This document shows positions 1-64,000 of a stretch of 64,000 bases of DNA, one piece after another. This DNA comes from Crambe crambe. Lineage: Eukaryota > Porifera > Demospongiae > Poecilosclerida > Crambeidae. The notes beneath the pieces were generated by a model, which did no database searches, was not told where the DNA came from, and worked only from the letters and a program-made list of their open reading frames with translations. The stretch covers positions 4,683,501 through 4,747,500 of the forward strand of contig OZ004583.1 of assembly GCA_963924555.1 (NCBI GenBank). The letters are read 5' to 3'. Within the stretch, counting starts at the first letter, position 1. Each line of letters begins with the position of its first letter. A program made the position numbers and the translations under genes.

Positions 1-600
1 CTTTATGTTGAAACCAAGCACACTCATTTGTGTCATTCTTTACTTTAAGGAGAAAAGTGTGATGTTGGCAGAGGCTTTGCTAGAGAAAGGAATCGATGCA
101 GACATGAATGAAATACTGCCCAAAATTGTAGGTATGTGAAGTGTTATGTCATAGAGTATAGTGATCTTGAATAACCCTGTCATAATTATGACGTCCTTAT
201 TATTGTGGGGGTTGAAGATGTGGGATCGAGTGTAAAGGTGCATGGATGCATGTTTATCAGTCAAGAGTTGTATAATACCTTATAAATTAAGGATGCCTTT
301 TTAGATTGCAATGCTGATAATCACTATGCATGTCTGAGCCTGTCTATATAACTGTCTATATAACTGTCTACATGTTTACATACAAAGTGTCTGATCAATA
401 AACCTGTTAAGTGCTTGCTTAACAATTCTTCTTTCTTATTTATAGCATTGGTTCTACGGATGTCTCCATGCTCTTTGCTCTTGCTGCTGTCAACTGTCAT
501 GATCCCTGACCTTTCAGCTCACTTTGCAAAACTTTTGGTGAATAAAATCAAATTGGATATTATTGTATTGGCTCCTGATACCAAATATTTTTTTTTCAAC
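1..600 (+). pseudogene. FNIP C-terminal-like fragment (3' end)
   Basis: Two exon-like pieces can be read. The first, about 45-130, translates to MLAEALLEKGIDADMNEILP. The second, about 446-515, translates to IGSTDVSMLFALAAVNCHDP and follows a pyrimidine-rich acceptor. Better preserved copies near 21.7, 41.1 and 49.8 kb begin this exon with CLSHVEDCLM, which resembles the CLMHLEDRLQ-type segment I know from the C-terminus of folliculin-interacting proteins (FNIP1/2, partners of folliculin in AMPK/mTORC1 control). Here the exon's 5' part is deleted and an extra C near position 505 shifts the frame, so this is a relic. The FNIP assignment rests on remembered family similarity. Confidence 0.5.
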
Positions 601-689
601 AAACCATTGTACAAAGAGAAACTAATGGATGAACAAGACAAGATTATTATAAATGTTCTAACATGGAAACAGGATTTAGGGGGAAAGGT

Positions 690-1255
690 CAGTGTTTCAA
701 TCAAATATACTTGCTTTCAATCTTTGAGGCTATACGAGGAAAGTCCACGGTGGGTGCCCTCAGGGCCTTCACCAGTGCCTTCCATGATGGGGTCACTGAT
801 TTGAGCCATTTTGAAAGTACTTCTCGAAAACGGTCCTCCACTTCCTGATAGTTAATTCTGATTGCATCGAGAGATGATTCGTCTAAGCCGAAATCCAGAC
901 CAAGGTTATACCACTTGCATTTGGCATCTCACAATGCACCTTGCACTGTCCTCAAGTCCAGTGGTGCTGCATGCAAGAGAATAATTGACATGAGATGTGA
1001 ATAGACAGACATACCATTAATAAGAAGAGGATCTTCTTGTTCACACCACGGCAGCTGAGGTATCCTACTTCATTGGGATTTTGACTGCAGGTCCAGATAC
1101 TATCTCCAAACGTGGCAACATGAGGGTTACTCCCATCACAATCACACGGACAGAGCAGTGCTTTCGATGGGATGGAGTTGTAGCCAAGGACCAGTGCTGC
1201 TTTCCTCAGACCTGCAAATATAGCTTGGGAGACAAAGGTAGACATCTTGCTGCGC
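690..1255 (-). pseudogene. Remnant of ROC-COR/Death gene 3' end (partial copy 1)
   Basis: The reverse strand carries the last part of the COR region (SKALLCPCDCDGSNPHVATF near 1080-1180), the short intron and the start of the final Death exon, as in the full copies at 3.6-5.3 and 24.6-27.0 kb. Homology stops abruptly at about 1256, inside the codons for the conserved AEKVRSKM segment, where an unrelated ~150-bp tandem repeat begins. The remnants at 16.4 and 22.9 kb stop at the same point, so they come from one truncated ancestor. No long intact frame remains. Confidence 0.75.
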
Positions 1256-1261
1256 ACTTCC

Positions 1262-1680
1262 TAGGAATAGAGATATAGATCATCCAGTGCAGATATAGTT
1301 TGTACTAGCATAGAGGATACTGGTGACCATTGGAACAGAACGCACCTTATCTTTTTGGAGAGTAACGGCTATGGGTCCTCCTCTTCTAGAAAACAATGTT
1401 CCTCAACTAGGAATACAGATATAGATCGTCAAGTGCAGATATAGTTTGTACCAGCACAGAGGATACTGGTGACCATTGGAATAGAACTCACCTTATCTTT
1501 TCAAAGAGTAACAGCCATGGGTCCTTAATAGACTCCTCTTCTAGAAAACAATGTTGCTAAACTAGGAATAGAGATATAGTTTGTACTAGCATAGAGGGTA
1601 CTGGTGATCATTTGAACGGAACGCACCTTATCTTTTTGGAGAGTAACGGCCATGGGTCCTTCTAGAAATCAATGTTGAAT
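1262..1680. repeat. Tandem repeat, ~150-bp unit, about 3 copies
   Basis: Three successive units start near 1262, 1410 and 1563. Each contains AGGAATAGAGATATAG, a GATACTGGTGACCATT stretch and an AGAGTAACGGCCATGGGTCC stretch. The third unit is shortened. The same array occurs at 16366-16800, with a single unit at 22938-23080, always directly next to the truncated ROC-COR remnant. Confidence 0.8.
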
Positions 1681-2998
1681 GGATGGAGGACGGGCCTCAG
1701 TCATTGTTGATCCACTCAAACTCGATTTGCTCCCGAGGGTCAGTGATTGGAGGACTGGTTTAGAAGAAAGATCGCTCTCTTCTTGTCTTGGGACCTGGAT
1801 CTCGTGCCCAGGCTCCTCCTCATGTCACTGGGTGTGCGCTAATTTAAACATCTGAGTATGCGCAATACTCTGAGCAAAGTGCAGTGTGGCAAAACTCTAC
1901 TGTCTTTTTGGACGTCATGGTCGAGGAAGCAATCCATACCCAACGTGGATATCTAGTAGGAACCTCTTTTATGACTGGATGTACACTCATAAGAATTATG
2001 GCTGGATAAAACGACTGGAGAGATGTAAACCATGTGTACAGAATGAGGAAGGGGAGAGGTACAGGTCTAGATACAAGGCTAGCATTCATTGTGTGGGGGT
2101 ATCTTGGGGTACAACCATGTGTAGACCTTTTATGAAGAGGATAATGATTCATGATTCTGTACTTTGAATTTTCTGTACTTTGAACTGTATTGCAGACTTT
2201 GCTATCTCTTATTCACTCTTTATGGAGTCAAGATCTTGTGTTCATTGAGGTCAGATGAAGGAAGTGTGTCCCTCTCATGATGACCCACGTTGGGGTATGC
2301 AACTAGTTGCCAAGAGGTGGGTGGGCATTAATAGGGAATGGGGAAATCAACCTTCAATACCATGATCCAAAGTTTCCATCAATGTCAGTATTGAGGGCTA
2401 AAGAGTGTGCCATAAAAACTCCAGCTAGTGTTATCTTTCAGTGGTCTTTTTGGACTATTATGCTATTCATATTATGCTCATGTGTAAAGTTATTAATGTG
2501 CAATGTCATGTGCACTGATATTATTGACCTTCAACCTCACCATATATAAACCTTTCATGAAGAGCAAATTGCAAAATTAATTCTGTACTTTGAACTTTCT
2601 GTACTTTGAACTGTATTGCAGACTTTGATCTCTTATCCACTCTTTATGGAGTCAAGGTCTTCTTGTGTGCATTGAGGTCAGATGAAGGAAGTGTGCCCAT
2701 CTCATGATGACCCACGTTGCTGGAACAAAGGGATATACAATTTGCCAAGAGGTGGCCGGGTGGGCATTAATAGAGAATAAGAAATAAACTTTCAATACAA
2801 GTTTCCATCAATACCAGTATCAAAGGCAAGGCTAAAGACTGTGCCATGAAAACTCCAGCTAGTGTTATCTTTCAGTGTCTATAGAGGGTCTTTTATTAAT
2901 GATATTGGGTCCTAAAGGCAACCTTATTAATGGGTCAAAGTTGAATACAGTTCTTATTCCTTCTCTCTCCTATGCCCTAGTCTGTCAGGAAGATCAAT
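1681..2998. repeat. Anonymous duplicated spacer module
   Basis: This stretch recurs at 16801-18180, 23081-23640 and in part at 35500-36000 and 46440-47190. It starts with a decayed copy of the low-complexity exon seen at 33.1-33.6 kb (TGATCCACTCAAACTCGATTTGC), followed by GTGTGCGCTAATTTAAACAT and an open stretch of 93 codons at 1886-2167. Two short blocks (2196-2260 and 2610-2670), each with TCTTTATGGAGTCAAG after a possible acceptor, may be decayed exons of the neighbouring Atos-like series. I cannot assign a function. Confidence 0.5.
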
Positions 2999-3430
2999 TC
3001 CGTACTGTGAAACCATAAGATTGTTCATTGCAGAGACCACCGACGAGAGTCCCACCACAATGCTGTAACTCAGCTCCTGTGTTTGTCCCTAGTCTATGTC
3101 TGCTTGGAACTTTTGAGGCAAGTATTTGTTGTTTCAAGTAATGCATGCCTTAGTATACTAGATTTCAATGCAGTGAAGGTGGGGGCATACAATGCAGGAG
3201 TCAGTGTTGAATGGACGCCTTGAGCCATGTGGACAGGTTACGGATGTCTTCATGTTCTTTGCTCTTGCTGCTGTCAACTGTCATGATCCTGACCTTTCAG
3301 CTCGCTTCAATCATAAGCAATGAGGTGGAGCATTGGGAAGCACTTCATTTGATCAACTATCAAAACTTTTGGCGAATAATTGTATTGGCTCCTGATACCA
3401 AATATTATTTAAAAATAAATTTTTTTTAAC
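2999..3430 (+). pseudogene. Atos-like exons fused by deletion to FNIP-like last exon
   Basis: An exon ending near 3118 reads ...SLCLLGTFE and is followed by GCAAGT, a typical GC-type donor. The next exon, after TGCAG near 3199, reads ESVLNGRLEPCGQ. Together these resemble the segment that opens the conserved C-terminal region of Atos/FAM214 proteins. At about 3238 the sequence jumps into the FNIP-like last exon (DVFMFFALAAVNCHDPDLSA). In the copies near 20 and 48 kb these two pieces are more than 1.5 kb apart, so a deletion joined them here. No continuous frame crosses the junction. Confidence 0.55.
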
Positions 3431-3566
3431 AAACCATTGTACAAAGAGAAACTAAAATTAATGATATAATGGATGAACTTTACAAGGAACGCAAGACTTA
3501 TAAACGTTTAAAAAATAGTGAGTTATAATTGCTAAAATGGAAACAGGGTTTATGGGAAAAGGTCTA

Positions 3567-3839
3567 TCAAATATACTTGCTTTCAATCTTGGAAGCTATA
3601 TGAGGAAAGTCCACAGTGGGTGCCCTCAGGGCCTTCACCAGTGCCTTCCATGATGGGGTCACTAAATCAAGCCATTGAGAAAGAACTTCTCGAAAACAGT
3701 CCTTAACTTGTTCACGATAGCTAATTTTGATTGCATCAAGAGTTGATTTGTCTAAGCCAAGTTCCAGACCAAGGTTATATATACCACTCGCATTTGGCAT
3801 CCCACAATGCACCTTGCACTGTCCTCAAGTCCAGTGGTG
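3567..3839 (-). pseudogene. Copy A last exon: C-terminal Death domain, frameshifted
   Basis: The exon starts after a 63-nt intron (3840-3902, GTATGT...TGCATGCAG). It codes for a Death-fold sequence with the motif WLDLVTPSWKALVKAL and ends KIESKYI. Compared with copy B (KCKWYNLGLEL), copy A has TATATATACC where B has TATACC. The spliced frame therefore reads ...CEWYI-stop, and the Death domain sits in another frame. Copy A would lose about 70 C-terminal residues. The Death domain itself is otherwise open, so the lesion is probably recent. Confidence 0.8.
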
Positions 3840-3902
3840 CTGCATGCAAGAGAATAATTGACATGAAATAGTAATGTACATTGTATGCATAAACAGACAT
3901 AC

Positions 3903-6065
3903 CATTTGTAGGAAGAGGATCTTCTTGTTCATACCACAGCAGCTGTCTTGAAGTGAGATCTCCAAATTCAATGGGATTTCGACTGCAGGTCCAGATTCCA
4001 TCTCCAAACGTGGCAACATGAGGGTCACTCCCATCACGATCACATGAACAGAGAAGTGCTTTCGATGGGATGGAGTTGTTGTAGCCAAGGACCAGTGTTG
4101 CTTTCCTCAGACCTGCAAATATGGCTCGGGAGATAAAGGAAGACATCTTGCTGCGCACTTTCTCAGCGGTGTGCACATGTACTTCAAAATGCGTGAATGT
4201 ATCTATGAGTGTGACGGAGCCAGGGTAGCCAGGAACAGAAAACATGGTGCAGTTACGGCTGAGGCAAGCTGGAGTGTTGGAGTGAGGGAGAAGAACAATT
4301 TTCCAAGGACAAGGAAACTGGTTGTCGTGGGAGACCAAGAAGCAGGTGAGACTGCAGTAGGTGCCGAGACGAGGCCCCCCGAGAGGGAAGGACAGAGCAA
4401 GGGGAGCTAAAGTGGAATCATTGGACACGCGATACTCACGAACCTTCTCCTTTTCCAGGACAGGAAGAAGGGCAGGCATGATGTACTCTGAAGCACTAAA
4501 GTCAGCTATAATAAGCAACTCTTTGAACAGCTTCACCAGATCTACTGGAGCAAAGATTTCAGGAACGTAATGCTTGCTAAATTCTTCCCTTTGGAGAAGC
4601 TCTAAGCTAATGATGCCGTGCTCTTTGAATTTCTGCCATCTTCCAGTTAATCCTATAGCCTTACCACCGATATTTTCCCTCAAGCAGAAAATCTTCTCCA
4701 CCAACTCGGTCACCTTGTCCAAGAGGACCTGAGGGTTGGTGAATACAACACCCTCCAGAATCTCGGGGAAATAGAAGACTGCTGAAATCTCGTCTAGAAA
4801 CTGGAGAGCCGCATCGAGAGAGTGCTCATCGAAGTAGAGATCTTTTGATGCTCTAAGGCACTCTTCTTTGCTCAGTACACCTCTATCTAGAGAAAGGCTC
4901 ACTTCTTCTAGGAGTATTTCCAAAGAGAAATACTGGAGAGGCACATCTATAGAGACAGGCTTACACTCGTCTAGGACTAAACCTTGGACATTCTTTGCGA
5001 TGCTTTTGTCAAATTCTGCAGGATCTTTAGCATTGACTGGAAAGATCAACTCACTATCTGGTGGCAGTTGGTAATAGATGACTTCGTCTTGGAATGCTGG
5101 AAGAAGTATATCTGCTAACTTCTTATTCTTCTCCTTTCGCGTTTCACTTGTGCACTTATGTTCTTCGTCCCTGTGGGTCCCCACGATCATGATTCTGGAG
5201 CACTCACCTCCACTCTTGCTGTCAGATCTGTGAGTATGCATGGTGCGGAGACAATGTTTCAACAGCTGCTCATTAGACTGGGCCGATCGGTAAGGGGTCC
5301 CCACACGCTTCCCATTACCATCGAACTACTCCACAATGGGTTTGGTGGCGAGCTCTTCCGACAACTTGAAGACGAAAATATACAACGACATTCGACGAAG
5401 AAATATGGGCAGCACCTCGTGGAACTGTGGTTGCCCTCCAGAGTCAATCAGGTAGAGCTTACGGAAGGTAGATAGGGGTTTGTCTGACTCCAAGCACTCG
5501 TCCATTAGCTTTATTAGTTGGTCATGTGTGGTAACGGATGGCAGTGAACTCTTTCTCTTTGGCTTTGGTTTTCTAGCGGCTGTTGGACTGGAGAGAGACA
5601 CTGGATGTACTCGAAGATTTCGATCATGTGTTGAAGATCTGTCTTCTGCGGTGTGAGCTTCTCTACGTTTAGGATCGATACCACCTTCCATTCCAGTAGA
5701 CATTTCACCACCAGAGTCAGAATCCTCACCAGAATCAGAACTCTCGGCAGAATCAGAACCCTCGGGGGACTGGGTAGCATCAGGAGGAGAGTGAGTAGCT
5801 ATGGCTCTGGATAATATTCGTCTTCTTTCCTCTGGAGGAAGTTTCTTCCACTCCTTGCTGGTGACACCAACATGGAACATAGTGATTGGACGAGCTGCCA
5901 GAGGTGTACTCGTTCTGACTCCTCTCGGAGGGTTGCCGACAAACAGATCCATGGAGCTGGACTTGCCTGTCCCTGGAGCTCCATAGAGGAGGATTTTATT
6001 GATCTGAGCTCTGATGGATCCTTCCCTCATTGCCTCGTTGTACAATCTACGTGACTCAGACGAAC
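3903..6065 (-). pseudogene. Copy A ROC-COR exon with internal stop
   Basis: This long exon has an acceptor at TTGTAG|GTTCG and a donor at AATG|GTATGT. It codes for a ROC GTPase (P-loop GAPGTGKSS, G3 DSGGQPQ, G4 THRDE) and then COR. Between P-loop and G3 lies a Ser/Asp/Glu-rich insertion followed by a basic KPKPKRKSS patch; in A this insertion is 13 codons longer than in B and C (extra SGED-like and DPKRR-like residues). A TAG at 5326-5328 (…KPIVE-stop-FDG) interrupts the frame soon after G3. The frame is open again from there to the donor, so a single substitution explains the break. Confidence 0.85.
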
Positions 6066-6641
6066 CTACAATCAAAAATATTACTACATGATTGTAGCCA
6101 GGTATTTCACCTACAGAGGTATGAATATTAAGAGGGGGGATTTAATTAAGAAGGGGGCGTGCTGTATGGTATGCAGGAGACATGTATTCGAGGGGGAGGT
6201 AGCAGATCAATTGGATCAAGGAGTGTCCCACACCCCTTACTCTTGAGGTATATCAAATTGACTGTAGAGTGGACTTGAAAAATCATCCCATATCAGAAGT
6301 CCTGGATGATTAACTCTATGAGATGGGAGGACATGCACTGAATCTGATAATATAATGAACAAAATAAACCAATAAACCAACAAACAAACAATGGGGGTGG
6401 GATGGTCCATGTTGGGGGGTGGGGCTAATACTCATCTAAGTTAATACTCTTACAGACCTTCAATCTATTTCCCCATTGAACCTAATGCCCCTCCCCATAC
6501 AATCAATGTACACTCCCAACTAGTCTCTCTGTGATTATCACTGTTGGAACCACTGCAGGTCAGGATAGTGAGAGAGAGGAGATGAGGCTCATATGTAATG
6601 ATGCTACAGTTCCAGAAACCATCACAGACCACAAGACTCAC

Positions 6642-6905
6642 CTTTAAGGTAGCGACTCTTCAACACTTCCAGCACTCCATGCTCCATCCACTTATATAGA
6701 GCATGAGCCACATGTCTCCATGATGGACATGGGTGATTGTTCAGGTACCACTCCCCCAAAGCCTTCATACGTTCTGACCGACTGGAGTGTTGAGATTCAA
6801 TACTGTCACACACTGAGTAGGGGATGTCGAGACTAGCACCCACATAATACCGATACCCCACATCTTGTAGTAGCTGAGTGAGATTAGTGAGGGTGAGGGA
6901 GGGGT
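6642..6905 (-). CDS. Copy A Death domain exon 3
   Basis: Phase 1-1 exon between CCCACAG acceptor and AAAG|GTGAGT donor. It codes for about 88 residues with Death-fold hallmarks: SLTLTNLTQLLQDVGYRY at the start, YLNNHPCPSWRHVAHAL in the helix 4-5 region, and VLEVLKSRYLKG at the end. It joins in frame to the ROC-COR exon. The middle segment (YYVGASLDIPYSV in A; YLVGLSLNIPRLEL in B; NYLGRSLDIPYLV in C) is the most variable between copies. Confidence 0.75.
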
Positions 6906-7581
6906 CTGTGGGAGGGAACATAAAGAATAAAACATGAGCCAAACAACAAAAATAAGTCCCTTCAACAACAAATAAAAATAGTATGAGCTCATGCAGTGTG
7001 CATTACTTCAGTCAACTAGAGTTGATGCTCTAACGACAACATCAAGTGTCATCAAGTGTATGCATTCACTTCCACAATATTTATAGTGGGAATAGCTCTA
7101 ACATATCAGATTTTATATCATTAATTAATGCCCTCCATATGCTAGCCCCTCCCCCTGCTGACTGATAGTCACACCAATCCACTTCCACTGGCCATGCATG
7201 CTTAATGTAGTCTAAACTGTATTGTTGGACCAATCAAGTTTCCTGCTTATGCCATGACAAGGCATATGTAGCAATAGCACCAAAGCACTTTTAAAGCACA
7301 AGTCATTATACAGAAATCTCAAATAACCTTAAACCAGAAATTGCTACTCTAATGAGTTGGAGGGGGTCCAGGTACAATCTTGCCCCCTTGAACAATAGCT
7401 ACACACAGAGCTATTATGAAAACATTCAGTGTCAACACTCAAATTTTGTGTCCCTTGACAATTTCTGTCAATGAAGACCTGAGAGTCCTTAATAGGAGGA
7501 TCCACTGTAGACCAATCACATGACTACAGTCTTCCTTCCCTCACTTAGTATGTCATTATGTGTCATCTACCACACACCTAC

Positions 7582-7887
7582 CTTTATCAGCTTTAACCTT
7601 CCCCTTCACTTTCTCAAGAGCTCTGTTTTCTTCGAACAGGAGAAGTCTCCCAGCCAGGTGATTCCAACTAGCTTGTGGATGGGTACCGAGGTAATAGTGC
7701 ACCAGTTCACCACGGTAGGTGTCCTCTTCAACACATCGGTACCTCATCTCCTCCCACTTAGGGAATGGTATATCAAGTACAGCCTCCAAGTGATCATAAC
7801 CACAACCATCAAAATAGTAAAGGTCAGTCTCTGCATTCTCCACAGTGTCCAGAGCAGCTAACAAACTGTGAGAGGTGAGGCTGTGGT
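7582..7887 (-). CDS. Copy A Death domain exon 2
   Basis: Phase 1-1 exon bounded by a CCCCCAG acceptor and AAAG|GTAGGT donor. About 102 residues: SLTSHSLLAALDTVENAET, then a variable tyrosine-rich segment (YYFDGCGYDHLEAV), then THPQASWNHLAGRLL, ending KVKADKG. The SW motif followed by LA and hydrophobic residues is the usual Death-domain signature. The tandem neighbours upstream and downstream have the same fold. Confidence 0.72.
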
Positions 7888-8313
7888 CTGGGGGGACACA
7901 AACACTTCTATTACCCCAGATAAGATACACCCACACAATTCACAGTATTAGTCAAGCACCACGGAGGGTTTTTAATAGAGGGCGGGGCACTGGACAAAAA
8001 CAATCAATGTAGGAGGGGAGGGCGAGGAGTTTATGCTGTTGCTATGCAGCCAACATAACTATTAGGCTGCTCAGTGATATTGGGAGGGGGAGAGTCAACT
8101 CATACTTATTTCTACATTGCTAAATGCTTGATCCCCTCATTTCCATACATGGAAAGCAGTGTCTGTGAAATAGAACCTCCTTTGTCCTTTCAGTGATTAT
8201 TGTCACTATACACTGTTAGTAGTTAATAATTCAATTCAAGGTTTTGGCTTTCTTGCTGTATGTGCAGTGCATTGGGCAACAATAATCTGATCTGAGCAAT
8301 GACACTCACTCAC

Positions 8314-8604
8314 CTGTTTGTTTCTCTGCATACTTCTGTATCCTGTCTGCTACATCACGCCACTTGTCACTGTCACCTATCAACCTATGATAATTGTCAA
8401 GTATATGTATAAGACTCCTCCAGGAGGCAAATGGGCCCCTCAGGATCCAGTATCGGACGACAGCTGCCAGTCTTTGTCTATCTGTGGAGTTTTCGGATGC
8501 AATGGCATCAAGTTTGGAGTTAGGGACATGCAGATTGTCACCAATGTCCCTCCAATGATGTGTCTCCAGGACTGCCAGTACATTCTCCACACTGAAGGGA
8601 GGAG
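8314..8604 (-). CDS. Copy A Death domain exon 1
   Basis: Phase 1-1 exon with TTTCCAG acceptor and ACAG|GTGAGT donor. About 97 residues: PPFSVENVLAVLETHHWRDI, LHVPNSKLDAIASENS, then RYWILRGPFASWRSLIHIL and a C-terminal WRDVADRIQKYAEKQTG. The pattern (I-G-x-L, SKLDAI, W-L, SW-LI-L, VA-I) fits a Death domain well. Copy B has an acidic YDDEDDDDDK insert near the end of this exon that A and C lack. Confidence 0.78.
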
Positions 8605-10099
8605 CTGGAAATAAAACATTATCACACACCTATACTATGACACACTAATTAAGATAACACCAGGGACATACCCACATATATAGTTATCATGTATGATAGC
8701 TTACGTTTTCCCCTAGAACACAAGATGTTATCTACCTACACACACTGACAGGGATGGAAACATAATATGTATATACATATGTTCATGTTCATGTTTGGTA
8801 GTTGCCATTAAACAGTCATGCTTGCCCCTTAGAGCAGCAAAGTCTCTCCCAGTAGTACTTAACTATCCCATAGCTTATGTATCATTGATGACCAATTAAG
8901 ACACCTACCCATCACAATCACTAAGGACCACGTGTGTCTCTGACAACTAATCAAGACATCATCACCAGGGACATACCCATTAATAAACATTTACCACACT
9001 TTATGATAGATATTTGATAGACCCCTTACAGTAGGTGTGGCATAGGCGGGGCTTATCACAGGAAGCAACCATGATGGTAGACATCTGAGCCACATAACTA
9101 CAGGGTTGTAGCCAGAAGTTCATAATAGGGTGAGGCAGTTAGATTTTCTCAACATAATTATGGTTGTGGTAGCTACACAGGACTATTTAGGTAACAGAGT
9201 AAGTGTCTACTGTACTCAGGGCTGGATCTAGGGGTGGGGGTGGGGCTGAGTGGATTATAAATCCTCCCCAAGCTAAAATGGTGCACATTTGACCACGCCT
9301 ACTTACTTAGCCATGTCTATTTATTCTTTGACAACTTGTTTCTGCTCTAAAGTAGCATAATTAGAGGAACATGTATGGACTAACTTAACTAGGAGCTAAT
9401 GTGGTTACTACAGCCTTAGCAATCATCTAAGGCTACGGTCAAAGAAAGAAACAGTCTATGTATACATGACACATCCATTTTGGCTTGCACTTTCAAGGTC
9501 ACACATTAGATAACTCAGTGCATACTAACTGTCACTTCAGAGTTTGAGTCTAATGGCTACAACACAATTTTTGGTGTGCTTGATCCCTTTACCTACACTC
9601 ATGCTGTCACATGACTGACCACATTGCACACAAAGTGTGTCACTTTGGGGGATCTGGGGGGAAATGGATTTTGGATTCAATTTATGATGGGGCAATATAT
9701 ATAGCAAATATTTGCTTCTACCATGGCCGGGTATTAGAATCAAGAACTCCTGTATAGTGACAGTCGAGGGTAGAAATTCACATTTTAGTCAAAGTTTATT
9801 TTTATCATGACTGATGCTTTACAATGAAATTTTCTGAACTTTTTTTTTCAAAAGTAGAAAGCGTGAATACTGTTTGATTTCTACCCTCGACTGTCACATA
9901 ATATGGAATGCACATGCCAATTTAATAGATCATTCAAAATAAAATACTTTATACCTCCTACTCATTTGGTGATCTGCTCAATATCTGCAAACACATACAC
10001 AATAACATTGCTACTAAGCACTCTTAGTGTGCGCTGAGGGTTAGCACTTCAGTACTTTTCATTCTTTTAGCTGTATATTAGAATTTTTAAAAAGCTCAC
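8605..10099 (-). other. Long intron of copy A
   Basis: The ~1.5 kb between Death exon 1 and the basic linker exon shows no open frame with coding character. It contains a MITE at 9757-9897. The same intron is present in C (58172-59602) with small indels, and its 3' two-thirds are present in B up to about 30712, where B homology ends. Confidence 0.6.
9757..9897. mobile_element. 141-bp MITE, TIR GTGACAGTCGAGGGTAGAAAT
   Basis: The left end GTGACAGTCGAGGGTAGAAAT is matched in inverted form at the right end by ATTTCTACCCTCGACTGTCAC. The flanks are TA-rich, consistent with a TA target duplication of the Tc1/mariner type. There is no ORF. Orthologous copies sit at the same intronic place in B (30567-30707) and C (59279-59409). 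Confidence 0.8.
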
Positions 10100-10202
10100 C
10101 TTTTGGTTTTCGGACTCTTTTTTTCTTGTGAGAAAGTTCACTATGATCTGCTTCATCATCTGGTTTGCTGATACTCTTTCTCTCAGTGGAAGTAGTGATA
10201 GT
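10100..10202 (-). CDS. Copy A basic linker exon (KKKRVRK)
   Basis: A 103-nt exon, phase 0 in and phase 1 out, with CTATGCACAG acceptor and AAAG|GTGAGC donor. It codes for a polar linker (TITTSTERKSISKPDDEADH) followed by SHKKKRVRKPKG. KKKRVRKPK is a strong monopartite nuclear-localisation-like cluster. Its phases fit the neighbours exactly: the preceding exon ends in phase 0 and Death exon 1 starts in phase 1. Copy C keeps the exon at 59603-59705 with one clear change (ADHSEL to ADPGEL). Confidence 0.6.
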
Positions 10203-10519
10203 CTGTGCATAGGGAAGGGGAGGAAAGCAAATGCAGTGAATGGCAGGAAAGATCGACTAAGAGTGAAATGGTTAAAGGTGGCTATAACACACATGGACTC
10301 CAGGTCCAGTAGGAAGTATAGTTTGGTAAAAGCTGATAGTGTGCACTTACATAGATCTTTACATAATTATGCTTGCTTGGCAGAGATATTTAGTAGTTGC
10401 TCATTAGCACATAAATAATGAGTTAACTCTTTATCAAAATCAATATCAGCAAAAAAATGCCACAAGGACCGAGACTGAAAGAATGATTGGAGCCACAAAG
10501 TGAGATAAGGAAAACTTAC

Positions 10520-10566
10520 ATTTTCACTCGATTGCTCCAAACTTGTGTTAATACTTGTCACCAGTT
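10520..10566 (-). CDS. Copy A small linker exon
   Basis: A 47-nt exon with AATTAG acceptor and AAAT|GTAAGT donor, entering in phase 1 and leaving in phase 0. It reads ELVTSINTSLEQSSEN, a Ser/Thr-rich linker without a fold. The copy C counterpart (60058-60104) has the same length and reads EVVTSTNTSLEQSSEN. Conserved length and phase argue that it is coding. Confidence 0.5.
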
Positions 10567-11025
10567 CTAATTAAACGAGTAAAATGAACAGCTTTAAACT
10601 TTTATACCTCGAAATACAGCCACCCACTGTAGATGTCTTTTAATGACTTTCATACTTTCATATTTACAAGTAGGTTAAGCAGGGATAGCCTAAAATCTAG
10701 CTGGGCTGTATAACGTACTGCAGCCTACAATACCCTACACTTTACAACTGCCATAGCTAGTAGGGAGTGACTTAACCTACTTATTTAGAAGAAATTTTTG
10801 GCACTCATATATCTAGGTCTACACTCCAAAATGCCCCAGGCATATGTATGATGGTACGTATGTGTTGTGCAATAGTAGCCCGACGAAATGGCCAAGTGTT
10901 GTGGGCATGTTTTATTTGTGGGGTCAAAGGTGAAACGAACATATGCACAAGCTCCAATCATAATTGCTTAGAGGGGTTGCACTGATACTAATTGTCATGT
11001 CTGGTAGCTCATATAGTTACCATAC

Positions 11026-11091
11026 CTTCATTCATCCAATTACTAGTACTAGCTCCATCCTTTACACCAGTCTGGTCAGATATAGCATGTT
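11026..11091 (-). CDS. Copy A small linker exon
   Basis: A 66-nt phase 1-1 candidate exon: acceptor TTGTTCAG, donor GAAG|GTATGG. It reads EHAISDQTGVKDGASTSN, followed by WMNEG. It is a polar linker with no recognised fold, placed between the first Death domain and the basic linker. Support is splice consensus plus matching phase only. Confidence 0.4.
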
Positions 11092-11202
11092 CTGAACAAA
11101 AAATGCAGTTGAAAAATTATCCAACTATTCTTGTAACAAGCAAACATACCTATCGTATAGCCTTGAAAATTTTCTAGCTATAATTAACTACTTCATACTC
11201 AC

Positions 11203-11250
11203 CAGCAACAGGTTCTTTAGGAGGTTGTTCTGAATTAGTATCACAGTGTT
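11203..11250 (-). CDS. Copy A small linker exon
   Basis: A 48-nt phase 1-1 candidate exon: acceptor TTCCATAG, donor GCTG|GTGAGT. It reads EHCDTNSEQPPKEPVAG. It starts with the same EH dipeptide as the exon at 11026-11091, so the two may be duplicates. Support is splice consensus plus matching phase only. Confidence 0.4.
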
Positions 11251-11470
11251 CTATGGAAAAAATATTTTGCAGTCAAATAATGCAAGAATAGCACATAGCT
11301 GCATCCATTAAGTTTCCCAATTTATGGTATGTGTTGTCTACCCACAACCTCTAGGCACTCTGGTCTCGAAGTTTGAAACTGCCTCACTTCAGGGAAAATC
11401 AGAGAACCTTGCAACCAGCAAGCCCCACATTCACCCACAAAGGGATAATAACAAACTCAAAATTATCTAC

Positions 11471-11758
11471 CTCTTATTGATTTAGCAAGTTGGCTCAGTC
11501 CAATATCTTCCAGCACAGAAATCAGAGTCACCCAGGACACAGGTTTTCTCCCATTCCCTTGCAGCCATTCTTGAAACACACGGTAGTTAATGTCTTGTGC
11601 GTTCTTCGCCAGTTCTCTCTCCATGGCACTGATACGTGCTCCAGTCTGGTCTTCCAAAAGGTGAATCCCAAACTGACGGTACTTTATTCCAACTTCATTA
11701 GTCAAGTCCACTTTAGAATCTTGCAAAGGAAAGCAGATGATGTCCATCATGGTTGGCA
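11471..11758 (-). CDS. Copy A Death domain directly after 2A exon
   Basis: A 288-nt phase 1-1 exon (acceptor TTCTATAG, donor AGAG|GTAGAT). The ~95 residues fit a Death domain: KYRQFGIHLLEDQTGARI, a long helix with RVFQEWLQGNGRKPVSW, then TLISVLEDIGLSQLAKSIRG. The SW-LI-VLE-IG-LA string is typical of the helix 5-6 region. Spliced to the preceding exon, the protein reads ...NPGP-VPTMMDIICF, so the domain starts within about ten residues of the 2A cleavage point. Copy C has a different Death exon in this place (60274-60564). Confidence 0.75.
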
Positions 11759-11916
11759 CTATAGAATCAAATGATAGAAGACCATTCACACTCCTAAGTG
11801 CAGTAACTCTTGAGAAACTGGCTTATTGTCACTATTGGCTACTGAGCATGTGCAATATGCAAAACTGATAGCTGATCCCTTTCATGACGATACGCATGAC
11901 TCCACTAAATACTCAC

Positions 11917-12237
11917 CAGGACCAGGGTTAGTTTCAACATCACCAGCCAATATCAATAGCAAGGAAGTCACTACTTGATGATCAGAATAGTGAACAGTCC
12001 GAAGAACTCTTCTTCTACGATAACACCTCCAGTTGTCTCTAAGAGGTAATATCACCGTGGAAATATTTCCCCTTCTGATAGTGCAGCCATTTCGATGATT
12101 AGTGCACATGGTACACGAGCAATGTGGGCCATTACGAAAGCGAGTTTTTGTCGTCCCTTCAGATTCAGTCACTGCAAGCTTCCACCAAAATATAGTCAGC
12201 AAGAAGTTCAAATAAAGCTCGTACCTCAGGACTTCAC
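11917..12237 (-). CDS. Copy A 2A-peptide exon
   Basis: A 321-nt exon with acceptor GTGTGTGTAG|GTGAAG and donor CCTG|GTGAGT, phase 1 at both ends. It begins with a hydrophobic stretch (LYLNFLLTIFWWKLAV) that could act as signal or membrane segment. Next come a Cys/His cluster (CSCTMCTNHRNGC) and a basic run (CYRRRRVLRTVHY). It ends TSLLLILAGDVETNPGP, the full consensus of 2A ribosome-skipping peptides (D-V/I-E-x-N-P-G-P) with the usual hydrophobic helix before it. 2A sequences are known in picornaviruses, in some non-LTR retrotransposons and in sea-urchin NLR genes. The exon could have come from a retrotransposon, but no endonuclease or reverse transcriptase sequence is nearby. A 321-nt copy lies in C. 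Confidence 0.8.
11918..11944 (-). promoter_or_regulatory. 2A translational recoding site, copy A
   Basis: The nine codons GDVETNPGP are the last complete codons of the exon. In known 2A peptides the peptide bond between the final G and P is not formed and translation resumes at P. The downstream product would begin P-V-P-T-M-M, leading straight into the Death domain. Confidence 0.8.
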
Positions 12238-12316
12238 CTACACACACACCAGAAATAATCATATTGTACACGAAGGAAGCACAAAATTAAATTTTGACTA
12301 CTTCAAGAAAAACTAC

Positions 12317-12355
12317 CTGTACTTGGAAAGAGACAGTGGCCGAAATGTACAACTG
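12317..12355 (-). other. Possible 39-nt exon upstream of 2A exon
   Basis: Bounded by GATTATAG acceptor and TACAG|GTAGTT donor, and conserved in C at 62327-62365. Its length is a multiple of three, so it could be included or skipped without changing the phase-1 frame (VVHFGHCLFPSTG). There is no in-frame start codon here. It may equally be 5' untranslated. Confidence 0.25.
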
Positions 12356-12978
12356 CTATAATCAGAGAGTATGTTAGCACTGAGATGGTGGGTCAAAGGT
12401 CATAAGACTGTATGAACTAAAAATTCTTCTTTCTCTTCTACCCTTATTCTACAGGTTCTCAGAAGACTACAGTGAAAAACTACATCTACACAGAAGAGGG
12501 AAGAACGTTTAAAAATCTTCATTAACATAAAAAATTTTTCTAAAATTGACTTTTGTTCTATAATAATAATATAAGATCAACCCTTCTGCTTTTCCTCTGC
12601 CCCATGAAAGAAAGCGGGCCTGGGAACGAGGCTACTAAAACTCCTACTTGCAAGGAGGAAGTGACTGTTATTACGTGCATTCACCTGGTGGTGAAGTAAG
12701 TTTACATAAGAACTATCATCATGGTTTCGGGGCTTTTGAACACTTGACAGCCATGGTTTATTCAAAGCATGTGGTTGTTTATTTGCACTTACACTTGAAT
12801 AACAAAATATGTTTTCGATAAACAGTTCTATTTTAACTTGGGCCCCTCACATATGAATTTGGGAACCTTTGACTTTAAACTCGGCAGTTTCAGAACTATT
12901 TGAACTGTTTGGAATTACCCCATTTTTGGTACCATACTGGCATACAGCTAACTAGCTGAATACAGTATAATAACATAC

Positions 12979-13429
12979 CTGCACTCAATAAATGCTCCAT
13001 CTTGAGAGTGTATATAAACATGACAGCTATCAACAACCACCATAAGGTCAATATCAGAGGAATGAACCAGACATGGCGGGAAATGGCCGGGGAGCTTCTC
13101 TGCTTTGGCTTGAGTCCATGGAAACAGTAATACTGTCTCAGGTGCTGGACCCGAGACTTCCACAGGTCTGCCGATTGCATCCTCCTGAAGATCAAAACCG
13201 TTCGCGCGCATGACCCTAAGAAAAAGGAGGTAAAGGGTCGACGCCGCCATGGGGTCAGGGGGTGGAATTGTGCCACATGCACAGTGTCCGTTGCTAAAAT
13301 GAGGAGATCCAGGAAAGAATCCACGTAACATTCGAGCTTCCTGTGCTGCAAAACACCTGAAAAGTATGCCTGATACTCTGAAGTGTACAGCATCCTTATG
13401 ACTTTACCAAACTGGTATATCTGCAGCAT
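12979..13429 (-). CDS. Candidate leader exon with membrane segment, upstream of 2A exon (copy A)
   Basis: From an ATG at 13427-13429 a frame stays open for 150 codons to a CAG|GTATGT donor. It ends in phase 1, which fits the 2A exon. In this frame residues about 119-141 form a strong membrane segment (HVWFIPLILTLWWLLIAVMF). A second frame across 12979-13329 is also open (SSDIDLMVVVDSCHVYIHS) and looks more protein-like in codon pattern, but it ends in phase 2 and would hit a stop in the 2A exon. A possible acceptor, TTCTTAG at 13216-13222, could mark a shorter exon. Which frame is used is unresolved, and I recognise no family. Confidence 0.35.
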
Positions 13430-13467
13430 GTTGTCCTAGAAAAGGAGTTGAAAGAAACAGTCGATTT

Positions 13468-13830
13468 TCACCTACCCACCATGGCCCTTGGGAGAAATGA
13501 CATCATTAGAGGTGAACATGCCCCTCCCACTTCATTGTGGGAGGGGCCCTCAATTTCTAGATAGATAAAATCAGCTTGCATTTCGTCCTCCTTTACATCC
13601 ATTCCATGATGGAGGACGAGTCTCCTCAGTCTTTGGTGGAGGAGTAGCCTCAGTCTTTGCTGATCCACTCAAATTTGACTTGCTCCCTGCGTCTAGACTA
13701 GGAGGGTCTGGAGGATTGGAGCACTCATCAGGTTCACTCCCTGTGTCTAAACCAAGAGGTTCAGTGGAACCAGATATATATAGTGCTGGTCAAGGATCTC
13801 ACCAAGCAAGGCAGCAGAGAAAGTTTGATA
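13468..13830. repeat. Remnant of low-complexity exon plus short KDZ-like fragment
   Basis: On the minus strand 13545-13770 reads PSLDAGSKSNLSGSAKTEAT and, upstream, STEPLGLDTGSEPDECSN: a diverged copy of the Pro/Ser-rich exon at 33131-33587. A hairpin lies near 13515-13548 (CCCCTCCCACTTC...GTGGGAGGGG). At about 13785-13825 the plus strand AGTGCTGGTCAAGGATCTCA matches the 5' part of the KDZ-like gene at 51.24 kb. A nearly identical block without the KDZ part closes the window at 63736-64000. Confidence 0.5.
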
Positions 13831-14065
13831 CCTACTTGATGATGGTAAGGAAAGTTGAATGAAGTGTACTAATTCTTTAACAAAGCTATCACAAAGAGGA
13901 ATCTCAGTCATTGGGGTCATTGTTGCCAAAAATTCCAGAGCCATCATCAGTCTTGCTATAGCCTGCGGTATCTTTAACATCAGCAAGGAATGCCCTGAGG
14001 GTTATTATTGAAGTGTACTGTCCTCATTGTAATACATTTTACACTCTTGTGTTCTCATAATAATA

Positions 14066-14650
14066 GGGGCAAGTTGATTTATCAGGAGTTGGGAAAAGAG
14101 GTTATCAGGTCCCTCACAAAGGAACAGTTCAAGTGGTAAGTTGAAAGAAAGTGTTCTTAGCTATTCGATCAACACGACTGTTCCTTCCAGACACTGTTTA
14201 ATCCTAACCACATGGTGGTCAAGATCTACATAGTCACCTACGACTTCTCAGATATGCCCCCTCTCACACAGACATTCCTACATCAGAAAACCCTCTCCCG
14301 CCCACACCACTTGGCTGGTCAGGGTGCCACACCCACCACTTACCTCCCAGCCCTCCACTACCTCATTCATCTCAGGCAAATAGACATTCTTACAGCAAAG
14401 TGGTCAATTCAGATGGTTGTATTCTTGTTGCTGCAGGTTTCTTTGTTCCAAGTCAAAAAGTACGATTGTACACCAGACACTACTGGCCATGACCCTGTAC
14501 ACCAGAACGGAGGTCCCAATCAGCCCAGATACAGTCCCTCTACCATCACCACCAGAGCCTAGCTTCAGTACGAGCAGTAATATTGGCTCTCTCTTTTGTG
14601 GGACAAGTTTCCTAAACTTCAGGACGACCTCTACAAGGACCTAGCTCATG
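14066..14650 (+). pseudogene. Atos/FAM214-like C-terminal exons (unit 3)
   Basis: An exon at about 14066-14135 reads QVDLSGVGKRGYQVPHKGTV with a GTAAGT donor. The next begins about 14191 after CTTCCAG and reads TLFNPNHMVVKIYIVTYDFS, continuing DMPPLTQTFLHQKTLSRP. These match what I remember of the conserved C-terminal domain of Atos proteins (a GKRGY segment, then TLFNP, then a VxYDF-SDMP-TFLRQ-type segment). A third piece near 14440 (FLCSKSK) leads into a deleted version of the ARRAPDTTDPDHSKV segment kept intact at 20.75 kb. Deletions break the frame. Confidence 0.6.
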
Positions 14651-15740
14651 CTGTCAAGGTAGGCCTTTAGGACAAGTGATTGGAGAGCAGGAACTTTCTA
14701 AATTTTAATAATTAATTATCGTTTTATTATTTCTCTCTTTCACAGTATTCCCTAATAGACGAGCCAGTGGACCATGGTGTGGGTATTGTGGCAGACACTG
14801 ATACGTGGATAGTGAAAGTCGTGGCAGTCTCCAAGATTTAGTCTGCAGACCAGTGATGTCATTTGTGTCTCAGGTTTGGTCCAGCCTGCAAAGTGTGTCG
14901 AACAGATGCTCAGCTCTGTCAAGAACATGCACTCCATTAGAATGCCACCTGAATTTGTGAGTCATGACCCTGTTATAATCACCAGTAATTACATGTTCAA
15001 GATTCGATCCAAATAATGCATGCTACTTCAAATGATGCACACCTTACAGGTGACACAATAGGTTCTAAATGATGCACACTTTACTCCAGATGATATACTT
15101 TATGTTGAAACCAAGCACACTCATTGGTGTCATTCTTTACTTTCTGTGAAGTGTCTATCACATGTGGAGGACTGCCTGATGTCATTGAACAAGAAAAGTG
15201 ATGTTGGCAGAGGCTTTGCTAGAGAAAGGAATCAATGCAGACATGAATGAAATACTGCCCAAAATTGTAGATGGACTGAGGTATGTGAAGTGTTATGTCA
15301 TAGAGTATAGTGATCTTGAATAACCCTGTCATAATTATGACGTCCTTATTATTGTGGGGGGTTGAAGTGGCGGGATCGAGTGTAAAGGTGCATGGGTGCA
15401 TGTTTATCAGTCAAGAGCTGTATAATACCTTATAAATTAAGGATGCCTTTTGAGATTGCAATGCTGATAATTGTCTGAGCCTGTCTATATAACATACAAA
15501 GTGTGTGATCAATAAACCTGTTAAGTGCTTGCTTAAAATAAAACAATTCTTCTTTCTAATTTATAGCATCGCTTCTAAGAATGTCTCCATGCTCTTTGCT
15601 CTTGCTGCTGTTAACTGTCATGATCCTGACCTTTCAGCTCACTTTGCAAAACTTTTGGTGAATAGGATATTGTATTGGCTCCTGATACAAAAAAAAATTT
15701 TTTTTTCAACAAACCATTGTACAAAGGGATGAACTTTACA
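14597..15740 (+). pseudogene. FNIP C-terminal-like exons (unit 3)
   Basis: In order: LQDDLYKDLAHAVK (~14618-14660), after a deletion that removes the MITE found here in sister units; YSLIDEPVDHGVGIVADTDT (~14747-14850); an exon ending MHSIRMPPEF with GTGAGT donor (~14958); MLAEALLEKGINADMNEILP (~15199-15280); and an SMLFALAAVNCHDPDLSAHF exon (~15568-15660). The order follows the FNIP1/2 C-terminal region as I know it (DFVLHG, then PV-EAV-I-AD-D-W-V, then LEDRLQE). Gaps and shifts make it a relic. Confidence 0.55.
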
Positions 15741-15779
15741 ATGAAGACAAAATGTTCTAACATGGAAACAGGGTTTAGG

Positions 15780-16360
15780 GGGAAAGGTCAGTGTTTCAAT
15801 CAAATATACGTTGCTTTCAATCTTTGAGGCTATATGAGGAAAGTCCACCACAGTGGGTGCCCTCAGGGCCTTCCATGATGGGGTCACTGATTTGAGCCAT
15901 TTCGAAAGTACTTCTCGAATACGGTCCTCCACTTCCTGATAGTTAACTCTGATTGCATCGAGAGATGATTCGTCTAAGCCGAAATCCAGACCAAGGTTAT
16001 ACCACTTGCATTTGACATCCCACAATGCACCTCACACTGTCCTCAAGTCCAGTGGTGCTGCATGCAAGAGAATAATTGACATGAGATAGCAATGTACACT
16101 ATGAATAGACAGACATACCATTAATAGGAAGAGGATCTTCTTGTTCACACCACGGCAGCTGAGGTATCCTACTTCATTGGGATTTTGACTGCAGGTCCAG
16201 ATACCATCTCCAAACGTGGCAACATGAGGGTTACTCCCATCACGATCACACGGAAAGAGCAGTGCTTTCGATGGGATGGAGTTGTAGCCAAGGACCAGTG
16301 TTGCTTTCCTCAGACCTGTAAATATAGCTTGGGAGACAAAGGTAGACATCTTGCTGCGCA
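15780..16360 (-). pseudogene. Remnant of ROC-COR/Death gene 3' end (partial copy 2)
   Basis: The reverse strand has the last Death exon (CKWYNLGLDFGLDESSLDAI) and the end of COR (FTGLRKATLVLGYNSIPSKA). The short intron is present. A TGA replaces the CAA codon of copy B close to the start of the last exon (RTV-stop-GALW). Homology ends at about 16365, next to the ~150-bp tandem repeat, exactly as in partial copies 1 and 3. Confidence 0.75.
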
Positions 16361-16365
16361 CTTTC

Positions 16366-16800
16366 TAGGAATAGAGATATAGATTATCAAGTGCAGATAT
16401 AGTTTGTACTAGCATAGAGGATACTGGTGACCATTGGAACAGAACGCACCTTATCTTTTTGGAGAGTAACGGCCATGGGTCCTCCTCTTCTAGAAAACAA
16501 TGTTCCTCAACTAGGAATACAGATATAGATCGTCAAGTGCAGATATAGTTTGTACCAGCACAGAGGATACTAGTGACCATTGGAATAGAACTCACCTTAT
16601 CTTTTCAAAGAGTAACAGCCATGGGTCCTTAATAGACTCCTCTTCTAGAAAACAAAGTTGCTCAACTAGGAATAGAGATATAGTTTGTACTAGCATAGAG
16701 GGTACTGGTGATCATTTGAACAGAACGCACCTTATCTTTTTGGAGAGTAACGGCCATGGGTCCTTACTTCTAGAAATCAATGTTCCTCAACTAGGAATGG
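16366..16800. repeat. Tandem repeat, ~150-bp unit, about 3 copies
   Basis: Second array of the repeat described at 1262-1680, with the same unit order and the same flanking breakpoint. It is almost identical to the first array, which shows that the block was duplicated as a whole. Confidence 0.8.
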
Positions 16801-18180
16801 ATGGAGGACTAGCCTCAGTCATTGTTGATCCACTCAAACTCGATTTGCTCCCTGCGTCTCCCGAGGGTCAGTGATTGGAGGACTGTTTTAGAAGAAAGAT
16901 CACTCTCTTCTTGTGGATCTCGGCTCTTTATTCATCTGTCACTGGGTACCGGGTGTGCGCTAATTAAACATCTGAGCATGCGCAATACTCTGAGCAAAGT
17001 GCAGTGCTAGTGTGGCAAAACTCTACTGCCTTTTTGGACGTCATGGTCGAGGAAGCAATCCGTGCCCAATGTGGATATCTAGTAGGAACCTCTTTTATGA
17101 CTGGATGTACACTCATAAGAATTATGGCTGGATGAAACGACTGGAGAGATGTAAACTGAATGAGGAGGGGTTGAGGTACAGGTCTAGATACAAGGCTAGC
17201 ATTCATTGTGTGGTGGTATCTTGGGGTACAACCATGTGTAGACCTTTTATGAAGAGGATAATGATTCATGATTCTGTACTTTGAACTTTCTGTACTTTGA
17301 ACTGTATTGCAGACTTTGCTATCTCTTTATGGAGTCAAGATCTTGTGTTCATTGAGGTCAGAGGTCAGATGAAGGAAGTGTGTCCATCTCATGATGACCC
17401 ACGTTGGGGTATGCAACTAGTTGCCAAGAGGTGGGTGGGCATTAATAGGGAATGGGGAAATCAACCTTCAATACAATAATCCGAAGTTTCCATCAATGTT
17501 AGTATTGAGGGCTAAAGAGTGTGCCATGAAAACTCCAGCTAGTGTTATCTTTCAGTGTCTATAGAGGGTCTTTTTGGACTATGCTATTATGCAAATCATA
17601 TTATGCTCATGTGTAAAGTTATTAATGTGCAATGTCATTATGCTCATGTGCACTGATATTATTGACCTTCAACCTACCATATGTAAACCTTTCATGAAGA
17701 GGATAACACAAATTGCAAAATTAATTCTGTACTTTGAACTTTCTGTACTTTGAACTGTATTGCAGACTTTGATCTCTTATCCACTCTTTATGGAGTCAAG
17801 GTCTTCTTGTGTGCATTGAGGTCAGATGAAGGAAGTGTGCCCATCTCATGATGACCCACGTTGCTGGAACAAAGGGATATACAATTTGCCAAGAGATGGC
17901 CGGGTGGGCATTAATAGAGAATAAGAAATAAACTTTCAATACAAGTTTCCATCAATACCAGTATCGAAGGCAAGGCTAAAGACTGTGCCATGAAAACTCC
18001 AGCTAGTGTTATCTTTCAGTGTCTATAGAGGGTCTTTTATTAATGATATTGGGCCCTAAAGGCAACCTTGTTAATGGGTCAAAGTTGAATACAGTTCTTA
18101 TTCCTTGTAGAACTTCTCTCTCCTATGCCCTAGTCTGTCAGGAAGATCAATTCTGTACTGTGAAACCATAAGATTATTCA
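16801..18180. repeat. Anonymous duplicated spacer module (second copy)
   Basis: Near-copy of 1681-2998, with the open stretch at 17012-17284 (90 codons). Relative to the first copy it has small in-frame and out-of-frame indels. No function assigned. Confidence 0.5.
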
Positions 18181-18530
18181 TTGCAGAGATCACCGACGAG
18201 AGTCCCACCACAATGCTGTAACTCAGCTCCTGTGTTTGTCCCTAGTCTATGTCTGCTTGGAACTTTTGAGGCAAGTATTTGTTGTTTCAAGTAATGCATG
18301 CCTTAGTATACTAGATTTCAATGCAGTGAAGGTGGGGGCATACAATGCAGGAGTCAGTGTTGAATGGACGCCTTGAGCCATGTGGACAGGTTGAGGATTT
18401 CACTGTGGAGGTGGCGGCTAGTGGGTCCTTTTGTCCCCTTCACCTTGTCTTGCCTGTAACGCTGCATTCTATAGTATAGTCTGGATGATAATCATGGAGG
18501 AACCTTACCCTATCTGGTAAGGAATGCCTC
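18181..18530 (+). pseudogene. Atos-like exons (unit 4)
   Basis: An exon ending near 18270 reads SLCLLGTFE with a GCAAGT (GC-type) donor. The next exon, from about 18350, reads ESVLNGRLEPCGQVEDFTVE and continues VAASGSFCPLHLVLPV. This is the clearest copy of the first conserved block of the Atos C-terminal region. It ends in GGTAAGGAATG, a plausible donor, at about 18521. No downstream exons follow before unrelated sequence, so the unit is truncated. Confidence 0.6.
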
Positions 18531-19320
18531 TTAAGGTTGATAATAATATACATATTTTAAACGTCAATATCTCATCATACTACCGCTACAAGGTCTCAAA
18601 AGAGAGCTCTCTTTAAGAGCTTTCATACTTAGTACCTATACTAAATGAAAAGCACTGAAGTGCTAACCCTCAGTGTTATAGCAAGTATCGATAATTATTA
18701 CAGATATTGAGCAGATAACTGATGAGCAGGAGGTATTTAAAAGTATCATTCATTATCAGTCGAGCTAGCTAGCATGTTTCTACTACAGAGTCCACATGCT
18801 TGGAGAACTCTGAGGTAGCTAATGGCTACATAAAGCTTGTCATGAGCGTGGTAGACTTGTCACTAAAGACACTCTAGCTAATTATTAATATTAATTTTAT
18901 GCTGTTGCTCTACGCCACCTAACAGCTAACAGATCAGCTCACCTTGTAGTCTCACAGCCTAAGACATCTCAGATAGAGTAGGTAATGGTCGGCAGTCTGG
19001 AGTGTGCATTATATGGAGTATAGGCTATATAGTATTACTCGAAAGCTTGCCCTTCTTTCGAATAAAGCCTTTATCCAAAAATCGGCTCAATTTAAACACT
19101 GGAGAGTATCGTCTAGACATCGTTAAGGCTGAAGTTGAAGTGTTCCAATTGCTTCTAGGTGAGTGGTCGATGTAACAGACACACAGACACAACTGAGTAC
19201 TATAACCCTCTGCGCATGCACGCTGAGGGTTAATTACCACATAACTTAGGAGGCCTTTGATACGCCCATAGGCCTTTGGCAGCTGCTAGGATAACACATC
19301 TGTGATACACTAAAAATCAA
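18531..19320. other. Spacer with no recognised feature
   Basis: AT-rich DNA. Part of it recurs near 39200-39400 (CTCAAAAGAGAGCTCTCTTT and GGCCTTTGGCAGCTGCTAGG). No open frame with coding character was found. Confidence 0.5.
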
Positions 19321-19329
19321 ATATGATTT

Positions 19330-20925
19330 CACTTGTTATATCTTTACAGACTCTGCCATCTCTTATGGAGCCATGGTCTTCCTGTGTGAAGGAGGTGTGA
19401 CCATCATGATGACCACCAACTTTGTTGTTAGAACGGTGGGTGGGCATTAATAGGGAATGGTGAATTTCAAAATGACGATTTTCCATCAATATCAGTAGGG
19501 GGCTAAAGGTGTGCCTGGAAGACTCCAGCTAGTAATATCTTTCAGTGTCTATAGAGGATCTTTTATTAATTATATTGGGCACTAAAGATCCTTGTTAATG
19601 GATCACAGTTGAATACAGTTCTTGTTTCTTGTAGAGCTCCTCTCCTCTGTGCCCCCTCTTCTCCACAATTGCTGCTCCAAGCAATCTTTACTCCTCTCGT
19701 ATACACTCATGACAGGAAGTAGGAGGGACTACCTGTCATTCCTCCTTGACTCCTCTCCCATTCCAGCTGGTGTATAGGGTATATGCCCTCAAGGAAACGC
19801 AGATCCTGTGCCATTACTTGCATGCAAGGTCAGTCACTCTCACTCAGTGGGTCAGTCAGGGAGATCAATTCTGTACTGTGAAACCATAAGATTATTCATT
19901 GCAGAGACTACGGATGAGAGTCCCCCCACAGCGCTGTAAATCAGCTCCTGTATTTGACCCTAGTCTATGTCTGCTTGGAACTTTTGAGGCAAGTATTTGT
20001 AGTTTCAAGTAATGTATATGGAATCAGATTATTATTCTCAAATAATGCAATGCAATGGAGGTGGGTATTATTTAGAATATAATTTAGGATGATCATTATT
20101 GGTTTACCTTTACATGCATACGATGCAGGAGTGGACGTCTTGAGCCATGTGGACAGGTTGTGTGGAGGTGGCGGCTAGTCGGTCCTTTTGTCCCCCTCGT
20201 CTTGTCTTGCCTGTCAACGCTGCATTCTATAGTATAGTCTGGATGATAATCATGGAGGAACCTCACCCTATCTGGTAAGGAATACCTCTTAAGCTGAGGG
20301 TTAAGTGTCAGGGGTCTTATACGATACTGTCCCCATTGTAAAGTGTGTTCCTACATTTTACACTCTTGTGTTCTCATAATAATAGGGGCAAGTTGATTTA
20401 TCAGGAGTTGGGAAAAGAGGTTATCAGGTCCATCGCAAAGCAACAGTTCAAGTGGTATGTTGAAAGAAAGTGTTCTTAGCTATTCGATCAACATGACTGT
20501 TTCTTCCAGACATGGTGGTCAGGATCTACATAGTCACCTACGACTTCTCAGATATGCCCCCTCTCACCACCCCCACCCACACCACTTGGCTGGTCAGGGT
20601 GCCACACCCACCACTTACCTCCCAGCCCTCCACTTTCTCATTCATCTCAGGCAAGTAGACATTCTTACAGCAAAGTGGTAAATTCAGATGATTGTGTTCT
20701 TGCTGCTGCAGGTTTCTTTGTTCCAAGTCTAAATGTATCTACGTATGATATTTGCCCGTCGTGCACCAGACACTACTGACCCTGACCACAGCAAGGTCTC
20801 CCTGTACACCAGAACAGAGGGTCCCAATCAACCCAAATACAGTCCCTCCACCATCACCACCAGAGCCATCAGTACCAGCAGTAGCATTGGCTCTCTCTTT
20901 GTGGGGCAAGTTTCCTAAAGAATTA
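19330..20925 (+). pseudogene. Atos-like exon series, best preserved (unit 5)
   Basis: Pieces in order: a block near 19350-19390 after TTTACAG; a proline/serine-rich block near 19635-19790; SLCLLGTFE (~19965-19990); a shortened VEVAASRSFCPPRLVLPV block (~20135-20275); KRGYQVHRKATVQV (~20390-20457); a block reading VVRIYIVTYDFSDMPPLT (~20515-20575) with part deleted; LIHLR followed by GCAAGT near 20650; and FLCSKSKCIYVRMIFARRAP leading to YTRTEGPNQPKYSPST (~20712-20850). The last piece resembles the very end of Atos proteins (IFSRR-like, then NPxYSP). Several indels break the frame. Confidence 0.6.
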
Positions 20926-20930
20926 TGTTA

Positions 20931-21098
20931 CAGTGAAACCTCCTAATAATGGACACACTTGGGACCCATCCTTTTGTCCTTTGTAGAGAAGTTGTCCTCT
21001 TTTGGAGGTTATTTTGTATGTAGTTTGCATACAATGGTCTTTTTGTTGAAAGGTTTGTGCTCTTTTGTAGTGTCCTTTATATATCAGAGGCTCCACTG
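20931..21098. mobile_element. 168-bp pogo/Tc1-like MITE
   Basis: Flanked by TA on both sides. The left end CAGTGAAACCTCCTAATAAT pairs with the right end ...CAGAGGCTCCACTG. The CAGTGGAACCTC...GGACACACTTGGGACC start is typical of Tigger/pogo-type non-autonomous elements. Identical-length copies sit in the same place in two sister units. Confidence 0.8.
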
Positions 21099-21139
21099 TA
21101 GTGGAATTATAGTGTATCATCCATAATATAAATTCTCTT

Positions 21140-22260
21140 TGCCTCAGGGTTTCTCCTCATTATTTACCAGACTTTGTCCTACATGGGACCACCAAAAGTG
21201 CAGGTCAGAGTTTTCAGGACAAACTCTACAAGGACCTAGCTCATGCTGTCAAGGTAGGCCTTTAGGACAAGTGATTGGAGAGCAGGAACTTTCATTTTAA
21301 TAATTAATTATCGTTTTATTTCTCTCTTTCACAGTATTCCATAATAGACGAGCCAGTGGACCATGGTGTGGGTATTGTGGCAGACACTGATACGTGGACA
21401 GTGAAGGTTGTGGCAGTCTCCAAGAGTCTGCAGACCATTGTGGCTCAGGTTTGGTCCAGCCTGCTAAGCTTGTCAAACAGATGCTCAGCTCTGTCAAGAA
21501 CACGTACTCCATTAGAATGCCACCTGAATTTGTGAGTCATGACCCTGTTATAATCACCAGTAATTACATGTTCAGATTCCAAATAATGCATGCTACTTCA
21601 AATGATGCACACCTTACAGGTGACACAATAGGTTCTAAATGATGCACACTTTACACTTTATGTTGAAACCAAGCACACTCATTTGTGTCATTCTTTACTT
21701 TCTGTGAATTGTCTATCACATGTGGAGGACTGCCTGATGTCGATCATTGAACATGTGATGTTGGCAGAGGCTTTGCTAGAGAAAGGAATCAATGCAGACA
21801 TGAATGAAATACTGTAGATGGACTGAGGTATGTGAAGTGTTATGTCATAGAGTATAGTGATCTTGAATAACCCTGTCATAATTATGACGTCCTTATTATT
21901 GTGGGGGTTGAAGTGCTGGGATCGAGTGTAAAGGTGCATGGGTGCATGTTTATCAGTCAAGAGTTGTTAATAATACCTTACAAATTAAGGATGCCTTTTG
22001 AGATTGCAATGTTGATAATCACTATGCATGTCTGAGCCTGTCTATACAACTGTCTATACAAAGTGTCTGATCCATTCACTGTTTGCTTAAGATAAAACAA
22101 TTCTTCTTTCTTATTTATAGCATTGGTTCTACGGATGTCTCCATGCTCTTTGCTCTTGCTGCTGTCAACTGTCATGATCCTGACCTTTCAGCTTGCTTTA
22201 ATCATAAGCACATGAGGTGGAGCATTGGGAAGCACTTCATTTGATCAACAAAACTTTTGG
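21140..22260 (+). pseudogene. FNIP C-terminal-like exons (unit 5)
   Basis: Clear exon series: after TTGCCTCAG an exon reads GFSPHYLPDFVLHGTTKSAG and SFQDKLYKDLAHAVK (~21150-21254, donor GTAGGC). Next YSIIDEPVDHGVGIVADTDT and WTVKVVAVSKSLQTIVAQ (~21334-21449), then LVQPAKLVKQMLSSVKNTYS (~21452-21531). Then a truncated MLAEALLEKGI exon (~21758-21815) and IGSTDVSMLFALAAVNCHDP (~22120-22190). In human FNIPs this region contacts folliculin and Hsp90 (family knowledge). The fourth exon lacks the KIVDGLR stretch and shows a TAG, so the copy is not functional. Confidence 0.58.
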
Positions 22261-22399
22261 TGAATAAAAGCAAATTGTATTGGTTCCTGATATATATATA
22301 TATTTTTAATGATATAATGGATGAACTTTACAAGGAAGACAAGACTATTAAAAAATAGTGACTTATAATTGCTAACATGGAAGCAGGGTTTAGGGGGAA

Positions 22400-22937
22400 A
22401 GCAAATATACATGGAGGCTATATTATGAGGAAAGTCCACAGTGGGTGCCCTCAGGGCCTTCACCAGTACCTTCCATGACGGTGTCTCTAAATCAAGCCAT
22501 TTAGAAAGAACTTCTCAAAAATTGTCCTTAACTTGTTCACGATAGCCGCATCAAGAATTGATTTGTCAAAGCCAAGCTCCAGACGAAGGTTATATGACTA
22601 TCATTTGGCATCCCACAACACATCTTGCAAGTCCAGTGATGCTACATGCAAGAGAATAATTGACATCAAACAGCATTGTACATTGTATGCATAAACAGAC
22701 ATACCATTAATAGGAAGGGGATCTTCTTGTTCATGCCACGATAGCTGCCTTGAAGTGAGGTAGCAGGTCCAGATTCCATCTCCAAACATGGCGACATGAG
22801 GGTCACTCCCATCACGATCACACGGACAGAGCAGTGCTTTCGATGGGATGGAGTTGTTGTAGCCAAGGAACAGTGTTGCTTTCCTCAGGCCTGCAAATAT
22901 GGTTCAGGAGACAAAGGAAGACATCTTGCTGCGCACT
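22400..22937 (-). pseudogene. Remnant of ROC-COR/Death gene 3' end (partial copy 3)
   Basis: Shorter and more decayed than copies 1 and 2. The Death exon lacks several blocks, and the COR end survives as SKALLCPCDRDGSDPHVAMF near 22780-22850. It ends at about 22937 at the shared breakpoint, followed by a single ~150-bp repeat unit. Confidence 0.65.
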
Positions 22938-23640
22938 TTCTAGGAATAGAGATATAGATCATCAAGTGCAGATATGGTTTGTACTAGCATAGAGGATACT
23001 GGTGACCATTGGAACAGAACGCACCTTATCTTGGAGAATAACGGCCATGGATCCTTAAAATAACGTTCCTCAACTAGGAATAGATGGAGAACTAGCCTCA
23101 GTCATTGTTGATCCACTCAAACTCGATTTGCTCCCTGCATCTCCCGGGAGTCAGTGATTGGAGGACTGCTTTAGAAGAAAGATCACTCTCTTGGGCTTCT
23201 CTGTAACTGGAATCGTATGGGTGTGCGCTAATTAAATATCTGAGCATGCGCAATGCTCTGAGCTGAGTGCAGATTTAATTCAGTGTGGCTCTGGTATGCA
23301 ATCTCCACTACTTCTTTTCGGACATCATAGTCGAGGAAGCAATCCATGCCCAATGTGGATATCTAGCTGGAATCTCTTTTGTGACTGGATGTGCACTCAC
23401 AAGAATTATGGCTGGATGAAACGACTGGAGAGATGTAAACAATGTATGCAGAATGTGTGTAGAAGGAGGGGGAGAGGTACAATAGGTCTAGATACAAGGC
23501 TAGCATTCATTATGTGGGGTACAACCATGTGTAAGCCTTTCATGAAGAGGTTAACAAAATTAATTCTGTACTTTGAACTTTCTGTACTTTGAACTCTATT
23601 ACAGACTTTGCTATCTCTTATCCACTCTTTATGGAGTCAA
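22938..23640. repeat. Single repeat unit plus duplicated spacer module (third copy)
   Basis: 22938-23080 is one unit of the ~150-bp repeat. The rest is a diverged form of 1681-2170, with an open stretch of 98 codons at 23296-23592. A nearly identical stretch occurs at 46440-46753. No function assigned. Confidence 0.5.
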
Positions 23641-23689
23641 GTCTTGGTACAGCCTGCATTATCTTTAGCATCAGCAAGGAATGCCTCTT

Positions 23690-24372
23690 AAGCTGAGGGT
23701 TAAGTGTCAGGGGTCTTATACGATACTGTCCCCATTGTAAAGTGTGTTCCTACATTTTACACTCTTGTGTTCTCATAATAATAGGGGCAAGTTGATTTAT
23801 CAGGAGTTGGGAAAAGAGGTTATCAGGTCCATCGCAAAGGAACAGTTCAAGTGGTAAGTTGAGAGAAAGTGTTCTTAGCTGTTTGATGAACATGACTGTT
23901 TCTTCCAGATACTGTTTAATCCTATCCACATGGTTGTCAAGATCTGCATAGTCACCTACCACTTCTCAGGTATGCTCCCTCTCACACAGACATTCCTATG
24001 TCAGAAGACCTTCTTCTGCCCACACCACTTGGCACGTCAGGGTGCCACACCCACCACTACTTCATTCATCTCAGGCAAGTAGACATTCTTACAGCAAAGT
24101 GATAAATTGAGATGATTATGTTCTTGCTGCTGCAGGTTTCTTTGTTCCAAGTCTAAAAACATATTTACTTGCATCGTACATTTGCCCGTTGATTTTGCTG
24201 TCATGCACCAGACACTACTGATCCTGACCACATCAAAGTCTCCCTGTACACCAGAAGAATCCAAATACAGTCCCTCCACCATCAACTCCAGTGCCATCAG
24301 TACCAGCAGTACCACCAGTGTCAGTAGCAGGAGAACACTCACACAATCAACTTTAGATCTTCAATTCAGCTG
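23690..24372 (+). pseudogene. Atos-like exons (unit 6, truncated)
   Basis: QVDLSGVGKRGYQVHRKGTV (~23790-23857), a block reading MVVKICIVTYHFSGML (~23930-23975), then a partly deleted end with LLILTTSKSPCTPEE. It breaks off before any FNIP exon, and AT-rich DNA leads directly to the 3' end of Death/ROCO copy B. Confidence 0.55.
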
Positions 24373-24594
24373 AACTATTTTATGTATTGCCACTGCAGAA
24401 TGTTCACAGGATTTTTTAATTAAAAATTAATGTTACAAAGGAAAAGCGCTTGAACCTATATTAAAAAAAAATTTTTTTCCAAAAAAATCATTGTACAAAG
24501 ATAAACAATAATAAACTTTACAAGGAAGGCAAAACTAAATGTTTCATCATAGTAAATAGTGAATGAAAAAGGTGAAAAATTAAAGTGTTTTGGA

Positions 24595-24863
24595 TCAAAT
24601 ATACTTGCTTTCAATCTTGGAGGCTATATGAGGAAAGTCCACAGTGGGTGCCCTCAGGGCCTTCACCAGTGCCTTCCATGATGGAGTCACTAAATCGAGC
24701 CATTTAGTAAGAACTTCTCGAAAACAGTCCTCCACTTGTTCGCGTCGGTTAGCACTAATTGTGTCAAGAGTCGATCTGTCCAAGCCGAGCTCCAGACCAA
24801 GGTTATACCACTTGCATTTGGCCTCCCACAATGCACCTTGCACTGTCCTCAAGTTCAGTGGTG
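24595..24863 (-). CDS. Copy B last exon: C-terminal Death domain (intact)
   Basis: After a 63-nt intron the exon reads APLNLRTVQGALWEAKCKWY, then NLGLELGLDRSTLDTI, REVLTKWLDLVTPSWKALVK and ends KIESKYI with TGA at 24595-24597. The LG-ELG-LD-STLD-I and SWKALVKALR strings are Death-domain hallmarks. This is the only one of the three long copies in which the exon is in frame with ROC-COR. Confidence 0.85.
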
Positions 24864-27800
24864 CTGCATGCAAGAGAATAATTGACATGAAATAGTAATG
24901 TACATTGTATGCATAAAGAGACATACCATTTGTAGGAAGAGGATCTTCTTGTTCACACCACGGCAGCTGTCTTGAAGTGAGGTCTCCAAATGTATTGGGA
25001 TTTCGACTGCAGGTCCAGATACCATCTCTAAACGTGGCGACATGAGGGTCATTCCCATCACGATCACACGGACAGAGCAGTGCTTTCGATGGGATGGAGT
25101 TGTTGTAGCCAAGGACCAGTGTTGCTTTCCTCAGACCTGCAAATATGGCTCGGGAGACAAAGGCAGACATCTTGTTGCGTACTTTCTCAGCGGTGTGCAC
25201 GTGTACTTCAAAATGTGTGAATGTATCTATGAGTGTGACGGAGCCAGGGTAGCCAGGAATAGAAAACATGGTGCAGTTACGATTGAGGCAAGCTGGAGTG
25301 TTGGAGCCAGGGAGAAGCACAATTTTCCAAGGACAAGGAAACTGGTTGTCATGGGAGACTAAAAAGCAGGTGAGACTGCAGTAGGTGCCGAGACGAGGCC
25401 CCCCGAGAGGGAAGGACAGAGCAAGGGGAGCTAAAGTGGAATCATTGGACACGCGATACTCACGAACCTTATCCTTTTCCAGGACAGGAAGAAGGGCAGG
25501 CATGATGTACTCTGAAGCACTAAAGTCGGCTATAATAAGCAACTCTTTGAACAGCTTCACCAGATCTACTGGAGCAAAGATTTCAGGAAAGTAATGCTTG
25601 TTAAATTCTTCCCTTTGGAGAAGCTCTAAGCTAACGATGCCATGCTCTTTGAACTTCTGCCAGCTTCCAGTTAATCCTATAGCCTCACCACCGATATTTT
25701 CCCTCAAGCAGAAAATTTTCTCCACCAACTCGGTCATTTTGTCCAAGAGGACCTGAGGGTTGGTGAATACAACACCCTCCAGAATCTCAGGGAAATAGAA
25801 GACTGCTGAAATCTCGTCTAGAAACTGGAGAGCCGCATCGAGAGAGTGCTCATCAAAGTAGAGATCTTTTGCTGCTCTAAGGCACTCTTCTTTGCTCAGC
25901 ACACCTCTATCTAGAGAAAGGCTCACTTCTTCTAGGAGTATTTCCAAAGAGAAATACTTGAAAGGCACATCTATAGAGACAGGCTTACACTCTTCTAGGA
26001 CTAAACCTTGGACATTCTTTGCGATGCTTTTGTCAAATTCTGCGGGATCTTTGGCATTGACTGGAAAGATCAACTCACTCTGCTTGTAGTAGATGACTTC
26101 ATCTTTGAACACTGGAAGAAGTATATCTGCTAACTTCTTATTCTTCTCCTGTCGTGATTCGCTCGTGCACTTATGTTCTTCGTCCCTGTGGGTCCCAACA
26201 ATCATGATTCTGGAGCACTCGCCTCCACTCTTGCTGTCGGATCTGTGAGTATGCATGATGCGGAGACAGTGTTTCAACAGCTGCTCATTAGACTGGGCCG
26301 ATCGGTAAGGGGTCCCTACACGCTTCCCACTACCATCGAAATACTCCACCAGGGGTTTGGTGGCAAGTTCTTCCGACAACTTGAAGACGAAAATATACAA
26401 TGACATTCGACGAAGAAATATGGGCAGCACCTCGTGGAACTGTGGTTGCCCTCCAGAGTCAATCAGGTAGAGCTTACGGAAGGTAGATAGGGGTTTGTCT
26501 GACTCCAAGCACTCGTCCATTAGCTTTATTAGTTGGTCATGTGTGGTAATGGATGGCAGTGAGCTCTTTCTCTTTGGCTTTGTTTTTCTAGCGGCTGTTG
26601 GACTGGAGAGAGACACTGGGTGAACTCGAAGATTTCGATCGTGTGTTGAAGATCTGTCTTCTGTGGTGTGAGCTTCTCCACCTTCCATTCCAGTAGACAT
26701 TTCACCACCAGAGTCAGAATCAGAACTTTCAGGAGAATCAGAACCCTCGGGGGACTGGGTGGCATCAGGAGGAGAGTGAGAAGCTATGGCTCTGGATAAT
26801 ATTTGTCTTCTTTCTTCTGGAGGAAGTTTCTTCCACTCCTTGCTAGTGACACCAACATGGAACATAGTGATTGGACGAGCTGCTAAAGGTGTACTCGTTC
26901 TGACTCCTCTCGGAGGGTTACCAACAAACAGGTCCATGGAGCTGGACTTGCCTGTCCCGGGAGCTCCATAGAGGAGGATTTTATTGATCTGAGCTCTGAT
27001 GGATCCTTCCCTCATTGCCTCGTTGTACAATCTACGTGACTCAGACGAACCTACAATCAAAAATATTACTACATGATTGTAGCCAGGTATTTCACCTACA
27101 GAGGTATGAATATTAAGAGGGGGGATTTAATTAAGAAGGGGGGCGTGCTGTATGGTATGCAAGAGACATGTATTCGAGGGGGGGTAGCAGATCAATTGGA
27201 TCAAGGAGTGTCCCCACACCCCTTACTCTTGAGGTATATCAAATTGACTGTAGAGTGGACTTGAAAATCATCCCATATCAGAAGTCTTGGATGATCAACT
27301 CTATGAGATGGGAGGACATGCACTGAATCTGATAATATAATGGACAAAACAAACCAACAAACCAACAAACAAACAATGGGGGTGGGAGGGTCCATGTTGG
27401 GGGGTGGGGCTAATACTCATCTAAGTTAATACTCTTACAGACCTTCAATCTATTTCCCCATTGAACCTAATGCCCCTCCCCATACAATCAATGTACACTC
27501 CCAACTAGTCTCTCTGTGATTATCACTGTTGGAACCACTGCAGGTCAGGATAGTGAGAGAGGAGATGAGGCTCAAATGTAATGATGCTACAGTTCCAGAA
27601 ACCATCACAGACCACAAGACTCACCTTTAAGGTAGCGACTCTTCAACACTTCCAGCACTCCATGCTCCTTATGAACATATAGAGCATGAGCCACATTTCT
27701 CCATGATGGACATGGGTGATTGTTCAGGTACCACTCCCACAAAGCCTTCACACGTTCTGACTGACTGGAGTGTTGAGATTGAATATTGTCAAGCTCTAAG

Positions 27801-29580
27801 CGGGGGATGTTGAGACTAAGACCCACCAAATACCAATCCCTCACATCCTGTAGCAGCTGAGTGAGATTAGCGAGGGTGAGGGAGGGGTCTGTGGGAGGGA
27901 GCATAAAGAATAAAACATGAGCCAAGCAACAAAAATAAGTCCCTTCAACAACAAATAAAAATAGTATGAGCTCATGCAGTGTGCATTACTTCAGTCAACT
28001 AGAGTTGATGCTCTAACGACAACATCAAGTGTCATCAAGTGTATGCATTCACTTCCACAATATTTATAGTGGGAATAGCTCTAACATATCAGATTTTCAA
28101 TCATTAATTAATGCCCTCCATATGCTAGCCCCTCCTCCTGCTGACTGATAGTAACACCAATCCACTTCCATTGGCCATGCATGCTTAGTGTAGTTTAAAC
28201 TGTATTGTTGGACCAATCAAGTTTCCTTGACAAGGCATATGTAGCAAAAGCACCAAAGCACTTTTAAAGCACAAGTCATTGTACAGAAATCTCAAATGAC
28301 CTTAAACCAGAAATTGCTACTCTAATGAGTTGGAGGGGGTCCAGGCACAATCTTGCCCCCTTGAACAATAGCTACACACAGAGCTATTATGAAAACATTC
28401 AGTGTCAACACTCAAATTTTGTGTCCCTTGACAATTTCTGTCAATGAAGACCTGAGAGTCCTTAATAGGAGGATCCACTGTAGACCAATCACATGACTAC
28501 AGTCTTCCTTCCCTCACTTAGTATGTCATTATGTGTCATCTACCACACACCTACCTTTATCAGCTTTAACCTTCCCCATCACTTTCTCGAGAGCGCTGTG
28601 TTGTTTCCGTTTGAGAAGTGTCCCGGCCAGGTGATTCCAACTAGCTTGTGGATGGGTACTGAGGTAATAGTGCACCAGTTCACCACGGTAGGTGTCCTCT
28701 TCAACACATCGTGACCTCATCTCCATATACTTAGGGTCTGGTATATCAAGTACATACTCCAAGTAATCACCATAGTCACTGACAGTCTTTGCATTCTTTA
28801 CAGTGTCCAGAGCAGCTAACAAACTGCGAGAGGTGAGGCTGGGGTCTGGGGGGACACAAACACTTCTATTACCCCAGATAAGACACACCCACACAATTCA
28901 CAGTATTAGTCAAGCACCACGGAGGGTTTTTAATAGAGGGCGGGGCACTGGACAAAAACAATCAATGTGGGAGGGGAGGGTGAGGAGTTTATGCTGTTGC
29001 TATGCAACCAACACAACTATTAGGCTGCTCAGTGATATTGGGAGGGGGAGAGTCAACTCATACTTATTTCTACATTGCTAAATGCTTGATCCCCTCATTT
29101 CCATACATGGAAAGCAGTGTCTGTGAAATAGAACCTCCTTTGTCCTTTCAGTGATTATTGTCACTATACACTGTTAGTAGTTAATAATTCAATTCAAGGT
29201 TTTGGCTTTCTTGCTCTATGTGCAGTGCAATGGGCAACAATAATCTGATCTGAGCAATGACACTCACTCACCTGTTTGTTTCTCTGCATACTTCTGTATC
29301 CTGTCTGCTACATCATGCCACTTGTCATCGTCATCGTCTTCATCATCGTAATATTGTACATGCTCATATTTGTCAAGTGCATGTATAAGCCTCCTCCAGG
29401 AGGCAAATGGGTCCCTCAGGATCCAGTATCGGACGACAGCTGCCAGTCTTTGTCTATCTGTGGAGTTTTCTGATGCAATGGCATAAAGTTTGGAGGAAGG
29501 GACATACAGTTCATAACCAACGCGTATCCATGATAGTGTCTCTAGGACTGCGATTACATTCTCCACACTGAGGGGAGGAG
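24595..29580 (-). CDS. Death/ROCO gene copy B (3' five exons; best preserved)
   Basis: Five exons in matching phase: Death 1 (29580-29272), Death 2 (28845-28555), Death 3 (27888-27625), ROC-COR (27050-24927) and last Death exon (24863-24595). All are open and join in phase 1, giving about 1,090 codons with no lesion. The predicted role, from the family, is a cytosolic GTP-binding signalling protein that recruits partners through Death domains, as DAPK1-type ROCO proteins do. Compared with A and C it lacks the basic linker, the N-terminal Death and the 2A exons: homology ends at about 30712. It needs another 5' exon; the Pro/Ser-rich exon at 33131-33587 ends in a phase compatible with Death exon 1 and is one candidate. 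Confidence 0.8.
24927..27050 (-). CDS. Copy B ROC-COR exon
   Basis: 708 codons. Residues 29-37 GAPGTGKSS are the P-loop, TP at 54-55 is a possible switch I threonine, 198-202 DSGGQ is the G3 motif (DxxGQ), and THRDE near 276 is the G4 equivalent found in ROC domains. COR follows from about residue 300 with EISAVFYFPEILEGVVFTNP, the typical COR string, and a COR-B part with ASEYIMPALLPVLEKDK. Between P-loop and G3, residues about 100-165 are a Ser/Asp/Glu-rich insertion (DSPESSDSDSGGEM) followed by basic KTKPKRKSS. Such an insertion is not usual in ROC domains and is probably a flexible, possibly phosphorylated loop. Copy C has the same length (2124 nt). Confidence 0.88.
27625..27888 (-). CDS. 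Copy B Death domain exon 3
   Basis: 88-residue, phase 1-1 exon (CCCACAG acceptor, AAAG|GTGAGT donor). Contains LTQLLQDVRDWYLVGLSLNI, YLNNHPCPSWRNVAHAL and VLEVLKSRYLKG. It joins in frame to ROC-COR. Confidence 0.75.
28555..28845 (-). CDS. Copy B Death domain exon 2
   Basis: 97-residue, phase 1-1 exon. Contains LLAALDTVKNAKTVSDYGDY, LDIPDPKYMEM, HPQASWNHLAGTLL and ends KVKADKG. The middle segment differs in length from A (7582-7887) by whole codons, so the frame is kept. Confidence 0.72.
29272..29580 (-). CDS. Copy B Death domain exon 1 with acidic insert
   Basis: 103-residue, phase 1-1 exon. Contains SVENVIAVLETLSWIRVGYE, LRDPFASWRRLIHALDKY and ADRIQKYAEKQTG. A YYDDEDDDDDK acidic run just before the last helix is unique to B. 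It is coded by GAT/GAC/GAA triplets and probably grew by trinucleotide expansion. Confidence 0.76.
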
Positions 29581-30712
29581 CTGGAAATAAAACATTATCA
29601 CACACCTATACTATGACACACTAATTAAGATAACACCAGGGGCATACCCACATAATATATAGTTATCATGTATCATTGACCACCAATTAAGACACCACCT
29701 GAGACCTACCCATGTAGACCATCACAATCACAAAGGACCATGTGTGTCTCTGATAACTAATTAAGACATCATCATCAGGGACATACCCATAAATAAACAT
29801 TCTTTCAATTACCACATTTTATGATAGATATTTGATAGACCCTTACAGTAGGTGTGGCATGGGTGGGGCTTATCACAGGAAGCAACCATGATGGTAGACA
29901 TCTGAGCCACATAACTATAGGGTTGTAGCCAGAAGTTCATAATAGGGGAGGCAGTTAGATTTTCTCAACATAATTATGGTTGTGGTAGCTACACAGGACT
30001 ATTTAGGTAACAGAGCAAGTGTCTACAGTACTCAGGGCTGGATCTAGGGGTGGGGGTGGGGTTGAGTGGATTATAAACCCTTCCCAAGCTAAAATGGTGC
30101 ACATTTGACCATGCCTACTTACTTAGCCATGTCTATTTCTTCTTTGACAACTTGTTTCTGCTCTAAAGTAGTATAATTAGAGGAACATGCATGGACTAAC
30201 TTAACTAGGAGCTAATGTGGTTACTACAGCCTTAGCAATCATCTAAGGCTATGGTCAAAGAAAGAAACAGTCTATGTATACATAACTCATCCATTTTGGC
30301 TTGCACTTTCAAGGTCACACATTAGATAACTCAGTGGATACTAACTGTCACTTCAGAGTTTGAGTCTAATGGCTACAACACAATTTTTGGTGTCCTTGAT
30401 CTCTTTACCTTCACTCATGCTGTCATATGACTGACCACATTGCACACAGAGTGGGGGATCTAGATTTTTGGGATTCAATTTATGCAAAAGAGTAGCACAT
30501 GGGGCAATTTATAGCTAAGATTTTCTTCTACCATGGCCAGGTATTAGAATCAAGAACTCCTGTATAGTGACAGTCGAGGGTAGAAATTCACATTTTAGTC
30601 AAAGTTCATTTTATCTTAACTGATGCTTTACAATAAAATTTTCCGAACTTTTTTTTTCAAAAGTAGAAAGCGTGAATACCCATTTGATTTCTACCCTCGA
30701 CTGTCACATATG
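29581..30712 (-). other. Upstream intron of copy B, ending at array breakpoint
   Basis: Matches the intron upstream of Death exon 1 in A and C, including the MITE at 30567-30707 (same TIRs as at 9757). Homology to A and C ends about five bases after the MITE. Nothing else recognised. Confidence 0.65.
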
Positions 30713-31130
30713 CATCAGATTCTTAGACCATACCTAGCTATTTGCCTGCCTAGTGGAAGGTTGTTTGCCTCACTTAGCTGTCACACTGAACCAAACTATA
30801 TTTGCCATTTTGGGAGTTGGCAAGGGTTTTACCTTTGACCCTAAACTATCATTTTCATTTCAAGTTGGGTAGGTAGGGCCCACGAAACATTAGCCTCGAA
30901 CCCAGCCTCCTTTCTCCTTTTCGGGAGGGTGGGGGAAAAAGAGAGCCTGGTATCCACTGTTTGAACATGTGCCAATTTTTGAATGCTCATGCTAAGTGCA
31001 ATCTCATGTATGGTTCCATGAATTTCCGAGAATGCTAGATCCTCCATGGCATCAGAAGTAACAAGGCTTCTTCAGGAGCACAGAAAAGAAGGCTATCTGA
31101 TCCAAGACTGGCAAATGTAGCGAGGTACTA

Positions 31131-31617
31131 CCGTAGTCACTGTAATTCAAGCGCCAGAAAATAATAATTCCATGTAGGCGTGGCGCTTAGCTTATGGCTT
31201 AAAAATGCACTTCCTCTGGGCGTGGCGCTTAAATTACAGTGGCGCTTAGTTAATTGTAGCTTATCTGGACTGCAAAAACGTGGAGATGGCTGCTAGCAGT
31301 GCCAATCACTTTCAGCTGTCATTCAGCAGTGTTGTGAGGGGATTTCACGTGTATCAGGCAGTTTGGACCCCAGTGCTCAATGCTGAATACTTAACACAGC
31401 AAGAACATGGCAAAAAAGCTCTTGATGGAAGTCTGCTTGGACGGTATCACCTCTCAAAAAAGCTGCTTCAATAATGACCACGTGGGTTGCATTTATTTAA
31501 GTGCCGCCTAAAAATAATACAGGAAGAGGTGTGGCGCTTTTGTAACATCTAATAAAATGTGATTAGTTGCTAGCTGGCGCTTAAATTATAGTGGCGCTTG
31601 AATTATAGTGACTACGG
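31131..31617. mobile_element. 487-bp TA-flanked element carrying a HIRAN-like ORF
   Basis: The left end CCGTAGTCACTGTAATTCAAGCGCCA and the right end TGGCGCTTGAATTATAGTGACTACGG are inverted repeats, each next to TA, so insertion at TA is clear. GCGCTTA-type motifs repeat inside. A plus-strand ORF at 31280-31474 (64 codons) contains VRGFHVYQAVWTPVLNAEYL. It resembles the start of HIRAN-type domains (a FHVYQ-x-W-P string followed by a conserved E) in invertebrate proteins. The domain is incomplete at its C-terminal end. I infer a Tc1/mariner-like non-autonomous element that has picked up a host exon. Confidence 0.65.
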
Positions 31618-32143
31618 TATTTCTTAGCTTGGTTGGTCATCAGAGCAATGAGTGGAGAGGCAACCAGTACAGACTGTCCTGCGCTGCACTACATCCTTCC
31701 TTCTTCTGGAGTGCAAAGTTTCTCCAAGGAGAAACGAGGAGCAGCAGCAAAACAATATGTGACCCAATTTGAGAAAAGGGACCACTTCACGCAGAATTTT
31801 AAAATGGAGTTATTAGTACCACGCTATAGCTCATTGCCTTAGAAGTTCATTGATACTACGCTTGAAGCTAGATCTTAAACCGCCGCGGAGCTATAAGCGC
31901 TAGAAGTGCATCGCCTCAGAGAAGGATTCAGTAAGCGTTTTGCAATAAACCGCGTCTAAACATTGAACTTCCGGTCAATACCCAATTCTCCGTAAATCTC
32001 TACGTGAGTCCGTATAATACGATGACATCATTCAATTTTTCTTACCTCGTATAGATCGTGTAGCAGCTGGGCAGAGAAGAAGTAGACTTAGCTTTACTGC
32101 GTTCTTGTTTTTGAGCGTTTGGGTGATCTAAGATATACAAGAC
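31618..32143 (+). other. Unassigned stretch with a 69-codon ORF
   Basis: An ORF at 31633-31842 (HYILPSSGVQSFSKEKRGAA) is open but has no recognised family and no clear splice partner. The remainder may include the 5' flank of the small spliced gene that follows. Confidence 0.25.
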
Positions 32144-32742
32144 ATGGGACAAGCTCTAAACAATGATCAGGTAAAGTTTGGGTAGATAGCTGTTTGTAAA
32201 TGCATAGTGTACAGTAGTTTTAAAATACTGGTAAGTTTTATTATCCTATCTCTATGTTTTAAGCTTTATTAGTTGATTCGTATGGAAGCAGTGTTTGTCT
32301 GGGTTGGAATCTAGACACTGGTGTGATCAGGGCTGTATTTTTCATTGTCAACAGGCCTGGAGTTTAAGGAGACAGATGAACTTCATTCAGCACCTCCAGA
32401 TCGGGATTTTCTGACCTGTGAAGTTGGATGGCTTCTACCACAGCCTCTTCCTATCTGTAGCTAGCTAAATATGTGTAGCTAAGTTGTGTATTCAGTAGAA
32501 ACAATCGATATGAAAATTCATTATTATGTGGGGATTTCCCCTTATTTCCGCGCACTATGCTCTTACGTCCTCCGTAATTGAACATTAAAATTTGGGCACT
32601 TAGGATGTGAAATAAGTTCCGGGTGAGGTAGCTCACTTCAACTCGAGCGCTTGCCTACTTCAAAGCCATCCCACTTCCTGAAATTTGGCAAGAAGTTAGA
32701 CAAAGGACTGAAGATACTGTGGAGGCAATACAAAAGAAGTGA
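32144..32742 (+). CDS. Possible small spliced gene with N-myristoyl-like start
   Basis: An ATG at 32144 opens MGQALNNDQ and is followed at once by GTAAAG, a good donor, in phase 0. A candidate phase-0 exon from about 32632, after GAGGTAG, reads LTSTRALAYFKAIPLPEIWQ and ends in TEDTVEAIQKK-stop. Direct joining gives about 48 codons. An alternative middle exon after CAACAG near 32355 reads AWSLRRQMNFIQHLQIGIF-stop. MGQ is an N-myristoylation-type start. I do not recognise the protein. Confidence 0.3.
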
Positions 32743-33130
32743 ATAAAAAAATTAATTTTACCTAAGGCTAACTTTAAACGCGCATATCTCAAAAATTAAA
32801 TCCTGCGTGAACATGAAGTGGTCCCTTTTCTAAAATTATATCACATAATTATAATAGCACTGGTTGTGAAAACCACACCCATTAATTATGACGATCATGT
32901 AGCGGAAATATCCAAGTGAATATCCTGATTCCCAGATTTCTGGGGGGAATTGGCGCATGCGCAACAGTGGATACCTCTTTTCCCCAACAACCATCAAAAA
33001 AAGGAAAAAGGAGGCTGGGTTTGAGGATAGCAAAACATAATCAATTGGTATGGCCTTACAGTTGAAAGGTTTATGACGTCATAAGATCCTTCCCCCAGGC
33101 CCTCTGTCAGAGGCATTAATATGCAGTTAC

Positions 33131-33587
33131 CTTTGAACTTGCGTTTCATCCTTTCTTTCCTCCTTCGTTCTTGTCTGGATACCTTCCTTCCACTCCATGA
33201 TGGAGGACTACTTGTTGAGCCACTCAAATTTGACTTGCTCTCTGCGTCTAGACTAGGAGGGTCTTGTCTGGATACCTTCCTTCCACTCCATGATGGAGGA
33301 CTACTTGTTGAGCCACTCAAATTTGACTTGCTCTCTGCGTCTAGACTAGGAGGGTCAGGATCAGAAGACTCATCAGGGGGAGGTTCATTCCTTGCGTCTA
33401 GACTAGGAGGTTCTGTATCTGGAGAAGAAGCTTCAGCGTTTAGAGGGAGAGGTGGTGGGAGGGTCTCTTTCCGAGGGTCAGTGCCCGGAGGACGCGAAGA
33501 ATTCACTTTAGAAGGAAGATCACGCCCTTGAGACTCAGACGGATCTGGCTCGGGCCCGGGCTTCTGTTTATTTGCTTTATTTCCCAT
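33131..33587 (-). CDS. Pro/Ser-rich exon with N-myristoyl-like start and 93-bp tandem duplication
   Basis: From ATG at 33585-33587 the frame reads MGNKANKQKPGPEPDPSESQ, then proline/serine/acidic-rich sequence, two exact copies of a 31-codon unit (DPPSLDAESKSNLSGSTSSP plus PSWSGRKVSRQ) and a basic end (ERRRKERMKRKFKG) with an AAAG|GTAACT donor in phase 1. MGNK is a possible N-myristoylation signal, and the basic tail could help membrane binding. The whole 152-codon exon is probably disordered. Decayed relatives lie at 1.69, 13.5, 16.8, 23.1, 35.5 and 63.8 kb. Its phase-1 donor would fit any Death exon downstream, so it may be the first exon of a Death/ROCO copy; this is inference. Confidence 0.5.
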
Positions 33588-33738
33588 TCTTCATTTCTAC
33601 TCTGTGCCCCACCCAAATCTCCGGAAATTTCCGGATTTGTAGGAGCGATCTGCGCGGGAAATTTAAAATGAGAGAATCTCCACAACAAATAAACTTACAC
33701 ACATGAAGAAAAAAACCATCATTAAAAAAGCTGTTTTG

Positions 33739-34905
33739 CTAGCTGCTACAACAACTAGGGAGTACTGAATTTTCTGAGTCACTGCCACTATTGACATTGA
33801 GTTTTGGTTGGTGGTTTTGGACTCCATGGTGATTGTTCTCCTTCAGCTGGCTGGCAGATATGGCTTGGGTAGTGTAGCTGCTTAAGGGGGAGTATGAGGG
33901 ATCAAAAATGGGACCATTGAGCTGGTTGTGTTGGTGCAGTGTGATCACTCCTTGTGCTAGTTTCAAAAATGCCTACTTTACTCCTGCAATAAACATTTCA
34001 ACTTCAATAGAGATAGTGTATTAATAAAGAGGTGTCCCCATTATCAAACATGGTTACATGGTATCCATATAATATGGTATCTTGAACTCAGGGTTGGAAT
34101 GCCATGTACCTGTGTTGCTAGCAGCAGAAGTCTTGGTGAACATGGCTCCTAGCTGATGGTCAAAGTCTTCTCTTCTCTCTCCACTGATCTCTCGCTGGTC
34201 AGACTTGTTCCCCACCACACAGCGGAAACACCACTTCTTGACTCTGCTACATAAATCACCTAGTTTAGTATCCACTTTACTTTGGAGATCTGCATGGGTA
34301 TAAGAGTATACCAAAAAGGTACCATCCACTCCCCCCGCCAAAATTCCTTGCCTGTATATCAACCACCTTTCCCCTACAATCTAGCCTGTACCCTGACCTT
34401 TTTGCCACTCCTTTGCCTCATCGAAGGTGCTTGCCCTTGTGATGTCGTAGACGATCATGGTTGTATTGGCACATCTGTAGTACATGTGGGCCATTGATCG
34501 AAACCTTCAACACACACTGAATGTTGGGGATCTAAGCTGCACTAGCCAACCTTGGGTCAATATACTTGTTAATGTATCATAATTTATTATACAGACCAAG
34601 TGGAGAACAATATATATATATACACTGGATCTTTTCCAATGGCAAGTCTTACCTTTCCTGTCCAGCTGTGTCCCAGAGCTGTAGCTTTATCCGATAGTCC
34701 CTAACAGTCCTGTTCAGTGTGCAAAGAAGATGAGAAATAGAAATGCTTTTCAGGCCAGCCATAGGGACAACAAGAAAGGGTTATTCTGCTATAATGAAAA
34801 ATGCTATATCGATGGTAATGAAAGAGTTAATGTATACATAGGATGTGTAGTACTCACATGGAAAGGTGAAGAAACGGGCTCCTATGGTACCACTGGCCTT
34901 CTGTA
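33739..34905 (-). pseudogene. Rab-like small GTPase pseudogene
   Basis: Exons on the minus strand: 34709-34653 (VRDYRIKLQLWDTAGQE, the G3 motif), 34504-34398 (FRSMAHMYYRCANTTMIVYD), 34289-34110 (VGNKSDQ, the G4 motif, and MFTKTSAASNTG, the G5 motif) and 33972-33739, ending LPSCCSS-stop. The last is a prenylation-type tail as in Rab5/Rab21-like proteins. A further piece near 34863-34907 reads TIGARFF, the effector region. Problems: the P-loop exon is not found, the effector piece does not join cleanly in phase, and after NTGIFE the frame must shift by 2 nt to reach the CC tail. It is therefore probably a pseudogene. Part of it is copied at 50432-50717. Confidence 0.7.
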
Positions 34906-34989
34906 ACCCACGGGTAGCTGGCAAGGGGACCAGGGTTGCCATCCTCAAAGCCAGCAGAGTAGGCCTAAGGGTTGTCGTGGGTATATAAA

Positions 34990-35998
34990 ACTCTGTGATT
35001 TTTATGCAAATTCAGCATTTTAGAGATTAATTCGTCAACTGGATAATAAGGGGAGGTCTTACTTATACGCATAAAACATTAAATTAAGGTGATGCAGGGA
35101 CGACTAGTTAAAAAGAGGCTGAAAGGATGAGATAGGCTCTATAGGCTCGTTTTAAAGCAGACTAGCTTTGCTAAACTAGACATGTGCAATAGACTAGTTG
35201 TTGCATGAAAATTAACACTAGGTAACTACTGACCAGCAGTAGGAGTCTTCCAAAGTCCAAACTACTACAATTTTTCCTATCTTATGTCCAATATGGTGAC
35301 TGTGTCGCAATAATGAGAATAATTAATGCCTACTGCAAGGGGTCCATAGCAGGAGAAAGTGAGACCCACCCACCCATGGGAGATCCTCACTATATTTACA
35401 TCTGCATTGTTATAACATCATTAGAGGCGAACATGACCCCTCCCACCTCATTTGGAGTGAGAATGAGGTAGTCTACAGAGGTATGATTATTCACCTACCT
35501 TCGAACTTCCTTTCATTCCTCCTTTCTTTCAACTCCAGGATGTAGGACTAGCCTCAATCATTGTTGATCCACCCAAATTTGATTAGCTCCAAGAGTCTTC
35601 CGAGGGTAAAGTAATTGGAGGATGATGAGGACTGCCGGATTTGTATGGGTGTGCGCTAATTTAAATTTTGAGCATGCGCAGTGTGGTCTAGCTAGCTGGT
35701 CCAGTAAAGAAAGTTCTGATCTGGGAAGCACACATTGGGATTGTAAACTCTAGTACTGCTTGTTTTTGGACATCATCATGGTCGAGGAAGCAATCCATGT
35801 CCAATGTGGATCTAGCTGGAACCTCTTTCATGACTCGATGTGCACTCACAAGAATTGTGGCTGAATGAAACTATCATTAGGACTGGAGATGTGAACAATG
35901 TATGCAGAATGTGTAAAGGATGAGGAGGAGGAAAGGTACAAACAAATAGGTCTAGATACGAGGCTAGCATTCATAGTGTGGGGGTGTCTTGGTGTATA
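34990..35998. repeat. Spacer with decayed duplicated modules
   Basis: 34990-35400 shows nothing recognisable. 35410-36000 holds a strongly decayed copy of the Pro/Ser-rich exon (CCACCCAAATTTGATTAGCTCC), then GTGTGCGCTAATTTAAATTT and the module otherwise seen at 1886-2167, with frame breaks. Confidence 0.45.
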
Positions 35999-37126
35999 AG
36001 GCCACTACAATATGATTCATTGTTTCTCATCACTACCCAGCCTTGAAAAGCATGCGGGCGGGCGGTTATTATCATTACTCATTATCTCACTTTGCCTTGC
36101 AGACCGTCTTATTTTCATTATCACCTTATATGGAAGCACTACACTCTTATTTTTAGTATCATCTTATTTGGAATTGTTTACTATCAAAAGTTCAAAGTAC
36201 ATGTACTGAATGGTATTTATACAAAAGAGAAATGGTGTGCGGATAAAAAAGTCAATACAGAAAACAATGACTACTTTTTTGAAATTTTCGGCTTTGAACT
36301 GCAATGTATACATTAACCTCATCTGACCTCCAAAAACAGGCACTGTTCTTCAAGGTAGTCAACAAGGGCATTAAATAATTTGTCATTATTTCTTTAGATA
36401 GTTTTTGAAGGAGTTTTAGGTTGGACAAGTGCTTGCTGTGCTTGTCGCACTACATCAAGTACACTACGACTCTGAGGTTGATTCATGGAAACAAGCTCAT
36501 TCAAAACTACAACTATTTTCATATACTTTCCAAACTCGACCACAACTGGAGACAGTGTCAATTCAGGTTCAGCTCGATACAAAAGTCTGTCCCTTGTATT
36601 CCCGATAAACACATCTGAGATCTAAAAATAAATAAATAAATAAGCTTACTATGTTTTAAAGCTTAGCTGGTAGCCTAGCTGCCAGCTTTTTCTCCAGCTA
36701 CAACATAGCTGCTACTACTAGCCAGAAACTAGCTACTAGCCAGCTTTTTCTTCAGCTACAACATAACTGCTACTAGCTAGAAAGCTACCCTAGCTATAGC
36801 TCGCCAATAAGTTCTCATTGCTCTTTTAGTACCTCAGTAGTTCCAGTTTCTTCATCTAAGTGCAGCTTTGGAAGGAGCACAGTTTCAAAGAACCCTTGAA
36901 TGGATATATTTCCTGAATGGCACTCAATAATCTGCCAAGGAAGCAGTGATTTACTCCCTTTCACCACTGTAACACTCAAGAAAACCATGGCTGCTGATAA
37001 TAGGTGGTGAGCACTATTAAAATTTCCACCACGTGGCCAAATAATGAGATTTTTGTGACTTGAGGCGGTGCTAATTTAATTGATGCGGGCGGTTGATGAG
37101 AAACAATGAATCATGTTGTAGTGGCC
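35999..37126. mobile_element. 1.1-kb terminal-inverted-repeat element
   Basis: The left end AGGCCACTACAATATGATTC continues ATTGTTTCTCATCA. The right end is its inverted counterpart (TGATGAGAAACAATGAATCA then TGTTGTAGTGGCC), a TIR of about 35 bp with one or two mismatches, with TA on both flanks. GCGGGCGG-type runs lie just inside both TIRs. It interrupts the anonymous module. It carries one probable two-exon gene on the minus strand. I do not recognise a transposase, so it may be non-autonomous. Confidence 0.75.
36380..36985 (-). CDS. Two-exon ORF inside the TIR element
   Basis: The first candidate exon (about 36979 to 36831) reads MVFLSVTVVKGSKSLLPWQI, then GNISIQGFFETVLLPKLH, with an ACTGAG|GTACTA donor. 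The second (about 36620 to 36392) reads DVFIGNTRDRLLYRAEPELT and LNELVSMNQPQSRSVLDVVR, ending SKTI-stop. Past that stop the same frame continues RNNDKLFNALVDYLEEQCLF, so one nonsense change may have shortened it. No family recognised. Its position between the TIRs suggests an element-encoded or captured protein. Confidence 0.4.
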
Positions 37127-37168
37127 TAACCATATGATATTCTAAATGCTGTGACAGGTAGTGCAGCC

Positions 37169-38338
37169 ATGCCACTCGCTCAACTCTGTCTTCATTATCA
37201 AAAAAACTGCGGTGTCAACACTGGATCGATGGGCTATTTTTGTCCCGAATGCTTTGGAAGATTCCATAGCATTGTTAATGAGGTAATTCATTATGTATGT
37301 ACATAATTATACTAATCCCTAATCATTATTGAATGCGTTTAGGAATGGAGTTCTATTTATGTTCTGCGAATGTGAGCCTTTAGCTGTTAGCTTGGCTAGA
37401 GCTGAACTTTGGCCAGCTACTCCCCTCACAACCCTCGTCTTGCCTTCACGTTTCCCTTACTTGACTGGGCAGAAGCCTTAATGTTAGAGTGTCAGGTTGC
37501 ACTGAAAGATTTTTGTAATAGTCTGAAATTTATGTCCATGCAAATCCATAAGGTGACCTTTTCATTGCGTGTATATACCCGATTTACATTGTACTTCCTG
37601 TAGAGGAAGGATGTTTATTCATCACTTATCAATCAGTACAGGTTATTTCATCACATGATTAGGAGGTCTTGTTACCACTGACCTTCATGGATTTATCACT
37701 TGCTGTTGTAGGTATCTGAAACACCTTCTGCGTCATCTGGACTACCCAAGTGAAGACCTTGTTTCAGGGAACGTGTGTCCTGTCTGTCCTAAGGTATTTA
37801 TTGTTATTATTATTCACTATTATTAAAATGCATGCTGATGTTATTGAAGAGTGGAGGGAAAGTCGTATGTGCAATGGATGTTGTATTTGGACTCCCTCGC
37901 AAGAGGTCAGCAGGGATTATTATAGGGACGGTGACCTATTTTTCACGGTCAGCTGTGAATCAAATCATAACTGATGATGATCAGTCCAAAACTGTGTCCA
38001 CTGTAAGTCACAATAATATTATCTTCTTCCAAATTCCACTACTAATAATAATAGGACTGCAACAATTTTGTTGCGGGAAGCATGCTGCGCAGTGCTACTA
38101 GGTACAAAGCCCTGGATGAGACAGCTGTCTTTGGTTACTGCTGTAGACATGAGTTCCCAGGGGAGCTGAAGCATGGTGAAAGGTAAAGTACTATGACTCT
38201 ATATTATTCCCTTCCACCAGTATGAACACTATAACAGATTGGTCTATGCTGTTTGGATTCCACAACATGTATTCTAAGAGAGGATCCCAGATATTCGTCA
38301 TGTATGATATTGCATGCAGTTTGTTTAGCCATCTCCAG
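37169..38338 (+). pseudogene. KDZ-like transposase pseudogene 1
   Basis: Five exon-like blocks: 37169-37282 MPLAQLCLHYQKNCGVNTGS and GYFCPECFGRF; 37712-37795 YLKHLLRHLDY and NVCPVCPK; 37842-38002 VVFGLPRKRSAG; 38055-38182 RYKALDETAVFGYCCRHEFP; and 38238-38338 with VMYDIACSLFSHLQ. A CPxCP pair, a D-x-x-FGL-RK-xxG string, a K-LDETGVF-CRHEF string and a YDIAC-L-HL string, in that order, are the marks I associate with KDZ (Kyakuja-Dileera-Zisupton) transposases. The phase between blocks 1 and 2 does not match, and the last block needs a frameshift (…WIPQHVF-stop, then YDIAC in another frame), so it is decayed. Confidence 0.6.
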
Positions 38339-38850
38339 GTCCTAATAACTCCCCCTCTGCTATCCTCTATAAATAATATTAGTTGAATGGAAGATCTGAC
38401 ATTCTTGACAGTGCTCACCTATGCCTACCCACTTTCCACTCCTATGGACATAAGGTTTCATGTCAGGTACCTCAAGAACTAGCTACTTTTTCATCTTTTC
38501 CGTATTTGGTGTCCTGAGAGTATTTAGGTTGCAGGCAATCCATCTTTTAATAATTAATGGTGAGGACACTATAGGAGTGTGGATGTGTTTGTTAGAGTGT
38601 TGTCTCTACCTCAGTTATGCTTCTTACTTGATGGGAAAGAGCAATGAAAACAAAAGTGGTTGCTGAAGAGATGATTCTGATTAATGCCCAGGGGCCAAGG
38701 GTATATCTATGACCTAGCCTCGTACCCAGGCCTGCTTTCTTCACGGGGCAATGGAAAAGTGAACGCCCTGCGAAAAAAAAAAAGCGGGCCTGGGTACGAG
38801 GCTAATCTATGACCTAATTTTTTTGTTTAAAAATTATACAAATAACCCCT
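38339..38850. other. Spacer with a short palindromic MITE
   Basis: Between about 38716 and 38804 AGCCTCGTACCCAGGCCTGC pairs with GCGGGCCTGGGTACGAGGCT in inverted orientation around an A-rich centre. Half-sites of the same family (GGGCCTGGGAACGAGGCT) lie at about 12615 and 62605. The rest shows nothing recognisable. Confidence 0.55.
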
Positions 38851-40245
38851 CCTGTGTTCGTCCTTAGTCTATGTCTGCTTGGAACTTTTGAGGCAGTATT
38901 TGTTGTTTTAAGTAATGTATGGAACCAGATTGTTATTCACAAATAATGCACACCTTAGTTTACTACATCTCAATGCAATGGAGGTGGGTGTTATTTAGAA
39001 TATGATGTACCTTCACATACATACGATGCAGGAGTTGGTGTTGAATGGACATCTTGAGCCATGTTGACAGGTTGAGGGTTGCACTGTGGAGGTGGCGGCT
39101 GGTGGGTTCTTTTTCCCCCTCACCTTGTCTTGCCTGTCAACGCTGCATTCTATAGTCTGGATGATAATCATGGAGGAACCTCACCCTATCTGGTAAGGAA
39201 TGCCATATTTTAAACATCCATATCATCATACTACCCCTACAAGGTCTCAAAAGAGAGCTCTCTTTGAGATCTTTCGAACTTAGTACTTGAACACTTGACA
39301 TGACATATGGTTAAAAACTGAATTGCCACATAACTTAGGAGGCCTTTGATATGCCCATAGGCCTTTGGCAGCTGCTAGGATAACACATCTGTGATACAGA
39401 AAAAATCAAGTCATGATCACTATGTACTTTGAACTTTCTTAATTTACAGACTCTGCCATCTCTTATCTGCTCTTTATGGAGCCATGGTCTTCCTGTGTGC
39501 ATTGAGGTCAAAGTCAGGTGAAGGAGGTGTGACCATCATGATGACCACCAACTTTGTTGTTGGAACAGTGGGTGGGCATTAATAGGGAATGGTGAATTTG
39601 AAAATGACGATTTTCCAGTATTGAGGGCTAAAGGTGTGCCTGGAAGACTCCAGTGTTATCTTTCAGGGTCTTTTTATTAATGATATTGGGCACTAAAGGC
39701 ATCCTTGTTAATGGATCATCACAGTTGAATGTAGATCTTGTCTCTTGTAGAGCTCCTCTGCCCCATCTCCTCCACAATTGCTACTCCAAGCAGTCCGCTC
39801 TTACCTCCACTTTTCTCAGATGTGCTCGTGGCAGGAAGTAGGAGGGACCACCTGTCATTCCTCCTTGCCCTCAAGGATAACTCAGGGGGATTTTCTCCTG
39901 TTTCCTCCTTCCCCTCTCCTCCCATTCTGTCCTCCTAGTGTCCACTACCTCCCTGCCACGCCTCTCCCACACAACCCAGCAGCTCCTCCCCCAAGTCCAG
40001 TAGAGTGAAGGGAGGAGTGAAATCCAGATCCTGTGCCATTACTTATAAGGTAATACCACTGATCTGCATAGTCACCTACGACTTCTCAGGTATGCCCCCT
40101 CTCACACAGGCATCCCTACATCAGAAAACCCTCTCCCGCCCACACAACTTGGCTCTTCATAGTACAGTCCCTCCACCATCACCACCAGAGCCATCAGTAC
40201 CAGCAGTAGTATTGGCTCTCTCTTTGTGGGGCAAGTTTCCTAAAG
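38851..40245 (+). pseudogene. Atos-like exons (unit 7)
   Basis: SLCLLGTFE (~38868-38892), ELVLNGHLEPC and VEVAAGGFF (~39030-39110), a Pro/Ser-rich block (~39745-40005, including LLALKDNSGGFSP), an ICIVTYDFSGMPPLTQ remnant (~40055-40110), then SIGSLFVGQVS. The GKRGY/TLFNP blocks present in units 3, 5 and 8 are missing. Frames are broken. Confidence 0.5.
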
Positions 40246-40255
40246 AATTATGTTA

Positions 40256-40423
40256 CAGTGGAACCTCCTAATAATGGACACACTTGGGACCCATCCTTTT
40301 GTCCTATGTAGAGAAGTTGTCCTCTTTTGGAGGTTATTTTGTATGTAGTTTGCATACAATGGTCTTTTTGTTGAAAGGTTTGTCCTCTTTTGTAGTGTCC
40401 TTTATATATCAGAGGCTCCACTG
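40256..40423. mobile_element. 168-bp pogo/Tc1-like MITE (second copy)
   Basis: Same ends and length as 20931-21098, and in the same place within the Atos/FNIP unit. It was therefore present before the unit was duplicated. Confidence 0.8.
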
Positions 40424-40464
40424 TAGTGGAATTATAGTGCATCATCCATAATATAAATTCTCTT

Positions 40465-41545
40465 TGCCTCAGGGTTTCTCCTCATTATTTACCAGACTTT
40501 GTCGTACATGGGACCACCAAAAGTGCAGGTCAGAGTTTTCAGGACAAACTCTACAAGGACCTAGCTCATGCTGTCGAGGTAGGCCTTTAGGACAAGTGAT
40601 TGGAGAGCAGGAACTTTCAAAAATTTTAATAATTAATTATCGTTTTATTATTTCTCTCTTTCACAGTATTCCCTAATAGACGAGCCAGTGGACCATGGTG
40701 TGGGTATTGTGGCAGACACTGATACGTGGATAGTGAAAGTCGTGGCAGTCTCCAAGAGCTAGTCTGCAGACCAGTGATGTCATTTGTGTCTCAGGTTTGG
40801 TCCAGCCTGTAAAGTGTGTCGAACAGATGCTCAGCTCTGTCAAGAACATGCACTCCATTAGAATGCCACCTGAATTTGTGAGTCATGACCCCTGTTATAA
40901 TCACCAGTAATTACATGTTCAGATTCCAAATAATGCATGCTACTTCAAATGATGCACACCTTATAGGTGACACAATAGGTTCTAAATGATGCACACTTTA
41001 CTCCAGATGATATACTTTATGTTGAAACCAAGCACACTCATTTGTGTCATTCTTTACTTTCTGTGAAGTGTCTATCACGTGGAGGACTGCGTGATGTCAC
41101 TGAAGGAGAAAAGTGTGATGTTGGCAGAGGCTTTGCTAGAGAAAGGAATCGATGCAGACATGAATGAAATACTGCCCAAAATCGTAGATGGACTGAGGTA
41201 TGTGAAGTGTTATGTCATAGAGTATAGTGATCTTGAATAACCCTGTCATAATTATGACGTCCTTATTATTGTGGGGGTTGAAGTGGTCTACATGTTTACA
41301 TACAAAGTGTCTGATCAATAAACCTGTTAAGTGCTTGCTTAACAATTCTTCTTTCTTATTTATAGCATTGGTTCTACAGATGTCTCCATGCTCTTTGCTC
41401 TTGCTGCTGTTAACTGTCATGATCCCTGACCTTTCAGCTCACTTTGCAAAACTTTTGGTGAATAAAATCAAATTGGATATTATTGTATTGACTCCTGATA
41501 CCAAATATTTTTTTTTTCAACAAACCATTGTACAAAGAGAAACTA
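40465..41545 (+). pseudogene. FNIP C-terminal-like exons (unit 7)
   Basis: GFSPHYLPDFVVHGTTKSAG with LYKDLAHAVE (~40472-40579), YSLIDEPVDHGVGIVADTDT (~40667-40770), an exon ending HSIRMPPEF (~40878), a MLAEALLEKGIDADMNEILP exon (~41117-41198) and IGSTDVSMLFALAAVNCHDP (~41366-41430). An extra C after the last string shifts the frame (as in unit 1), and an extra run between TDTW and the next exon suggests decay. Confidence 0.55.
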
Positions 41546-41634
41546 ATGGATGAACTTTACAAGAAAGACTAAATTATTATAAATATTCTAACATGGAAAC
41601 AGGGTTTAGGGGGAAAGGTCTAGTGTTTCAATCA

Positions 41635-41815
41635 AATATACTTGCTTTCAATCTTTGAGGCTATACGAGGAAAGTCCACGGTGGGTGCCCTCAGGGCCTT
41701 CACCAGTGCCTTCCATGATGGGGTCACTGATTTGAGCCATTTCGAAAGTACTTCTCGAAAACGGTCCACCACTTCCTGATAGTTGACTCTGATTGCATCG
41801 AGAGTATTCTGGAGT
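41635..41815 (-). pseudogene. Remnant of last Death exon, cut by insertion (partial copy 4)
   Basis: Reads back from KIESKYI through KWLKSVTPSWKALVKALRAP to TLDAIRVNYQE and then stops matching at about 41815, inside the codons for LDAI. The missing N-terminal half does not resume on the other side, so the insertion was accompanied by loss of flanking DNA, or the array broke here. Confidence 0.7.
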
Positions 41816-44800
41816 ATTGAAGACAGACAGAGAGCAACCTTTACCACAGCTATGTGGCACCACTCTATGAATTTCTTTGTATTTTGTTTGTAAACAAAGT
41901 AATGCAACCACACCATAATAGTAAACAAAGCCAATTCCTACTGGCTGGGTTCAAGTGATTTGTTGTGTGCAGCCCTGTATTAGAGTAATGATAACTTCCA
42001 TCGGAGGGATAGTGCAAATGAGCCTCTGTTATGAAGAAAGGTGCAAAAACAGTGTTTGAGTGACACAAACCGGCAGATGAATCTGCACGCTAACGGCCTC
42101 CAGCTGTAGATATGCCTAATCTCTCCGGTGAAGTGATTCCTCTACTTATGTACTCTGCACCAATATCCCAAACGCACCTTTGCTACATCGAGAACAATGC
42201 TGGACGGCAAACTCTCAAGCTAGCACCTACTTCCCCAGTTGCTGACGGAGCGACCTAGTACCTAGCAAGAACTTGCTTTCGTCATATTATGTAAGATCAC
42301 ATGACCAGAATAGCGCAGGCGCGGTATTGTGGCGGTTTAAGCTCAAAAGGAGCAGAAGAATAGCATAACACAGGTAGTAATAAATCAATTCACAAACTGT
42401 TATTATAGTGTGTGTTTTTTTGCTGGTCTTCACTCTCATCTGCAAACAAAATAGTGACAACACTGTATTAAGTTTAGATGCTGACATAGTTGCCCCTTTC
42501 TCATAGGTTTGTCAAAAAGGTGTCTCAAATCTCAGGCATTCATATCTGGGGGTTCACTATTTCACCACTATAGACTGCATCACTTACACCTGGTCTTCAT
42601 TTGTGAGATTTTCATCCTAGAGAAGAGAGAGAGAGAGAGTAAGTTATCAGGCATCTGCAAGTGTGTTCATATACTAACTGCCTCCTTAATGTTGTAGCCA
42701 TAGAGCAAACATGTCATGCATCCGAGTTGTATCCCTACTGGTGAACTGTGGTTACGCCTGGACATGCATTTACCAAAATTCGAACCCAAAAGGTATTGGA
42801 AGTAAAGCTTGTTTAAATATTGATACACAAGCCAGGGCTATAAACTTTCGATCTGAATTTGGTAACGTGAGCAATCATGGCATTCCTACTGGATACTTCA
42901 AGTGTAAGGGAAAAAGTCAAAAAAGTCAATTTGACCATGATTGTGAAAAGATTCTCGATGGCTTCAAAGCCAAGTTCAGATCTGACATAGGATTGAACAG
43001 AGATAACTATATCCATACATTTTCCCACCAAAATTGGTCAGAGCTTTCTGATACCGAAAAGGAGCAGCACACCCTGAGCAAATGCAAATGCTGCTGCCAA
43101 TTGCACGAAGCATTGCAACTATCTTTCCCATTGAAGCCAGCATACCAACCAGAACCAGTCCTAGCAATAAACACTCAAGCTTTATGATAAGGGGTTGAAC
43201 TGTAGTGTTAACCAGGAAAGTACCACAGAAAAAGGCTCGCAAAGACATTTTGCTCACCCAGAGAAGCCCCACTACGTAAAAAGCTTAAATCACATTCTCC
43301 AAACTTTGAGCATGTTAGCTGGGACACAGTAGGACTAAAACAGACTTTAGAGACCTGGGAGAAAGACTCATCTATTAACTGGACCAAGGTTGCCTTTGAG
43401 CATGGAATAAAAGGTGGAAATGCAGGCCAGGTAGCAAAGGAGTTTGCTATTGCTAGCAACATAGACATTAGTCACATTGCTACTCCAAAGAGAAAGCCAA
43501 CATGCCGGCCATGCAGGAAGAAATGCTTTGGTATTTCAATACCTAGCAACCCACCAATATCCTCTATTGATAAGAAATGATTAATGAGGGAAGATTTTCT
43601 TTAGGGGAAGAATGCGAGCTCACTAAATACATCCCCAATAATGGCACTGTAGTGCCACAGGATGTCATGGTCCAGGGAAGAAAAATTCCTTTATACAAAC
43701 CGAGGCAGAAGCTGCTACAAAAGCATTCAGCATACATGCGCCTAGACACAGTAAATACAATGAAAAGAGAGCAACTAACTACTAAATTGAAAGGTCTTCG
43801 TTACTTGGATTTAGCCACCATGTCTACGGAGTGCCTTAGAAAACAGCTTCAGTCAGCTCAAACTTCACGCTCCTTGTGCCTTTGGCATGATCATGCCACA
43901 ATCCTCAAAACTGGGTTCATTATGATAACAGTACATGTGATGTATGACCCCATAGTTTTCTTAACAGATGAAGAGTACAACCAGGGGCACCCCGGGAAGA
44001 ATATATGTGTGCAAGCGGAAGTGGAGCAACCTGAAATATACCTCCTCGCGACCAGGTCTTCTTGTGTAGAAGATCAGGCAGCATTAGTTGGGGATAGGCT
44101 TGAATATTTACCCAACCTGATAATGGAATTGAGATTGCAGACACCATGAGGTTTTTCACGGGAGACCACCCTGCAGTACAGTTTGAACAAGGGACCAAAC
44201 AGGGTGGGAACTACAAGTGTGGAGCTTGCGGCTGCAAGGAAATGATCAAGCTCACTCCTTACATCATCCATGGAGACCACTTGAGGAACTGCAATCACTA
44301 GCCACCAACGGTACACTTGGAAGAAAACCTGGGGTCTTACATCCATTCGACAACCTCAGAGTGGGTGAAATGAGAACAGAGCTAGGAGCTAGGGGGAAGG
44401 TATTCCATAATTTAAAGAAAGACGAGTTACAGAAGAGCCTCAATGAAACTCTGAGAGGAGTTACTCGAGTGCCCTCGCTTCTTCTTACAGACCCCACCCA
44501 GTCACTACTTTCACTACACCTTGAAAAATATGAAGTTGTAGCCTCTGAGCCACTTCATGATATAAAGGGGCATTTGATTAATCTCATAACCGAACTGCCT
44601 TATATCCTACCACAAGGTGACACAGCAAACAAATGTAACCACCTGATTGAGTGCTGTCTATCTAAAGAGAAAAAAGTCAGGAGCAGATCTCAGACGGGTA
44701 ATTATTCAAATTTATTTACTGTTACGGAATCTCAACTGCAGTTCCAAAATAATCCTTCTCCTAGCCACTATGATCAAAATCAGTGAGATTGCCTATTCAT

Positions 44801-46437
44801 TGGACTACCAAAGGACACCCCGGCAACTTTTACAACTCCTGCTGGCTACACATGGAGCTATGTCGACATTTCTTCAGCAATCCCAAAAAGCTATCAAGAT
44901 CCAAAATGTTTGGGCTATACCTTCATGCAATAACAGCACATAGCCCCACACAATATGAGTTGGCTTGTTTGAGATCATTAAATACAGAAGGTCAGGAGAG
45001 ATTATTTGGCCAAGCTAGAACAATTGCTGAATCTTGCACCAATAGGCACCCAGAAAATATCATTCCACAAGTTTAGCTACGCTTACAAGCCAAACAGGAG
45101 CAACATGTAGCACTAATGGCAGTTCACAAAGGGGAAACCCAGGTATCTCATGTGGCCAAGGAGCTACCAAAGTTACCTGGTACTACAGTGAAAAAATCCT
45201 TGGCAGCTGCACCTTCAGCGAATAAGCCCCTTTCTCAAAGATGGCGAGGGTGTGTGGTGGACAGCTACATCGGAAGGCTTTCACTTCAGGGATGGTGATG
45301 ACGATAGTAATCAGCAGGGTACCTTCATCTTGCTTCATCATCGCTGTCACTCGTTAAAGGATCTTGAAGATAGAAGAGCACAGTGCTGGAAGGAAATAAT
45401 TAGCAAAAAAATTGAAGTACCTGCAGAGCAGATCAAAATTTACGATGAACAGGAAATGCTAAGAAGCCGGCTAGTTTACACTACTAACTCAGAAGACAGC
45501 ATAGCCTGTGAGAATCCTTTGGAGGCTCTACAAAGTGGCACAGATCCCCCTGAAAACTCCCAAGACAACACTGGCTACACACTACCCCCAGCCCTGCCAC
45601 AAGCTATAAGCCCCAATGACTTACTCCAAAACAGCATCAGCACTGCACTTGCAGCCCCTGAGGGCCTTCCAGATGACACTGGCGACCCATCACTCTCTGC
45701 CCTGTCAGAAGTCACCAGCACTGCACTTTCAGCTCCCAAGAGCCTTCCAGAGCCAGAGGACAACAGCGACTCATCACTCCCCATCCTGCCAGAAGTCACA
45801 ACTGAGCCTGCAAAAGAAAGTCAAATTGGAGTGAACACAATACCTGTGGCTTCAGGCACATTCCCTTCAGCCCCTTCAGACACTGTCCCATCAGCTCATA
45901 TTGATTTACATATTGATGCAACCCAAGACAAGAAAATGAAGACATCATCAGCCACTTTCATAATGAAAGTCATTGGTACTGACAAGACCCTGGAAGATTA
46001 TGACAAGCTTCGTGCTACACTGAAGGAAATGGTCAAAAAGCAACGCCCCCCTTCACACAAAATCACCAGATACAACAAACTAGCAACTAAACTGGGCCAA
46101 CAAGTACAACTCAAGGATAGTCACATCAGCAAGCAAATACAATATATTGAAAAAGACAACCACAATGTACTACCAAGCAAAACTAGCAACAAAGAGTATT
46201 CTGAACTATTGAAACTAAGAAAGATAGCTAAGGCAGCCTTGAAAACATTGAATATCAACTTCTGAATGTTAAATATGCTCTTTATACTTTCCTTTCTACA
46301 GCTAGCTAGCCAGCTTACTTACCTAGAGGCCCTTGAAAGTCACTTGGTCAGCTCCACATCTTCATTACCCACACGTGGCGCCTGTACTTCAATGATTTTA
46401 TACTAGACTACTAGCCCTACAGGCGCACGTGACCCCG
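41816..46437 (+). mobile_element. Large insertion between two array modules
   Basis: To the left the array ends inside a Death exon; to the right it resumes at TTCAGTGTGGCTCTGGTATG, as at 23.28 kb. The insert contains a decayed long gene (42711-46265). I found no terminal inverted repeats. The first 0.9 kb (41816-42700) has no recognisable coding content. Class unknown. Confidence 0.55.
42711..46265 (+). pseudogene. Decayed long transposon-like gene
   Basis: A chain of frames in order: MSCIRVVSLLVNCGYAWTCI with a CKCCCQLHE cluster (42711-43187); WTKVAFEHGIKGGNAGQVAK and a CRPCRKKCF cluster (43206-43580); LWHDHATILKTGFIMITVHV (43577-44149); RFFTGDHPAVQFEQGTKQGG with a CGACGC knuckle (~44122-44280); VTRVPSLLLTDPTQSLLSLH (44280-44670); a piece ending TRTPRQLLQL-like (to ~44840); YELACLRSLNTEGQERLFGQ (to 45074); and a Pro/Ser-rich tail (45252-46265) ending LKTLNINF-stop. 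It resembles a repeated, uncharacterised protein family I have seen in invertebrate genomes. At least seven frameshifts or stops (for example TAG at 45074-45076) show that it is dead, except that the 337-codon tail is intact. Confidence 0.55.
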
Positions 46438-46439
46438 AA

Positions 46440-47197
46440 TTCAGTGTGGCTCTGGTATGCAATCTCCACTACTTCTTTTCGGACATCATAGTCGAGGAAG
46501 CAATCCGTGCCCAATGTGGATATCTAGCTGGAATCTCTTTTATGACTGGATGTGCACTCACAAGAATTATGGCTGGATAAAACGACTGGAGAGATGTAAA
46601 CAATGTATGCAGAATGTGTGCAGAAGGAGGGGGAGAGGTACAATAGGTCTAGATACAAGGCTAGCATTCATTATGTGGGGTACAACCGTGTGTAAGCCTT
46701 TCATGAAGAGGTTAACAAATTTATTTCTGTACTTTGAACTTTCTGTACTTTGAACTGTATTGCAGACTTTACTATCTCTTATCCACTCTTTATGGAGTCA
46801 AGGTCTTCTTGTGTGCATTGAAGTCAGATGAAGGAAGTGTGCCCATCTCATGATGACCAACATTGCTGGAACAAAGGGGCCAAGAGGTGGGTGGGAAAGA
46901 ATAGGAAATAAACTTTCAATACAAGTTTCCATCAATGTCAGTATTGAAGGCTAAAGAGTGTGCCATGAAAACTCCAGCTAGTATTATCTTTCAGTGTCTA
47001 TAGAGGGTCTTTTATTAATGATATTGGGCCCTAAAGGCAACCTTGTTAATGGGTCAAAATTGTTATAGAACTTCTCTCTCCTATGCCCTAGTTAGTCAGG
47101 GAGATCAATTCTGTACTGTGAAACCATAAAATTATTCATTGCAGAGACCACAGACGAGAGTCCCCCAAACGTAACTCAGCTCCTGTTTTTGTCCCTA
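46440..47197. repeat. Duplicated spacer module (fourth copy) plus Atos-like start
   Basis: 46457-46753 is the 98-codon open stretch, nearly identical to 23296-23592. It is followed by the block seen at 2610-2998 and the beginning of the SLCLLGTFE exon context, which is cut at GTCCCTA (47197) by the next insertion. Confidence 0.55.
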
Positions 47198-48266
47198 TAT
47201 ATACAAGTAAGGGAAAAAGCATTTCGTGAAATGAAAAAAAGATGTAGGGATGACCACTGCTCAAAAAAGGAAACAAGAAGGATGGAAATGGGATCAATCT
47301 TTGTTCTGTATATCCAGCCAACAATCCCTACATATACACACATTACTACACTATAATCTGAAGTTACCTGACGTATATGTAGGGATTGTTGGCTGGATAT
47401 ACAGAACAAAGATTGATCCCATTTCCATCCTTCTTGTTTCCTTACTTTTTTGAGCAGTGGTCATCCCTACATCTTTTTTTCATTTCACGAAATGCTTTTT
47501 CCCTTACTTGTTCCTGGTCTTTTTTCCTCTCTTTTATGGTTTTAGCTATGATTAGAGTTCATTCTTCTATGTGTATGCAGGGACAGATGAAAGAAGTTCT
47601 CCAATAGCATACCAGCCCAATCGTTTATCGAGTCAAGGTGTTGTGTTGTTGAGCCATACTTGGAGGTCGAAGATGCTGAAATAGAGTCTACCGCGGTGAA
47701 TCTAAATCCCCGAATCAATACAGTAGTCTATCATCAGCTAGAGCTAGCTAGCTAGCTAGCTAGAGACAGCTGAGTAATATTATGATTTCGAATAATTGGA
47801 TATTCAAATACATGCGCATGCGTATTATAGAAAAGATGGCTTCCTAATTGAATTAGTCGAGTGCTGTGCTCCATAGCGTCTCCTTTTTCATCGACTCTTT
47901 CGAGGATCAACGAGTAGAAAAGATCGTAGTTCGTAGAATTTGGAGTGGATTTGTCCAGAAATCATAGCTGTAGCTTGAGTGGTTCGAGAGATATGGTTGT
48001 CTAAGAAGAATAATAAGAAGAAGAGAAGAAGAAGAATATAGCGATTTACCTGCTTGCCGTATTTCTGAAACGGTAAGCTCCCTGGTCCTGAAACTTGGTC
48101 TGCACATTGTAGTGGGCTCTAGTAGGCTGGATAATCATTCACAGTAGCTTTTGTTAGGTCTAAGTGGGGGAACTGGAATTTCACTTTTGTATTAGTCTAT
48201 AGGCGGCGCGCGCGGCCGTCCGAGTCATCCCTACGTACATAGAGAGTGCTACCGCACTCTCTGATA
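47198..48266. mobile_element. 1.07-kb insertion with long foldback at its left end
   Basis: In sister units GTCCCTA is followed directly by GTCTATGTCTGCTTGG. Here about 1,070 bp intervene. The left third is the foldback at 47203-47511. The rest includes a (CTAG)n run near 47740-47763, GC-rich CGGCGCGCGCGGCCGTCCGA at about 48204 and a small hairpin AGAGAGTGCTACCGCACTCTCT at 48240-48261. No ORF of note. Confidence 0.6.
47203..47511. repeat. Long inverted repeat, ~134-138-bp arms
   Basis: The left arm 47203-47336 (ACAAGTAAGGGAAAAAGCAT ... CCCTACATATA) is the inverted copy of 47374-47511 (TATATGTAGGGATTGTTGG ... TTTTTCCCTTACTTGT), nearly perfect apart from a few bases, around a 37-bp loop. The transcript or single strand would form a very stable hairpin. 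Confidence 0.9.
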
Positions 48267-48985
48267 ATCTATGTCTGCTTGGAACTTTTGAGGCAAGTAT
48301 TTGTTATTCACAAATAATGCACGCCTGAGCAATGCAGTGAAGGTGGGTGTTATTTATAATATGGTTTAGGATGATCTTTAATGATGTACCTTTACATGCA
48401 TACAATGCAGGAGTCGGTGTTGAATGGATATCTTGAGCCATGTGGACAGGTTGAGGGTTTCACTATTGAGGTGGCGGCTAATGGGTCTTTTTGTCCCCCT
48501 CATCTTGTCTTGCCTGTCAACATAATAGTCTGGATGATAATCATGAAGGAACGTCACCCTATCTCTGGTAAGGAATATCAGGGGTCTTATACGATACTGT
48601 CCCCATTGTAAAGTGTGTTCCTACATTTCACACTCTTGTGTTCTCATAATAATAGGGGCAAGTTGATTTATCAGGAGTTGGGAAAAGAGGTTATCAGGTC
48701 CATCACAAAGCAACAGTTCAAGTGGTAAGTTGAAAGAAAGTGTTCTTAGCTATTCGATCAACATGACTGTTCCTTCCAGACACTGTATAACCACATGGTT
48801 GTCAAGATCTGCATAGTCACCTACGACTTCTCAGGTATGCCCCCTCTCGCACAGACATTCCTACATCAGAAAACCCTCTCCCGCCCACACAACTTGGCTC
48901 TTCATAGTACATCACCACCAGAGCCATCAGTACCAGCAGTAGTATTGGCTCTCTCTTTGTGGGGCAAGTTTCCTAAAGAATTATG
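48267..48985 (+). pseudogene. Atos-like exons (unit 8)
   Basis: SACLELLR/SLLGTFE context (~48270-48300), ESVLNGYLEPCGQVEGFTIE with VAANGSFCPPHLVLPV (~48411-48520), QVDLSGVGKRGYQVHHKATV (~48658-48725), a short VVKICIVTYDFSGMPPLAQT block (~48797-48860) and SIGSLFVGQVS (~48940). The ESVLNG exon is the most Atos-like in the window. A deletion removes the TLFNP start. Confidence 0.58.
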
Positions 48986-48988
48986 TTA

Positions 48989-49156
48989 CAGTGAAACCTC
49001 CTAATAATGGACACACTTGGGACCCATCCTTTTGTCCTTTGTAGAGAAGTTGTCCTCTTTTGGAGGTTATTTTGTATGTAGTTTGCATACAATGGTCTTT
49101 TTGTTGAAAGGTTTGTCCTCTTTTGTAGCGTCCTTTATATATCGGAGGCTCCACTG
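48989..49156. mobile_element. 168-bp pogo/Tc1-like MITE (third copy)
   Basis: Same ends, length and place in the unit as 20931-21098 and 40256-40423. Confidence 0.8.
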
Positions 49157-49194
49157 TAGTGGAATTATAGTGTATCATCCATAATATAAATTCT

Positions 49195-50165
49195 CTTTGC
49201 CTCGGGGTTTCTCCTCATTATTTACCAGACTTTGTCCTACATGGGACCACCGAAAGTGCAGGTCAGAGTTTTCGGGACAAACTCTACAAGGACCTAGCTC
49301 ACGCTGTCAAGGTAGGCCTTTAAGACAAGTGATAGGAGTGCAGGAACTTTCTAAATTTTAATAATTAACTTTTTCACAGTATTCCATAATAGACGAGCCA
49401 GTGGACCATGGTGTGGGTATTGTGGCAGACACTGATACATGGACAGTGAAAGTTACGGCAGTCTCCAAGAGTCTGCACACCAGTGATATTGTGTCTCAGG
49501 TTTGCATGCAGTGTGTCGAACAGATGCTCAGCTTTGTCCAGAACATGCACTCCATTAGAATGCCACCTGAATTTGTGAGTCGTGACCCCTGTTATAATCA
49601 CCAGTAATTACATGTTCAGATTCCAAATAAGGCATGCTACTTCAAATGATGCACACCTTACAGGTGACACAATAGGTTCTAAATGATGCACACTTTACTC
49701 CAGATGATATACTTTATGTTGAAACCAAGCACACTCATTTGTGTCATTCTTTACTTTCTGTGAAGTGTCTATCACATGTGGAGGACTGCCTGATGTCATT
49801 GAAGGAGAAAAGTGTGATGCTTTGCTAGAGAAAGGAAATGATGCAGACATGAATGAAATACTGCCCAAAATTGTAGATGGACTGAGGTATGTGAAATGTT
49901 ATGTCATAGAGTATAGTGATCTTGAATAACCCTGTCATAATTATGACGTCCTTATTATTGTGGGGGTTAAGTGTTTAATCAATTCGGTGCTTGCTTAAAA
50001 TAAAACAATTCTTCTTTTTGCATTGGTTCTAGGATGTCTTCATGCTCTTTGCTCTTTCTGCTGTCAACTCATGATCCTGACCTTTCAGCTCGCTTCAATC
50101 ATAAGCACATGAAAACTTTTGGTGAATTGGATATTATTGTATTGGCTCCTGATACCAAATATTAT
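49195..50165 (+). pseudogene. FNIP C-terminal-like exons (unit 8)
   Basis: GFSPHYLPDFVLHGTTESAG with LYKDLAHAVK (~49205-49311), YSIIDEPVDHGVGIVADTDT (~49379-49500), QMLSFVQNMHSIRMPPEF (~49519-49574), CLSHVEDCLMSLKEKSVML-like start then ALLEKGNDADMNEILP (~49768-49886) and a shortened SMLFALSAVNS-like last exon (~50035-50120). It has a different deletion pattern from the other units. Confidence 0.55.
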
Positions 50166-50269
50166 TTTAAAAATTTTTTTCTCAAACAAACCATTGTAAA
50201 AAGACAAACTAATGGATGAACTTTACAAGGAAGGGTTTAGGGGGAAAGGACTAGTGTTTCAATGAAATA

Positions 50270-50425
50270 TACTTGCTTTCAATGAGGAAAGTCCACAGAG
50301 GGTGTCTTCAAGGCCTTCACCAGTGCTTTCCATGATGGGGTCACTAAATCGAGCCATTTAGAAAGAACTTCTCAAACTTTGATTGCATCGAGAGTCGATT
50401 TGTCCAAGCCGAGCTTCAACCCTCA
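50270..50425 (-). pseudogene. Short remnant of last Death exon (partial copy 5)
   Basis: Matches the reverse strand of the last Death exon over ESK-type end, ESTGEGLEDTLCG-like decay and a STLDAI segment (GATTGCATCGAGAGTCGATT). It joins directly to the Rab-like fragment at about 50430. Confidence 0.6.
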
Positions 50426-50431
50426 TGATTC

Positions 50432-50717
50432 TCCCTAACAGTCCTGTTCAGTGTGCAAAGAGGATGAGAAATAGTAATACTTTTCAGGCCAGCCATAGGG
50501 ATGACAAGAAAGGGTTATTCTGCTATAATGCTAGTGAAAAATGCTATATCGATGGTAAGGAAGGAGTTAATGTATACATAGGATGTGTAGTACTCACATG
50601 GAAAGGTGAAGAAACGGGCTCCTATGGTGCCACTGGCCTTCTGTAACCCACGGGTAGCTGGCAGGGGGACCAGGGTTGCCATCCTCAAAGCCAGTGGAGT
50701 AGGCCTAAGGGCAGTTG
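50432..50717 (-). pseudogene. Fragment of the Rab-like pseudogene
   Basis: Nearly identical to 34700-34976: the intron and the TIGA-F exon (GGCACCATAGGAGCCCGTTT on the reverse strand). The G3, G4 and G5 exons are absent. This shows that the region carrying the Rab-like gene took part in duplication. Confidence 0.75.
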
Positions 50718-51060
50718 GTCCGGGAAATTTTCTTCAGCTAGCTGCTGAGGGGCCGGGAGTGTTGTCAGACCTATGCTGTGCATGTACGTGGGGAGTGTTC
50801 AGGAGGGAGAGGGCGCCGGGGAGGGAGGTTTTCCTTCCTGCCTGCCTTTAGAAGAAAGATCACGCCCTTTGGATCTGGATCTGGCTTGGATTCGGGCCAA
50901 AACTTCTGCTGTATAATAACGCACACCCTGTACTAATGCTGACTAAGCAAGGGGTGTGGTTAATTATGCATCTAATTTAATCGATCATCACCATAGTTAT
51001 GCTTACCCACGTGGCCTGGGCTAGATAGGCTACTGCTACAGGATCGATGATCAGGAGCCT
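50718..51060. other. Spacer, nothing recognised
   Basis: Contains a G-rich stretch (GGGGAGTGTTCAGGAGGGAG) near 50790 and a decayed piece of the Pro/Ser-rich exon context (GAAGAAAGATCACGCCCTTT). No coding feature seen. Confidence 0.4.
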
Positions 51061-51099
51061 GACAGAATTCGAGTGAATTACGTTCAATCTGTTCCAAGG

Positions 51100-52319
51100 A
51101 AGAGGAAGAGTACTTATCTAGCTACTCACTACCACTTGCTAGTGCACATAATGCATCAAGTCAGAGTGATGATCCTCTACCTGCTGTGGAGTCATGCCCA
51201 GACAATGATAGCTTTCTGCTTAATGAAGATCCAGATAGTGCTGGTCAAGGATCTCACCAAGCAAGGAAAGAAAGGCAGCAGAGGCATGGGGAAAAGTTTG
51301 TTCAAAGATCGTACCTACTATAGTGTCCACAATGGGATTACCCAACTAACTGGTGTATGTATTTTAAAGTGCTCCCATTATTGTTATGTTAAAACTGGTT
51401 CTAAATTCCAGGTGTGTATCATTCTGTTAATATAATGTGAGACTAGAAGTAGAAAGTTTACTCCAGGCTCGCCTCTTCCCTGCAACTTCCAAACTACCAC
51501 ATCACCTACCAGAGGCTTGAGACACGAACATTAGAATGCCATGTTTCAACACAGGATTTTGTGGCTGCTGTCAGACTTCTAACTGATACACAGCTTTTTC
51601 AGGTACATGCAAGTTAGGTTAGCTGGTTCGATATTAATATGCTTATTATAGGCAAAGAAGCCTAACTTACATCCTGTGATCATGGACAGTTTTGATGTGT
51701 ACAGGTATCCAAATTTAACATTGTCATTGCTCCTTGTAGATATGCTAAGAATGAACTACGTCACTTGAAGTCACTGATGCTGGACAGAAACAATTATGGA
51801 ACAAAGTCCAGCATACCCACAGGTGAACGTGACACTCCATTTATGATACTGAAGGGGTCTAAATTATTAATGTAGAATGGTCCAGTATATTACTCTGTTG
51901 ATGTTAATTTTGGACTCTGCCGAAGGAAGGCTGCTGGAAGTACCAACATGAACAGACCAGGGTTGATGAATGTGTTGAAAGTGATGGACCTATCAGTGTG
52001 TCCGTTGGCAAGATTTATAATTATGGTATTATAATATTCTGATCTCGTCTGTATATAGGTCCCTAGGAATCCAATCAATTCTTGGCAGGAGATTTAGATG
52101 CACTGAGGTCAAAGTCTCGTTATAAAGGGTTAGATGAAACTGGGGTTGTTTACAGGCATGAGTTTTTATTGTCTGTGTGTCATGGAGAAAGGTTAGGAAT
52201 GACCATGATACATTAATTTTTATGATTAGATATTCGTACATTGTGTATGTATTGGGAAGAGTTGTCAGCAACCTGTATCCTGTATGACGTTGCATGTACC
52301 TTCCTCAAGCATCTTCAGG
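51100..52319 (+). pseudogene. KDZ-like transposase pseudogene 2
   Basis: Blocks in order: an acidic/Ser-rich leader (SSYSLPLASAHNASSQSDDP, about 51112-51260); RKAAEAWGKVCSKIVPTIVS (~51267-51345); NYHITYQRLETRTLECHVST (~51490-51602); KKPNLHPVIMDSFDVYR (51652-51704); RYAKNELRHLKSLML (51740-51822); YYSVDVNFGLCRRKAAGSTN (51876 on); RYKGLDETGVVYRHEFLLSV with CHGER (~52068-52191); and CILYDVACTFLKHLQ (~52230-52318). The D-x-x-FGL-RRK-AG, LDETGV-RHEF and YDVAC-L-HLQ strings match KDZ transposases. Leader and AWGKV block are in different frames, and the last block needs a shift, so it is decayed. It is only distantly similar to pseudogene 1. Confidence 0.62.
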
Positions 52320-52479
52320 TAACGTGGTTAGTATTGAAAGTTTATCATTATTGACAGAATAAAGGTGGAATAGATCTCATGGGATTTTTTGACTTTACCA
52401 TACCTTATTTTCCTCTCCCAGTTCCTCAATTGCTAATCCATCTACAGAATATGATCACTGAGAATGGACTGAGAGACAG

Positions 52480-52990
52480 TAAGCTGAAGTGGAGAGTTGA
52501 GAGAGAGTGTTCTTAGCTATTCGATCAACATTGACTGTTCCTTCCAGACACTTTTTAATCCTAACCACATGGTGGTCAAGATCTACATAGTCACCTACGA
52601 CTTCTCAAATATGCCCCCTCTCATACAAACATTCCTACGTCAGAAAATTCTTTCCTGCCCACACCAATTGGCTGATCAGGGTGCTACATCCACCAGCCTC
52701 CCACTACCTCATTTATATCAGGCAAGTAAACATTTTTACAGCAAAGTGTTAAATTCAGATGATTTTGTTCTTGCTGCTGCAGATTTCTTTGTTCCAAGTC
52801 AAAAAACGTATTTACTTGCATCATGACATTATTTGCCCGTTGATTTTGCCCCCTGGCCACAGCAAAGTCTCCCTGTACACCAGAACAGAGAGTCCCAATC
52901 AACCCAAATACAGTCCCTCCACGATCACCTCCAGTGCCATCAGTACCACCAGTGTCAGTAGCAGAACTAGTTAGACACTCACACAATCAA
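52480..52990 (+). pseudogene. Atos-like exons (unit 9, truncated)
   Basis: An exon after CTTCCAG reads TLFNPNHMVVKIYIVTYDFS and NMPPLIQTFLRQKILSCP (~52549-52640). It is followed by a LPHLYQ-GCAAGT end (GC-type donor) and FLCSKSK (~52787). It then keeps HSKVSLYTRTESPNQPKYSP (~52858-52917) and breaks off. No FNIP exons follow; DNA runs into copy C's 3' end. Confidence 0.58.
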
Positions 52991-53233
52991 CTTTAGATCT
53001 TCAATTCAGCAAATCAAAAATGACTATTTTATACATTGCCACTGCAGAATATTCACAGGATTTTAAAATTAAAAATTTAAAAAGGAAAAGCGCTTGAACC
53101 TATTAAAAATTCTTTTTCCAAAAAATCATTGCACAAAGACGAATGATATAGTAAACTTTACAAGACTAACAAAATGTTTAAATGTTTCATAGTAAATAGT
53201 GACTAAAATGCAAACAGGGTTTAAGGTGAAAAA

Positions 53234-53506
53234 CTAAGGTGTTTTTTGATTGCTTTCAATCTTGGTGGCTATATGAGGAAAGTCCACAGTGGGTGCCCTC
53301 AGGGCCTTCACCAGTGCCTTCCATGATGGGGTCACTGATTTGAGCCACATAGAAAGAACTTCACGAAAACAGTCCTCCACTTGTTCACGTCTGCTAACAC
53401 TGATTGCATCGAGAGTTGGTTCATCCAAGCCGAGTTCCAGACCGAGGTTATACCACGCATTTGGCATCCCACAATGTAATTTGCACTGTCCTCAAGTCCA
53501 GTGGCA
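53234..53506 (-). pseudogene. Copy C last exon: C-terminal Death domain, frameshifted
   Basis: Where B reads AAATGCAAGTGGTATAACC, C reads AAATGCGTGGTATAACC, a 2-nt loss. The spliced frame ends ...DAKCVV-stop. The Death domain (WYNLGLELGLDEPTLDAISV ... TPSWKALVKALRAPTVDF) is open in the shifted frame and ends KIESNQKTP-stop instead of KYI. The lesion is about ten bases from the independent 4-bp gain in copy A. Confidence 0.8.
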
Positions 53507-56500
53507 CTGCATGCAAGAGAATAATTGACATGAAATAGTAATGTACATTGTATGCATAAAAAGACATACCATTAGTAGGAAGAGGATCTTCTTGTTCACA
53601 CCATGGCAGCTGTCTTGAAGTGAGGTCTCCAAATTCAATTGGATTTCGACTGCAGGTCCAGATTCCATCTCCAAACATGGCGACATGAGGGTCACTCCCA
53701 TCACGATCACAAGGACAGAGAAGTGCTTTCGATGGGATGGAGTTGTTGTAGCCAAGGACCAGTGTTGCTTTCCTCAGACCTGCAAATATGGCTTGGGAGA
53801 TAAAGGAAGACATCTTGCTGCGCACTTTCTCAGCAGTGTGCACATGAACTTCAAAATGTGTGAATGTATCAATGAGTGTGATGAAGCCAGGGTAGCCAGG
53901 AACAGAAAACATGGTGCAGTTACGACTGAGGCAAGCTGGAGTGTTGGAGCGAGGGAGAAGAACAATTTTCCAAGGACAAGGAAACTGGTTGTCGTGGGAG
54001 ACCAAGAAGCAGGTGAGACTGCAGTAGGTGCCGAGACGAGGCCCCCCGAGAGGGAAGGACAGAGCAAGGGGAGCTAAAGTAGAATCATTGGACACGCAAT
54101 ACTCACGAACCTTCTCCTTTTCCAGGACAGGAAGAAGGGCAGGCATGATGTACTCTGAAGCACTAAAGTCGGCTATAATAAGCAACTCTTTGAATAGCTT
54201 CACCAGATCTACTGGAGCAAAGATTTCAGGAACGTAATGCTTGTTAAATTCTTCCCTTTGGAGAAGCTCTAAGCTAACGATGCCATGCTCTTTGAACTTC
54301 TGCCAGCTTCCAGTTAATCCTATAGCCTCACCACCGATATTTTCCCTCAAGCAGAAAATTTTCTCCACCAACTCGGTCACTTTGTCCAAGAGGACCTGAG
54401 GGTCGGTGAATACAACACCCTCCAGAATCTCAGGGAAATAGAAGACTGCCGAAATCTCGTCTAGAAACTGGAGAGCCGCATCGAGAGAGTGCTCATCGAA
54501 GTAGAGATCTTTTGCTGCTCTAAGGCACTCTTCTTTGCTCAGTACACCTCTATCTAGAGAAAGGCTCACTTCTTCTAGGAGTATTTCCAAAGAGAAATAC
54601 TTGAAAGGCACATCTATAGAGACAGGCTTACACTCTTCTAGGACTAAACCTTGGACATGCTTTGCGATGCTTTTGTCAAATTCTGCGGGATCTTTGGCAT
54701 TGACTGGAAAGATCAACTCACTCTGCTTGTAGTAGATGACTTCATCTTTGAACACTGGAAGAAGTATATCTGCTAACTTCTTATTCTTCTCCTGTCGTGA
54801 TTCACTCGTGCACTTATGTTCTTCGTCCCTGTGGGTCCCCACGATCATGATTCTGGAGCACTCGCCTCCACTCTTGCTGTCGGATCTGTGAGTATGCATG
54901 GTGCGGAGACAGTGTTTCAACAGCTGCTCATTAGACTGGGCCGATCGGTAAGGGGTCCCTACACACTTCCCTATACCATCGAAATATTCCACCAGGGGTT
55001 TAGTGGCAAGTTCTTCCGACAACTTGAAGACGAAAATATACAACGACATTCGACGAAGAAATATGGGCAGCACCTCGTGGAACCGTGGTTGCCCTCCAGA
55101 GTCAATCAGGTAGAGCTTATGGAAGGTAGATAGGGGTTTGTCTGACTCCAAGCACTCGTCCATTAGCTTTATTAGTTGGTCATGTGTGGTAATGGATGGC
55201 AGTGAGCTCTTTCTCTTTGGCTTTGGTTTTCTAGCGGCTGTTGGACTGGAGAGAGACACTGGGTGTACTCGAAGATTTCGATCGTGTGTTGAAGATCTGT
55301 CTTCTGTGGTGTGAGCTTCTCCACCTTCCATTCCAGTAGACATTTCACCACCAGAGTCAGAATCAGAACTTTCAGGAGAATCAGAACCCTCGGGGGACTG
55401 GGTGGTATCAGGAGGAGAGTGAGCAGCTATGGCACTGGATAATATTCGTCTTCTTTCCTCTGGAGAAAGTTTCTTCCACTCCTTGCTGGTGACACCAACA
55501 TGGAACATAGTGATTGGACGAGCTGCTAAAGGTGTACTCGTTCTGACTCCTCTCGGAGGGTTACCAACAAACAGGTCCATGGAGCTGGATTTCCCTGTCC
55601 CGGGAGCTCCATAGAGGAGGATTTTATTGATCTGAGCTCTGATGGATCCTTCCCTCATTGCCTCGTTGTATAATCTACGTGACTCAGACGAACCTACAAT
55701 CAAAAATATTACATGATTGTAGCCAGGTATTTCACCTACAGAGGTATGAATATTAAGAGGGGGGATTTAATTAAGAAGGGGGGCGTGCTGTATGGTATGC
55801 AAGAGACATGTATTCGAGGGGGGGTAGCAGATCAATTGGATCAAGGAGTGTCCCCACACCCCTTACTCTTGAGGTATATCAAATTGACTGTAGAGTGGAC
55901 TTGAAAAATCATCCCATATCAGAAGTCCTGGATGATCAACTCTATGAGATGGGAGGACATGCACTGAATCTGATAATATAATGAACAAAACAAACCAATA
56001 AACCAACAAACAAACAATGGAGGTGGGATGGTCCATGTTGGGGGGTGGGGCTAATACTCATCTAAGTTATACAGACCTTCAATCTATTTCCCCATTGAAC
56101 CTAATGCCCCTCCCCATGCAATCAATGACCACTCCCAACTAGTCTCTCTGTGATTATCACTGTTGGAACCACTGCAGGTCAGGATAGTGAGATAGAGGAG
56201 ATGAGGCTCATGCTACAGTTCCAGAAACCATCACAGACCACAAGACTCACCTTTAAGGTAGCGACTCTTCAGCACTTCCAGCACTCCATGCTCCCGATTC
56301 ACATATAGAGCATGAGCCACATGTCTCCATGATGGACATGGGTGATTGTTCAGGTACCACTCCCCCAAAGCCTTCATACGTTCTGACTGACTGGAGTCTT
56401 GTGATGGAATACTGTCACGCACTAAGTAGGGGATATCAAGACTACGACCCAGATAATTCCAATCCCCCACATCCTGTAGCAGCTGAGTGAGATTAGCGAG

Positions 56501-59500
56501 GGTGAGGGAGGGGTCTGTGGGAGGGAACATAAAGAATAAAACATGAGCCAAGCAACAAAAATAAGTCCCTTCAGCAACAAATAAAAATAGTATGAGCTCA
56601 TGCAGTGTGCATTACTTCAGTCAACTAGAGTTGATGCTCTAACGACAACATCAAGTGTCATCAAGTGTATGCATTCACTTCCACAATATTTATAGTGGGA
56701 ATAGCTCTAACATATCAGATTTTATATCATTAATTAATGCCCTCCATATGCTAGCCCCTCCCCCTGCTGACTGATAGTCACAACAATCCACTTCCACTGG
56801 CCATGCATGCTTAATGTAGTTTAAACTGTATTATTGGACCAATGAAGTTTCCTGCTTATGCCATGACAAGGCATATGTAGCAAAAGCACCAAAAGCACTT
56901 TTAAAGCACAAGTCATTATACAGAAATCTCAAATGACCTTAAACCGGAAATTGCTACTCTAATGAGTTGGAGGGGGTCCAGGTACAATCTTGCCCCCTTG
57001 AACAATAGCTACACACAGAGCTATTATGAAAACATTCAGTGTCAACACTCAAATTTTGTGTCCCTTGACAATTTCTGTCAATGAAGACCTGAGAGTCCTT
57101 AATAGGAGGATCCACTGTAGACCAATCACATGACTACAGTCTTCCTTCCCTCACTTAGTATGTCATTATGTGTCATCTACCACACACCTACCTTTATCAG
57201 CTTTAACCTTCCTCTTCACTTTCTCAAGAGCTCTGTTTTGTTCATAGTAGAGTAGTCTCGCAGCCAGGTGATTCCAACTAGCTTGTGGATGGGTACTGAG
57301 GTAATAGTGCACCAGTTCACCACGGTAGGTGTCCTCTTCAACACATCGTGACCTCATCTCCTCCCACTTAGGGTCTGGTATACCAAGTACAACCTCCAAG
57401 TGATAATCATAATAGTCCCTGGCAGTCTTTGCATTCTTCACAGTGTCCAGAGCAGCTAACAAACTGCGAGAGATGAGGCTGGGGTCTGGGGGGACACAAA
57501 CACTTCTATTACCCCAGATAAGACACACCCACACAATTCACAGTATTAGTCAAGCACCACGGAGGGTTTTTAATAGAGGGCGGGGCACTGGACAAAAACA
57601 ATCAATGTGGTAGGGGAGGGTGAGGAGTTTATGCTGTTGCTATGCAACCAACACAACTATTAGGCTGCTCAGTGATATTGGGTGAACTCATACTTATTTC
57701 TACATTGCTAAATGCTTGATCCCCTCATTTCCATACATGGAAAGCAGTGTCTGTGAAATAGAACCTCCTTTGTCCTTTCAGTGATTATTGTCACTATACA
57801 TTGTTAGTAGTTAATAATTCAATTAAAGGTTTTGGCTTTCTTGCTGTATGTGCAGTGCATTGGGCAACAATAATCTGATCTCAGCAATGACACTCACTCA
57901 CCTGTTTGTTTCTCTGCATACTTCTGTATCCTGTCTGTTACATCATGCCACTTGCTTTTGTAGTCAAACTCATGTATAAGACTCCTCCAGGAGGCAAATG
58001 GGTCCCTCAGGATCCAGTATCGGACGACAGCTGCCAGTCTTTGTCTATCTGTGGAGTTTTCTGATGCAATGAAATCAAGTTTGGAGTCAGGGACATACAG
58101 TTCGCGACCAATGTCCCTCCAATGATGTGTCTCCAGGACTGCCAGTACATTCTCCACACTGAGGGGAGGAGCTGGAAATAAAACATTATCACACACCTAT
58201 ACTACGACACACTAATTAAGATAACACCAGGGACATACCCACATATATAGTTATCATGTATGATAGCTTTATGGGGACATATGAGAGTCAAAAAAACTTT
58301 TTGACACATTTGGCACCCCATACGTTTTCCCCTAGAACACAAGATGTTATCTACCTACACACACGACAGGGATGGAAACATAATATGTATGTACATATGT
58401 TCATGTTCCTGTTTGGTAGTTGCTGTTAAACAGTCATGCTTGCCCCTTAGAGCAGCAAAGTCTCTCCCAGTAGTACTTAACTATCCCATAGCTTATGTAT
58501 CATTGACCACCAATTAAGACACCTACCCATCAGGACCATGTGTGTCTCTGACAACTAATCAAGACATCATCACCAGGGACATACCCATTAATAAACATTC
58601 TTTCAATTACCACACTTTATGATAGATATTTAATAGACCCTTACAGTAGGTGTGGCATAGGCGGGGTTTATCACAGGAAGCAACCATGATGGTAGACATC
58701 TGAGCCACATAACTACAGGGTTGTAGCCAGAAGTTCATAATAGGGCGAGGCAGTTAGATTTTCTCAACATAATTATGGTTGTGGTAGCTACACAGGACTA
58801 TTTAGGTAACAGAGCAAGTGTCTACAGTACTCAGGGCTGGATCTAGGGGTGAGGGTGGGGTTGAGTGGATTATAAACCCTCCCCAAGCTAAAATGGTGCA
58901 CATTTGACCATGCCTACTTACTTAGCCATGTCTATTTCTTCTTTGACAACTTGTTTCTGCTCTAAAGTAGTATAATTAGAGGAACATGTATGGACTAACT
59001 TAACTAGGAGCTAATGTGGTTACTACAGCCTTAGCAATCATCTAAGGCTACGGTCAAAGAAACAGTCTATGTATACATGACACATCCATTTTGGCTTGCA
59101 TTTTCAAGGTCACACATTAGATAACTCAGTGCATACTAACTGTCACTTCAGAGTTGAGTCTAATGGCTACAACACAATTTTTGGTGTGCTTGATCCCTTT
59201 ACCTACACTCATGCTGTCACATGACGCAAATATTTGCTTCTACCATGGTCGGGTATTAGAATCAAGAACTCCTGTATAGTGACAGTCGAGGGTAGAAATT
59301 CACATTTTAGTCAAAGTTTATTTTTATCATGACTGATGCTTTACAATGAACTTTTTTTTTCAAAAGTAAAAAGCGTGAATACTGTTTGATTTCTACCCTT
59401 GACTGTCACATAATATGGAATGCACATGCCAATTTAATAGATCATTCAAAATAAAAATACTTTATACCTCCTACTCATTGATGATCTGCTCAATATCTGC

Positions 59501-62500
59501 AAACACATACACAATACTATTGCTACTAAGCACTCTTAGTGTGCGCTGAGGGTTAGCACTTCAGTACTTTTCATTGTATATTAGAATTTTTAAAAAGCTC
59601 ACCTTTTGGTTTTCGGACTCTTTTTTTCTTGTGAGAAAGTTCACCAGGATCTGCTTCATCATCTGGTTTGCTGATACTCTTTCTCTCAGTAGAAGTAGTG
59701 ATAGTCTGTGCATAGGGAAGAGGAGGAAAGCAAATACAGTGAATGGCAGGAAAGATCGACTAAGAGTGAAATGGTTAAAGGTGGCCATAACACACATGGA
59801 CTCCAGGTCCAGCAGGAAGTATAGTTTGGTGCAAAAGCTGATAGTGTGCATTTACCTATAACTTAGCAATATGACATGCTTGCTTGGCAGAGATATTTAT
59901 GACCAATTGGATTAATTAATGAACTGTAGTTGCTCGTTAGTGCATATAAACTGAAAATAATTAACTCTTTATCAAAATCAATAACAGCAAAAATATGCCA
60001 CGAAGATCGAGACTGAAAGAATGATTGGAGCAACAAAGTGAGATAAGGAAAACTTACATTTTCACTCGATTGCTCCAAACTTGTGTTAGTACTTGTCACC
60101 ACTTCTAATTAAACAAGTAAAATGAACAGCTTTAAAAAATATCTGTGAAATTTTTATACCTCGAAATATAGCTACCCTCTGTAAAATTACAGGTAAGTGC
60201 CAAGCTGTCTAAAAGTAAAATGCTGGACAAATAGCTTACAATAGTGAAACTGAAAACATACAGCTGGACTCACTTGCTCTATGTCTGCTAGCAACCCCTT
60301 CAGCTTCAGCCCTGTTATTTCCTCCAGCAGGGTGTGCGACAGCATCGACCAGAGCCTTCCAAGTTGGGGGCCCATATCTGGTGACGTCATAATTCTTTTT
60401 TAACCATTCCATAATCACTTCATCCATAGCTGCTGCTGCACTCAATTTTTGTCCACGAATCTGTTTTAGCTTGTCAACTGACAGATGCAGTCTCCTACCA
60501 ATTTCATAATAAGGTTCTAGAATATTCTTCAGCTCATCAATGACATCATCAATATCATCCTGAACTGCATTGGGGGAGGGGGGGGGGGGGTATGAGAAGG
60601 CTATAATCCTTGCAAGACTCACTATATTATATCCAGCTTTAAAAGTACCTACTGGGCATGAAACTGAGTAAGAGGTTAGTTCTACTTGATGGGCAGCAGC
60701 AAGCCCAGGGATATTCAAGGGACATCTTGCCCACAAGTTGGCACGAAATTAGCAAAAATATTCTAGGCTTGATACCACCTTCATACATACCTGTAGAATC
60801 TTTTTTACCACCAAAATGCAAGTGCTGAGATGAGGGGGTGTATGAGGGAAATCAGCTGTATCATGTGGTTGGAAGTACTCAAGTGTTAATGACTGGTACA
60901 TGTGACAAAAGCAATGGACAGATCTACTGAAGCCATGGGATGTAACTAAACAGCAGCGGTAACTCTGACCGTGATAATGTAGCGTAATAAATAGTGATTT
61001 TATTGAGTTCAGGGGTAACTGTGACTTGGGCTCATGATGCGATAATTAGTGGAAGGAAAAGAGAAGCAATAATAGGTTTGGGTTTAACGGTAGTGTTGGG
61101 GTTAATATTAACATAGTTTGCTATAGAGAAGAGGCACAGGTGAACCTGCTGTAGCTCCTTCGCTTTGAGGAATTTTACTGTTGGCCTACCCCTTCCAGTC
61201 AGGGAGAGACAGAGCTGGCTTGAAAATCCATACTGCATGCTTAATAAATCAAACTAGGGGCATTGTCTTCAAATTTTTAGCTATTGTACAAATTATACAA
61301 AACTTCAGATCATTCGAAAATTTCCCTCCACGGTAAATGTCTTCTTTTATAGACTTTAGCATTTCACTAGTGACATTGGGTTTCAAACAGGAAAACCTCA
61401 GGAATTTACCTCAGTTATTTTGAGTATGCATTCTTACTAAACCCAACATGTACATTCATCTCAAGCATTATAGCATCATTCTCATGTAGACACATTAAGA
61501 TATAAGTTTGGTCATGGTTGGATTTAGAGGTGTTTTGAATAGACCATTGGAAAGCTCTTTTTAAAAAAGCTGTATTTTGGTGGTAAAAAGGTTTTACAGG
61601 ATGTATGAAGGCAGTATCAAGCCTAGAAGTTGAACAAACTTTGCGGGCAAAGCTAATACAGGTTGCACAGCTCTCACTGCTATAGGAGAAGTTGAATACT
61701 GGGGTATCCCACCTACCTAAAATGGTCGTATCATCTGCATCGATACCTGCAAGACAGACAGAGAGAGAGAGAGAGATGACCACATACCACTATGTTTCTA
61801 CAAGCTCAAGATAATACAAAAAAAACAACAACCTTTTCTTGAATAAAATGTCAACATGACTTATGGAACTCTACAGACCTCAAACAAAATCGAATTGAAA
61901 AAAGGTTATATTAAATACTGACCAGGACCAGGGTTAGTTTCAACATCACCAGCCAATATCAATAGCAAGGAAGTCACTACTTGATGATCAGAATAGTGAA
62001 CAGTCCGAAGAACTCTTCTTCTACGATAACACCTCCAGTTGTCTCTAAGAGGTAATATCACCGTGGAAATATTTCCCCTTCTGATAGTGCAGCCATTTGG
62101 ATGATTAGTGCACATGGTACACGAGCAATGTGGGCCATTACGAAAGCGAGTCTTAGTCGTCCCTTCAGATTCAGTCACTGCAAGCTTCCACCACAATATA
62201 GTCAGCAAGAAGTTCAAATAAAGCTCGTACCTCAGGACTCCACCTACACACACACACAGCAGGAATAATCATATTGTACATGAAGGAAGCACAAAATTAA
62301 ATTTTGACTACTTCAAGAAAAACTACCTGTACTTGGAAAGAGACAGTGGCCGAAATGTACAACTGCTATAATCAGAGAGTATGTTAGCACTGAGATGGTG
62401 GGTCAAAGGTCATAAGACTGTATAAACTAAAAATTCTTCTTTCCCTTCTACCCTTACTCTAAAGGTTCTCTCAGAAGACTACAGTGAAAAACTACATCTA

Positions 62501-63697
62501 CACAGAAGAGGGAAGAATGTTAAAAAATCTAGAATTCATTCAAACAATTTCTAAAATTGACTTTAGATCAACCTTTCTGCTTTTCCTCTGCCCCATGAAA
62601 GAAAGTGGGCCTGGGTACGAGGCTACTAAAACTCCTACTTGCAAGGAGGAAGTGACTGTTATTACACCTGGTGGTGAAGTAAGCTTACATAAGAACTATT
62701 ATCATGGCTTTTGAACACTTGACAGCCATGGTTTATTCAAAGCAGGTGTTCTAAATTCCTTGTGGTAAATGGCAGCTCCATACTTTGCTTATGGGACATA
62801 CAGGTGATAAGGAATGAAGCATTATAAAAAGTACTATGATAAATAGATGTCTGTCTGTGTTTGAAATTTTGAATTGATTTATGATTTTTGAAGTGGGAAG
62901 TAAACCCAAATAGTTTAATAGCAAGAGACAGTTGTTCCTGTGGTCATATAGTAGTTTAATGGCAAGAGACATTTCATTATGTTCCTGTGGTTGTTTATTT
63001 GCACTTACACTTGAATACATTTTCCATAAACAGTTCTATTTTAACTTGGGCCCCTCACATATGAATTTGGGAACCTTTGACTTTAAACTCGGCAGTTTCA
63101 GAACTATTTGAACTGTTTGGAATTACCCCATTTTTGGTACCATACTCTAACTAGATGATTATACTTTAATAACATACCTGCACTCAATAAATGCTCCATC
63201 TTGAGAGTGTATATAAACATGACAGCTATCAACAACCACCATAAGGTCAATATCAGAGGAATGAACCAGACATGGCGGGAAATGGCCGGGGAGCTTCTCT
63301 GCTTTGGCTTGAGTCCATGGAAACAGTAATACTGTCTCAGGTGCTGGACCCGAGACTTCCACAGGTCTGCCGATTGCATCCTCCTGAAGATCAAAACCGT
63401 TCGCGGGCCTCGCCTAGTCTGGCATAGCACCGCCCACCGACTTGAGTAGTCGGAGGGCCAGACTAGGCCCCGCCCCTGCGCATGACCCTATAATCTCGTA
63501 CTCCGAGGTAAAGGGTCGACGCCGCCATGGGGTCGGGGGTGGACATGCACAGTGTCTGTTGCTAAAATGAGGAGATCCAGGAAAGAACCCACGTAACATC
63601 CGAGCTTCCTGTGCTGCAAAACACCTGCAAAGTATGCCTGATACTCTGAAGTGTACAGCATCCTTATGACCTTACCAAACTGGTATATCTGCAGCAT
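53234..63697 (-). CDS. Death/ROCO gene copy C (whole multi-exon locus)
   Basis: Same order as copy A: candidate leader, 2A exon (62243-61923), 30-nt linker (61746-61717), Death exon (60564-60274), linkers (60104-60058 and 59705-59603), Death 1-3, ROC-COR and a frameshifted last Death exon. From the 2A exon to the end of ROC-COR all joins are in phase without stops. The product would be a 2A leader plus a Death4-ROC-COR protein lacking the C-terminal Death domain. The N-terminal Death domain differs from that of copy A. The leader region is disrupted by a small palindromic insertion. It is more complete than A, but whether it is expressed cannot be seen. Confidence 0.7.
53570..55693 (-). CDS. 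Copy C ROC-COR exon (intact)
   Basis: 708 codons, same length as B and fully open. P-loop GAPGTGKSS, G3 DSGGQPR (R where A and B have Q after DSGGQP), G4 THRDE, the acidic insertion (DSPESSDSDSGGEM) and the COR string EISAVFYFPEILEGVVFTDP are all present. It is followed by the same 63-nt, frame-preserving intron. Differences from B are mainly scattered substitutions. Confidence 0.88.
56251..56514 (-). CDS. Copy C Death domain exon 3
   Basis: Phase 1-1 exon, 88 residues: LTQLLQDVGDWNYLGRSLDI, YLNNHPCPSWRHVAHALYVN, VLKSRYLKG. Intact and joined to ROC-COR. Confidence 0.75.
57192..57485 (-). CDS. Copy C Death domain exon 2
   Basis: Phase 1-1 exon, 98 residues: LLAALDTVKNAKTARDYYDY, LGIPDPKWEEMRSRC, HPQASWNHLAARLL, KVKADKG. 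Intact. Confidence 0.72.
57902..58171 (-). CDS. Copy C Death domain exon 1
   Basis: Phase 1-1 exon, 90 residues: SVENVLAVLETHHWRDIGRE, VPDSKLDFIASENS, DPFASWRSLIHEFDY, RIQKYAEKQTG. It is the shortest version, lacking the acidic insert of B. Intact. Confidence 0.76.
58172..59602 (-). other. Long intron of copy C
   Basis: As in A. Holds the MITE at 59279-59409 and a C-specific ~55-bp insertion at about 58269-58323 (ATGGGGACAT ... GGCACCCCAT, an imperfect inverted repeat). No coding feature. Confidence 0.6.
59279..59409. mobile_element. MITE, copy C (TIR GTGACAGTCGAGGG)
   Basis: Same element as at 9757-9897, with a ~10-bp internal deletion and one TIR change. Confidence 0.8.
59603..59705 (-). 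CDS. Copy C basic linker exon (KKKRVRK)
   Basis: 103 nt, phase 0 in and 1 out, as in A. Reads TITTSTERKSISKPDDEADP then GELSHKKKRVRKPKG. The basic cluster is unchanged. Confidence 0.6.
60058..60104 (-). CDS. Copy C small linker exon
   Basis: 47 nt, phase 1 in and 0 out. Reads EVVTSTNTSLEQSSEN. Same length and splice sites as 10520-10566. Confidence 0.5.
60274..60564 (-). CDS. Copy C N-terminal Death domain (different from copy A)
   Basis: A 291-nt phase 1-1 exon with an AATGCAG acceptor (preceded by a pyrimidine run) and GCAA|GTGAGT donor. Reads VQDDIDDVIDELKNILEPYY, EIGRRLHLSVDKLKQI, VIMEWLKKNYDVTRYG, PPTWKALVDAVAHPAGGNNR and LA-type end EGVASRHRA. W-L and TWKALVDAV-GGNN-A-VA strings are typical of Death domains. 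It occupies the slot held in copy A by an unrelated Death exon (11471-11758). Confidence 0.8.
61717..61746 (-). CDS. Copy C 30-nt linker exon after 2A
   Basis: Acceptor TCTTGCAG, donor TTAG|GTAGGT, phase 1-1. It reads GIDADDTTIL and connects ...NPGP to the Death exon. Support is splice consensus and phase. Confidence 0.5.
   Translation of the reverse strand, partial: VSMQMIRPF
61923..62243 (-). CDS. Copy C 2A-peptide exon
   Basis: 321 nt, phase 1-1, almost identical to 11917-12237: LRYELYLNFLLTILWWKLAV, a CSCTMCTNHPNGC cluster, CYRRRRVLRTVHY and the end TSLLLILAGDVETNPGP with a CCTG|GTCAGT donor. The upstream (GT)n run before the acceptor differs in length from A, which is harmless if intronic. 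That supports the acceptor call over a start codon within the upstream MYNMII stretch. Confidence 0.8.
61924..61950 (-). promoter_or_regulatory. 2A translational recoding site, copy C
   Basis: Codons for GDVETNPGP at the end of the exon. After the skip the product would begin P-G-I-D-A-D-D. Confidence 0.8.
62327..62365 (-). other. Possible 39-nt exon upstream of 2A exon (copy C)
   Basis: Counterpart of 12317-12355, with splice-like borders preserved. It may be untranslated. Confidence 0.25.
63178..63697 (-). pseudogene. Candidate leader exon of copy C, disrupted
   Basis: Starts at the same ATG as in A (MLQIYQFGKVIRMLYTSEYQ). After TDTVHV a short deletion shifts the frame into a stop (…RSTRL-stop), and a ~70-bp palindromic insertion (about 63411-63478, GCCTAGTCTGGC ... 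GCCAGACTAGGC) follows. The downstream half with the membrane-like segment (HVWFIPLILTLWWLLIAVMF) and the CAG|GTATGT donor are preserved. Confidence 0.4.
63411..63478. repeat. Short palindromic insertion specific to copy C
   Basis: GGCCTCGCCTAGTCTGGCAT pairs with GCCAGACTAGGCCCCGCCCC. Absent from the matching place in A (between GTTCGCG and CATGACCC). Probably a tiny foldback/MITE. Confidence 0.7.
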
Positions 63698-64000
63698 GTT
63701 GTCCTAGAAAAGGAGTTGAAAGAAACAGTCGATTTTCACCTACCCACCATGGCCTTTGGGAAAAATGACATCATTAGAGGTGAACATGCCCCTCCCACTT
63801 CATTGGGGGAGGGGCCCTCAGTTTCTAGATAGATAAAATCAGCTTGCATTTCGTCCTCCTTTACATCCATTCCATGATGGAGGACGAGCCTCCTCAGTCT
63901 TTGGTGGAGGAGTAGCCTCAGTCTTTGCTGATCCACTCAAATTTGACTTGCTCCCTGCGTCTAGACTAGGAGGGTCTGGAGGATTGGAGGACTCATCAGG

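Follow-up and report, generated by a model that had tools for sequence, protein, structure and literature searches.

About 90 Death-domain genes of the sponge Crambe crambe seem to start with a leader ending in a ribosome-skipping signal

Gene copies in the window

The window is the whole 64,000-nt stretch of Crambe crambe DNA analysed here (GenBank assembly GCA_963924555.1, contig OZ004583.1, positions 4,683,501 to 4,747,500). Gene copies A, B and C lie on its minus strand. In copy A, a 321-nt exon with phase 1 at both ends occupies 11917–12237 (−), and its 3′ end codes for GDVETNPGP. Its predicted splice sites read AG/GTGAAG...CCTG/GTGAGT. The 2A core DVETNPGP is present with zero mismatches at 11919–11941 (−), an interval that covers 23 of the core's 24 nt, and the exon runs on to 11917. 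Copy B has the same exon at 61923–62243 (−), with an equally exact core at 61925–61947 (−). The preliminary description had reported such a phase 1-1 exon in two gene copies, and both are confirmed.

We call this exon 2. A predicted exon 1 precedes it at 12979–13180 (−) in copy A and at 63178–63379 (−) in copy B. The copy A version opens with an ATG (MQSADLWKS...), has a net charge of +6 over its first 36 residues, contains the transmembrane (TM) segment WFIPLILTLWWLLIAVMFI (hydropathy 2.39) and ends at a phase-1 donor, G/GTATGT.

Downstream of exon 2, sequence comparison places a first Death-like exon of copy A at 11471–11758 (−), also phase 1-1, with a predicted junction NPGP/VPTMMD. Further Death-like exons, with limits taken from tblastn, lie at 8312–8611, 7580–7891 and 6640–6915 (all −). 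The equivalent of the exon at 8312–8611 in a related locus, L046, scores above the Pfam Death cut-off; the exon at 7580–7891 has no Death profile match in copy A. The Roc-COR-Death exon at 3570–6141 (−) contains a TAG at 5326–5328 (GTG GAG TAG) and a frame change near 3779.

In copy B, exon 2 is followed by a 30-nt phase 1-1 exon placed by eye at 61717–61746 (−); it would encode GIDADDTTIL-G, a peptide also present in locus L038. The first Death-like exon of copy B (60275–60646, −) is of another type than that of copy A and scores 14.6 bits against Pfam Death, below the cut-off. Its Roc-COR exon (53252–55766, −) changes frame near 53455, ahead of the C-terminal Death part. Copy C has an uninterrupted Roc-COR-Death exon of 843 aa at 24598–27126 (−), and no 2A exon was found for it in the window or in the genome exon search. 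Its first exon may differ: a candidate at 33060–33587 (−) begins MGNKANKQKPG..., a front that we take to fit the N-myristoylation pattern. If so, paralogues may use either a 2A/TM leader or a lipid anchor. Pro-rich stretches related to this candidate exon lie at 13580–13765 and 63848–64000. Long open frames of 165, 191, 199 and 357 aa occupy 42690–46265 (+).

Conservation of the 2A exon

The core agrees with the StopGo/2A pattern (D/G/C/N)(V/I)ExNPGP. A degenerate core pattern has 113 exact matches in the host assembly (143 Mb, 119 contigs) against 0 for the reversed pattern used as a control, which, with the exact cores in the window, rejects a chance motif. The preceding hexapeptide in the window, LLILAG, by eye fits an active StopGo class when set against motifs 2 and 6 in the available part of Li (2026; PMC12846837). 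Outside relatives have LLMLAG (16), LLILAG (14), LLLLSG (13) and LILLAG (13), with others less frequent; all belong to the L-rich (A/S/C)G type which, in the viral StopGo sites covered there, accompanies a D as first residue of the core. The window's leader thus shares both the core DVETNPGP and an L-rich (A/S/C)G hexapeptide with the viral LLLLSG-like class. Unlike viral StopGo, its core stands at the 3′ end of a host phase-1 exon and not within a viral polyprotein.

Thirty loci were read. A class I parser, for leaders with the exon type of copies A and B, matched 24 of them, 23 at the full length of 321 nt. The AG acceptor stands at the same position of exon 2 in all 24 parsed loci, a count that is partly built in since the parser required AG with GTG directly after it. 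Over 253 pairs of the 23 copies, dN averages 0.038 and dS 0.175 (ratio 0.215); judged by these rates, exon 2 is under purifying selection. Five cysteines and one NxS/T sequon are kept in 23/23 full-length copies. The nine codons of GDVETNPGP are invariant in amino acid sequence and have one synonymously variable column among the 23 copies, which come from loci selected by this motif.

Searching the genome with the whole exon gave 84 matches, which merge into 81 places. In outside data, a leader profile matches 74 proteins. The core is kept in 71 of the 74, an over-count because candidates were picked by shared short words and so are biased towards the motif. Conservation of the leader in database contigs reaches down to about 30% identity. 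Viral contigs contained 36 pattern stretches and 0 relatives of the leader; bacterial and archaeal genome contigs contained 20 stretches and one relative (L054), with 14 residues aligned and no Death match. The full predicted spliced protein has no match in the public database, which seems to hold ORF-level calls only.

The upstream exon and leader topology

Exon 1 gave 72 matches in the genome, some of them fragments. At 68 of the 81 exon-2 places a same-strand match lies no more than 20 kb upstream, at a median gap of 1,327 nt, and 69 of the 72 matches have an exon 2 downstream. Within 9 kb of exon-2 places, 65 matches are upstream, 4 are downstream on the same strand and 0 are on the opposite strand. 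Eleven of the 13 unpaired exon-2 places match the later part of exon 2 only. The substitution ratio of exon 1 is about 0.24 (dN 0.067, dS 0.277; 22 pairs from 8 sequences, several near-identical).

The preliminary description had inferred a leader-attached, membrane-directed form from the 2A exon. Coding probably begins further upstream than this exon. Given a separate start-codon TM exon upstream at 68/81 places, in class I the leader would amount to a conserved protein (about 174 residues) and not only a signal peptide. Two other starts were rejected. A start codon within exon 2 is available in copy A, which has an in-frame upstream ATG, but many copies are without one. An overlapping 151-aa ORF (12948–13403) has a frame identity of 67–73% in L011–L014, versus 80–82% for the frame of the 179-aa ORF; in L030 the two are nearly equal (89.6% and 91.0%).

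The number of TM segments differs by method. Hydropathy gives one strong segment, and a structure model of exon 2 suggests a second helix at residues 2–27; the model has a mean pLDDT of 59 and is confident only at about the first 20 residues (about 91 pLDDT). One strong TM segment would put the cysteine-containing part of the leader in the lumen, consistent with the conserved sequon. A second helix at exon-2 residues 2–27 would return this part, and any unskipped Death protein, to the cytosol. Death domains act in the cytosol, and for that reason our guess favours two helices.

Downstream exons

A Death-like exon lies within 1.5 kb downstream, on the same strand, of 84/126 2A sites, with 0 upstream and 0 on the opposite strand; by position, the 2A is thus on the N-terminal side of a Death-domain protein. 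With four query sequences, no Death match came up within 3.5 kb of 38 of the 126 sites. Profile search added six more sites, bringing those with a Death-like exon within about 3.7 kb to 94/126. The exons show a Death fold, with Pfam scores on both sides of the cut-off: for PF00531, two of eight tested exons exceed it, three of eight (L045, L047 and L051) have no Death match, and the first Death-like exon of copy A has 19.3 bits versus a cut-off of 22.6. Because these exons score low, none of the entries listed in a genome-wide Pfam Death search (150 of 965 candidates scored) lies by eye beside a 2A site, and this list was left out of the count. A first look across the assembly gave 965 Death, 339 COR-A and 232 NACHT candidates.

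The exon after the core is phase-matched and open in the reading frame, with splicing predicted. The claim that a host 2A exon precedes a Death exon in matching phase is supported. In about 90 Death-domain genes the leader seems to close with a virus-like ribosome-skipping signal, and two separate proteins could then come from a single message.

A link to ROCO proteins, also proposed in the preliminary description, holds in part. Locus L046 has open frames for the 2A exon, four Death exons and a Roc-COR-Death exon with an 840-aa Roc frame, and as read its junctions are phase 1 throughout (exon 2, Death exons and Roc exon). In the window, both ROCO parts that belong to 2A genes are interrupted. 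Locus L039 has Death exons followed by an 874-aa open Roc frame. Since copies A and B are interrupted and no 2A exon was found for copy C, L046 and L039, not the window, give the best case for a working 2A-ROCO protein. Copy A scores 21.7 bits for Roc against a cut-off of 27, and Roc and COR Pfam matches are below the cut-off or missing in the window's own exon and likewise in L039 and L046. Among 15 aligned sequences, Roc matched in 11 at E 0.01 and COR-A in 3, the window's own not among them. COR-A matches lie 2.2–38 kb downstream on the same strand of 18/126 2A sites. NCBIfam assigned 0 families to four Roc-exon proteins. Searching PDB sequences with the Roc alignment gave 20 weak matches, mostly small GTPases and including the Roc of LRRK2 (best E 0.015). 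A related Roc-like protein, P0078 (58% identity, 71% coverage), comes from a record filed as a poecilosclerid sponge's symbiont MAG. The ROCO link rests on the open frames of L039 and L046 together with sub-cut-off Roc scores. Roc-like GTPase motifs, a COR-like region (in the relatives) and a Death domain are shared with ROCO proteins of the LRRK2, DAPK1 and MASL1 kind; unlike these, the window family has an N-terminal 2A leader and a Death array, and Pfam scores of the window copies are sub-cut-off.

Other effectors also follow 2A leaders. Among 100 sites listed, 55 leaders are class I, 27 class II, 13 class III and 5 other, four of the last being class IV. The class II core is mostly DVESNPGP. 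In classes III and IV a hydrophobic run stands directly before the core, as in sea urchin. A Death-like exon lies within 1.5 kb at 26/27 class II and 13/13 class III sites. In L045 (class III) the 2A is followed by a Death-like exon, an Ig-like piece recognized by eye, NACHT (1.3e-12) and LRR (4.6e-13); in L051 there is a Death exon, and a NACHT exon about 1.7 kb past the 2A. An NLR (NACHT-LRR) thus lies downstream of a 2A in L045, and a NACHT in L051, which is not so in the window genes. L043 (class II) has a Death-like exon, a 268-residue exon and then ankyrin repeats, and L050 a Death exon and, about 7 kb on, a Roc-like frame by eye without a Pfam match. The constant partner of the 2A exon is therefore the Death exon. 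ROCO, named as its partner in the preliminary description, is not constant, as NACHT-LRR and ankyrin genes have 2A leaders too.

Classes II and III form tandem clusters. The class II cluster, at C9:306738-572027 and C9:3532719-3550865 of the host assembly, combines 2A (mostly DVESNPGP) with a Death-like exon; copies L043 and L044 continue with an exon of 268–269 residues and a long exon, which in L043 encodes ankyrin repeats. The class III cluster is at C10:4680474-4980579, where L045 is an NLR with a sea-urchin-like 2A leader.

Discussion

We consider it likely that these genes form a host family in which StopGo/2A skipping divides the product of each mRNA into a membrane leader and a cytosolic Death protein, with perhaps some product left unskipped. 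The predicted mRNA would begin with exon 1, supplying the start codon, a basic N-terminus and one strong TM helix. Exon 2 would add a second hydrophobic helix, a cysteine-containing basic segment, an L-rich stretch and the 2A core; one or more Death exons would follow, and then a gene-specific effector (Roc-COR, NACHT-LRR or ankyrin). With NPG in the ribosome, the Gly-Pro bond would be skipped and the membrane leader (about 173 residues) released. The ribosome would then make a second, cytosolic protein beginning with Pro, and any unskipped fraction would be tethered to the membrane via the leader.

A dual-targeting reading modelled on sea-urchin NLRs partly coincides with this explanation, and we put it at somewhat less than an even chance. 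Skipping would be deliberately partial, the leader would serve mainly for targeting, and what matters for function would be how much Death protein is at the membrane or secreted relative to the cytosol. In the part of Roulston (2016; PMC4981915) available, 85 of 241 Strongylocentrotus purpuratus NLRs have 2A, SpNLR2A6 shows dual targeting in reporter tests, and with one leader about 85% of the reporter remained with the cells and 15% was released to the medium; this supports the sea-urchin precedent invoked in the preliminary description. The class III and IV leaders, with their hydrophobic run right before the 2A, favour the same reading, as do the membrane-bound NLRs proposed for the sponge Dysidea avara in the available text of PMC12909245. 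However, the class I leader is long and conserved, under purifying selection and with its cysteines and sequon kept in 23/23 copies, which exceeds a signal's needs. Four tested viral StopGo motif types, one of them L-rich, moreover skip at about 92.7% to almost 100% in vitro in the portion of Li (2026; PMC12846837) consulted.

SpNLR2A leaders share with the sponge genes a 2A core N-terminal to Death-domain immune proteins, a hydrophobic stretch before the core (classes III and IV) and, in L045, NACHT-LRR. A signal sequence and 2A combined in one short peptide fits classes III and IV; in the window's class the TM segment has an exon to itself and the leader is long. Unlike SpNLR2A, the class I leader extends over two exons (about 174 residues), keeps its TM segment in an exon of its own and has a conserved cysteine part, the partners also include Roc-COR-like and ankyrin proteins, and the host is a sponge.

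The possibility that the window copies are pseudogenes from tandem duplication, in a family that was once functional, is improbable. The stop and frame change of copy A and the frame change of copy B point that way, as do the absent exon front in L020 and the truncated Death frame in L052. They are opposed by the low dN/dS of exons 1 and 2, the long open Roc frames in L039 (874 aa) and L046 (840 aa), and a leader conserved, at identities as low as about 30%, in database contigs.

An origin of the 2A exon in a retrotransposon ORF beside or inside the genes is very unlikely: non-LTR retrotransposons are known to carry 2A sites (PMC11512398, available part), L054, on a contig filed as a bacterial MAG, looks retrotransposon-like by eye with a first ORF that starts with a TM segment and LLLLSGDVETNPGP, and L036 by eye has reverse-transcriptase-looking frames about 4–7 kb downstream of its 2A, but TM and Death exons constantly flank the 2A exon on the same strand, predicted splice donors immediately follow NPGP, and one 2A site (C8:6517825) has a reverse-transcriptase match on its own strand less than 10 kb downstream (by eye, among 150 listed of 801 candidates). 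Non-LTR retrotransposon 2A shares the core with these genes, and L054 also has an N-terminal hydrophobic leader before it; here, unlike there, a Death-like exon comes next in the unit and not an endonuclease or reverse transcriptase ORF. The preliminary description had raised a retrotransposon ORF joined to the 2A exon as a counter-case, and the window contains none. The reverse-transcriptase-looking frames of L036 (2621-5088, −), with a YADD seen by eye, are apparently an insertion downstream of the 2A exon; the one frame tested has no Pfam match. In L054, ORFs span 373-1458 and 1462-5088, and the order in the first (TM, basic cysteine stretch, LLLLSGDVETNPGP) resembles the class I leader, a hint that such leaders moved between mobile elements and host genes.

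Natural 2A sites are said to be rare in cellular genes in the part of PMC12846837 available. The words sponge, ROCO and LRRK do not occur in the available text of PMC4981915, nor do 2A-like and ROCO in that of PMC12909245. Among the titles and abstract openings that a literature search listed, none concerned 2A for sponge or ROCO genes; sponge sites may already be listed by Rao et al. (2025; Cell Rep 44:115822), who surveyed 2A sites of eukaryotes and viruses, or by Odon (2013).

Returning to a host family that makes a leader and a Death protein from one mRNA, the inspected junctions are all phase 1, so the leader can serve as an exchangeable 5′ cassette. More tentatively, at somewhat less than an even chance, we suggest that a mobile, phase-matched 5′ cassette, with its own conserved membrane protein and a 2A, sits on some 90 or more Death genes with varied effectors. 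Such a design would give a fixed-ratio two-protein output, stand in for an operon and represent an early-animal immune arrangement.

A single genome with 113 exact 2A motif matches, where most examined sites precede Death-domain exons of several gene families, makes it testable why Death-domain genes of distant animals (sea urchin, probably sponge) share 2A leaders. If skipping does occur, it would be tied to the logic of exon phase, a new kind of natural, membrane-linked 2A leader would become available for study, and ribosome skipping would be a routine part of immune-like gene expression in an animal.
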